Of a stretch of 45,047 bases of DNA, positions 1 to 45,047 are shown piece by piece. Below the pieces are notes generated by a model, which saw nothing but the letters and a program-made list of their open reading frames with translations, had not been told where the DNA came from and searched no databases. Source of the DNA: an uncultured Chlorobiaceae bacterium. GTDB taxonomy: Bacteria; Bacteroidota; Chlorobiia; Chlorobiales; Chlorobiaceae. A program made the position numbers and the translations under genes. The DNA is taken from contig CAIJWE010000121.1 in assembly GCA_903824295.1 (NCBI GenBank), positions 1 through 45,047 on the forward strand, given 5' to 3'. Numbering within the stretch: the first letter of the stretch is position 1; each line of letters starts with the position of its first letter.

Positions 1-1
1 C

Positions 2-376
2 GGCCTGTTAACCACCGTCGGCCTGACGGCGAAAAACGCCATCCTTATCGTGGAGTTCGCCAAAACCCTCTACGAAAGCGGTATGAACCTGCAGGAGGCA
101 GTCCTCTCTGCAGCAAGTCAGCGACTACGACCAATTATCATGACTTCCATGGCATTCATTCTCGGCGTCACGCCGCTCGCCTTCTCCTCCGGAGCAGGAT
201 CGGCAAGCCAGCACGCCATCGGCATCGGCGTCATCGGAGGAATGATGTCCGGTACGGTGCTGACGATCTTCTTTGTGCCGCTCTTCTTCATCCTCGTGCA
301 ATCCCGGTTTGCCCGAAAGACAGGAACCGACACAGCAGTAAACCAAAACGACAAGGAGTCGAACCATGAACACTAA
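2..376 (+). CDS. RND efflux pump inner-membrane subunit, C-terminal end (partial)
   Basis: Open at the window edge, so only about the last 124 residues are seen; the frame runs through position 2 without a start. The segment carries the typical AcrB/HAE1 end: a [16 protein letters not shown] helix, the RLRPIIMTS turn, a glycine-rich [12 protein letters not shown] helix and a final [10 protein letters not shown] helix, followed by a short polar tail. AcrB-type pumps are trimeric proton antiporters that expel drugs, dyes or detergents through a periplasmic adaptor and an outer-membrane channel. Its stop overlaps the start of the next gene (NodT-like channel) by 11 bases, so the two were translated as one operon; the adaptor gene is expected upstream of the window. 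Substrate cannot be judged from this fragment. Confidence 0.93.
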
Positions 377-1776
377 GCTGCTGTTTCCTTTATGCCTGAT
401 GGCAACCACCCTGACGGCCTGTTCTTTTGCGCCAGCCTATGTACGCCCGACGGCACCAGTCACCACAGAGTGGCCGGCCGCCTCCGCTGCTCGAGAATCC
501 GGGGAAGATCGGCGTACCATCGATATCGGATGGCGAAGCATGTTCAGGTCGCCAAAACTGCAAAGCCTTATCGAAGCGTCCCTTGCCAACAACCGTGACC
601 TGAGAATAGCCACCCTCAACATCGAGGCGGCCCGCCACACCTGGCGCATCCAGCGTTCGGATCTTCTTCCATCGATGAACGCCTCGGGAAGCTTCACCCG
701 CCAGGAGGTGTCAAAAAACATGAGCGGCACCGGAAACAGGGAAATCACCTCAGCTTATACCGCAGGCATCGGTACGACGGCGTATGAACTGGATCTTTTT
801 GGTCGTGTACGCAGCCTCAGCAATCGCGCCATAAACCAGTATCTTGCGACCGAAGAGGGCCGGAAAGCCGCCCAGACAAGCCTGGTCGCTGAAGTAGCCA
901 ACGCCTATCTCACCTACCTTGCCGATGTCGAACTGCTGCGACTGACCGAAAGCACGCTCACGTCAAGGCAGGATGCGCTGGATCTCATCAAACGCAGCTT
1001 CGATCTCGGGGCAAAGTCCCGACTCGATGTAGCACAGTCGGCAACACTGGTCGAATTGGCCCGGGCCAACCGTGCGCAATATCAACGTCAGGTGGAACAG
1101 GACAAGAACGCCCTGACTCTGTTGGTTGGAAAGGAGATCGATCCGATGCTTCTCGAACCCCAGCCCCTGGCAGATGTTGAGGTGCTGGAGAGGCTCCCCC
1201 GTGGGCATTCCCTCCGTCGTTCTGCTCGATCGACCGGACGTACGGCAGGCGGAATACGCACTGAAGGCAGAAAACGCCAGTATCGGAGCAGCACGGGCTT
1301 CATTCTTCCCCAGCATAAGCCTGACCGGTTCCACCGGGTTCGCCAGCGCCAGCTTGTCTGATCTGTTCGTGACCGGGTCGAGCGGTCTCTGGAGCTTCGC
1401 CCCACAGATAACACTCCCGATTTTCCAGGGAGGCCGGTTGCGCTCCAACCTCAAACTGGCTGAAACGAACCGGGATATTGCCGTTGCCCGATACGAAAAA
1501 GCGATACAGAGTGCCTTCCGGGAGGTCGCCGATGCACTGGTCGCCCGTGCGACCTACACCGAACAATTGCAGGCTCAGCGAGCTCTGGTCAAAGAGAGCG
1601 ATCAAGCCAGGATCATCACAAAAGCGCGTTACGACCATGGCATCGACAGCTATTTCGCCCTGCTGGACGCCCAACGATCCCTCTTCGAGGCTCAGCAGAA
1701 CGAAATTCTGATCCATCAACAGACTCTTGCCAACCTGATCGACCTGTACAAAGCTCTCGGAGGCGGGTGGCAATGA
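366..1776 (+). pseudogene. NodT/OprM-like outer-membrane efflux lipoprotein, frameshifted
   Basis: Outer-membrane channel of the RND pump encoded just upstream. The N-terminus has a signal peptide ending in an LTAC lipobox, then the two TolC-fold repeats with long helices. The frame starting at 366 stays coding to about 1195, then turns into an arginine-rich tail that stops at 1361. The normal continuation (VGIPSVVLLDRPDVRQAEYAL and on to LIDLYKALGGGW) lies in the frame ending at 1776. The switch falls in the run of five C at 1196-1200; removing one C restores a single protein of about 469 residues, the usual size of the family. Either the gene is recently inactivated or the base is a sequencing error. 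Nothing suggests programmed frameshifting: there is no slippery heptamer. Confidence 0.9.
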
Positions 1777-2264
1777 CAAGACCCGGCAGTTCAGCCTTTA
1801 ACCTGCTTATCCGGACAGTAAAGATGAGCTGTTTTTGAAATCAGCCTGTTTGAGCACGATCAAGTTGCAGGTTCAGTTCCTGTGACTGACACTCCTGACG
1901 ATGTAAGAAAGGGCTGTGGACAAAAGCCCGGCATCACGAATGCCGGGGCGTTCACCGTGCACAGCAATTTGTTCGTCAACCGAGCGCTGAAAACCTTAAT
2001 CAGAGGTCGCCAGGGGCTTTTTATCGGTTGAAACGACCAGCTTCAGCCCGGATTGCTCAATTCAGGACAGAAAAAAGTTATGAGTTCCCAAAATCAATTC
2101 TTATTATCCCCCGAGGGTTAACTTCTCAATAAAAAAACGGATACAATTTTTCTGCCTTGAATAAAATCATCCTGCAACAAGCTGACGTCAGGGCAAAACC
2201 TTATTCAAGAAGGCCTTTATCCGTGTTTATTTCATAAAACCATAACAACACAATAATACACGGC
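1777..2264. other. Intergenic region, no gene recognised; GC hairpins
   Basis: About 490 bases without a convincing gene. It holds a perfect 8-bp hairpin (CCCGGCAT/ATGCCGGG, 1927-1947) whose 5' arm can instead pair with GGGCT at 1911-1915. There is no T-run after either, so they are not good intrinsic terminators. The right part, from about 2080, is AT-rich and probably contains the promoter of the OmpA-family gene. Confidence 0.5.
1927..1947. other. Hairpin, 8-bp perfect stem
   Basis: CCCGGCAT (1927-1934), five-base loop CACGA, ATGCCGGG (1940-1947). It lies 150 bases after the efflux operon and could be its 3' end structure, but no U-tract follows. Confidence 0.45.
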
Positions 2265-3368
2265 ATGAATCACTCCTTAAGGAAGGCCTCTCTTCTGGGG
2301 CTGACAGCTTTACTTCTGTTTGGGCAACCCTCTGCTGTTTCAGCGGTGGAATCCAGGCCAACGATCATCTGGAATAAATATGATTTTATCCCTGGTGATA
2401 AAATCATATTCGAAGATAATCAGGAGAACGAAACAAACGGTCAATTCCCTTCAAAATGGGAACTGACTGATAAAGACAATATTGAAACAGCGAGACTTAA
2501 CGGTGATAATGTCCTTTATTTTATCAACTGCAATATGAATAGCGGTGGAGGTATTGTGCCCCTCATTAAAAACCGGGCCCAGGACTATCTGCCTGATGAT
2601 TTCACTGTTGAATTTGATGCATGGTTTTCAGATAAATATCATTCGCCTTTATACTATCTCTATTTAATAGACATAAAAAATCAGAGGTCTCTTGCCAAAG
2701 GCGCACCGAGTGGGTTAAGTGCAACCAGTCGATATCTTCGTTTTAATCGTATCAAGGCAAACCAGTATGGGGGCGTTGGCAACGCTTATCCGGGAATGAA
2801 TCAGCAGAGCAAGCTGCAGCCCATGTGGAGACATTTTGCAGTATCCTTCAGACAAGGCATTTTGAAAGCCTATATGGATGATGCCAGGGTTCTCACGATA
2901 CCAAATCTCGGTTACAATCCGACAGGCATTACTATTGGAAGTCATAATACCGGACAAACCATCAAGGGATATATCAAAAATGTCCGGATAGCTACCGGTG
3001 GCGTTCAGCTTTACAGTCGTCTCCTGTCTGCGGGTCGTGTTGCCACAACAGGCATCAAGTTTGATACTGGCAAAGCAACTCTGAAACCCGAATCGAACGG
3101 CGTTATCAATGAACTTGTGACAATGCTGAACACTTACCCATCTCTGCGCCTGCGCATTGAGGGGCATACCGATAGCGACGGTGAAACAGCAGCAAACCAG
3201 ATTCTTTCTGAAAAACGGGCTGCAACAGTCAAAGATATTCTGACAAAACGAGGTGTCACGGCGGCACGACTTACAACAGCCGCTTATGGAGAAAGTAAAC
3301 CGGTTGCAGTCAATACTTCATCTGAAGGAAAAGCAAACAACCGACGTGTTGAATTCGTTAAAATCTAA
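2265..3368 (+). CDS. OmpA-family protein with N-terminal concanavalin/LamG-like region
   Basis: Exported protein of 367 residues. Residues 1-27 are a signal peptide (basic start, LLGLTALLLF core, cleavage near AVSA). Residues about 40-245 look like a beta-sandwich of the LamG/concanavalin type: DFTVEFDAWF, a WRHFAVSF strand with GILKAYMDDARV, then GITIGSHNTGQ. This assignment is by pattern only. Residues about 255-367 are an OmpA C-terminal peptidoglycan-binding domain (GIKFDTGKATLKPES, LRIEGHTDSDG, LSEKRAATVKDIL, ending NNRRVEFVKI). It probably anchors to the cell wall in the periplasm while the sandwich domain binds a ligand or surface. A small lipoprotein follows 11 bases later, so they may be co-transcribed. 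The ATG is followed directly by the signal peptide, which supports this start. Confidence 0.88.
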   Translation: MNHSLRKASLLGLTALLLFGQPSAVSAVESRPTIIWNKYDFIPGDKIIFEDNQENETNGQFPSKWELTDKDNIETARLNGDNVLYFINCNMNSGGGIVPLIKNRAQDYLPDDFTVEFDAWFSDKYHSPLYYLYLIDIKNQRSLAKGAPSGLSATSRYLRFNRIKANQYGGVGNAYPGMNQQSKLQPMWRHFAVSFRQGILKAYMDDARVLTIPNLGYNPTGITIGSHNTGQTIKGYIKNVRIATGGVQLYSRLLSAGRVATTGIKFDTGKATLKPESNGVINELVTMLNTYPSLRLRIEGHTDSDGETAANQILSEKRAATVKDILTKRGVTAARLTTAAYGESKPVAVNTSSEGKANNRRVEFVKI

Positions 3369-3379
3369 TTAAAACAAAA

Positions 3380-3850
3380 ATGATGATGAAAAAAGTATTA
3401 GTAATTTGTCTGGTAATGTTTGGTGCTCATTATTTAATTGCTTGCGGACAGCAACAATCGCCACAGGTTCAGCCATCGACAAAAACTGATAGTGTAAACG
3501 CAGATAAAAATAGTGTCGCGAATGACACCATTAAGACAGACAGCAGTATTGAGTATCTCTCATACCAGGGCACAGCAACTGATGATGGCAATATTACCGG
3601 GAAAAATACCAAAGACGAGTTCCATCTATTTAAAAAAAATGACACTAAAAATATTGTCTATGTTATTTCAAGGTCTAATTATGGCTTATGGTCTTCAGAA
3701 AAAATTATGCCCGCTGAATTAAGGCCATTAATGCAAACTTATAAAATAGACATTGCATCGAAAAAGAAGCTGATCAACACCGACCCTACCGTTGAGTATT
3801 ATGAAATAATAAAACTCAACAGTATGGTTGAAACCGACGAGATGGAATAG
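3380..3850 (+). CDS. Small predicted lipoprotein, unknown function
   Basis: 156 residues. It begins with three consecutive ATG codons and a hydrophobic signal ending in the lipobox LIAC (cysteine near residue 22), followed by a Gln/Ser/Thr-rich linker typical of a lipoprotein stalk. The remainder is a polar domain with many Lys, Asp and Asn residues and no motif I recognise. It follows the OmpA-domain gene by 11 bases on the same strand, so a joint envelope role is plausible. It is lysine-rich and AT-rich compared with most genes in the window. Any of the three ATGs could be the true start. Confidence 0.7.
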   Translation: MMMKKVLVICLVMFGAHYLIACGQQQSPQVQPSTKTDSVNADKNSVANDTIKTDSSIEYLSYQGTATDDGNITGKNTKDEFHLFKKNDTKNIVYVISRSNYGLWSSEKIMPAELRPLMQTYKIDIASKKKLINTDPTVEYYEIIKLNSMVETDEME

Positions 3851-3875
3851 CAAGTGATGAAGAACAGGGATTAAG

Positions 3876-4192
3876 TATACTGTGGGTTATGGCAGATCGA
3901 AGAATCATTCCGGTTAACCAAGCATGATTTGAGAGTTCGTCCAATCTATCATTGAACACCAAGACGAATTCAGGCGCATGTTGCCATCTGTTTTATGGCC
4001 CTGGTCTGCATCCGTCATTTATCGTATCGGGTAAAACTGCCATACGAAACATTGTCACCGGAAATTATTCGCAATGAACTGGTACACGTACAGCAAAGCA
4101 TCCTGATTCATCAAACGAATGGAGCTCGTTATGGTATTCCTTCAAAAACAACTCTGCATGCCAAGAAGATTTATCAGGTCATGGGTGAATAA
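3876..4192 (+). pseudogene. IS4/IS1634-type transposase remnant (C-terminal end)
   Basis: Only ATG-started translation from 3995 is long, but the same frame reads back to about 3876 as transposase: WQIEESFRLTKHDL and RVRPIYH, then a TGA at 3953-3955 exactly where related enzymes have Trp (YHW), then TPRRIQAHVAICFMALV and a tail with HVQQSILIHQTNGARYGIPS and KIYQVMGE. The WQIEESFR glutamate is the third acidic residue of the DDE site in this family. The remainder of the element is missing, so it cannot move. It lies next to the 3' end of the SLOG/TIR/nSTAND operon, which points to past insertion and rearrangement at that boundary. The family name is from recall of conserved motifs. Confidence 0.75.
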
Positions 4193-4444
4193 CTCAGTTC
4201 AGTGTCGTTCCTCATAGCATAGTTTTTAGGTCAAACTATTGCATTGTAGTGCCTAAATTTTTAGACCAATCCTTATTTTACTTGCACTTACACGGATTTA
4301 TGTATGAAGTCAGAAAAAATAACCTGATAGCCTCCACTTTTTCCTTTGCCTCGTCCGGCGTGACATGTCGCCATCCTGGCTGCCCTCAGGTGCGCACCCG
4401 GCCCCGATCAATCGTGCCGTGACTTCTGGAAATCAGCTCTCAGT
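4193..4444. other. Spacer between transposase remnant and defence operon
   Basis: No gene. It contains short imperfect inverted arms TTTAGG (4225-4230) and CCTAAA (4252-4257) in an AT-rich context, which might be a leftover element end. No clear intrinsic terminator is seen for the minus-strand operon ending at 4445. Confidence 0.35.
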
Positions 4445-7400
4445 TTACTTGCGAAGCGAGATGTTATTCCACCGTTCAAATTCTGCAAGGGGTACCTGCC
4501 TGTCCATGTTCTTGTTGATTTTTATTCCAAGGGAAGTTGACGGAAGTGGCGGTACAAGGATTTCAAAAACCCTTCTGTTACGTATGACTGCCATGGAAAC
4601 TCGCTCTTTGCAATGTTTGATAATTTCGTTATTGAACGATTGAAAAAGAGCCATCATCATATGTTCGTTTTTTGTCCCGCGTACTACTTCAGCGGCTAAA
4701 GCCTTATTGTAAGACCATTTGCCGTACTTCCAGATCACATCTCCCTTATGTAGGCCTATTTTTACAGCAGGTTGTTTGAAATCAGGGATCTGTTCGACAA
4801 ACATGACCGGAACGAGAATATAAGTATCGGGAGAGGCTATCTGGTGGTTTTCTTTATCGAAGTATTGTACCCTCCCCCCAACTGACGTTTTTGCGATACG
4901 GTGATATCCTGATGCTCCAACAACAGGCTCACCGTCAGGCCCGAACCATGCGACAGAGAGCTGGTTCCCTTTTTTGTCCCTCTGCATGCGTTTTTCCGCA
5001 AATCCTTCCGGCCCGTTTATCAATTTCCTGTCTGCTCCGTAATAGGAAATTCTCAATGGACTTTGATATATGATTGCGTAACCGTAAAGCGGGTTAAAAA
5101 GAAGCTGTCCATTTTTGCCGAAGTGATATACTACCATTCCACCATCAGGTTGATAGACTTTATATCCCCTCGCGTACCCATAGAATCCTGTTACAAGACG
5201 GTTCCGTTCATCATAATAGGCCTGTTCAGTCCACTTGTTTTCCCTGTTATAAACAGAGGTAACTTTTGCAATACCAAGATCGCGATCCCTGTTGGGGCGA
5301 CCATCAGCTCTCAACCGGGTATGGCTGATCTCTCGCCCCTTGTCGTCATACTGTGATTCTACAAGGTGGTCACCCTCTTTATCTTCTACCGGCTTTCGGT
5401 TAAGCCCGAAACACTGCCATTTCGTTTGCTGTCGCTTGTCATTATATGCACCAAGTATCTCGTGGATACCATCATAACCAACAGCAGGCATCTCCTTTGG
5501 ATTGTACCGCGTCTCATTGGTAACAAGTCCCGGATAAGAATCATAACACCTCTTGACGCAATGGGCTCCATCCGGCCCTTTACACGCAATGCTGTCTTTA
5601 TCGAACCAACGGCTGGATTTCTTGTTTCCGAAACGGTCGTACTCAGATTCGACGCGACTGAAATGCAGCCGACCGTCAACGGGCTTTCCAGAAGGGTCAC
5701 TGAACTGCTCAGACCTGCAATGCCGGAACAAATCGAAGGTACGGGAAATGCAAGGAACGCCGTTGGTCTTGTCAGATACCGGCCTGTTTCCTGCATCAAA
5801 ATAGGCCTCTTTAACAATATTGTCAGCGCTGTCATAGCTGTTTTTCTTGCAGTGATACCCTTCCGCATTCTCTACCGGCTTGTGAGCAGCATCGAAATAT
5901 CGTTCTTCAACCACTCGGCCAAAGTCGTCGTTCAACCACTCAGTTCTGCAGAACCCCTGCTTCGTAACAACGGGAGTGTCAATCGAGTCAAGCGTGGTGT
6001 ATGCGCAGAGAAAACCTTTTTTATCATATTCTAACTTCAGTTTATTCCAGCCTTCAGGACCGGTGACCGGTTTTCCTGAGACATCAAAATAGGCGAGTGT
6101 CTCCTGTTTATTTTTGGAATTATAGGTACAACGCTGTTCGTGCGCAGGGAAATGGTATAACTTTGTCCCGGCAACTATTGGTTGACTGAAGGTATCGAAC
6201 AGCTTTATGCTTGTGCGGTTTCCCCGGTCGTCATAAGCAAAGGTGATTTTGTGCGCATTGGACTGTTCTGTCTCAGCGACAGGCTCACCAGAAAGGTCAA
6301 AGTGGAGTCTTGCCACCTCATTTCCCCAGTTGTCATACGATAGCTTCACTGCATAATAACCTGATTTGAGGAGGGTCGGCTCCCCTTTAGCGTCGAAAGC
6401 ATATGCCGCAATCTGATTTCCATCAGAATCGTACTTCTTGTCTTGGCCCGCGTTCCAGGCATCATCATTAACCAGCATACCCTGCTCATTCAATGATGTC
6501 CTGCAAATTGCTCTTCCCATGTCGTCATATTTCAATTGGACGCCGTAGGCATTATCGGGTCCCGGTTGAGGATCGCCCTTCCGGTCATAGTACTTCAGGA
6601 TGGTTTCGAAGCCACGATTGTCATATTCTATTGCGACAATTTCCGCACGGCTGTGCCCTTGCGGTTTCGGATATCCTTCGGAATCCACAAAAAAACCTTT
6701 CGTTGAAGCAGTTTTCTCTTGTCCTGATGGAATATGAACAAAGGTCCAGTTTCTACGGTTGAACCGATCCCAAGCCACCTCATAAACAACTTTATCGTGA
6801 CGGTCATAGACAAATTCGTAACGCACTGGTTTTTCCCGTAATTCCATATTATCCTTGTCAGCAAGGTAGGTCGTTATCGTATGATTTGGCGTTGGTTGAC
6901 CATTTGCATCAATGACCTCTACCGATTGAACAGGATTTAATCTGCCATTGCTGGTCAGTTTCAGCGTCCAGGAGCGATGTGCAACTGCGTCGTGTGAAAG
7001 GGGGCCGACCGGGTAAATGACTCCCCAGCGTTTGGTAAAATTCCTGCTGTAGGAGTGAAAGGGTATAACGTATAAATAGAGATAGAGAGAAATGGCGATG
7101 ATACCTGTTACTATCGCCATGACCGACGTTCTTAATAATCGACGGGTTTTATGAAGTTCCTGTTGCCGTAGGGTTTCCTGTGCAAGCTCTTCTGCCTGTT
7201 TTTTTGCCTGGCTCGCTTCGAGGAATTCCATCGCAAGCTGAAAGTTGCCTCCATATCGTTCTGCCCATTCAGCAGTAGGGCGTTCATGCTCTTTCCATGC
7301 AAGGGCGGTTTCGAGGTTTGGGGTACTCCAGAGGGCAGCTTGACCCTCTTTCCAGCGTTTGGCGCTCTGTTCGAGAAAGCGGTAGGTGTCGGCAGCTTTT

Positions 7401-8668
7401 GCCTCCTCTTCAACCCAGCAATTCAATCGTTTCCAAAGCTTGATCAGGCTTTCATGACTGATGTCGATGACGCTCTCTTCAAGTAATTTGCTGGAAACCG
7501 GCGGAACAAGAAAACCATAGGCGGGATCACGAAACCGTTCAACAATTTCGATGATTGCATCTGCCGATACCCCTGCACGCTCAGCAATTGTTGCAACAGA
7601 GGCAGGATGCCGGCCATCCCTGTGAGCGGAGCCACGTTCACAGATGCTTCGGAACAGAACTTCGGCAATTACTTTTTGTTCATCGTTCAGACTGTCGTAT
7701 GCCTGGTCTGCATGACGAGAAAGGGCTTCGGCAAGTCCGCCGACCTGTTCATAATCCTCCATGCTCAGAACATGGCCGAGATGCTCTTCAGGAATACCGA
7801 AATTAAAGGGATTGTTCGTGTCTGGCTGCTTCGATGGTTTTGTTGTAGACCACATTCGCATCAACAGATGCTGGAGAACAGGCAGTTGATTGGGATCATT
7901 GCCGGTTTCGTTGAGGAGCCGGTTAACCAGCCCGGCCTCAACATCACCGCCGAAGACCCGTGCCGGACCGGTAATGGCAGCTTCCCGTTGATCACGGGTT
8001 AATCGCGGAGTCAGATACTGGCTCCGGTTCAGTGCTTCGGGAAGACCTGGAAATATTGCACAGTCACTCAGATAATCGGAGCGCATGGTAATGACCACAT
8101 AAACCCGCAGATCTGGTTGAGCAACACTTTCGAGAAGTAATGCCGCGAAGGCATCCTGCTCATCGCAGTTGTTCTTGCTCCGAAAGCGGAAGAGCTCTTC
8201 AAACTGGTCAACAATCAGAAGCAGATTGGTTGCCTGTGGCAGCGGAGTTTCTTCAAGAACCTCCATCAACCCTCTCGGTCCCCGTCGCAGGATAGCCTCA
8301 AGTGTTCCTGCGCTTTCTTCAATGGCTGTGGCTGTTTTTTTTCGCTCAGCGCCAAGAATGTTCTCCTCCATCAATGCCTCGTCAAGGGCTTTGAACGGAT
8401 GGGTTCCGGGACGCATGGTGGCGATTTTCCAGCGGGAACCTGCTGTTACAATAAATCCGGATTCCAGCGCTGGAATCATCCCGGCAAGAACCAGTGAAGA
8501 TTTCCCGCACCCGGAAGGACCAACAACTCCAAGAAACCTGGTCTGTGAGAGTTTCCGCAAGAGATCGTCTGTCTGCTCCTCGCGCCCGAAAAAAATGTCT
8601 GCCTCCGAGGAGTGAAAAGGTCTCAGACCGGGATAAGGATAGATGGCCGAAGAATACATGGTTGACAT
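4445..8668 (-). CDS. nSTAND1 NTPase with TM segment, YD-like repeat array and PDZ-like end
   Basis: 1407 residues. Residues about 10-31 carry the nSTAND1 entry motif (PYPGLRPF, ADIFFGRE). Walker A is GPSGCGKSS (50-58) and Walker B LLLIVDQFEE (149-158). The helical region ends with IDISHESLIKLW (401-412), typical of the family. A coiled-coil-like stretch (about 480-510) leads into one membrane helix (about 511-537). Residues about 600-1270 hold roughly 15-18 degenerate units of about 45 residues with the pattern YD..GN....YFD..GKPV..PEGY, similar to YD/RHS-type beta repeats but longer. The end (about 1281-1395) is PDZ-like (VKIGLHKGDVIWKYG). STAND NTPases usually oligomerise after sensing a ligand, and the repeat array is the likely sensor. 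Its ATG shares one base with the TIR gene stop (TAATG), so translation is coupled. The specific role is inferred. Confidence 0.9.
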   Translation of the reverse strand: MSTMYSSAIYPYPGLRPFHSSEADIFFGREEQTDDLLRKLSQTRFLGVVGPSGCGKSSLVLAGMIPALESGFIVTAGSRWKIATMRPGTHPFKALDEALMEENILGAERKKTATAIEESAGTLEAILRRGPRGLMEVLEETPLPQATNLLLIVDQFEELFRFRSKNNCDEQDAFAALLLESVAQPDLRVYVVITMRSDYLSDCAIFPGLPEALNRSQYLTPRLTRDQREAAITGPARVFGGDVEAGLVNRLLNETGNDPNQLPVLQHLLMRMWSTTKPSKQPDTNNPFNFGIPEEHLGHVLSMEDYEQVGGLAEALSRHADQAYDSLNDEQKVIAEVLFRSICERGSAHRDGRHPASVATIAERAGVSADAIIEIVERFRDPAYGFLVPPVSSKLLEESVIDISHESLIKLWKRLNCWVEEEAKAADTYRFLEQSAKRWKEGQAALWSTPNLETALAWKEHERPTAEWAERYGGNFQLAMEFLEASQAKKQAEELAQETLRQQELHKTRRLLRTSVMAIVTGIIAISLYLYLYVIPFHSYSRNFTKRWGVIYPVGPLSHDAVAHRSWTLKLTSNGRLNPVQSVEVIDANGQPTPNHTITTYLADKDNMELREKPVRYEFVYDRHDKVVYEVAWDRFNRRNWTFVHIPSGQEKTASTKGFFVDSEGYPKPQGHSRAEIVAIEYDNRGFETILKYYDRKGDPQPGPDNAYGVQLKYDDMGRAICRTSLNEQGMLVNDDAWNAGQDKKYDSDGNQIAAYAFDAKGEPTLLKSGYYAVKLSYDNWGNEVARLHFDLSGEPVAETEQSNAHKITFAYDDRGNRTSIKLFDTFSQPIVAGTKLYHFPAHEQRCTYNSKNKQETLAYFDVSGKPVTGPEGWNKLKLEYDKKGFLCAYTTLDSIDTPVVTKQGFCRTEWLNDDFGRVVEERYFDAAHKPVENAEGYHCKKNSYDSADNIVKEAYFDAGNRPVSDKTNGVPCISRTFDLFRHCRSEQFSDPSGKPVDGRLHFSRVESEYDRFGNKKSSRWFDKDSIACKGPDGAHCVKRCYDSYPGLVTNETRYNPKEMPAVGYDGIHEILGAYNDKRQQTKWQCFGLNRKPVEDKEGDHLVESQYDDKGREISHTRLRADGRPNRDRDLGIAKVTSVYNRENKWTEQAYYDERNRLVTGFYGYARGYKVYQPDGGMVVYHFGKNGQLLFNPLYGYAIIYQSPLRISYYGADRKLINGPEGFAEKRMQRDKKGNQLSVAWFGPDGEPVVGASGYHRIAKTSVGGRVQYFDKENHQIASPDTYILVPVMFVEQIPDFKQPAVKIGLHKGDVIWKYGKWSYNKALAAEVVRGTKNEHMMMALFQSFNNEIIKHCKERVSMAVIRNRRVFEILVPPLPSTSLGIKINKNMDRQVPLAEFERWNNISLRK

Positions 8669-10008
8669 TATGCATTCTCCTGTTCAAGACCATCAATAAA
8701 GGCTGAAATTTCCCTGTTCAGATGAAAATCATCGATACCTTTTCTTAAATCAAGCAATTGCAGATTTGGAAACATACACTCAATAGAGCTTTTCTCTTCA
8801 GGAGGCCCTTCAAATATCGCAAATGCCTGAATCGGCTTATCGCGTTTTGAAAGCATTTTTCTGCATTCAAGCAATTGCCGGCGCACCCAGACAGCGGTAC
8901 TGCTTCCATAGATGACAATCAGACCGTCGCACTCAAGAAGATTGACTTCAAGATCACTTCTGATATCCGAGGGGTCTCCACTGGCAAGAGGACGACTGTA
9001 CCCGACGCCCTGTCGTTTCAGTTCATCGCATACTTTTTCGGCAAGTGGCCGATCCGAAGACTCCATGTTGACAAATATCAAGGCGTTCAGGTTGGCTGGC
9101 TTTTTCACCGGCTGTGGTTTGACTTGTGAGGGTTTCAGGATAAAATCCTTAACTGCCCGTTTAAACTCTTCGATGCCTTCTGCTCTTACCGTGTCGCCGC
9201 TTACCAATAACCGATGCTCCTCATCCTGAATGGACGACATATTAAGGTAGGGACTGCGCCACTGGAAAAGAGGTTTTCCTGAATTTCTGGCAATCTCATA
9301 CTGCAACTGTAAATATCCCTTTGGCGAATCCGCTGGCTTCTTGCCTGGTCGAGCGTTTAACAACTGCACAAAAACAGCACAGTCAGCGAGGTCTTTTTCT
9401 GTGCATAAGCTCAAACTGGTCGCTTCCAGAGTTTGGTCAAGGGTGTAACAGGTATTCGGAAGAACATAAATCCCGTATTGATTCAGATAGCTTTTTACAC
9501 TTGTTCGTTCCTCTTCCAAATCATGAGCAACATCGCCAAGAAAGACGCAACGCTCCTTTGACTGTATGGGCACTTCGGGCGCATCCGGTAATGGATTCGG
9601 AAGTGCCTCGGCAGGAGGAAAAGAGATAATGGCATTGATGAGAGCGATAGTTTCACTCCTGTCGGGATTGCAGTAATTGATAAACTGAACTGTTTGCAAT
9701 TCCGAAGGGAGCTGGTTCATCTTGACGTTATCGCCAACCAACACCGGCAAGAGGTGTTTCCGAAGGCTGCGGGCGTAGGTGTATTCAAGCGTACATGCTA
9801 CAGAATCGTTTGATTCCTGACTCAACGCAAGAATGAATATGTCACAAGCGCGTATTCTGACCAGTATTTCATCCCACCACTGCTGCCCTCCCGACAGTTT
9901 TTTGTCGATCCATAACTCGTAGTCTGGAAACTTGCTCAAATCATTGAAAAGCACCTCGACGCTTTTGTTTGTTTTACTGCTATAGCTCAGGAATATCTTT
10001 TTTTTCAT
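8668..10008 (-). CDS. Protein with three tandem TIR-like domains
   Basis: 446 residues, predicted soluble. Domain 1 (residues 1-130) is a clear TIR: KIFLSYSSK, LWIDKKLSGGQQWWDEI, CDIFILALS, then SNDSVACTLEYTYA, where E75 sits in the position of the catalytic glutamate of NAD-cleaving TIRs. Domain 2 (about 153-290) starts RCVFLGDV and has QYEIARNSGKPLF, with E238 in the equivalent place. Domain 3 (about 308-442) starts LIFVNMESSDRPLAE and has VWVRRQLLECRKML, with E381. Domains 2 and 3 are more divergent and may be regulatory. Bacterial TIRs make signalling molecules from NAD or deplete it. It is the middle gene of the operon, 102 bases after the SLOG gene and overlapping the nSTAND1 gene by one base. 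Whether all three domains are catalytic cannot be told. Confidence 0.88.
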   Translation of the reverse strand: MKKKIFLSYSSKTNKSVEVLFNDLSKFPDYELWIDKKLSGGQQWWDEILVRIRACDIFILALSQESNDSVACTLEYTYARSLRKHLLPVLVGDNVKMNQLPSELQTVQFINYCNPDRSETIALINAIISFPPAEALPNPLPDAPEVPIQSKERCVFLGDVAHDLEEERTSVKSYLNQYGIYVLPNTCYTLDQTLEATSLSLCTEKDLADCAVFVQLLNARPGKKPADSPKGYLQLQYEIARNSGKPLFQWRSPYLNMSSIQDEEHRLLVSGDTVRAEGIEEFKRAVKDFILKPSQVKPQPVKKPANLNALIFVNMESSDRPLAEKVCDELKRQGVGYSRPLASGDPSDIRSDLEVNLLECDGLIVIYGSSTAVWVRRQLLECRKMLSKRDKPIQAFAIFEGPPEEKSSIECMFPNLQLLDLRKGIDDFHLNREISAFIDGLEQENA

Positions 10009-10110
10009 AATCCAACTCTATATTTGTTGCCAAATTTCATGTCACCGTTGATCCAGGCCCAAGGCGACTTCTGCCGAAAAGCCCTTGCAAAAAACGTTAT
10101 TCAAAAAAAC

Positions 10111-11796
10111 TCACGCCACAAGTTCGGGTGAATTGAAACTGATGAGCGCCCACCATTCAAATGTTTCAAGATTGACGGTTTGTGTAGCTTGCTGAACGAT
10201 CTGTCTGAGATCTTCAAGAGTTGTGCATTGTATTGCATGTTCTTCCTGCCTCTCCAGCTCAACGGCCATTTTGTTTGAGCGGGCAGCAATGCGTTCATAT
10301 TCCAACTGTTTGCCGATGGCATGGATTGCAGCGCCCCAAGCGGGCAAGATGATTGCAAGAAAAGTGCACAATTCACCGAAGATCGTACCATGTCCTATTC
10401 CGAGGAGGTGCAAAACAGCCATTGCAAGGGTGACACAAAACAGCGCGAACACGGCGTTATGCAGGTTGTGTTCGGCATGTTGTTTTCTTTTGGCATTTTT
10501 CAGGTGCCAGTTTTTTTGATCGGCCAGCCATCCATCAATGACAAATCTCTGTACCTCTTCCAATGATGGAGTACTGATGCCGGCAAGTACGTTTTTGACA
10601 TTGGTGGCAATCAGGAAGTCAATCCAGTTTTTCGGCTTGTTGTAGAATGGCAGGGTTTGCGTTGCTGATTTTGCTTCAGAATCGGTATTTCCTTGCAGAA
10701 CGATGGTAAACATGATGGTGCGAAGCTGTTCAGCAAGAAATCGGTAATCAATCCATTTTTCATGCCAGGATAACCGTTGGCACCTCCAGAGAGCCACGAG
10801 TACGCCAGCCATTGCGCACAACTCAAACACAATTATCCATAGATCATGTGGCAGAAAGATATGCTGGAACACCGCTACCGTAACAGCAACAGCAGCAAAA
10901 ATATGGATAGCTTTACTTGCCCGGACATGCCTCTTTTGATAATGGACGGCAAGCTGGTCTGCGCGAACATAGGTCGGGATGAGATTATCCAGCACGGGCA
11001 CAAAAAGTGATTCGGGCAAGGCGGCCCGTTTTGCCGCTTTCGTAAACTCCTCGGAGCATGCTGAAGCGGCTGTTTTAAACGTCTCTCTGGTGAGTGAACC
11101 ATCCCTGACGAATTCGACAAAATGCACATAATTCATGGAGAGTTTTTTTACAACATCGGGCAGTTGATGCTCGTCGTAGAGTGGCTTATTGTTCTCCGAT
11201 TTACCACCATTTTTCGGGGAAACAAGCAGAGTTGCCGGTGATGATGGATTGTCGGGATCAATACGGAGAACGGTGCGTCCCCATTTGAGAGCATAGCCGA
11301 CAATATCGGCGGTGCCACCCTCTCCTTTTGCCGGTTTTCCATCCCAGACAGCAATCAGGATTTCGCATGCATCGACAACTTTCTTTCCGACAAGCAGGTA
11401 TTTTGCGTTACGTTGATCCGGGTTGAACTCTTCCGATTTCTCTTGACTGCCTGTTTGTTCATGCGCGGCCTCTTTGAACAGCTCTTCAAACTCCACCCTG
11501 TCAGCAGGCTCGGCGAAGTCTTTGCGGTACTCATCAAGAGCAAATGGAAGCAATACTTTCAACCGGGAGTTCGGAAGTTTCAGTATTGAACGGGCGACCA
11601 TGCGGTCGGCTCCTTTGGCCAACGGAGAAATAGCTGTCCATTTGACAAGAATATCCTCCTCTTTTACGAACATTCTATTGAGAACTGCTATAAGGCGATC
11701 AACGGCTTCCGCTACAGGTTTTTCATCAGTCAGATTCCGGTGACCGGTGACTCCTATACGGAGTTCATAGGAGTGTTGCTCTGGCTTGCTTTGCAT
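10111..11796 (-). CDS. SLOG-domain protein with C-terminal membrane segments
   Basis: 561 residues. Residues about 12-180 are a Rossmann-like SLOG domain: LRIGVTGHRNL (12-22), ISPLAKGADRMVA (56-68), then CEILIAVWDGKPA with GEGGTADIV (144-166) and the strand TVLRIDP. SLOG domains bind nucleotides or nucleotide-derived signals. The C-terminal half is membrane-embedded, with helices about 296-315, 319-337, 446-465 and 472-493, and WIDYRFLAEQLR (348-359) between them, a motif seen in SLATT/DUF4231-like membrane effectors. The expected role is a ligand-gated membrane effector that permeabilises the inner membrane when its signal binds. It is first in the operon, upstream of the TIR gene. The SLOG call is strong; the exact family of the membrane part is less certain. 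Confidence 0.87.
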   Translation of the reverse strand: MQSKPEQHSYELRIGVTGHRNLTDEKPVAEAVDRLIAVLNRMFVKEEDILVKWTAISPLAKGADRMVARSILKLPNSRLKVLLPFALDEYRKDFAEPADRVEFEELFKEAAHEQTGSQEKSEEFNPDQRNAKYLLVGKKVVDACEILIAVWDGKPAKGEGGTADIVGYALKWGRTVLRIDPDNPSSPATLLVSPKNGGKSENNKPLYDEHQLPDVVKKLSMNYVHFVEFVRDGSLTRETFKTAASACSEEFTKAAKRAALPESLFVPVLDNLIPTYVRADQLAVHYQKRHVRASKAIHIFAAVAVTVAVFQHIFLPHDLWIIVFELCAMAGVLVALWRCQRLSWHEKWIDYRFLAEQLRTIMFTIVLQGNTDSEAKSATQTLPFYNKPKNWIDFLIATNVKNVLAGISTPSLEEVQRFVIDGWLADQKNWHLKNAKRKQHAEHNLHNAVFALFCVTLAMAVLHLLGIGHGTIFGELCTFLAIILPAWGAAIHAIGKQLEYERIAARSNKMAVELERQEEHAIQCTTLEDLRQIVQQATQTVNLETFEWWALISFNSPELVA

Positions 11797-12238
11797 AAAT
11801 GTTCATCACGAATTAATGAAGAGGACTCTATCAATTCAACCGTCCAGCTTTACAACATCGCACCTTTCTTGTTTTCGCAAAGGGGTACGTCCCGAAACAG
11901 GGTACCGTCCTTTCTCTTTTTCACCCAAAGCACAAGTACTGCGCAATATACGAAAGCAATACACATATTGCGCGTCAACAAGCGATTATCGATTCAAGAA
12001 TGAATGGCAAACCCCCTTGCCTTCGTCAGGCCTTCCTGGGTACGATCCTGAATCAGGCGTCAGCTTTATTATGACTGAGTGCGGGCTTTTTTGTATGTTC
12101 CTGCATTCTTTTTTGATTCAGGTTTTTAACTTGTCTTGACGGGTTCTTGTCAATGATGGGCAAACAGGTGGTTGAAGCTTTTATCTTGTAATTTTTGTGG
12201 CGAGGAAGCCATAACTTATTATAAAAAAGGGTACCGCT
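11797..12238. other. Divergent intergenic region: SLOG operon promoter side and ACT gene leader
   Basis: About 440 bases between the minus-strand SLOG operon and the plus-strand ACT gene. It holds a 9-bp inverted repeat (11941-11973), an inverted pair TTGAC (12136-12140)/GTCAA (12149-12153) and AT-rich runs near 12215-12230 that may be the ACT gene -10 region. No gene is recognised. Confidence 0.5.
11941..11973. promoter_or_regulatory. 9-bp inverted repeat, possible operator of the SLOG/TIR/nSTAND operon
   Basis: GCGCAATAT (11941-11949), 15-base spacer, ATATTGCGC (11965-11973): perfect arms, centre to centre about two helical turns, which suits a dimeric regulator. It lies about 145 bases upstream of the SLOG start codon, and a TTGAC box on the minus strand adjoins it. 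No regulator gene is in the operon, so the binding protein is unknown. It could also be an RNA hairpin. Confidence 0.4.
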
Positions 12239-12667
12239 ATGATTATCAAGCAATTGTCGGTGTTTCTCGAAAACAGGACGGGACGGCTTACCGAGCTGAC
12301 CGGTATCCTTGCCGCCAACGATATCAACATCTCGGCATTCAGCATTGCTGATACGGCCGACTACGGCATTCTGCGCATGATTGTCGGACGTCCCGAAGCG
12401 GCGGCAGAGGTGCTGCGAAACGAGGGATTTGCCGTCAAAATTACCGATGTTGTCGGAATGATTATTCCTCACAGGCCGGGCGGCCTGCATAAGGCGCTGC
12501 AGATCATCTCGGATAACAATGTTGCGATTGACTATATGTACGCTTTTGCATCCGGAGATTGCAAGGCAACGGTAGTTATCAGGGCTGACTCGCTGCAAAA
12601 ACTAATTGATGTCCTGCAGGAGCACAAAATGGAGCTGCTTCAGGAAGGGGATGTCTATCAGGTATAA
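12239..12667 (+). CDS. Tandem ACT-domain protein
   Basis: 142 residues made almost entirely of two ACT domains: residues 1-67 (IIKQLSVFLENRTGRLTELTGIL, with INISAFSIAD) and about 70-142 (VVGMIIPHRPGGLHKALQIISDN, with IDYMYAF). ACT domains bind amino acids and control metabolic enzymes; stand-alone double-ACT proteins of this length are common in anaerobes and are often next to phenylacetate-CoA ligase or amino-acid genes. Here an aminotransferase starts 12 bases downstream, which suggests amino-acid-responsive control of that enzyme or pathway. There is no catalytic domain. The ATG follows a purine-rich AAAAAAGGG stretch. Confidence 0.9.
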   Translation: MIIKQLSVFLENRTGRLTELTGILAANDINISAFSIADTADYGILRMIVGRPEAAAEVLRNEGFAVKITDVVGMIIPHRPGGLHKALQIISDNNVAIDYMYAFASGDCKATVVIRADSLQKLIDVLQEHKMELLQEGDVYQV

Positions 12668-12679
12668 AATCAATTCATC

Positions 12680-13873
12680 ATGCCAAGGTTTTCAAAAGCT
12701 GTATCATCTCTTCGTTCGTCGGAAATCAGGGATCTCATGACTCTTGCATCAAGGCCGGACATCATCTCCTTTGCGGGGGGAATGCCCGGCAATGAGCTTT
12801 TTCCTGTTGAGGAGATTGAGGAGCTTTTCCGCGGGCTCGACCTGAAAAAGAAACAGGCGGCATTTCAGTATGGCCCGACGCCCGGCCTTCCCTCACTCCT
12901 TGAGTCGCTTGCCGGGTTCCTTGAAACAAAGGGGTTGCCGGTTAAGGAGAACAGGCTGCTTATCACCACAGGCTCCCAGCAGGGGCTCAACCTGTTTGCT
13001 AAAGCTTTTATTGATCCGGGGGAGCCTGTCCTTGTCGAAAACCCCTGCTTTATCGGGGCGCTCTCGGCTTTCCGCGCCAGTGAAGCGGAACTGAGAGGGG
13101 TGCCGGTTGACCATGAAGGGATTTCGATGGAGGCGCTACGCCAGGAGATTGAGAGGGCGGAGAGGGCGAAATTTCTCTATATCACTCCCTATTTCCACAA
13201 TCCGGCAGGGCTGCTCTACTCGATTGAGCGCAAAGAGCAACTTATCAAGGCGCTTCAGGGAGAGAATATTCCGCTCATAGAGGATGATGCCTATGGCGAC
13301 CTCTATTTTTATGAAGAGGATCGGGAGCGTCTCAAGCCGATCAAGGCGATTAATCCGGAAGGGATCAATGTCTGCTATACCGGCTCCTTTTCGAAAATTC
13401 TGGGCCCCGGCCTGCGGCTTGGCTGGATGCTGGTGCCCGAAAAGATTTATCAGAAATGTGAGCTCATCAAGCAGTCAGCCGATGCCTGTTCGCCAAGTTT
13501 TACCCAGGTTCTCGCTGATGCCTTTATCCGTTCCGGCCAGATTTACACCTATATTGCAGGCGTACGGCAGGAATACAAAAGAAGGGCTGAGGCCATGGTT
13601 GCCGCTCTCAGGCAGTACCTGCCCGATTATGTGCAGTGGAACGAACCACGAGGCGGGTTCTATATATGGATCACGCTGCCCGAAGGAGCCGATGCAACCC
13701 GCATCATGACACTGGCGGTCGAAAAGGGCGCAGTCTTTGTGGCCGGAAAAACATTTGATCCCGCAGGGAAGCGCAACAACTCCCTCAGGCTCTCTTACTG
13801 CAACAACACCCCGGAACAGATCGCCGAGGGTATTCCCATCGTGGCCGGGGCCATCGTCGAGTGCTGCGGGTGA
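12680..13873 (+). CDS. PLP-dependent aminotransferase, fold type I (LysN/MocR-like class I)
   Basis: 397 residues, full length for class I/II aminotransferases. Visible features are the start region DIISFAGGMPGNELFP, FQYGPTPGLPSLLE, ITTGSQQGLNLFAK, the substrate-loop ITPYFHNPAG, EDDAYGDLYF, the PLP-lysine motif SFSKILGPGLRLGW with K239, and the C-terminal arginine motif NSLRLSYCN. The FAGGMP and FHNPAG signatures match the group that includes 2-aminoadipate, aromatic and branched-chain aminotransferases, so it moves an amino group from such an amino acid to 2-oxoglutarate. There is no N-terminal GntR DNA-binding domain. It is co-directional with the ACT protein (12-base gap). The exact substrate cannot be read from the sequence. 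Confidence 0.92.
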   Translation: MPRFSKAVSSLRSSEIRDLMTLASRPDIISFAGGMPGNELFPVEEIEELFRGLDLKKKQAAFQYGPTPGLPSLLESLAGFLETKGLPVKENRLLITTGSQQGLNLFAKAFIDPGEPVLVENPCFIGALSAFRASEAELRGVPVDHEGISMEALRQEIERAERAKFLYITPYFHNPAGLLYSIERKEQLIKALQGENIPLIEDDAYGDLYFYEEDRERLKPIKAINPEGINVCYTGSFSKILGPGLRLGWMLVPEKIYQKCELIKQSADACSPSFTQVLADAFIRSGQIYTYIAGVRQEYKRRAEAMVAALRQYLPDYVQWNEPRGGFYIWITLPEGADATRIMTLAVEKGAVFVAGKTFDPAGKRNNSLRLSYCNNTPEQIAEGIPIVAGAIVECCG

Positions 13874-14016
13874 GCCAACGTTATACAGCCAAATTCCACA
13901 GTTTTCCCACTGAACAGGCATGGATTGATCGGCATTCGGGACAATGCCTGAGAAAAATATTCGCACATCACTCATTTATATACAGACAAAAGTGCAATTT
14001 TCTCTCCCTTGCGCGA

Positions 14017-14418
14017 ATGGCTGCGCTGGTGGGTATATGGTTTATCTGTTCCCCCGGTGCAGCTTCCTGTCCCAAGAATCAAAATGGCAAAAAAATGGTG
14101 CATGAACTCGTTGAAACGGATAATGAGCGTGGGGCGGATATCCGTTTGCATGAAACGGTGAGGATAACACTGCCGGAGAACGCTACCACGGGGTACCGTT
14201 GGGTAGTTGAACGTTATGACAGGGCGCTCTTGAACGAGCTGGCCGCCGAATCACATTATCCAACGGCTGCTGTGGTTGGTTCCGGTGGCAATGTTGTTTT
14301 CATCTTTCAGGGGAAAAAGAGTGGTAGAGGAGAAATATTACTCAAGCAATGGCACTCATGGGAGGGGGATGCATCAGTCATTGCCCGTTTTCGAGTTCTC
14401 GTCAATGTTCTTCCATAG
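14017..14418 (+). CDS. Chagasin-family (I42) cysteine protease inhibitor, secreted
   Basis: About 133 residues from the chosen ATG. The first 20 or so residues form a hydrophobic export signal (ALVGIWFICSPGAAS). The mature part has the three chagasin loops: NATTGYRW (normally NPTTGY.W), the glycine turn VVGSGGNVVFIF, and the HSWEG loop corresponding to RPW. These loops plug the active-site cleft of papain-like cysteine proteases. The frame is open back to 13861, overlapping the aminotransferase end, but that stretch has no coding look apart from basic residues just before 14017, which could form the n-region if a rare start is used. Targets in this organism are unknown; defence against foreign proteases or control of its own are both possible. 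Confidence 0.8.
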   Translation: MAALVGIWFICSPGAASCPKNQNGKKMVHELVETDNERGADIRLHETVRITLPENATTGYRWVVERYDRALLNELAAESHYPTAAVVGSGGNVVFIFQGKKSGRGEILLKQWHSWEGDASVIARFRVLVNVLP

Positions 14419-14504
14419 CACTATTTTTTATCCATAAACTCATCCATCAGGGGCGGCTTGTTATAAGTTGAGGGTGGGCAATGAACGCTTGAATTATCCT
14501 GATT

Positions 14505-16604
14505 TTACTGATAGCGCTTGCGGATAGCGAGCGTTTCGATACGGGAATAGAGCGTTTTTGGATGCATGGCAAGCTTTTCTGCGGCACCGCCCTCTCCGCT
14601 TACCCGGCCGTTTGAGCGGCCGAGGGCGTCAAGTATCAGCTCCCGCTCCATCACTGCCATATCAAGTTCAAAATCGTGCATGGTTTTCTGTCGCAGGGAG
14701 TGCTGCGCATCCAGAACTGAAGGCAACGGCGAAAGCAGTGTTGAAAAATCAAGAGACACCCCTTCAGACACAATAACCGCCTGCTCTACAAAGTGGGCAA
14801 GTTCACGGATATTGCCCTTCCACTCTCGCACGACAAGACGCTGCATATCACTCTCCCTGAAGGTGCGGAGCGGCCTCGCAAACTCCCTTGAAAATTTGGC
14901 CGCAAAATGGGCGGCAAGCATGGCAATATCCTCCCTGCGTTCAGAGAGCGGCGGAATGGCAAGAGGAAAGACGTTAAGCCGGAAGAAGAGATCTTCGCGG
15001 AATCGCCCTTCGGCAACCTCACGCGAGAGATCACGGTTGGTGGCGGCAATGACACGCGCGTCAACCTTGATCACCTGTCGACCGCCAAGCCGCTCAAGTT
15101 CACGTTCCTGAAGCACACGCAGCAGCTTGGCCTGGAGCTCCAGAGGGAGTTCACCAATTTCATCCAGAAAAATCGTTCCGCCCTCAGCCAGCTCAAACTT
15201 GCCGATGCGGCGTTCCGTAGCACCGGTAAAACTTCCCTTTTCGTGACCGAACAGCTCGGATTCGATGAGCGGCCCGGGCAGGGTAGCACAGTTAATCTTG
15301 ATCAACGCACGCTTGCTGCGGGCTGAAAGATTGTGCAGGGCACGGGCGAAGAGCTCCTTTCCAGTCCCGGTCTCTCCCTGAATGAGCACCGTCGCGTCGG
15401 TAGGGGCCACCTGACTTACCCGGCGCAAGACCGCTGCAAGCGAGGCACTGCTGCCGATAATCTCCTCAAAGTTATGTGCCGCCTTGATCTCTTCGATGAG
15501 GCAGGTTCGCTCCCCCTCAAGCTTGCGGCGCAGCTCATCAATCTCCTCAAAAGCGAGATAGTTCTGGAGGGCAAGTGAGAGCTGGGGAACAATGAGGCTT
15601 ACGGTCGCCTGATCATGCTCTTCAAAAGAGCGGGAAGTATCGGAGATGATGAGCCCCGCACGGCTTCCGGGCGTATCCCAGAGCGGAACCGTGAGCAGGG
15701 AGCAGATACCAAATCGTTCTTTGACCAGAGCAAGAATCCGGTACTCCTCGCAAAGCTGGAGAAAGGCTGCGCCGCAAAAGCAACCCGGATTGGAAATCAG
15801 GGCAAAACTCTCCCGAGTGATCTCATCAATATCATCAACAGCCAGCATCTCTCCTGGAGTAATCGGCACAAAGCCACCGCCACCCTCACGCATGAAACTG
15901 TCAAAAATGCGATAGCTTCCGTCTTCTCCCATGACGCGAATGCCAAGGAAGGTGCAGGGTACCAGCTTGTCGATCTGCTCGCAGACCGCCAGCAGCATTC
16001 GGCTTCGATCCTTGATGGTGAGCAAGGCATTGTTGATGGCAAGCTGCATGGCCGTCTGGGCTTCACGCTGCCGTAACTCCTCGTAGGCAAGGGCATTGCT
16101 GACGCCAACGGCAACAGGCGATGAAAGTGTTGCCAGAAGCTCTTTTTCACTCTCCGACCAGCTCTTTTTATCCTTTGAAACAAAACAGAGAAAGCCGATC
16201 ACCTTGCCGCCGGTGCGCAGCGGCGAAAGCACTACCTGCCGCATACCGAGGTCGCAGAGTATCTGCAGAAGCGGAACGTCCGTAGTGTAACGCTCAAGAG
16301 CCTCTTCGATCGTGATAACTGAAACCGCCTGATCGCCCAGATGGGGTTCGATCCACGATCCTGCAATCAGCCTCTTTCGGCGATCAAACGTTTCGGGAAG
16401 CTGAAAGCGCAGCATTTCAAAAAAGACATTACTGTACCGCCCCTCCTTGTCAAAAGTAATGATGACGGCGGAATCAAACTCAAAAACAAGACGAAGCTTG
16501 TCGATAACCGTGCGGAAAAGCTCCTGGGGGTCACGGATTGAACCGACGGCATCGCTGATGTATTGCATCAGCTTATGGGCTTGATGGACGGAAGAATTGC
16601 TCAT
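14505..16604 (-). CDS. Sigma-54 enhancer-binding regulator with two GAF domains
   Basis: About 699 residues from the ATG at 16604 (a TTG four codons earlier, at 16616, is an alternative; residue numbers here count from that TTG). Two GAF sensor domains span about 18-175 and 185-350, with a GCFCG cysteine cluster near 278-282 in the second. A short coiled coil leads to the AAA+ domain: Walker A GETGTGKE (414-421), GSFTGA (461-466, a Ser variant of the GAFTGA sigma-54 contact loop) and Walker [10 protein letters not shown] (481-489). A Fis-type helix-turn-helix is at the end ([16 protein letters not shown]). It lacks a phosphoreceiver domain, so a small ligand or redox state sensed by GAF likely controls it, as in NorR/FhlA. 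It is divergent from the efflux operon with a -24/-12 promoter between them, so it most likely activates that operon. Confidence 0.95.
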
Positions 16605-16653
16605 GGCACAACACAAAGGGAGTGGTATTCCTGAAAATTAAGAACACATAGTA

Positions 16654-16665
16654 CAGAAAATTCTG
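16654..16665. promoter_or_regulatory. Inverted repeat CAGAA/TTCTG, candidate activator site
   Basis: CAGAA (16654-16658), AA, TTCTG (16661-16665), about 90 bases upstream of the -24/-12 promoter, a usual distance for enhancer-binding protein sites. Short, so it could be chance. Confidence 0.35.
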
Positions 16666-16711
16666 ATTATTTCGGAATCGTACATGACGAAGCAGAGTTA
16701 GGCGGCCCTGC

Positions 16712-16724
16712 AACGCATTGCGTT
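16712..16724. promoter_or_regulatory. Inverted repeat AACGC/GCGTT, candidate upstream activator site
   Basis: AACGC (16712-16716), ATT, GCGTT (16720-16724), about 30 bases upstream of the -24 element and inside the divergent region next to the sigma-54 regulator. Possible regulator binding site; unproven. Confidence 0.35.
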
Positions 16725-16751
16725 AACTGATTATCGGGACATTGCAGAACT

Positions 16752-16768
16752 CTGGCATGTTAATTGCA
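16752..16768 (+). promoter_or_regulatory. Sigma-54 (-24/-12) promoter of the TolC-UspA-EmrAB operon
   Basis: CTGGCATG-TTAA-TTGCA: the GG (16754-16755) and GC (16766-16767) elements have exactly the 12-base offset needed by RpoN, and the match to YTGGCACG-N4-TTGCW differs at one base. The start site would be near 16779, about 30 bases before the tolC-like ATG. A sigma-54 activator gene sits on the other side of the region, which greatly strengthens the call. Confidence 0.85.
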
Positions 16769-16809
16769 AACTTAAGAGCAACGGATATAACGGAACAAAC
16801 CATAGCTCC

Positions 16810-18141
16810 ATGACAAAGAAGAGTATACTGACCAGAACCGCCGGTATTGCGGCAACAGCACTGATGCTTGCATGGCTTTCGCCTGCCGCCGCTGCAGATG
16901 AACCTGCCAAGACGCCACTCACCCTTGATCGAGCCATTCGTCTTGTCCGCGAAAACAATCCGGCACTCAAAGCCGCGGCTGAAGAGATTACCGCGGCAGA
17001 TGCCCGCATCACCCAGAGTCGAAGCGCCTGGTTTCCGCAGATAAGTGCCAGCGCGGGATACACCTGGCTCGACACCGTCTCGAAAATGAGTTTCGGGAAC
17101 AGTGGAGAGCTGCAATTCATGCCGAACGACAACTACGATGCCAAAGTAACGGCACGGGCAACCCTGATCGATTTCGGAAAAAGAGGCACCAATGTCAATC
17201 TGGCGAAGAGTGGCAAAAAAACAGCAGAAGAGTCGCTGGAACTGGCCCGCCGTGAACTCTCTTATCAAACCGTTCAGCACTTTTATGGTATTCTGTTTCT
17301 TCGTGAAAATCTCCGTGTAGAAGAGAAAGAGATTGTCGCACTCAACAAGGCTCTCGACTATACAACCAAGCGGTACCAGGCAGGAACGGCCACTCGCTTC
17401 GATGTTCTTTCCACCGAAGTGCGTATCGCGGCAACCCGGAACAGAACCCTCGATATTGAACATGAACTTCGTCGCAGCGAGTTAACCCTGCGGCGCCTGA
17501 CCGGTATAGCAGAAAATGCGCCTCTCTCGCTCCAGGGATCATTTGTTCTGACCCCGAAAGCGCCCGATAACAGCGGCCTTGTTGCACAGGCACTGGAACA
17601 GCGTCTTGAGCTGCAACTCTCCCGGGAGAATGAGAGAGCGGCAAAACTGCATCGTTCCCTTGCCATGAAACAGGGAATGCCAGTTGTTACCGGGAGCCTC
17701 TCCTGGGGCGTCACGAACGGCTATCAACCCGATATCTATGAAATGCGCAATAATGTTGCCGCAGGCCTGCACCTTGAGATTCCGCTCTTTACCGGATTCC
17801 GTACCAGCGCAGAGCGTCAGGAAAGCGCTGCCTTGATGCGGGCTGCCACACAGCGAAGGATAGATACTGAAGAGCAGGTAAAAAGTGATGTCGAGGCGAC
17901 CATCCATGCTCTCCAGACAGCTTCTGAAAAAATAACGACTACTGAAATTCAGGTGCAGCAGGCTGAACTTGCCGCACGTCATGTCAGGGCCCGCTATGAA
18001 AACGGTATGGCCACAGCGCTCGACCTGCTCGACACGGAAGCCTCTCTTTCACAGGCGGAACTTGCCCGGCTCCAGGCCGCTTATGCTTATGTAATGAGCA
18101 GCTACACGCTGAAACGGGTAACCGGGGAGGTTTTCTGGTAA
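16810..18141 (+). CDS. TolC-family outer-membrane efflux protein
   Basis: 443 residues. Signal peptide of about 29 residues (TAGIAATALMLAWLSPAAAA) without lipobox, then the two OEP repeats: LTLDRAIRLVRENNPALKAAAEEI, SAGYTWLDTV and ATLIDFGKRGTNVNLAKSG in the first, and GLHLEIPLFTGFRTSAERQESA and ARYENGMATALDLLDTEASL in the second. It forms the trimeric channel-tunnel through the outer membrane. It is the first gene after the -24/-12 promoter; the UspA gene starts one base after its stop, then EmrA and EmrB homologues, so it supplies the exit duct for that tripartite exporter. The transported compound is unknown. Confidence 0.93.
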   Translation: MTKKSILTRTAGIAATALMLAWLSPAAAADEPAKTPLTLDRAIRLVRENNPALKAAAEEITAADARITQSRSAWFPQISASAGYTWLDTVSKMSFGNSGELQFMPNDNYDAKVTARATLIDFGKRGTNVNLAKSGKKTAEESLELARRELSYQTVQHFYGILFLRENLRVEEKEIVALNKALDYTTKRYQAGTATRFDVLSTEVRIAATRNRTLDIEHELRRSELTLRRLTGIAENAPLSLQGSFVLTPKAPDNSGLVAQALEQRLELQLSRENERAAKLHRSLAMKQGMPVVTGSLSWGVTNGYQPDIYEMRNNVAAGLHLEIPLFTGFRTSAERQESAALMRAATQRRIDTEEQVKSDVEATIHALQTASEKITTTEIQVQQAELAARHVRARYENGMATALDLLDTEASLSQAELARLQAAYAYVMSSYTLKRVTGEVFW

Positions 18142-18142
18142 G

Positions 18143-18574
18143 ATGGAGAAGCCTCTGACAAAAATTATCTGCGCCGTGGATTTTTCTGCTTCCTCAGAAG
18201 CCCTTGTGCGCTATGCTGCCGCAATGCACTGTGCCAATACGGAAATCATTGTGCTCTCTGTCGTTCAGGGAGAGGAGCGTGAGAACGGTTTGTTCAGAAC
18301 GCAACTGCATGAATTTTCGCGCTACAGCGATATGCTCTCCGAAAACGGTGCCCGTGCCCGGTTTACGGTTGAGCACGGCGAACCTGCCGCAGCCATTCTC
18401 CGTTATGCAAAAGAGTACCATGCCGATATGATCATACTCGGCTCCCATGGAACTACCGCAATAGCAAGGCTTCTGGTAGGAAGCACGGCTGAAGCGGTTT
18501 TGCGTTACGCCACATGCCCCGTTGTGATACTGAAAACACCCGATAACAACAACAAAGACCATGGAACAACCTGA
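18143..18574 (+). CDS. Universal stress protein, UspA family
   Basis: 143 residues, one UspA domain. It starts ICAVDFSASSEALVRYA and carries the ATP-binding signature G-x2-G-x9-G-S (GSHGTTAIARLLVGS) followed by CPVVILK. ATP-binding Usp proteins help cells survive stress and can regulate partner proteins. It is packed inside an efflux operon: one base after the tolC-like gene and overlapping the emrA-like gene by 14 bases, so it is certainly co-transcribed with the exporter. That placement suggests it senses or modulates the same stress that the pump relieves. Confidence 0.92.
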   Translation: MEKPLTKIICAVDFSASSEALVRYAAAMHCANTEIIVLSVVQGEERENGLFRTQLHEFSRYSDMLSENGARARFTVEHGEPAAAILRYAKEYHADMIILGSHGTTAIARLLVGSTAEAVLRYATCPVVILKTPDNNNKDHGTT

Positions 18575-19559
18575 ATCAAACACAATGGCTGAAAAGAACC
18601 TGTCCGGAAAAGAGAGCCCAAAAGCTCCAAACCTGGTGCGCATGGTCATCATCGGCGCCCTTCTTGCCGTCGCCCTGATCTGGGGCGGAAGCAAACTCTA
18701 TCACTCCTTCCTCTATGTTGAGACAGATAACGCCCAGATTGTTGGCGACATCTACCCGGTCATTTCCCGCGTTCCCGGAAGAGTTGATGCGGTGCCTGCA
18801 GGCGATAACGAGCAGGTAAAACAGGGCGATACGCTCATCACACTCGACCCGTCGGATTACCGGATTCGGCGCGACATGGCCGAGGCCGCCCTGCAGAACG
18901 CCCGAGCATCGGTTTCTGCCGCCGGAGCGACCGCCAGTGCGGCGGCAGCGACCGAGCGCAAGCTCAGTGCTGATCTCCGGCGCAATCGCAGCCTGAGGCA
19001 GCAGGACGTCATCTCACCGGCAGAATTCGATGCCGTCAAGGCAGGAGCGGAGTCTTCATCGGCCCAGTTTGCTGCTGCGGCCAGCCAGCGCAGTGCTGCC
19101 GAAGCACAGGTTACGTTGAAAGAAGCGGAGCTGCGTAATGCCGAATTGCAGTTGTCGTACACCACCATTACCGCTCCGGCTTCTGGTCACATCGCAAAAA
19201 AGAGTGTCCAGCCGGGGCAGTACGTAGCCCCCGGCCAGCAGCTTATCGCTCTGGTCGGCAGCAACGAACTCTGGATTGTGGCAAATTTTAAAGAGACGCA
19301 GCTCGACAAAATAGCTCCCGGCCTTCCGGTCATTATCAAGGTTGACGCATATCCCGGCAAAGAGTTCAAGGGCAAGGTGGAGTCGCTCTCTTCAGGCACC
19401 GGCGCACAATTCGCCCTGCTGCCGCCCGATAATGCCAGCGGCAACTTTGTGAAGGTCACGCAGCGTATTCCGGTAAAAATCGTTTTTACCGAAAAGCCCG
19501 ACAAAAGCCGGCCGTTTTCTGCCGGCATGAACGTGGTGGTCGAAGTCAAGGTAAAATAG
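18561..19559 (+). CDS. EmrA/HlyD-family membrane fusion protein
   Basis: 332 residues. A cytoplasmic N-terminal tail is followed by one membrane helix (MVIIGALLAVALIWGGSKL, about 29-47), then the biotinyl-lipoyl-like half (VETDNAQIVGDIYPVISRVPGRV), an alanine-rich coiled coil with RSLRQQDVISPAEFDAVKAG, the second lipoyl half (TITAPASGHIAKKSVQPGQYV) and a beta-barrel end. Such adaptors link an inner-membrane MFS pump to TolC across the periplasm. The start overlaps the UspA gene; an ATG eight codons later (18585) is also possible. The MFS partner follows 129 bases downstream. Confidence 0.94.
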   Translation: MEQPESNTMAEKNLSGKESPKAPNLVRMVIIGALLAVALIWGGSKLYHSFLYVETDNAQIVGDIYPVISRVPGRVDAVPAGDNEQVKQGDTLITLDPSDYRIRRDMAEAALQNARASVSAAGATASAAAATERKLSADLRRNRSLRQQDVISPAEFDAVKAGAESSSAQFAAAASQRSAAEAQVTLKEAELRNAELQLSYTTITAPASGHIAKKSVQPGQYVAPGQQLIALVGSNELWIVANFKETQLDKIAPGLPVIIKVDAYPGKEFKGKVESLSSGTGAQFALLPPDNASGNFVKVTQRIPVKIVFTEKPDKSRPFSAGMNVVVEVKVK

Positions 19560-19688
19560 CACATACAATAAATTACCCGGAAGCTCCCGGCCATCTTATT
19601 CCGAATCAACCTCTTGAGGTGAGGGATCGACCGGCCAGGAGCACTCGGTAACAACTGCACAACGTTCGAAGAAGCACTCAATAAAAGC

Positions 19689-21308
19689 ATGGCTCGACCA
19701 CAACAACAGAATGGTACATCGGTAGCGGCAATGCTGCCGAACCCGGCCCAGACCTACGACACCGGACTGCGCAAAATCATCATCACCCTGACGGTCATCG
19801 TCTCGGCCATGCTTGAGCTGATCGACACCACCATTGTCAACGTCGCCATCACGCAAATCAGCGGAAACCTTGGAGCCAGCATTGAGGATGTTTCGTGGGT
19901 GGTCACCAGCTATGCCATTGCCAATGTGATTGTCATTCCCCTTTCAGGGTTTCTCGGCAACCTGCTCGGTCGGCGGAACTACTATATCGGTTCTATTCTG
20001 CTCTTTACTCTCGCGTCACTTTTTTGCGGCATGGCGACCGACATCTGGGCACTGGTCTTCTTTCGATTCATTCAAGGGCTTGGCGGCGGAGCGCTGCTGC
20101 CAACCTCCCAGGCGATCCTCTACGAAACCTACCGCCCCGAAGAGCGGGGCAAGGCAACCGGTATCTTTTCGATGGGCCTCGTACTCGGACCAACCATCGG
20201 ACCGCTGCTTGGAGGCTATCTGGTAGACTACCTCTCGTGGGAGTGGTGCTTTTTCGTCAATATTCCGGTCGGGCTTCTCGCCGCATGGTCGTCTTATTCC
20301 TTTCTCAAGGAGCCAAAGGTGCGTCATGCCGTCTCAAAAATCGACTGGACAGGTATCGGGCTTCTCGCCGTCGGCATTGGCTCGCTCCAGTTTATACTTG
20401 AACGCGGGCAATCAAAAGACTGGTTTGATACACCCTATATCACCTTCTTCACCTTCATAGCGGTGGCCGCCCTGCTTGCATTTGTCTTCTGGGAACTGCA
20501 TACCGAAGAGCCTGCCGTCGATCTGCGTGTTCTGGCCCGGAGCAAGAACCTTGCCATTGCGGCAGTCCTTACCTTTATCGTTGGTTACGGTCTCTATGGC
20601 TCGCTCTTTGTTTTTCCCGTCTTTGCCCAGCGACTGCTCGGCTTTACCGCCTTACTGACAGGAGAGGTACTCTTTCCGAGCGCCATGGTTACGGGTATGA
20701 TTTCACTGCCGCTCGGCATCGCCATGCAACGGGGAGTTTCTCCAAAAAAGCTGATGGCTTTTGGCATGGCCGCCTTTATCTACTTCTGCTTTGAACTCAG
20801 CCAGCAGACCATGCAGTCCGGCTCATCCAACTTCTTCTGGATACTGCTTGTGCGCGGTGTGGCACTGGGCTTTATTTTCATTCCCGTCACCATGCTTGCC
20901 GTATCAGGGCTGCACGGACGCGATATCGGGCAGGCCACCGGGCTCAACAACATGGTGCGCCAACTCGGCGGCTCATTCGGCATCGCTCTCACCAACACCT
21001 ACATCACCAACCGCATGGCCACGCACCGTGTGGAACTGCTCAGCCATCTTTCGCCCTACGACCCGGCAGCCGCAGAACGAATCAACATGTTGCAGCAAGC
21101 CGCTGCACAGAGAGGGGGGCTGTCACCAGCCGGAGCTGAAATTGCCGCACTGAAAGCACTTGAAGGAACCCTCACCGCCCAAAGCTACCACCTTGCCTAC
21201 ATGGACGCCTTTATGCTTATTGCCTTCCTGTTTACCATCTGTTTGCCGCTGCTGCTGCTGATCAGAATACAGAAGAATGAGCCTGCGGATCTCTCGGCGG
21301 CACATTAG
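19689..21308 (+). CDS. EmrB/QacA-type (DHA2, 14-TM) MFS drug exporter
   Basis: 539 residues with 14 hydrophobic segments, the size of DHA2 drug:proton antiporters. Key motifs are LELIDTTIVNVAITQI in TM1 (motif D1), GNLLGRRNYY (motif A) and GLVLGPTIGPLLGGYL (antiporter motif C). Together with the EmrA-like adaptor and TolC-like channel upstream it forms a complete tripartite exporter. EmrB pumps typically remove hydrophobic, uncoupler-like or weak acid compounds; the substrate here is unknown. The last gene of the sigma-54 operon; a terminator-like hairpin follows 20 bases after its stop. Confidence 0.95.
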   Translation: MARPQQQNGTSVAAMLPNPAQTYDTGLRKIIITLTVIVSAMLELIDTTIVNVAITQISGNLGASIEDVSWVVTSYAIANVIVIPLSGFLGNLLGRRNYYIGSILLFTLASLFCGMATDIWALVFFRFIQGLGGGALLPTSQAILYETYRPEERGKATGIFSMGLVLGPTIGPLLGGYLVDYLSWEWCFFVNIPVGLLAAWSSYSFLKEPKVRHAVSKIDWTGIGLLAVGIGSLQFILERGQSKDWFDTPYITFFTFIAVAALLAFVFWELHTEEPAVDLRVLARSKNLAIAAVLTFIVGYGLYGSLFVFPVFAQRLLGFTALLTGEVLFPSAMVTGMISLPLGIAMQRGVSPKKLMAFGMAAFIYFCFELSQQTMQSGSSNFFWILLVRGVALGFIFIPVTMLAVSGLHGRDIGQATGLNNMVRQLGGSFGIALTNTYITNRMATHRVELLSHLSPYDPAAAERINMLQQAAAQRGGLSPAGAEIAALKALEGTLTAQSYHLAYMDAFMLIAFLFTICLPLLLLIRIQKNEPADLSAAH

Positions 21309-21328
21309 CCGTTTTCGTATAGTCGCCA

Positions 21329-21352
21329 AAAACGCCCTGCATGGGGTGTTTT
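21329..21352 (+). terminator. Intrinsic terminator of the efflux operon
   Basis: AAAACGCCC (21329-21337), loop, GGGTGTTTT (21344-21352): a 9-bp stem with one G-T wobble whose 3' arm ends in four T, 20 bases after the emrB-like stop. Confidence 0.65.
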
Positions 21353-21500
21353 GACTCACTCCTCAACAGCCGTCTCTCCAGTTCTCAGTAACCACATGTA
21401 GCGGCCACCATCTGATTACATCTCGCTTTATGGTAACTGGAGATTGTTGAAAGCAGGAGCTTTACGGAGTCGTTATCGGATATTTTCTGCTGTGTTTTTT

Positions 21501-21529
21501 TTGAAAGCTCGATATTATTTCGCTATAAT
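21501..21529 (+). promoter_or_regulatory. Strong sigma-70 promoter
   Basis: TTGAAA (21501-21506), exactly 17 bases, TATAAT (21524-21529), a perfect -10. The start is predicted near 21536, upstream of the small ORF at 21563 and the GGDEF gene at 21785. Confidence 0.75.
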
Positions 21530-21562
21530 TTCAGTAATGCGTCATTGGCTACCAGGAGACCG

Positions 21563-21766
21563 ATGGAAACACCAAAACCGGCGAAGAAGGTCGTCATCGT
21601 ATGCGCGGATTATTCCGCGCGCAGTAAAAATAGCGACTCCCCGGGCGGGTATTATTGGACGTGCAGGTTGTTATACGTTCAGACACTCAGTTACAACTTA
21701 TTTATTTTGAGGCAGGGTATGATATTCGAACCATTCAGGAATAATCCTGCCGCTCAATTTCAATAA
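21563..21766 (+). CDS. Small ORF with good promoter and ribosome-binding site, unknown
   Basis: 67 residues from an ATG preceded by CAGGAG at ideal distance and by the sigma-70 promoter at 21501. It starts METPKPAKKVVIVCADYSAR and continues without any family I know. The first 18 or so residues look like a real protein start (basic, then a VVIVCAD beta strand), the rest looks less natural, so it may be the surviving 5' end of a broken gene. A GC-rich hairpin (GCGCGGA/TCCGCGC, 21603-21620) lies inside. It ends 18 bases before the GGDEF gene, with which it must share a transcript; a leader-peptide role is conceivable. Confidence 0.4.
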   Translation: METPKPAKKVVIVCADYSARSKNSDSPGGYYWTCRLLYVQTLSYNLFILRQGMIFEPFRNNPAAQFQ

Positions 21767-21784
21767 TGTAGAAAAAGGAAGACG

Positions 21785-22870
21785 ATGAAAGATTTCCATG
21801 CTGCCCTGTATGAGGCTGTGCTTGTCGCCTTTGGAAAAATCCTCGCCAAGTATGATGTCTTCACACAGGGTGTAATCATGCTGGATATTGGCAAGGAGAT
21901 CCTGATGTATTTGAATAAGCACGGGTTTGGTTTTCAGGAAACTGATTCGATGGAAGATCTGACCACTCTGATTAACCTGTTCGTGAAGAATGGATTTGCG
22001 GAATCATTGGAGGTCACTCCGGCAGAACATGGTGATAACTACATCTGGACGAATCTTTATGGGCTATCAGCCTACAAGGAGCTTTACGACCTGGCATTAA
22101 ATCCTTTTCTCGCATGCCCATTGAATCTGTGTATGTTCTATGTGGCAGGAAAACACAAAAAGAAGCTGAAGATGCACCGCAAGGAATTTAAGAGTGCATC
22201 AGTTACCGAAGCGCAGTATGAACTGGTCGACGAGAATAATCCATACGGGAACCTGGATGAACTGGTACTCCAGTCCGCCCGGCTGTTTGAGATTGCTGAT
22301 GAAAAACAAAAGCTCTTTCACCATCAGTCGATCACCGATATGCTGACGGGGTTATACAATCTCCGACATGTTCTGAATAAGGGAAAACGCATGTTCGAAC
22401 ATGCCATAAATAACCAGAACCCCATCGCCATTCTGATCTTCGATATTGATTATTTCAAACTTGTGAATGATACCTTTGGTCACAGTACCGGAGATGCCGT
22501 GTTACGCAAGTTGGCAGATATCTGCCTCCGGTCTTTCCGTGAGACTGACTTGCTTGCCCGGTACGGAGGGGACGAGTTTGTCGTTGTTTTACCGAACACG
22601 CAACGGACACATGCCATGGAAATTGCCGATCGGCTGCGCAAGGAAGTGGAGACAGCAGTATTCGATGATGGCAGGGGGAACAAGGTTCATATTACCATCA
22701 GCATTGGTATTGCCTGTGAGCATAATCAGGAACTTTCATTTGATGGTGCTCTGAAAAATGCCGATAAGGCTTTATACCAGGCAAAACATGAAGGCCGCAA
22801 CCGGGTCGCTGTGAACAAGAGAACCGGGCTCGAACAGGAATCAACGCTTAATCATCAATCCCTGTTTTAG
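21785..22870 (+). CDS. GGDEF diguanylate cyclase
   Basis: 361 residues, preceded by AAAAAGGAAG. Residues 1-175 form an N-terminal region with no membrane segments and a V4R/heme-NO-like feel (LDIGKEILMYLNKHGFGF) that I cannot assign firmly. A linker helix leads to the GGDEF domain (about 185-350): DMLTGLYNLRHV, ILIFDIDYFKLVNDTFGH with the metal aspartate, the intact active-site loop RYGGDEF (about 259-265), the allosteric product site RETD exactly five residues earlier, and ALYQAKHEGRNRV. It should make cyclic di-GMP from two GTP with product inhibition. No EAL domain is attached. It follows the small ORF by 18 bases. Confidence 0.94.
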   Translation: MKDFHAALYEAVLVAFGKILAKYDVFTQGVIMLDIGKEILMYLNKHGFGFQETDSMEDLTTLINLFVKNGFAESLEVTPAEHGDNYIWTNLYGLSAYKELYDLALNPFLACPLNLCMFYVAGKHKKKLKMHRKEFKSASVTEAQYELVDENNPYGNLDELVLQSARLFEIADEKQKLFHHQSITDMLTGLYNLRHVLNKGKRMFEHAINNQNPIAILIFDIDYFKLVNDTFGHSTGDAVLRKLADICLRSFRETDLLARYGGDEFVVVLPNTQRTHAMEIADRLRKEVETAVFDDGRGNKVHITISIGIACEHNQELSFDGALKNADKALYQAKHEGRNRVAVNKRTGLEQESTLNHQSLF

Positions 22871-22895
22871 TTGGTTATGGAAACCAATCGCCGCT

Positions 22896-23135
22896 TTGCC
22901 CTGTTGCGGCTGGGTGCTCGCCGGCTTTTTAGGAAGAGAGAAATTTCAGCGGGCCTTTGCCCAGGAATTTCTTTGCCCGGCAGAAGTGTTGAACGAGTTT
23001 GTCGGCAATGATTTTGGAGAAGATCATCTGGCTTATGCCGCACATCATTTCAATGCTTCAACAAGATGGGTTGAAACAACGCTCGTGAACAAGGGATATC
23101 TCGGCCGCAGCACTCTGTTTGACTTATGTACGTAA
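22896..23135 (+). pseudogene. ImmA/IrrE-type metallopeptidase remnant (C-terminal end)
   Basis: The frame holds REKFQRAFAQEFLCPAEVL, NEFVGNDFGEDHLAYAAHHF and VETTLVNKGYL, matching the C-terminal part of ImmA/IrrE (DUF955) peptidases, where the segment after the HExxH site reads as an A.E.LCP helix and ends with a short helix bundle. The zinc-binding HExxH half and a proper start are absent; the first 20 codons look unrelated. So this is a leftover of a mobile-element or toxin-antitoxin type gene rather than a working one. It lies between the GGDEF gene and the minus-strand YecA-like gene. Confidence 0.6.
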
Positions 23136-23138
23136 ACC

Positions 23139-23861
23139 TCAATTCCCGCAGCATTTCTTGAATTTTTTGCCGCTGCCGCAGGGGCATGGGTCATTGCGCC
23201 CGATTCGCTCGGCTTCGGTTGCCAAGGCCATCCCTTTTGCCCTTGCCTGTTCCTGCGTCCGGTAAGAAAGCCAGAACTTGTTGATTTCCATCACACAATA
23301 GTCCATGTTCCTCCAGATATCCCTGAGGTTCTTCGTTGGTAACGGAACAGGATCATCAGGTCTGATGCTGAGCGTATTGATCAACGTTAACAGGAATAAG
23401 GAGTCTTTATCACTCGTGAGCGGGGACCAGTCAACTCCGCAGCAACGAGCACCGATCATAAATCCTGTTGCCCAGAGCCTGATAAGCAAATCCTTCACCT
23501 CCCCATCCTCAAGCCCGGTGGTATCAGGAAGTAGCGCAAAATAATCCGAAGAGTCTGACAGTTGCGTGACGATGCTTTTCTTCATTTTCATCAGCAACTC
23601 CATGATATGTTGGGCCTCCTCCGGAGACTCAAATTCTGGCTCCGCACCGCCTCCAGTCATATCCCAGACAAGGGGCAGCCATAGGCTGGAAGAGGGCGTT
23701 ACCGGTCCGACAATCAATGCCGTAAAATATCCGTCAAGGAGATCAATCGGCATGGTCTCATCGGGGGTTGTATCCGAAATGAGAAAATGCTCCAGCTCAT
23801 CAAGCTCACTTTCGGTGATGAGATCAAGGCTGTTAAATGAAAGATGTTTCTTTGTCATCAT
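23139..23861 (-). CDS. YecA/UPF0149-family protein with SEC-C zinc motif
   Basis: 240 residues. The N-terminal region matches the UPF0149/YecA helical domain ([32 protein letters not shown]). The last 20 residues are a SEC-C zinc-binding motif, [18 protein letters not shown], the same as at the end of SecA. YecA proteins are linked to ribosome or SecA/SecB binding during protein targeting, but no enzymatic role is known. Single gene, with 24 bases between its start and the end of the MFS gene upstream on the same strand, so they may share a transcript. Confidence 0.9.
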
Positions 23862-23885
23862 TGCGATAATTGATTATGCAAAATC

Positions 23886-25190
23886 TTATGGATTACTTTG
23901 GTAGCTGCTGTAGGCTTTGCGCACCCCACGGCTGGTGAAGATGAGAACCACCGAAGCCAGAATCGTGACCAGGCATCCAATGCGGATGGCAATACTGGTG
24001 CCGAAATGTTCGGAGAGATAGCCGATTTCAAGATTGCCGATCGGCATGAAACCCATGAAGATCATCATGTAGAGACTCATCACCCTGCCGCGAAAGCGGT
24101 CGTCAACCGTGCTCTGGATGGTCGCGCTGAGGGTTGAAACGGCCGAAACAAGTCCGAAGCCGCTGAAAAAGAGAAAGAAAAGTGCTGCTGGCAGAAATGT
24201 CGTAAAGGTAAAGCCGATAAGGGCAAAGGCGAAGAGGATGGTTCCGCCGGCAATGAAGATAAGGCGGTCAACCTTTCTGGAGTAGATGGAGAGCAGCACG
24301 GTACCGACAACCGAGCCGAGACCGGAGACGCCGTAGAGGTAGCCCATGCCCGATGCGTCCATACCGAAGGTGTGTTTGGCAATAACGGGCAGCATGGTAA
24401 CATAAGACCATGCAAAAATGGCGATGACCGCGATGAAGAAGATACTGGTTCTGATCAATGGATGGTTCCATGAATAGAGCAGCCCCTCTTTTATCGCCTG
24501 CAGGGGATTTTGGGTAGTTATCGTCATCGGCTTTTTTGGTTCCCTTTTCATGGAGAGCAGGGAGAGTAAAACGGCAAAAAAACTGACTCCATTGACCAGA
24601 AAGGCGCTGCCTGTTCCGGTGGCCGATATAAGAAAGCCGGCAATGGCAGGGCCGATAATTCGAGAGCCGTTATAGATTGCCGAGTTCATGGCAATGGCTG
24701 AGGGAAGATGCTCCCGCTCGACAATTTCACTCAAAAAAGCCTGGAGCGCGGGCACATTGAGGGCATTCACGCAGCCGAGAAGAAAGGAGAGCGCAAGGAT
24801 AATCCAGAGCGTCACCGTGCCGGTCATGGCAAAAATGCCCAGTACAAAGGCAAGCAGCATGGCCGCCGTCTGCGTCCAGAGCAGAATGGTGCGCCTTGGG
24901 TAGCGGTCAACAATAACACCGCCCAAAAGGGAGAGAAAGAGTGGCGGCAGTGTAGAGGCCGCAGCGGCAAGCCCTACGTCAAAAGCTGAGCCGGTTATTT
25001 CGAGCACCAGCCACCCCTGTGCCACCATCTGAATCCAGGTGCCAATCATTGAGATCACCTGCCCGGGAAAATAGCGACGGAAGTTCTTACTCTCAAAGGC
25101 CGGAAATGCTGAAAGTAATTGGGCGGAAAGAGCACTGCGTTTTTGAGGCTTGGGATTGGTTCGGGGGGCAGTTTCAGCAGTTAGAGTCAT
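23886..25190 (-). CDS. MFS transporter, EntS-like (MFS_3) exporter
   Basis: 434 residues, about 12 membrane helices after a 35-residue basic tail. Recognisable features are FRRYFPGQVISMIGTWIQMVAQGWLV in TM1, motif A GGVIVDRYPRRTILL, SRIIGPAIAGFLI in the antiporter helix, and a central FRGRVMSLYMM loop. This pattern is the EntS/MFS_3 group, which exports siderophores, macrolides or other small molecules; the substrate here is unknown. The YecA-like gene follows 24 bases later on the same strand. Confidence 0.9.
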   Translation of the reverse strand: MTLTAETAPRTNPKPQKRSALSAQLLSAFPAFESKNFRRYFPGQVISMIGTWIQMVAQGWLVLEITGSAFDVGLAAAASTLPPLFLSLLGGVIVDRYPRRTILLWTQTAAMLLAFVLGIFAMTGTVTLWIILALSFLLGCVNALNVPALQAFLSEIVEREHLPSAIAMNSAIYNGSRIIGPAIAGFLISATGTGSAFLVNGVSFFAVLLSLLSMKREPKKPMTITTQNPLQAIKEGLLYSWNHPLIRTSIFFIAVIAIFAWSYVTMLPVIAKHTFGMDASGMGYLYGVSGLGSVVGTVLLSIYSRKVDRLIFIAGGTILFAFALIGFTFTTFLPAALFFLFFSGFGLVSAVSTLSATIQSTVDDRFRGRVMSLYMMIFMGFMPIGNLEIGYLSEHFGTSIAIRIGCLVTILASVVLIFTSRGVRKAYSSYQSNP

Positions 25191-25456
25191 CGCATAAAAA
25201 AAACTTCAGTTATCTCATTCCTTTGCTTTAAAAGGTATCAAAAGAAAGCGAAATCTCTTGCTACTTTAGCACAGATATCAGAGAAATCATCTGACGGCTG
25301 AAGGCGATGAGCTATCGGCTGATTGATCATAAGAGATGCAATTCTCTTCCTCTTTCAAGAGAAATAGCCGTACATTAACGTCGCCATTGTGACGAAAATT
25401 GTAATGGCTATTTTTTTAACTTTTTCCACAACCAATAAAAAAAAGGAGTTCGTCCG
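25191..25456. other. Divergent promoter region of the MFS and acetate permease genes
   Basis: 266 bases, AT-rich. Contains a 7-bp inverted repeat TTCTCTT (25342-25348)/AAGAGAA (25357-25363) about 95 bases before the permease start, which may be an operator or hairpin. A strong AAAAAGGAG ribosome-binding site ends it. No gene seen. Confidence 0.45.
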
Positions 25457-26002
25457 ATGAATGTAGTAAATCCGGAAGCTATCGGGTTGTTCGGGCTGAT
25501 GATCACCGTCTGGGTGTTCGGACTTGAACAGTTGGGATTCGGGCTTGACAAAGAGACAGATCATGCAAAACTGGGGCGCAATCTTGCCAATATCGCCCTC
25601 TGGTTCGGCGGTGTTGCTCAGATTTTTACCGCTCTCTGCATGTTTATGTTTGATATGGGGATCCCTCCTGAAAAAAGAATTTACCTTGGCACCATTTTTG
25701 CAACTTACGGCCTCTTCTGGGTTGTTGTCGCGAAGCATTTCTACAACCCCGGCGACAAAAAGATCTATGCCCACATGTTTTTGGGGATCTTTTTCATCAC
25801 GGCGGTTTTCAGCTACAAGGCTATCCTCCTCGGGGCAATCTGGCCATTAGCTACCGTGCTGTTACTCATTAACCTGTTGACCATTTTGCTGCCTTTTGCC
25901 TGGTACAAACAGAACGCCTTGATCACAAAAATCTGCGGTGCAACAAATGTTGCCATCGGCCTCTGCGCGATTCCACTCCTCTTCAAATCGCTGGGCATGT
26001 AA
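25457..26002 (+). CDS. Acetate uptake permease, GPR1/FUN34/YaaH (SatP) family
   Basis: 181 residues, six membrane helices, close to the 188 residues of E. coli SatP. The family signature is the N-terminal NPEAIGLFG (normally NPAPLGL), then FGLEQLGFGL, IALWFGGVAQIFTALCMFM, YGLFWVVVAKHF and a final ICGATNVAIGLCAI helix. It moves acetate, and possibly succinate, with protons. Green sulfur bacteria photo-assimilate acetate, which fits. The strong AAGGAG ribosome-binding site supports this start. A large stem-loop follows the stop. Confidence 0.88.
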   Translation: MNVVNPEAIGLFGLMITVWVFGLEQLGFGLDKETDHAKLGRNLANIALWFGGVAQIFTALCMFMFDMGIPPEKRIYLGTIFATYGLFWVVVAKHFYNPGDKKIYAHMFLGIFFITAVFSYKAILLGAIWPLATVLLLINLLTILLPFAWYKQNALITKICGATNVAIGLCAIPLLFKSLGM

Positions 26003-26017
26003 TCTTGACCCTATCTT

Positions 26018-26054
26018 GCCCGAAACAGCCATCAGTTTTACGGCTGTTTCGGGC
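26018..26054 (+). terminator. 13-bp stem-loop after the acetate permease
   Basis: GCCCGAAACAGCC (26018-26030), 11-base loop, GGCTGTTTCGGGC (26042-26054): perfect 13-bp stem starting 15 bases after the stop codon. No T-run follows, so termination or mRNA 3'-end protection are both possible. Confidence 0.6.
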
Positions 26055-26216
26055 CGCACCGATAACCACCCCATGTTTCAGCTCCATAACCTCTTCTCTG
26101 ATTATCTTTTTACTCCTTACACGTTAATTGCTTATTTTCGCATTCTTTCTCGTATTTCAACGAGTCAGAAACGCTGAACCATCGAAAATGAGCTGATTAC
26201 ACCAGCAGTATAGCCA

Positions 26217-29200
26217 ATGATAGCACTGCATATCTCCATATTTGACGGAGCCCCGTTCCTTTGGAGTGAGGGAAAAAAGATCGGTATGCTGAAAGAGTTG
26301 CGACTGGCAATGGATGGCATTCGTATGATTTCCCTGCGCAGCAACACCACAAAAGAGTTTTGTGTCTGGCTGCCCTGCAGGGGAGAAAAACCGGTTTCAT
26401 CTTCTCCGCTTGTCGGCACAGGGCCCGAAATGATCGGCGAGGAGAGCCTCAAAGCGTTTCCGATTACCGCGCTTCGGCTGAATGCCACTTCTCTGCATGA
26501 GCTTTCCCTGCTCTCCGAAAAGGGCAATATCCCCGGCAGTGGTGTCATCTTCGGAAGCTCTCTCTGCTGGATCCGGCAGGTACGCAAAATTGCACTGAAT
26601 ATCATCAGAAGCCAGTCGCTGCTGCCTTCAATTATCAGAAACGACACATTCTGGGAGGCCCTGTGGCAGCCTCTTCCCGACACGGCGACATCCTATGCGC
26701 TTGAAAAACTTTCGGTAACCATGCCTGCGGTATGCCGTTCTCTCAGCCGTACCATTGCACAACCACCGGAAGTGCCAAAACAGTTGACGCTTCGGCGGCT
26801 TCTCTCTTTCATCGTCAATGTGCTGGTACGTCCTCATGAGAAAGCGGGTACACCAAAAATCACCGAATTCGAGAGCATCAATGATGCATGGCTTCATGCG
26901 CTGTCGAGCAGTGATGCAAGGGTGAACTGGAAAAATGAGCAGGAGATTGAGCAGTTTGCCTGTCAGCTCAACGCATGGCGTCGTCCAATTGAGATCCATG
27001 AACGCTCACCCTTCAGGTTATGCTTTCAATTGACCGAGCCCGCGCTGAAAGGGAAAAAACAGGATCGCTGGCATGTCGGATATCAACTGCAATTGAAAGC
27101 TGACCCAAGCCTGATTCTCAACGTCGGGGATCTCTGGAACTCCGAGAGCGTTGCATCACAGCACGCAGCATCCTATGCCTCCGATTATACCGAATTCATG
27201 CTCACGGCACTGGGGCAAGCCTCAGGCCTCTGCCCCACAGTCACCCAAAGCCTGAAAAAGAAAAATCCGGGCGGTTTCGATCTTGCTACAGAGGGCGCAT
27301 ACCAATTTTTGCTGGAATATGCCGAGTTGCTGCGAAGTGCCGGATTTGTTGTTATGCTTCCCTCGTGGTGGAGCAGCCGCAGAGCGCTCAACCGTATCGG
27401 AATCAAGACAAAAGTGAAACTTCCGGCCATGAAGGGAAGCGGATCCGGTCTTACGCTGGAAAGCATGGTTGCCTGCGATTATGCTGCAGCAATCGGCAAT
27501 GAAGAACTTGACTTGCAGGAACTGAAAACGCTGGCCGAATTGAAAGCTCCACTGGTGAAAGTGCGCGGGCAGTGGACACAGATCGATCATCAGGAGCTTC
27601 TCAATGCACTGCATTTTCTTGAAAAAAATCCAACCGGAGAGCTTTCGGCCAGAGAGATTCTTGCAACAGCACTCGGAGCAGAGAAAAAGGAGGATGCTCA
27701 CTTTATCAGGTCGGTTGAAATCGAAGGGTGGCTTCAGGAGCTGCTTGAAAAGCTCTCGAACCAGGGCCAGTTTGAACTGCTTCCACCACCAGTGCATTTT
27801 CAGGGAACGCTTCGCGCCTATCAGGAACGGGGGTTTTCATGGCTCTCATTTCTTCGCAAGTGGGGTCTTGGTGCCTGTCTTGCCGATGACATGGGCCTTG
27901 GCAAAACCATCCAGACGCTTGCACTGCTGCAACGCGAGCGTGAGCTGGGAGAAAAACGGGCGGTGCTCCTGATCTGCCCCACCTCGGTCGTCAACAACTG
28001 GCGAAAGGAGGCTGAACGCTTCACTCCGGATTTGGCCGTACTGGTTCATCACGGTGGCGACCGGATGAAAACCGCCGCTTTTCGCAAAGCCGCAACCGGT
28101 TCAGCCCTTGTTATTTCAAGCTATGGGCTCTTGCAGCGCGACCTCGAATTTCTGTCGAAGGTTCCCTGGGCGGGCATTATTCTGGATGAAGCGCAGAACA
28201 TCAAAAACCCTGAGACAAAACAGTCAAAAGCTGCAAGAACAATCCGGGCCGATTACCGCATTGCCCTGACTGGTACCCCTGTTGAAAATCATGTCGGTGA
28301 TCTCTGGGCGCTGATGGATTTTCTTAATCCCGGCTTTCTCGGCACCCAACACTTTTTCAGGCAGAACTTCTATCTCCCGATACAGTGGTACGGTGACAGA
28401 GAAGCATCGGCGCGACTGAAATCCCTCACAGGACCCTTTATTTTGCGCCGTATGAAAACAGACAAGACGATTATCTCTGACCTGCCTGACAAGATTGAAA
28501 TGAAGGAGTATTGCACGCTTACCAAAGAGCAGGCCTCGCTCTACAAGGCAGTTGTTGATGAGATGCAGGAGAAAATCGAGAGCGCCGAAGGCATTGACCG
28601 CCGAGGATTGGTGCTGGCGCTGCTGGTGAAACTCAAGCAGGTCTGCAACCACCCTGCACATTTTCTCAGCGACAATTCTGCTATTGAACATCGCTCAGGC
28701 AAAGTAAAACGGCTGACAGAGCTGCTTGGCGACATTCGCGAAGCGGGAGAAAAAACGCTGCTCTTTACCCAGTTTACCCAAATGGGCACGATGCTCCGGC
28801 ACTATCTTCAGGATCTTTACGGTGAAGAGGTACTCTTTCTGCACGGTGGAATCACAAAAAAAAGGCGGGATGAGATGGTGGAAAGGTTCCAGCATGAGGG
28901 GGGAAATTCGCCGGCAATCTTTATTCTGTCACTGAAAGCGGGAGGAACCGGCCTGAACCTGACAGGCGCGAATCACGTCGTGCACTTCGATCGATGGTGG
29001 AACCCGGCGGTGGAGAATCAGGCGACCGATCGCGCCTTCCGTATCGGGCAGCACAAAAATGTGGAAGTCCATAAATTTATTACAACAGGCACCCTCGAAG
29101 AGCGCATTGATGAGATGATTGAGAAAAAAACAACGGTCGCCGGGCAGGTTCTCGGAACGGGTGAGCAGTGGCTGACCGAACTGTCGAATAATGATTTGCG

Positions 29201-29240
29201 CAACCTGATTATGCTCAGTCAGAACGCAATGGAAGAGTAA
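26217..29240 (+). CDS. SNF2-family DNA-dependent ATPase
   Basis: 1007 residues. The N-terminal half (about 200-500) contains the SNF2-associated region (DUF3670-like) seen in bacterial SNF2 proteins. The motor spans about 520-990: LADDMGLGKTIQTLALL with Walker A near 556-563, ICPTSVVNNW, ILDEAQNIKNP (DEAQ near 657), ALTGTPVENHVGDLWALMDFL, then helicase C with LLFTQFTQMG, SLKAGGTGLNLTGANHVVHFDRWWNP and DRAFRIGQ. Such ATPases translocate on DNA and remodel protein-DNA complexes; bacterial roles include repair, RNA polymerase recycling and defence. A SWIM zinc-finger gene starts six bases downstream. The frame could begin slightly later, since no clear ribosome-binding site marks 26217. Confidence 0.94.
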   Translation: MIALHISIFDGAPFLWSEGKKIGMLKELRLAMDGIRMISLRSNTTKEFCVWLPCRGEKPVSSSPLVGTGPEMIGEESLKAFPITALRLNATSLHELSLLSEKGNIPGSGVIFGSSLCWIRQVRKIALNIIRSQSLLPSIIRNDTFWEALWQPLPDTATSYALEKLSVTMPAVCRSLSRTIAQPPEVPKQLTLRRLLSFIVNVLVRPHEKAGTPKITEFESINDAWLHALSSSDARVNWKNEQEIEQFACQLNAWRRPIEIHERSPFRLCFQLTEPALKGKKQDRWHVGYQLQLKADPSLILNVGDLWNSESVASQHAASYASDYTEFMLTALGQASGLCPTVTQSLKKKNPGGFDLATEGAYQFLLEYAELLRSAGFVVMLPSWWSSRRALNRIGIKTKVKLPAMKGSGSGLTLESMVACDYAAAIGNEELDLQELKTLAELKAPLVKVRGQWTQIDHQELLNALHFLEKNPTGELSAREILATALGAEKKEDAHFIRSVEIEGWLQELLEKLSNQGQFELLPPPVHFQGTLRAYQERGFSWLSFLRKWGLGACLADDMGLGKTIQTLALLQRERELGEKRAVLLICPTSVVNNWRKEAERFTPDLAVLVHHGGDRMKTAAFRKAATGSALVISSYGLLQRDLEFLSKVPWAGIILDEAQNIKNPETKQSKAARTIRADYRIALTGTPVENHVGDLWALMDFLNPGFLGTQHFFRQNFYLPIQWYGDREASARLKSLTGPFILRRMKTDKTIISDLPDKIEMKEYCTLTKEQASLYKAVVDEMQEKIESAEGIDRRGLVLALLVKLKQVCNHPAHFLSDNSAIEHRSGKVKRLTELLGDIREAGEKTLLFTQFTQMGTMLRHYLQDLYGEEVLFLHGGITKKRRDEMVERFQHEGGNSPAIFILSLKAGGTGLNLTGANHVVHFDRWWNPAVENQATDRAFRIGQHKNVEVHKFITTGTLEERIDEMIEKKTTVAGQVLGTGEQWLTELSNNDLRNLIMLSQNAMEE

Positions 29241-29246
29241 TGGATA

Positions 29247-30131
29247 ATGGCATTCTATTGGTATAAAAAGCCAACATCGTCAGCCCCAAAAGCGGTGACC
29301 GGTGGCATAAAGTCCCAGAACAAAAAGGGAGCATTTGGCCAAACTTGGTGGGGGAAACAGTGGATTACAACACTTGAGCACTTTAATATCGGCGAAAGGA
29401 TTACTCGTGGAAAATCGTACGCCCGAAAGGGGCAGGTGACGGACCTTGTCATCACGGCAAAAAAGGGAGTCGCGGCAAAAGTGCAGGGTTCAAGAGTCCG
29501 CCCCTACAAGGTGTCCATCACGCTGACGCCCTACACAAAAGGGGAGAAAGTGCTTTTGGAATACAAGCTTACCTCTAAACACATCTACATCGCACAGCTT
29601 CTCAGTGGAGAGATGCCTGAAAATCTTGAACGCCTCTTCAAAACGGCAGGGCTCTGGCTCTTTCCCATAAGATACAACGATTTGACCACCACCTGTTCGT
29701 GCCCCGACTACTCGAACCCCTGCAAGCACATTGCCGCCGTCTTTTATCTGATGGCAGAGGCCTTTGACCAGGATCCTTTTCTTCTCTTCACCCTGCGAGG
29801 AATCGACAAGGAGGAGTTTCTCAAGAAAATCGGCTACAAACGCCAGGTTGCAGGAGGTGATGAACCCCAGGCACTGCCGGAACCACTGCCTTCCGACCAG
29901 GGTACGTTTTGGGGATATACACCCTTACCCGATCCGCAATTTATTCATACCTCACCCGCAGTACACGCCTCAATGGCAAAACGGCTTGGCGCAATTCCTT
30001 ACTGGCGTTCCTCCAAAAACTTCATAAGTGTTATGGAGACCACTTACGCCCGAGCATCGCTGTTCGCTGAAACAATGATCAACATACAAACAGACGAACA
30101 GGAAAAAAATGCATCAAAAAACAATGACTGA
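29247..30131 (+). CDS. SWIM zinc-finger protein, partner of the SNF2 ATPase
   Basis: 294 residues. The N-terminal half has FGQTWWGKQWITTLE and many basic strands, as in other bacterial SWIM proteins. The SWIM motif is C150-x-C152-x6-C159-x-H161 (TCSCPDYSNPCKH), followed by IAAVFYLMAEAFDQDPFLLFTLRG. SWIM fingers bind DNA or protein. It sits six bases after the SNF2 gene, a pairing found repeatedly in bacteria, so the two probably work as one DNA-remodelling complex. The C-terminal 100 residues are of unknown fold. Confidence 0.9.
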   Translation: MAFYWYKKPTSSAPKAVTGGIKSQNKKGAFGQTWWGKQWITTLEHFNIGERITRGKSYARKGQVTDLVITAKKGVAAKVQGSRVRPYKVSITLTPYTKGEKVLLEYKLTSKHIYIAQLLSGEMPENLERLFKTAGLWLFPIRYNDLTTTCSCPDYSNPCKHIAAVFYLMAEAFDQDPFLLFTLRGIDKEEFLKKIGYKRQVAGGDEPQALPEPLPSDQGTFWGYTPLPDPQFIHTSPAVHASMAKRLGAIPYWRSSKNFISVMETTYARASLFAETMINIQTDEQEKNASKNND

Positions 30132-30220
30132 ATAGAGGTTTTTTGCAGTTTACGACTGATTTGCTATTATAAAAGAAGGTCTTATGACTTTTATTTCACG
30201 TACTAAAACCACCATACGCC

Positions 30221-30433
30221 ATGAGCGCTCATATCTATAAGAAAATTGAACTGGTAGGTTCCTCAGCCACAAGTATTGAGGAGGCAGTCAATAATGCCGT
30301 TGCCAAAGCGGCTGAAACCATCAGAAACATCCGCTGGGTTGAGATTCTTGAAACCCGTTGCCATGTTGAGGAGCAGAAAGTTGCCTACTGGCAGGTAACG
30401 GTTAAAATCGGCTTTACCCTCGACGAAAACTGA
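30221..30433 (+). CDS. Dodecin, flavin-storage protein
   Basis: 70 residues, full length for dodecins. It has the family start [27 protein letters not shown] split over helix and strand, the flavin-stacking Trp W39 (NIRWVEI) and Gln Q58 ([10 protein letters not shown]). Dodecins form 12-mers that bind and protect free flavin. Single gene: 89 bases after the SWIM gene and followed by a strong bidirectional terminator. Confidence 0.95.
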
Positions 30434-30451
30434 TCAATACTGCTGATGAGC

Positions 30452-30483
30452 AAAAAAAAAGGCGCCCTCGCAGGCGCCTTTTT
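30452..30483. terminator. Bidirectional intrinsic terminator (dodecin / pckG)
   Basis: A run of nine A, GGCGCC (30461-30466), loop, GGCGCC (30473-30478), five T. Stem and T-run work in both directions, between the convergent dodecin and PEP carboxykinase genes. Confidence 0.92.
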
Positions 30484-30503
30484 CTCTTAAAAACGAACAA
30501 TCG

Positions 30504-32369
30504 TCAATTTTCGGAAGTGTAATTTTCCGGAGCAAGGCTCCAGTGCCTCGGAGACATCCAGAGCGTTGAGAGCATGAGCTCACGAATATGAGGAAACTCT
30601 TTTGGAAGCCTGTCGTAAATTGTTTCGAAGAGCGCCTCATGTGAAAGCAGCTCATTTTTCCACGCTTCACGATCGACCGACATCAATTTGATGAACTTCT
30701 CTTCCGTCATCTCCTCCAGACCTGTCCAGTCAATCATATCATACTTCGGCATCCAGCCAAGCGGACTTTCAACGGCGCCAGCATTGCCCTGAACACGATC
30801 GACAATCCACTTCAGCACCCTCATGTTTTCGCCAAAACCTGGCCAGAGGAACTTGCCATTCTCATCTTTGCGGAACCAGTTGACACCAAAAATTCTTGGC
30901 AGTTCAGGCAGTGTGCGCCCGACATGGAGCCAGTGGTTGAAATAATCGCCCATGTGGTAGCCGCAGAAAGGAATCATGGCAAAAGGATCGCGACGAACAT
31001 CGCCCACCTTGCCAGCGGCGGCGGCGGTTTTTTCGGAACCCATGGTGGCGGCCAAATAAACTCCCGAATTCCAGTTTGCCGACTGGTAAACAAGCGGAAC
31101 GGTATCTCCACGGCGACCGCCAAAAATGAATGCACTGATCATCACACCTTTCGGATCTTCCCAGTCAGCATCAAGCGAAGGGCACTGACTTGCCGGAGAG
31201 GTAAAGCGGGCATTGGGGTGCGAAGAGAGACGACCGCAGTCAGGCGTCCATGCATGGCCCTGCCAGTCGATAAGATGCTCCGGCGCCTCATCAGTCATCC
31301 CTTCCCACCAGACATCACCATCAGGCGTCATGGCGACGTTGGTGAAAATACAGTTCTTTGCAAGCGTTGCCATGGCATTCGGATTTGATTTGTCCGATGT
31401 GCCAGGAGCAACACCAAAAAATCCATACTCCGGATTGATGGCACGAAGACGTCCATCTTCACCTGGCTTGATCCATGCAATATCATCACCAATAGTGGTA
31501 ATCTTCCATCCCTCAAAAGATTGGGGAGGAATGAGCATGGCAAAATTGGTTTTACCACAGGCACTCGGGAATGCTCCACCGATGTAGGTTTTTTTGCCAT
31601 CCGGTGATTCAACGCCAAGAATGAGCATGTGCTCAGCCAGCCACCCTTCATCCCGTGCCATCGAAGAGGCAATACGCAGAGCAAAGCATTTTTTGCCGAG
31701 CAGGGCGTTGCCGCCATAACCGCTTCCAAAAGAGACAATTGAACGCTCTTCAGGATAATGAACAATGTATTTCGTATCGTTGCAGGGCCAGGCGACATCC
31801 TGCTCTCCGGGTTGAAGCGGCGCACCGACAGAGTGAAGACAAGGCACAAATTCGCTGTTTTCACCAAGCAGGTCCATAACCTTGCGTCCCATCCTCGTCA
31901 TGATGCGCATGTTCGTAACAACATAGGGCGAATCGGAAATTTCAACACCGATATGGGCGATGGGAGAGCCAAGCGGCCCCATGCTGAAGGGAATAACATA
32001 CATGGTACGGCCAGTCATGCAATTCCTGAACAACTCTTTCATCGTCTCTTTCATCTCTTTTGGTGCGACCCAGTTATTGGTAGGGCCTGCATCCTGGCGA
32101 CGAATGCTGCAGATGTAGGTTCTGTCTTCAACTCTCGCGACATCGCTCGGGTCAGAACGGCAGAGATAGCTGTTCGGGCGCTTCTCTTCCGAGAGTTTGA
32201 TAAAGGTTCCACTCGCAACCATCTGCCCGGCAAGGGTGTCATACTCTTCCTCGCTTCCATCACACCAATGTACGGCGTCCGGGCGGCAGAGCTCTGCCGT
32301 CTCCTGAACCCACTGGATCAGCTTTTTGTTTTTCACATAGTCCGGAGGATTGATCTGCATTACAGTCAT
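30504..32369 (-). CDS. pckG: Phosphoenolpyruvate carboxykinase (GTP)
   Basis: About 621 residues from the chosen ATG at 32369; the frame opens 15 codons earlier (32414) but that stretch (Phe-rich) lies within the upstream terminator area and is unlikely to be translated. Converts oxaloacetate and GTP to PEP, CO2 and GDP. It is the GTP class: the kinase P-loop [41 protein letters not shown] with the metal ligands, the mobile-lid region and [21 protein letters not shown] are all visible in pieces. In green sulfur bacteria it links reverse-TCA intermediates to PEP. Alone on the minus strand between two terminators. Confidence 0.96.
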
Positions 32370-32395
32370 AATCGTTCTCATATGGCTAAGGGTTA

Positions 32396-32434
32396 TAAAA
32401 AAAAACGTTCGCAATCACCACTGACTGCGAACGT
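32396..32434 (-). terminator. Intrinsic terminator of the ResA-like gene
   Basis: Read on the minus strand: ACGTTCGCA (32434-32426), 12-base loop, TGCGAACGT (32413-32405), then a run of T down to 32397. It ends the transcript of the thioredoxin-like gene just before pckG. Confidence 0.85.
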
Positions 32435-32505
32435 GTAGAGAGAAAAAAAATTTCCGGATTCTGTGGCCACCGGATATGAAAACCATCAATCATGTGATGA
32501 TGACT

Positions 32506-33120
32506 TTATTGAGGGAGTTCCGGTTTTTTGAGAGCATCAACAATAATTTTTTCAAAGGCCTCTTTGCTTCTGCCTCCTGTAATGATCAAGGTAATACGGC
32601 CTGAAGTGTTAACGACAAAAGAGGTTGGAATGCCAGTAAGACCGCCCGCAACATACCGGCTGAAAGCAGAGACGATTTTGTCGTCAGACATGAAAACCGG
32701 ATAACCGATCTGATTTTTTGTGATAAAAGCGCGCATGTCCGTCACATTCTCATTGACTGCTACGCCAATAAAGGTAAAGCCCTTGCTTTCATATTTTTTC
32801 TGAAGAAGAACCATATCAGGGATTTCTGATCGGCAGGGAGGACACCATGATGCAAAAAAATTCACGATATAAGCTTTCCCGGCAAGTTGAGCCGACCCCA
32901 CCGCTTTTCCATCAAGGGTGCGAGCAGCAAAAGGGGGAGCCAACGGTAACGCTGCCGATGGCGAGGGCTGAAACGAAAGCCTCTCCCCGCTGTTTTTTTC
33001 AACAGGCAGAAGTGTCGAAAAGAAGAACGGCGAAACCTTATACAGCACTCCTGCCACACAGCCGAACAAAAGGGCTGAGACCGTCCACACCTTCCAGGAG
33101 CGACTGAACATCTTTTTCAT
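32506..33120 (-). CDS. ResA/TlpA-like thioredoxin-fold protein, membrane-anchored
   Basis: About 204 residues from the ATG at 33120 (the frame is open to 33177, but that part is Phe-rich and unlikely). A basic start and one membrane helix (VWTVSALLFGCVAGVLYKV) anchor it to the inner membrane with the domain in the periplasm. The thioredoxin fold holds the redox site FFASWCPPCRSE (CPPC), then KGFTFIGVAVNEN and the cis-proline loop GIPTSFVVN. ResA/TlpA proteins reduce disulfides, for example in apocytochrome c before heme attachment. No cytochrome maturation genes are adjacent. Confidence 0.9.
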   Translation of the reverse strand: MKKMFSRSWKVWTVSALLFGCVAGVLYKVSPFFFSTLLPVEKNSGERLSFQPSPSAALPLAPPFAARTLDGKAVGSAQLAGKAYIVNFFASWCPPCRSEIPDMVLLQKKYESKGFTFIGVAVNENVTDMRAFITKNQIGYPVFMSDDKIVSAFSRYVAGGLTGIPTSFVVNTSGRITLIITGGRSKEAFEKIIVDALKKPELPQ

Positions 33121-33222
33121 ACCGGTACAAATAAAAACTCGAAAGAAAGAAAATGACAACTTTTCTATAATATACAATTCTTCTTTTTTTTGACTGCTAT
33201 AAAATCATGTGTTATTTAGTCT

Positions 33223-33251
33223 TTGTGATTCTCTATCAAAAAAATTATATT
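33223..33251 (+). promoter_or_regulatory. Likely sigma-70 promoter of tRNA-Thr
   Basis: TTGTGA (33223-33228), 17-base spacer, TATATT (33246-33251); predicted start near 33258, about 20 bases before the tRNA. Might also drive atpD by read-through. Confidence 0.55.
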
Positions 33252-33278
33252 TGGACTTGTATTTTTCGCTCTGCTTAA

Positions 33279-33351
33279 GCCACCTTAGCTCAGTTGGTAG
33301 AGCAACTGTTTCGTAAATAGTAGGTCGTGGGTTCGACTCCCTCAGGTGGCT
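33279..33351 (+). tRNA. tRNA-Thr (anticodon CGT)
   Basis: Folds as a 73-base cloverleaf. Acceptor GCCACCT/AGGTGGC is perfect; the D-arm has AGTTGGTAGA; the anticodon stem ACTGT/ATAGT (one G-T pair) encloses loop TTCGTAA with anticodon CGT, reading ACG threonine codons; the T-loop is TTCGACT. The T-stem GTGGG/CCCTC has one T-T mismatch. Discriminator base T; CCA is not encoded. Confidence 0.95.
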
Positions 33352-33454
33352 CGTGTCCGGAACAGTCAAAAAAGCGAAAATTAATAATGCAACAGATTAC
33401 TTCTGGTAAATAGGCAGAAAAGCCCGGAAGCACGAACGTTTGATTATACCATAA

Positions 33455-34864
<1,410 letters not shown>

Positions 34865-34879
34865 ACAGAAGCAATAACC

Positions 34880-35146
34880 ATGGCGAATTCCGATAAAGGC
34901 TTTCAGATAGAGATCGTCACTCCCCAGAAGCTCCATTTTTCCGGGGAGGTTGTCAGTGTAACCGTGCCGGGTGATCTCGGGCAGTTTCAGATACTGAGAA
35001 ATCATGCGCCACTGCTCTCCTCGCTGACAAAAGGCAAGGTCAAACTTGCCTTGGCGGATCGCAGTGAGCAATCATTTTCTATTCTCGACGGTTTTATTGA
35101 AGTCAGCGGCAACAAGGCAATTCTGCTGACCGAAACTATTTCCTGA
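34880..35146 (+). CDS. atpC: F1 ATP synthase epsilon subunit, short form
   Basis: 88 residues. It matches the N-terminal beta-sandwich domain of epsilon ([54 protein letters not shown]), which binds gamma and the c-ring. The C-terminal two-helix domain, present in the 130-140-residue forms and able to inhibit ATP hydrolysis, is absent. The stop is followed by a terminator-like hairpin, so this is a natural end, not a truncation by frameshift. Co-transcribed with atpD. Confidence 0.96.
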
Positions 35147-35164
35147 TTTTATGCCAATGATTAA

Positions 35165-35198
35165 AGAGCATCAGCATCTTCACGGGTGCTGGTGTTTT
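35165..35198 (+). terminator. Intrinsic terminator after atpC
   Basis: Stem from about 35165-35176 (GCATCAGCA core) pairing with 35187-35198 (TGCTGGTGT core), with G-T wobbles, ending in TTTT. Starts 19 bases after the atpC stop and ends 9 bases before the next ATG. Confidence 0.7.
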
Positions 35199-35206
35199 AT
35201 GGTTTT

Positions 35207-36157
35207 ATGAAAACCCTTACCCCAAAAGCCCTGCGCAAGGGAGATACTATCGGCCTCATCTCCCCCTCTTCACATTGCGCCTATCCTGATAAAATCGGGC
35301 AAGCAGTTGGCTATCTCGAAAATAACGGTTACCGGGTCAAGCCCTCACGTCATCTCAACTGTATTGATACTGATCCCGTAATTGCCGATCAGCAGAAGCT
35401 GTACGATCTGCATGAGATGTTCCTTGATCCTGCAATAAAAGCAATTATCTGCCTGAGGGGAGGAGCTGGTGCGTCAAGATTATTAAAAAAAATAAATTAT
35501 GATCTCATCGCCGCCAATCCAAAAATAGTTGTCGGTTATTCGGACATTACCGCACTTTCGCTTGCATTGTTTGCCAAAACCGGATTGATCAGCTTTTCCG
35601 GGCCGATGCTTGCGACAGAACTCTACAAACCGACCCCCTATACAGAAGAGCATTTTTGGGGCATGTTGACCTCTCCCGCTTATGCCCTGTCCCTTCAGAA
35701 CCACCCTGACCACCCCATAACCTGCCTCAGATCCGGGATGGCTGAAGGGGTGCTTGTTGGCGGTAATCTCTCAGTACTCTCTTCGATGATTGGAACGCCC
35801 TACATGCCGGTACTGAACGATTCGTTGCTTTTTCTGGAAGATATCAACGAACCGGCATACCGCATTGACAGAATGCTGTCACACCTCGACAATGCTGGCC
35901 TGCTGGCACAGTGCAAAGGGGTTCTTTTCGGTCAGTTCGGTAATGAAGCCGAGAATACAAAAGCGGAAAATTTTCGGCAGCAGAACATTTTTAATTATTA
36001 CAGTGAAGAGGCCCATATTGACGGCCCGGTCATGAGAGGACTTTCTTACGGCCATATCAGAAATCTGATGACCATTCCTATTGGAGCCCGCTTCAAAATG
36101 GAGTTATCTCAGGCAGGCAATTTTTCACTTGAGGCGGTTCAACCGGTCATTGCATGA
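35207..36157 (+). CDS. LD-carboxypeptidase (S66 family, LdcA/MccF-like)
   Basis: 316 residues from the ATG at 35207; an upstream GTG/ATG extension would run into the terminator hairpin. It begins LRKGDTIGLISPSS, has CLRGGAGASRLL (oxyanion-hole loop), the nucleophile motif VGYSDITAL, then LFLEDINEPAYRIDRML with the catalytic glutamate and GLSYGHIRN with the histidine. LdcA cuts the L,D bond of the peptidoglycan tetrapeptide in the cytoplasm during cell-wall recycling; MccF relatives hydrolyse microcin C-type compounds. The context does not decide between them; recycling is the default. Confidence 0.92.
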   Translation: MKTLTPKALRKGDTIGLISPSSHCAYPDKIGQAVGYLENNGYRVKPSRHLNCIDTDPVIADQQKLYDLHEMFLDPAIKAIICLRGGAGASRLLKKINYDLIAANPKIVVGYSDITALSLALFAKTGLISFSGPMLATELYKPTPYTEEHFWGMLTSPAYALSLQNHPDHPITCLRSGMAEGVLVGGNLSVLSSMIGTPYMPVLNDSLLFLEDINEPAYRIDRMLSHLDNAGLLAQCKGVLFGQFGNEAENTKAENFRQQNIFNYYSEEAHIDGPVMRGLSYGHIRNLMTIPIGARFKMELSQAGNFSLEAVQPVIA

Positions 36158-36187
36158 GGAGTAATCCCGGTTGAACTTCCGGGTTAC
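36137..36187 (+). other. Mutually exclusive hairpins at the end of the LD-carboxypeptidase gene
   Basis: GTTCAACCGG (36137-36146, last codons) pairs with CCGGTTGAAC (36167-36176). The latter region also belongs to a second stem, GTAATCCCGG (36161-36170) with CCGGGTTAC (36179-36187) with one bulged T. The two stems overlap and cannot form together. No T-run follows. Confidence 0.4.
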
Positions 36188-36229
36188 AAAGCCTGCTTCG
36201 GCTCTTATAACATATCTTGCTGCGATTTT

Positions 36230-36547
36230 ATGAACTCCTCACTTGCAAACAGATGGACGGCCTCCTTATCAATCACCGTCACGAAACAGAGTGAACAACG
36301 CTCCGTGACTGATCTGCAGGACGGGTGCCGTGTTGTTCTGTTCAATGATGAGGAGCATAGCTTCGACGAAGTGATTGAACAGATAATCAAAGCGATACGC
36401 TGCAATCGCCAGAAAGCCGAAAAACACACATGGGAAGTTCACACCCGTGGCCGCTCCATTGTATATATTGGTCCGCTCTTCCAGTGCCTGAAGGTAAGCT
36501 CAATTCTTGAAGAGATTGCTCTTAAAACCGAAATCCAGACTGGATAG
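36230..36547 (+). CDS. clpS: ClpS-like adaptor of the ClpAP/ClpCP protease
   Basis: 105 residues. After a 30-residue variable N-terminus it shows the ClpS core: [19 protein letters not shown] (with the substrate-binding Asn-Asp pair), [19 protein letters not shown] (with the conserved histidine of the binding pocket) and [16 protein letters not shown]. ClpS delivers proteins bearing N-degrons to the Clp ATPase. It is more divergent than typical ClpS: the usual TPMEFVV segment is HSFDEVI. No Clp ATPase gene is adjacent; it stands alone between the LD-carboxypeptidase and glyS. Confidence 0.8.
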
Positions 36548-36745
36548 CCGTAACCCTGTGATAGAAATTGTATATAATTCATGAAGAGTCTCATTCGCCC
36601 GCCGCTGATTTATCGTATAGGTTATATTGCTGCCGACTCAGCCTTTCCCTATACACGGATTATCCTGCTTGCATTCTTAGTTTGAATGTTTTATCCTGTT
36701 GAAAGAAAGTCACCGTAAAGTTTTCCATAATATTGTTGATATATA

Positions 36746-38221
36746 ATGAGTAATACCGATCAAGCACGGGTGCAGAGTGTGAATATGCCCCCTGATAAAG
36801 TGATGCATAAACTGGTTTCTCTGGCCAAACGACGCGGCTTTATTTTTCCATCGTCTGAGATTTATGAGGGGCTCTCTTCATGCTTTGATTACGGACCCCT
36901 TGGCAGTGAGATGAAAAGGAATATCAAGGATCTCTGGTGGAACTCAATGACTCGATGCCATCAGAATATTGTTGGCCTTGATGCCGCCATCATGATGAAT
37001 CCGCGGGTTTGGGAGGCTTCAGGCCATGTGGCGAGTTTCAACGATCCGATGATTGACGATCGTACCACCAAAAGGCGCTACCGCGCTGACCACTTGATCG
37101 AGAATTATATAGAAAAGCTGCGCAGAGACAACAAGGAAGAGGAACTCCAGAGAGTACAGGGCGCTTATGAAGCTGTTGCCGTTGCGGAGGACTCGAACCG
37201 GGCTTTGTACGACATCATCATCGCAGAAGGAATCAAGGCTCAGGATACGGGATCAGGTGACTGGACTGAGGTGCGCCAGTTCAACCTGATGTTCCAGTGC
37301 AATATGGGTGCTGTGGCTGACAAATCAAGTATTGTCTACCTGCGCCCTGAAACTGCGCAGGGGATTTTTGTGAATTTCCACAACGTTCGTGAGTCATCGC
37401 GCATGAAGGTGCCATTCGGTATTGCGCAAATAGGCAAAGCCTTTCGTAACGAGATTGTGAAGGGAAACTTTATCTTCCGTATGGTGGAGTTTGAACAGAT
37501 GGAGATGCAGTACTTTGTCAAACCCGGCACACAAAGAGAGGCGTTCGAGGCCTGGCGTGAAGAGCGCTTCGCCTGGTACACCACGGCACTCGGCATCAGC
37601 AAAAAGAAACTTCACTGGTACAAACATGACAAGCTGGCCCACTACGCCGATCTTGCCTACGATATCAAGTTCGAATTTCCTTTCGGGGTTGAGGAAATAG
37701 AGGGCATTCACTCCAGAACTGATTTTGACCTGAAACAGCATCAGGAGTTTTCAGGCAAAAATATGGAGTATATCGATCAACTCACCAATGAGCGCTACCT
37801 CCCTTACGTGGTTGAAACCTCTGCCGGGTGCGACCGTCTTTTTCTTGCGTTGCTTGCAGATGCCTACACGGAAGATACCGTTGACGGTGATGAGCGTGTA
37901 GTCTTGAAGCTGTCACCGAAAGTTGCGCCGGTAAAAGCCGCATTACTGCCTCTGATGAAAAAGGGAGGGATGGGAGAAAAAGCTTCTCAGCTTCGAGATG
38001 AACTTTCGCATGATTTTCTTGTTCAGTATGATGATGCGGGTTCTATCGGGAAACGCTATCGCCGCCAGGACGAGATTGGGACACCCTTCTGTATCACCGT
38101 TGATCATCAGTCACTTGAAGAAAACAGTGTTACTGTGCGCTACCGCGACACGGCAACACAAGAGAGGATTGATATTTCGAGGGTACGGGAATTTATAGCA
38201 TCAAAAATAATCAAGCTTTAA
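36746..38221 (+). CDS. glyS: Glycyl-tRNA synthetase, homodimeric class II type
   Basis: 491 residues, single-chain eukaryote/archaea-like type. It starts with the motif 1 region LAKRRGFIFPSSEIYEG and CFDYGPLGSEMKRN, has the acidic WEASGHVASFNDPM, motif 2 QIGKAFRNEIVKGNFIFRMVEFEQMEMQ split around the loop, and motif 3 ETSAGCDRLFLALLADAY; an anticodon-binding domain (VAPVKAALLPLMKK) ends it. It charges tRNA-Gly with glycine. Three bases before the next gene (geranylgeranyl reductase), so the two may be co-transcribed. Confidence 0.97.
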   Translation: MSNTDQARVQSVNMPPDKVMHKLVSLAKRRGFIFPSSEIYEGLSSCFDYGPLGSEMKRNIKDLWWNSMTRCHQNIVGLDAAIMMNPRVWEASGHVASFNDPMIDDRTTKRRYRADHLIENYIEKLRRDNKEEELQRVQGAYEAVAVAEDSNRALYDIIIAEGIKAQDTGSGDWTEVRQFNLMFQCNMGAVADKSSIVYLRPETAQGIFVNFHNVRESSRMKVPFGIAQIGKAFRNEIVKGNFIFRMVEFEQMEMQYFVKPGTQREAFEAWREERFAWYTTALGISKKKLHWYKHDKLAHYADLAYDIKFEFPFGVEEIEGIHSRTDFDLKQHQEFSGKNMEYIDQLTNERYLPYVVETSAGCDRLFLALLADAYTEDTVDGDERVVLKLSPKVAPVKAALLPLMKKGGMGEKASQLRDELSHDFLVQYDDAGSIGKRYRRQDEIGTPFCITVDHQSLEENSVTVRYRDTATQERIDISRVREFIASKIIKL

Positions 38222-38224
38222 GCC

Positions 38225-39367
38225 ATGCGTTACGATGTCGCAGTAATCGGTGGCGGCCCTTCGGGTGCCATCGCAGCAGCCGTACTGGCAACGGCCGGAA
38301 TCTCAACAGTTCTTATTGAGCGAAACCTTGAAAACATTAAACCCTGTGGAGGCGCAATTCCTCTTGGCCTTATCGAAGAGTTTCAAATTCCTGACGAACT
38401 GATCGAAAAAAAGCTGTCAAGTATGAGAGCCCGCTCTCCAAAAGGGAGAATCATTGAGATGCAGATGCCAAACGGCTATGTAGGCATGGTACGGCGGGAA
38501 AAATTTGACAGCTATCTGCGTTCAGAAGCTGAAAGGGCGGGGGCTGTTGTGGTCGAAGGGCTTGTGAAATCAATTGCGAACTCAGGCGACGGCTTTGTTA
38601 TCAATACCCTTAACGATAAGGTACCATCTCTGCGTGTCCGCAGGATTATCGGAGCAGATGGAGCAAACTCTAAAACGGCCATTGATCTGCACTTTCCGCC
38701 CAACGAGCTGAAGGTAATTGCCATGCAGCAGCGATTCAAATACACTCCAGCCATCCAGGACTTCAGTGATACCATTGAAATCTGGTTTGACGGCGATGTC
38801 TCTCCTGACTTTTATGGCTGGATTTTTCCCAAGGCCGACCATCTGGCTATTGGTACCGGGACTGATGACAGGCACCACAACATCAAAATTCTCCAGAAAC
38901 GCTTTATTGAAAAAATAGGGATCACCGATGAGCCCTATCTCGACGAAGCGGCTAAAATTCCGATGAAACCACGGAAATCATTTACCCAGGAAAAGGCCAT
39001 TCTGGTCGGTGATGCTGCAGGCTTGGTTACCCCTGCAAACGGGGAGGGTATTTTTTTCGCGATGCGCTCAGGAAAGCTTGGGGCAGAGGCTATGATTAAG
39101 CACCTTAACCATAAAAAGCCACTGAAGAGTTATGAAAAAGAGTTTCGCAAACTCTATGCACCTATCTTTTTTGGCCTTGATGTTTTACAGTCAGTATACT
39201 ACCGCAACAACCGGCTCAGGGAGAGTTTTGTCGCGATTTGTGCTGACGAAGATGTACAGCGGATTACCTTCGACTCCTATCTCTATAAAAAAATGGTGCC
39301 GGCGCCATGGTCGACTCAGATGAAAATTATTTTTAAAAACGTCTACCATATGATCAAGGGCTCTTGA
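38225..39367 (+). CDS. Geranylgeranyl reductase family flavoprotein (BchP/ChlP-like)
   Basis: 380 residues, as in BchP/ChlP. FAD-binding Rossmann start [34 protein letters not shown] (the conserved CGG loop), the second FAD motif [23 protein letters not shown], and a C-terminal helical end with [13 protein letters not shown]. Family members reduce the geranylgeranyl tail of (bacterio)chlorophyll precursors to phytyl, or of lipids. In green sulfur bacteria it fits bacteriochlorophyll a synthesis; a homologue for other isoprenoids is possible. The next gene starts directly at its stop (TGAATG), so they are coupled. Confidence 0.92.
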
Positions 39368-40066
39368 ATGCTGCTCTCTGTTCCAAACTGGATCATCCAT
39401 CTCTCATCAGCGCTTGAATGGGGAATTGCTGCGGCCCTGTTCTTTCATTATGGAAGAATAACGGGGCGGCGCGATATCCGTCTCTTTGGCCTTGCTATGC
39501 TGCCGCACTGGAGTGGTAGTTTTTTTGTGCTGGGTTATCATATCTCCGGCGATACCATTCCGTTGCTGCTCGACATGTCGGAACTCATTAACCTTTTTGG
39601 CAGTACTGCGCTCTTGCTTGCAACTCTGAATCTGTTGAAATCGACAAAGAAAACCTCTTCTACAGCTCCTGCGGCCGCTCTTGCCGCCATAATGATTGCT
39701 GGAAAGCCACAATCATGGCTTGGGGCAGATATCTTTGACGCCATTCTGCAGCTCTCAAGCGTTGTTTATATCACCTTTCTTGTGCTGCTGCTGGTACTCT
39801 ACCGTCGCGACCGGACTATTTTTTCCGGGCTGACGGTTGCCGGCTTCTGGTTTGTGCTGCTTTTCATCTCGGTCACGATCTTTTGCATGTACCTCGCCAC
39901 CGAAGTAAGGGGTTATGCAACGCTATCACACGATGACCTGCTGCACGGTGCTGCCGAAAGCCTGCTGAGCGTCAGTAATCTCATGATTGCCATCGGGGCA
40001 CACCGCAAGATCAGAGAGTATGAACGGGAGCAGTTGCGACGCGATTCAGGGATGAAGAATTCTTGA
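39368..40066 (+). CDS. DUF2499/Ycf49-like multi-spanning membrane protein
   Basis: 232 residues, about six to seven membrane helices. The opening LLSVPNWIIHLSSALEWGIA and GLAMLPHWSGSFFVLGYH resemble DUF2499 (Ycf49-like) proteins of cyanobacteria and plastids, whose starts read PTWI.HVSS..EW and a conserved MLP segment; a second hydrophobic half (DILQLSS-type, LVLLLVLYRRDR) resembles the following DUF3593 part. The function is unknown; its coupling to a geranylgeranyl reductase points to the photosynthetic membrane. Translation starts right after the reductase stop. Its 3' end overlaps the convergent ctpA gene by 21 bases. The family call is from recall. Confidence 0.75.
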   Translation: MLLSVPNWIIHLSSALEWGIAAALFFHYGRITGRRDIRLFGLAMLPHWSGSFFVLGYHISGDTIPLLLDMSELINLFGSTALLLATLNLLKSTKKTSSTAPAAALAAIMIAGKPQSWLGADIFDAILQLSSVVYITFLVLLLVLYRRDRTIFSGLTVAGFWFVLLFISVTIFCMYLATEVRGYATLSHDDLLHGAAESLLSVSNLMIAIGAHRKIREYEREQLRRDSGMKNS

Positions 40067-41776
40067 ATATTTCCTTGAATCCGAAAGCTCTTCAACGGCC
40101 TTTTTTACCACAGGGTCGTGGTCAAGTTCGGCATGCCGTGCAATGTGTTCATCATAATGGCGGAGAATCTCCACTTCAAGTTCCTCTGCAACTTTTGATG
40201 ACTCTTTTGTAATTTCCAGCTCTTTGAGCAGATCAATCTTCCGCTGAAAAGCCGTGATGTATTGCAGAGAACTGTCGGTAGTCTCAGGCTGAACTTTCTT
40301 CATGCTCTCCTTCAGCTCATTGAAGCGGCGTTCAGGGTCTGAAGTGTAAACAAATTTTTTGCTCCGCAGAAAGTCGGAGAATAACGCCATCAGTGCAGGA
40401 CGGTCGAGCGGCAGTGATGGCTGAAGGGGGTGAGTCGAGCGATAGGCTGAGGCGAACAGAAAGAAAAACCCCTTCTTGCTGAGCTCCGAAAGGTAGGGGG
40501 ATTCGGGTGGCTCAGAGACCTCAATATCGGGCATAATGCCACCTCCACCGTAGACTTTTCTCCTTCCTTTGGTGTAAAACATCTCAGATACCTTTTTGCC
40601 CGGAACCCTCAGAAGTACCTTGCGTGATTCGTTCACCGCATTATTGCTTTCTTTCTGGATCAAGCGGCCGGAAGGTGTATAATATTTTGATGTTGTCACC
40701 TTCAGTGCGGTGTTATAAGAGAGCCTGAAAACCGACTGTACCAGTCCTTTGCCGTAAGAGCGTTCACCTATGATAATCCCTCGGTCAAGATCCTGAATGG
40801 CGCCGACAACAATTTCTGCCGCAGAGGCGCTCTGAGCGTTGATTAGTATCGCAAGGGGAAGCAGTGCATCAAGTGGAGGCGCCCCGGTTACATAGGATTT
40901 TGCTGTTTCCGGCAATCGCCCCCGAATGGAGACAACCTCACTGCCGTTTGGAACAAAAAGCGAAGCAACATCAACGGCAACATTGAGCAGTCCGCCGGGA
41001 TTGTTTCTAAGATCAAGGATCAGCCCTTTCAGCGGGATATGCCGCTCCGCAGCCTGACGCACAAGCCCCTGAAAGGCATCACGCAGGTCGACGGTCGAAC
41101 GGGCTCCGAAGCTTTTCATTTCAATGTAGCCTATACTGCCAAAAAATCCGGAATAATTCACCGTGCTCACCCGCACCTCCTCCCGAGTCAGCCTTACCAA
41201 AAAAGGGTGAGTGCCCTGACGCTCAAGCTTGAAAAGCAAGGGTGTTCCGGCAGCACCCTTGATCAACGCCTTGACCTTGTCCAGCGATATCTTGGTGACT
41301 CTCTCGTTGTTAATGGCCACAATGCGGTCACCAACTTTGATGCCCACTTTTGATGCAGCATAACCATCAACCACGGAGGTAACAAAAACCGAACCATCAA
41401 GAGAGGCAATGGAGATGCCGATACCTACATACTGTCCGCTGGTCATCTCATCGAGCTCATCGGAGTCATGTTCATCAAGAAAAACAGTGTACTGGTCAAG
41501 GGTGCGAAGCATGCCATCAATACCCGCATACATCAGCCCGCTGACATTGAGCGTATCAACATAGCTTTTTGAAACCTCGCGATAGACCTCATCCAAGAGA
41601 TTGATGCTTTTTACAATCTCGAAATACTCTTTATCTGTCGAATTGGCAGGAACGGAGTGGGGAGGTGGTGAGGAAAGGGATACGGAAGGAACTGTACAGA
41701 AAAGGAAAAAAGCTGCCATCAAGCACGCTACACCCGGCAGCCTTCCTCTGGTATTCTTTCCGTTCCTCTGCATCAT
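40046..41776 (-). CDS. C-terminal processing protease, S41 family (CtpA-like)
   Basis: 576 residues. An N-terminal signal anchor (PGVACLMAAFFLFCTVPSV), a PDZ domain (YVGIGISIASLDGSVFVTSV and KVGIKVGDRIVAINNERV) and the S41 catalytic domain with GLILDLRNNPGGLL, the nucleophile in NAQSASAAEIV and the lysine in ERSYGKGLVQS. The C-terminal 150 residues form a coiled-coil rich extension typical of CtpA in Bacteroidota/Chlorobi. It trims periplasmic proteins, for instance lipoproteins or precursors. The ATG directly abuts the stop of dapD (AAGGTGAATGATG), so the two are translationally coupled; a second ATG follows the first. Confidence 0.93.
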   Translation of the reverse strand: MMQRNGKNTRGRLPGVACLMAAFFLFCTVPSVSLSSPPPHSVPANSTDKEYFEIVKSINLLDEVYREVSKSYVDTLNVSGLMYAGIDGMLRTLDQYTVFLDEHDSDELDEMTSGQYVGIGISIASLDGSVFVTSVVDGYAASKVGIKVGDRIVAINNERVTKISLDKVKALIKGAAGTPLLFKLERQGTHPFLVRLTREEVRVSTVNYSGFFGSIGYIEMKSFGARSTVDLRDAFQGLVRQAAERHIPLKGLILDLRNNPGGLLNVAVDVASLFVPNGSEVVSIRGRLPETAKSYVTGAPPLDALLPLAILINAQSASAAEIVVGAIQDLDRGIIIGERSYGKGLVQSVFRLSYNTALKVTTSKYYTPSGRLIQKESNNAVNESRKVLLRVPGKKVSEMFYTKGRRKVYGGGGIMPDIEVSEPPESPYLSELSKKGFFFLFASAYRSTHPLQPSLPLDRPALMALFSDFLRSKKFVYTSDPERRFNELKESMKKVQPETTDSSLQYITAFQRKIDLLKELEITKESSKVAEELEVEILRHYDEHIARHAELDHDPVVKKAVEELSDSRKYSRILHP

Positions 41777-42640
41777 TCACCTTAAAGCGTCTTCAAGAGC
41801 CGTCGCACTGTCGGTCCGCTCGTCACGGTATTTTATGATTATCGGCGTATAGATGGAAAGTCCGTGTTCAGCAGCAAAATCCCCCTTGATTCTTCGTGAT
41901 CCGGCAACAACGACCGCGCCGGCAGGAATTATAAGAGGAGCGTCGGGGTTTTTGCGATAAATAGCATTGCGTTCCATGTCGTATACAGGCGTTGAGCCGT
42001 TCAGGATCACTCCGGTACCAATAACCGCCCGTTCTCTCACAATGGTTCCCTCATAAATGCCGCAGTTCCCTCCAACCATTACCTCATCCTCAATAATAAC
42101 CGGCATGGCTCCGACTGGTTCAAGCACACCGCCAACCTGAACACCCGCAGAAAGATGCACTTTTTTGCCAACCTGAGCGCAACTCCCCACAAGGGCATGG
42201 GAATCAATCATGGTTCCCGCGTCAACATAGGCACCGACATTGACGTAAGCCGGAGGCATCATGACGACAGAAGGAGCCAGATAGGAGCCGTCCCGTACCG
42301 CAGATCCCCCGGGAACAATGCGGACATTATTCTCCATGGTTATCTTTTTCAGAGGCCAGGTGTCCTTATCAAAAAAACTAAACCCTGTACCGTGCTCATC
42401 AAGCGACACATAGCTTCCCTGAAGTCTGCCAAGACGCATGCCGAGAAGAATCCCCTCCTTGACCCAGAAGTTGACCCGCCACTCCCCACCTGATTTTTCC
42501 GCAGCCCTTACCAGCCCCTCGTTGAGCAACTGCTTGAACTGGTTAAAAACGGTACGCGCTTCAGGAATTTCCCAGAGCGCGGCAGCTCCAAGCGATGAAA
42601 AACCAAGAATTGACTCTTTCAATGCATCATACTGTCCCAT
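41777..42640 (-). CDS. dapD: Tetrahydrodipicolinate N-succinyltransferase
   Basis: 287 residues, full length (about 275 usual). An N-terminal helical domain (residues 1-100) is followed by the left-handed beta-helix of hexapeptide repeats: [20 protein letters not shown] split over coils, [30 protein letters not shown] and AVIGTGVIL. Key features VGGV..P and the acidic DAGTMID match DapD. It uses succinyl-CoA in lysine/diaminopimelate synthesis. Middle gene of the rng-dapD-ctpA operon: 24 bases after rng and abutting ctpA. Confidence 0.96.
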
Positions 42641-42664
42641 AAAGCTTGCCCTGCTGTTTTACTG

Positions 42665-44359
42665 TTAAATGTCGCCATATTCGGCGGTAATATCTTTGTT
42701 GTTTTTTCTGCTGTAAAAGCGGAAATCATCACTTCTGAGACTCTCATCCGGCTTTACCTGTACAAACAGCATGTGCTGAAGAAACCACTTCAATTCAGTC
42801 TTCATGTCACTGTTCTGCAATGGTTCAACAACCGTCGGGCTGACATAGAGGTCGAGCTGTTGAAACTTCATGGGGTGCTGAAGCGCATACTTCCTGAGCC
42901 ACCGCTCAATCTGGTTGATGGTGGTAAACCTTGCCTGTACCACGCCGCTTCCCCCGCAGGCAGGACACTGATCACCCATCCGCTGCATCAGGCTTGGGCG
43001 TATCCGTTCACGCGTAATCTGCATTATTCCGAAATCGGACATAGGAAGAATATTCGATTTTGCCCGATCATTGCGTAACTCGGTTTTCATGGAGTCATAG
43101 ACTTTCTTGGCATTTTTCTGGTCAAGCATATCGATAAAGTCCACCACAATAATACCTCCGATATCACGCAACCGCAACTGCCGCACAACTTCCCGCGCAG
43201 CCTCGAGGTTGGTTTTCAGCGAGTTCTCCTCCTGCTCCCGCTTGGCAGCATACCTGCCGCTGTTGACGTCAACAACCACCATCGCTTCGGTGTGCTCAAT
43301 GATGATATAACCGCCCGACTTGAGCCACACTTTGCGAGAAAAAATTGACTCTACATCCTTGGCAATCCCGTACCCCTCGAAAAGGGGAAGCTTTCCCTGA
43401 TAGAAGGTGACATTTTTTACCATCTCAGGCGCAGCCCACTGGATATAGTTCAGCGTCTCCTTGTGGATCAACGGTGAATTTGCAACAATTTCAGTAACAT
43501 CAGAGGTAAGCGAATCGCGCAGAACACTTGATATAATGGTATCTTCTTTGAAAATCAACTGCGGAGGGGCCGCATCCTGCAACTTTTCCTCAATCTGCGT
43601 CCATTTGGCAAGTAACTTTTCAAGATCCTGCTTCAACAGCGTTTCCTCCTGATCCTCGGCTACGGTGCGTATAATGGCTCCAAAACCTTCCGGCAAAATG
43701 GACCGCACGAGCTTTTTCAGCCTTGAGCGTTCCTTGCGCGCAATGACCCTCCGCGAAACGGCAACCTGACCGCCACCAAAAGGAAGGAGTACCATAAAAC
43801 GCCCGGCAATGGTAATATCTGAGGTAAGGCGGGAGCCCTTGCTGCTGATCGGTTCTTTGATGACCTGCACAAGAATGGAGTCGTTCGGTTTGAGTTTGGT
43901 GGCAATCAACTGGGTATAAGACTGCCTCTTTTCCGTTTTTTCCTGCTCATCAACAGGATTCCTTTTGGCTCCGCTGCGCGCAGCGCTTTTAATACCCGTT
44001 CCGGAGTGAGGTTCTTCACTTGAACGGACAGCAGAGAGTGTTTCATCAGTATCGGAATCCTCCCCACCGCCATTCTCATCATCATCATCATCCTCAATCA
44101 GTGCTCGATAATCTTCATTTGTGGTGCCCACATCGGAAAAGTGCAAGAAACCGTCTGACTTCTGCCCGATATCAACAAAAGCCGCCTTCAGTCCCTCCAC
44201 AACCTTATGCACACGACCAAGATAGATATCACCGATACTTCTGCGGCTCTCGGGGCGCTCAATAATCAACTCAACCAGACGTCCCTCCTCAACCAGCGCA
44301 ACCTGTATCTCGTCGCCGGTCTTGTTCATCAGCAACTGTTTATTCGAACTTTTTTTCAT
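42665..44359 (-). CDS. rng: Ribonuclease E/G family endoribonuclease
   Basis: 564 residues. The N-terminal S1 domain ([24 protein letters not shown]) is interrupted by an insertion (about residues 90-170) that is very acidic ([16 protein letters not shown]) and then basic. The catalytic part shows [12 protein letters not shown] and [12 protein letters not shown] with the Mg-binding aspartates, and a zinc-link motif CPACGGSG. Rne/Rng enzymes process rRNA and decay mRNA at single-stranded A/U sites. The RNase E C-terminal scaffold is absent, so RNase G-like. First gene of the operon with dapD and ctpA. Confidence 0.94.
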
Positions 44360-44687
44360 GTATTTCCTCTTTTATGATGGCAAGGGCCAGGGGAAGAGGC
44401 CCTCTCATAACCTTTTAAAAATAGGTATTAACAAGTATCGGATCCCCAAAATCACGCCAGCCCTTACCCGTGAGCATCGTTCAGCAGATAACTTTTTTTG
44501 CGTCATACTGCCAGCGAGTGCCGTCAGCCAGGAAAACGGCCTGAACGGCCCGCAAACCGACAGTTAAGATAAGAAATAATCGACAGGAAACCGCCAACAA
44601 GAGCGAGGATGATGGGGCGCACCCGGATATCCAGATTTCAACCATACAAGATTCATCGGGGAGCGGAACTCTTTCGACGCTTATTGC

Positions 44688-44737
44688 AAAAAAAAAGTAG
44701 TGCGCAGGACTTGTTGCCTCTTTCTGCTGCTCACTAC
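44688..44737 (-). terminator. Possible minus-strand intrinsic terminator, orphan
   Basis: Read on the minus strand: GTAGTG...GCAG, loop, CTGC.CACTAC (arms 44737-44732 and 44702-44697, with bulges), followed by nine T (44696-44688). No minus-strand gene is seen upstream of it, so it might end a small RNA or be chance. Confidence 0.4.
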
Positions 44738-44798
44738 GTTATGATAGACGTTACCTTGGATTCACTGGTAATTAGATATATGCTTCCGTTTGCTTATT

Positions 44799-44816
44799 GA
44801 CTTACTCCGGTAAGTC
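44799..44816. other. Hairpin, 7-bp stem with tetraloop
   Basis: GACTTAC (44799-44805), TCCG loop, GTAAGTC (44810-44816). No T-run follows on either side. Confidence 0.45.
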
Positions 44817-45032
44817 CTCAACTTATTCATTGTCGAAAAATCGGGAGTGACGATTAAATTAGATTTTCGATCGGTACTCTACCATGCAAAAGGTTGTAAA
44901 AGGCTGATATTTAGCTGATATTTCGCCAAATTTGAAGTTTATTGTAAAGAAAGGAGCAGAAAAGATTAGGAATGGAAGGATAAAGATGATACATTGGGAA
45001 CCCACTGAAGAAGAGCCGAAAGGGGAAAGCTG

Positions 45033-45039
45033 AGGAGGG
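45033..45039 (+). promoter_or_regulatory. Strong ribosome-binding site of a gene beyond the window
   Basis: AGGAGGG followed by AAAAAGAG at the window end. A start codon is expected just past 45047. Confidence 0.55.
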
Positions 45040-45047
45040 AAAAAGAG

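Follow-up and report, generated by a model that had tools for sequence, protein, structure and literature searches.

A predicted single-pass nSTAND1 receptor with a YD-like repeat ectodomain and a mosaic gene, encoded beside a probable TIR-DUF4062 NADase in Chlorobiaceae

STAND-TIR systems are already known. Most STAND sensors of known mechanism are cytoplasmic, and the cytoplasm is likewise the site of action of most bacterial immune sensors whose mechanism has been worked out. The nSTAND1/STAND conflict systems (PMC8195603, PMC10907252) and Avs-type STAND defence have an NTPase with a large sensor of variable type on its C-terminal side, together with partner domains of toxic type; some STAND sensors are predicted to be periplasmic (PMC10907252). 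The receptor gene described here, which lies in a 45,047-nucleotide stretch of DNA from an uncultured green sulfur bacterium of the Chlorobiaceae (the whole of this stretch is referred to as the window), follows the same general plan. It differs from these systems in that its sensor is an array of 32-residue YD-like repeats with a PDZ-like end, placed beyond a transmembrane (TM) helix, and in that the effector is specified by a separate TIR-DUF4062 gene.

Likeness to other known systems is also partial. DUF4062 has been reported to be a family of TIR-like NADases that act against phages, and Swarozyc, which belongs with these NADases, is reported to assemble with the phage portal (PMC13174449). 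The partner gene of the receptor has DUF4062 as well as TIR but, unlike Swarozyc, it has DUF4062 within a TIR protein that is paired with a membrane STAND protein, and the gene context differs. A SLATT-type two-TM protein is encoded beside NAD/nucleotide-type effectors, as in SLOG/SLATT conflict systems (PMC7159879), but its SLATT scores are under the curated cut-offs and the GTPase or MoxR-vWA core is missing. With RHS/YD-repeat proteins (Rhs effectors, teneurins, Tc toxins) the array shares YD-type strand-turn-strand units and local fold matches; it departs from them in its period of 32, in a core motif that is not found and in a global fold that is not matched. (The likeness to Toll-like receptors and plant receptor kinases is functional: relatives of TIR-TM-array and kinase-TM-array build also combine a repeat ectodomain, one TM helix and a TIR or kinase inside, but without an LRR family above cut-off and with the domain order reversed, and homology is not claimed. 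The window protein has no LRR match, and its relative L052 has only a weak LRRCT_2 match below cut-off.) No TIR/STAND-TM-YD receptor or ectodomain class is described in the literature searched, the coverage of which leaves out many journals.

The layout of the receptor gene and its neighbours is given in Table 1. The original prediction of an nSTAND1 ATPase with a single TM helix at about residues 511-537 holds: the Pfam profile scores 323 bits against a curated cut-off of 27.1, Walker A (GPSGCGKS, residue 50) and Walker B (LLLIVDQFEE, residue 149) are both intact, and the helix coincides with the hydropathy maximum. This architecture, and the mosaicism of the gene that is taken up below, are evident at the level of sequence. 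A PDZ-like cap had also been proposed. Pfam finds no PDZ match in the window protein sequence alone, and the AlphaFold2 (AF2) model of the C-terminal end by itself is poor and uninformative on a PDZ fold. Support for the cap comes from a profile of six C-termini, which matches solved PDZ domains; nearest are those of a site-2-protease homolog (E=9.9e-5, the best match) and of DegP-like proteases. PDZ_6 is listed in four of the six members of this alignment (best E 0.002), and L178, a relative of similar build, has PDZ_6 at the equivalent place with E=5.5e-10. An Rfam scan of positions 1-20000 of the window gave no match.

Table 1. Features of the receptor operon and its flank (window coordinates)
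Feature	Position	Strand	Evidence or remark
Receptor gene, 1407 aa	4445..8668	-	domain order nSTAND1, TM, juxtamembrane block, array of 32-aa repeats, PDZ-like end
PDZ-like C-terminal region, residues 1271-1407	4448..4858	-	profile matches to solved PDZ domains
Repeat array, residues 677-1270, 19 units	4859..6640	-	lag 32 z=8.9; AF2 pLDDT mostly 70-94
Degenerate array start, residues 601-676	6641..6868	-	low model confidence
Juxtamembrane (JM) block, residues 538-600	6869..7057	-	alignments; profile matches outside its training set
Mosaic breakpoint, codon 551	7016..7018	-	nearest relative changes from L048 to L049
TM helix, residues about 511-537	7058..7138	-	hydropathy maximum 2.21; basic residues on N-terminal (cytosolic) side
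nSTAND1 NTPase, residues 11-443	7340..8638	-	PF20703 E=5e-96; Walker A, Walker B
TIR_2 + DUF4062 protein, 446 aa, probable NADase effector	8668..10008	-	TIR_2 E=2e-22, DUF4062 E=5e-8
SLATT-type membrane protein, 561 aa	10111..11796	-	NCBIfam SLATT_1 E=2e-8, Pfam SLATT_3 E=2e-5
Left end of segment syntenic with four congeners	12063..12063	.	blastn; sequences around junction

The start codon of the receptor gene overlaps the stop codon of the upstream TIR-DUF4062 gene by one base. The TIR domain of the upstream product aligns with a catalytic-type Glu, which all the TIRs compared retain apart from a degenerate one in L032, and its DUF4062 match scores 33.6 bits against a curated cut-off of 24.7; cleavage of NAD+ by this protein is therefore probable on sequence grounds. 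At one position of DUF4062, L048 has Asp where the window protein has Glu, so this domain may not always be active. The SLATT-type gene precedes both. Its scores are just under the curated cut-offs (25.6 against 26.3 bits for SLATT_3 of Pfam, 34 against 41 bits for SLATT_1 of NCBIfam), homologs of its product adjoin receptors in L028 and L041, and its N-terminus reads like SLOG by eye, with no match by any tool. PADLOC gave no match at the level of a system; its only matches, to TIR-like proteins and generic ATPases, are weak.

The repeat array is periodic far above chance, but not with the period of about 45 residues that had been suggested. On self-comparison, lag 45 gives only z=1.9; lag 32 gives z=8.9 against a maximum of 4.0 over 500 shuffles, further peaks follow at 64, 97 and 130, and the STAND half has no comparable peak. 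An HMM of the 32-residue unit, built without Chlorobiaceae sequences, places 16 units between residues 587 and 1261 (12 of these have E<0.01), while 40 shuffled arrays yield at most three matches each. Structure prediction agrees: the AF2 model consists of strand-turn-strand units, mostly 32-33 residues apart, and because two weak ones precede the 19 that are listed in Table 1, the array is taken to comprise about 19-21 units, rather than the 15-18 first counted.

The YD/RHS-like character ascribed to these repeats is upheld by Foldseek, whose top-ranking matches are Rhs effectors, teneurins and Tc YD shells. Since the best E value is 3e-23 and yet TM-scores are only 0.1-0.3, the array is regarded as locally RHS-like, with its overall coil not established. 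Against sequence profiles, the window array scores 16.1 bits with RHS_repeat (cut-off 22) and 18.6 bits with YD_repeat_2x (cut-off 15.8), and in the more regular relatives L050 and L052 both profiles exceed their curated cut-offs. A sequence search for solved homologs of the array found none, and no viral contig was confirmed to carry it. Plasmid searches with the L050 array returned 70 weak records, 67 of them from Burkholderia; among the matches listed most are Rhs proteins, and the similarity is weak (E 1e-4).

Searches with the array, and with the JM block joined to the array, find the ectodomain as a module in distant phyla, where JM-plus-array modules stand directly behind a TM helix in each case. 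What lies on the other side of the helix varies. A TIR domain is joined directly to TM-JM-array in L052, L169, L177 and L178; TIR-nSTAND1 shares a chain with the module in L050 (Microvirga massiliensis); a Ser/Thr kinase takes this place in L054, L056 and L172, and nSTAND1 in L055 and in L174-L176 (the last three from the order of a Muribaculaceae genome). Among the nSTAND1 forms the partner gene encodes TIR or SIR2-TIR, the latter in Chlorobiaceae L041 (the same as L055) and in L174-L176. More generally, the gene upstream of the nSTAND1 gene is of TIR or SIR2-TIR type in many relatives, and in one such case the sensor is WD40. The JM block is common to TIR, kinase and nSTAND1 receptors in alignments, and its profile matches receptors and array proteins outside its build set at E 8e-25 to 1.6e-4. 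The kinase-bearing relatives show that the ectodomain need not go with a killing effector. The module is rare: it occurs in 6 of 394 genomes in a phylum sample, plus one weak match, and five of the six are the window's own genome or sources of the profile.

These relatives also bear on topology. The original prediction placed the array across the membrane from the ATPase, and the TIR-TM-array, kinase-TM-array and exported array-only proteins support this. Array-only proteins in L046, L047, L053, L170, L174, L175 and L180 begin with a signal peptide or lipobox, as judged by eye; because array proteins that have no cytosolic part start in this way, the array is very probably extracytoplasmic. 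Three array-only proteins (in L174, L175 and L176) match the JM profile too. Basic residues around the TM helix are more numerous on its N-terminal side in 12 of 14 receptors and equally divided in the other two (L049, in which the segment scored was not the TM helix, is left out of this count). From the export signals, the JM-profile matches and the K/R bias, the predicted topology of the receptor, N-terminus in and array out, is therefore well supported. The original suggestion that the array could sense something at the cell surface is plausible.

By sequence comparison the gene itself is a mosaic, its cytosolic half being nearest to L048 and its outer half to L049 (both from uncultured Chlorobiaceae). 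Measured against L048, the window has a dS of 0.52 for the STAND part, rising to 1.2-1.4 for the array; measured against L049, dS falls from 1.84 for the STAND part to 0.65 for the array's first half. Where a site agrees with one of these relatives and not with the other, the favored relative changes at residue 551, which lies 14 residues beyond the TM helix: to the left, 337 sites favor L048 and 68 favor L049; to the right, 228 favor L049 and 139 favor L048. The maximum chi2 at this breakpoint is 167, against no more than 20 in 2000 permutations (the test takes three sequences and fits one breakpoint, and L049 is broken after residue 1019). Replacement of the ectodomain by recombination near the membrane boundary would be the simplest reading of this pattern.

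Distribution within the genus is patchy, most sampled congeners being without the system. In blastn, four congeners match the window to the right of 12063 and share none of the DNA to its left, where the operon stands; L028 carries the operon at another site, next to a homolog of the 39.5-44.4 kb region of the window. This pattern fits a mobile accessory operon. Position 12063 was considered as a defined attachment site and rejected; it is a variable junction, because congeners also part from one another there. (The original prediction included neither the two operon partners, of TIR-DUF4062 and SLATT type, nor the conserved JM block, nor the ectodomain swap.)

We regard it as somewhat better than an even chance (a probability of about 0.55) that the gene encodes a receptor which faces the envelope and sets off TIR effectors that cleave NAD+, probably in defence against phages or competitors. 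The receptor would be a single-pass inner-membrane protein with its nSTAND1 NTPase in the cytoplasm and its JM block, 32-residue array and PDZ-like end in the periplasm. The ectodomain would bind some event at the envelope, which might be a phage adsorbing or injecting, a toxin from a competitor, or envelope proteins that have been misfolded or clipped, these last being read by the PDZ-like end. The signal would pass through the JM block and TM helix to the NTPase, which would exchange nucleotide and oligomerise, and the TIR-DUF4062 protein, thus gathered and activated, would cleave NAD+. Permeabilisation of the membrane may be contributed by the SLATT-type protein, perhaps upon a nucleotide signal. 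The outcome would be growth arrest or death of the cell, which would limit spread. A NADase output we infer with good support; the ligand, oligomerisation, killing and defence purpose are conjectural parts of this scheme.

The main rival to envelope-triggered defence retains the membrane receptor and assigns it to ordinary envelope-stress or cell-cell signalling, with the TIR protein making a signal or adjusting metabolism without killing. The related ectodomains on Ser/Thr kinases, and the resemblance of the PDZ-like end to envelope-stress PDZ domains, speak for such a role, to which we assign a minor but appreciable probability; against it, outputs of the TIR, TIR-nSTAND1 and SIR2-TIR kinds are met with repeatedly, and such a set is characteristic of defence by NAD cleavage; patchy accessory distribution together with ectodomain swap suits conflict better than housekeeping.

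Two other explanations concern the array. It might be cytoplasmic, the TM helix serving as a mere anchor, and sense intruders inside the cell as other STAND proteins do. The mostly cytoplasmic location of mechanistically characterized STAND sensors favors this; we nevertheless consider it improbable on account of the single TM helix with its basic side on the STAND side, of the array's place after a TM helix in proteins with TIR or kinase domains too, and of the export signals on array-only relatives, three of which match the JM profile. Alternatively, the array might be a shell of RHS type that houses a toxin or delivers it, as its best Foldseek matches and its weak similarity to plasmid Rhs proteins would allow. 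The low TM-scores and the period of 32 stand against this, as does the Rhs core motif, which a regex search found in none of 24 proteins checked; the C-terminus is PDZ-like, without a toxin domain, and related arrays are carried by kinases and TIRs. For lack of core motif and toxin end the Rhs toxin shell was rejected, and we give it the least credence of all.

If envelope-triggered defence is the correct reading, the operon would connect a trigger that works across the envelope to effectors that cleave NAD+, and a single ectodomain would be shared by several alarm outputs and swapped between alleles. More tentatively, and with the odds rather against so broad a statement, it may belong to a widespread but rare class of envelope immune receptors, with TIR, TIR-STAND, STAND or kinase inside, a TM helix, a JM block, and the 32-residue array, often with a PDZ-like end, outside. 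Such receptors would detect attack on the envelope, diversify by exchanging ectodomains at the membrane boundary, and be, in function, the prokaryotic equivalent of Toll-like receptors and of the receptor kinases of plants. With its two or three genes, this operon would make it possible to test whether suicide systems of bacteria can be set off by receptors at the cell surface.

Synteny with four congeners, which extends over the part of the window to the right of position 12063, ends abruptly there; past this point, on the side of the receptor operon, the congeners also differ among themselves, and 12063 is therefore a variable junction. Further left, the gene of an outer-membrane efflux protein appears split into two frames (see table), apparently by frameshift or assembly error.

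Among the receptor's relatives, a stop codon (TAG) divides a kinase-TM-array gene in frame (L172). The receptor copy at L029 and L049 ends prematurely at residue 1019, its match showing two stops, and is a truncated or decaying allele; the hydrolase gene at L029 lies downstream of it.

Coordinates of related genes and neighbouring features
Locus	Position	Strand	Feature
Window	366-1776	+	OEP/NodT type; frames 366-1361, 1126-1776
L172	5049-8723	-	Kinase-TM-array; frames of 717 and 494 aa
L029 / L049	6508-9567 / 6405-9464		Receptor copy
L029	5015-6421	-	Alpha/beta hydrolase fused to TPR-S (PF20308)
L051	7347-10748		Clostridia
L057	5256-8921		Clostridia
L053	3462-11345		Clostridiales; 2,627 aa
L180	5212-9119		Bacteroidales; tandem pair

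Arrays of the receptor's 32-residue type are C-terminal in two Clostridia proteins (L051, L057), whose long N-terminal parts are hydrophobic (by eye) and carry no Pfam name. The Clostridiales protein (L053) has no cytosolic domain: an apparent signal peptide region precedes 32-residue units nearly throughout. Each array protein of the Bacteroidales pair (L180) starts with an apparent lipobox. At L174-L176, diverged nSTAND1-TM-array-PDZ genes have SIR2-TIR genes upstream; on their downstream side lie genes encoding array proteins that are separate and exported, perhaps serving as ligand, decoy or co-receptor.
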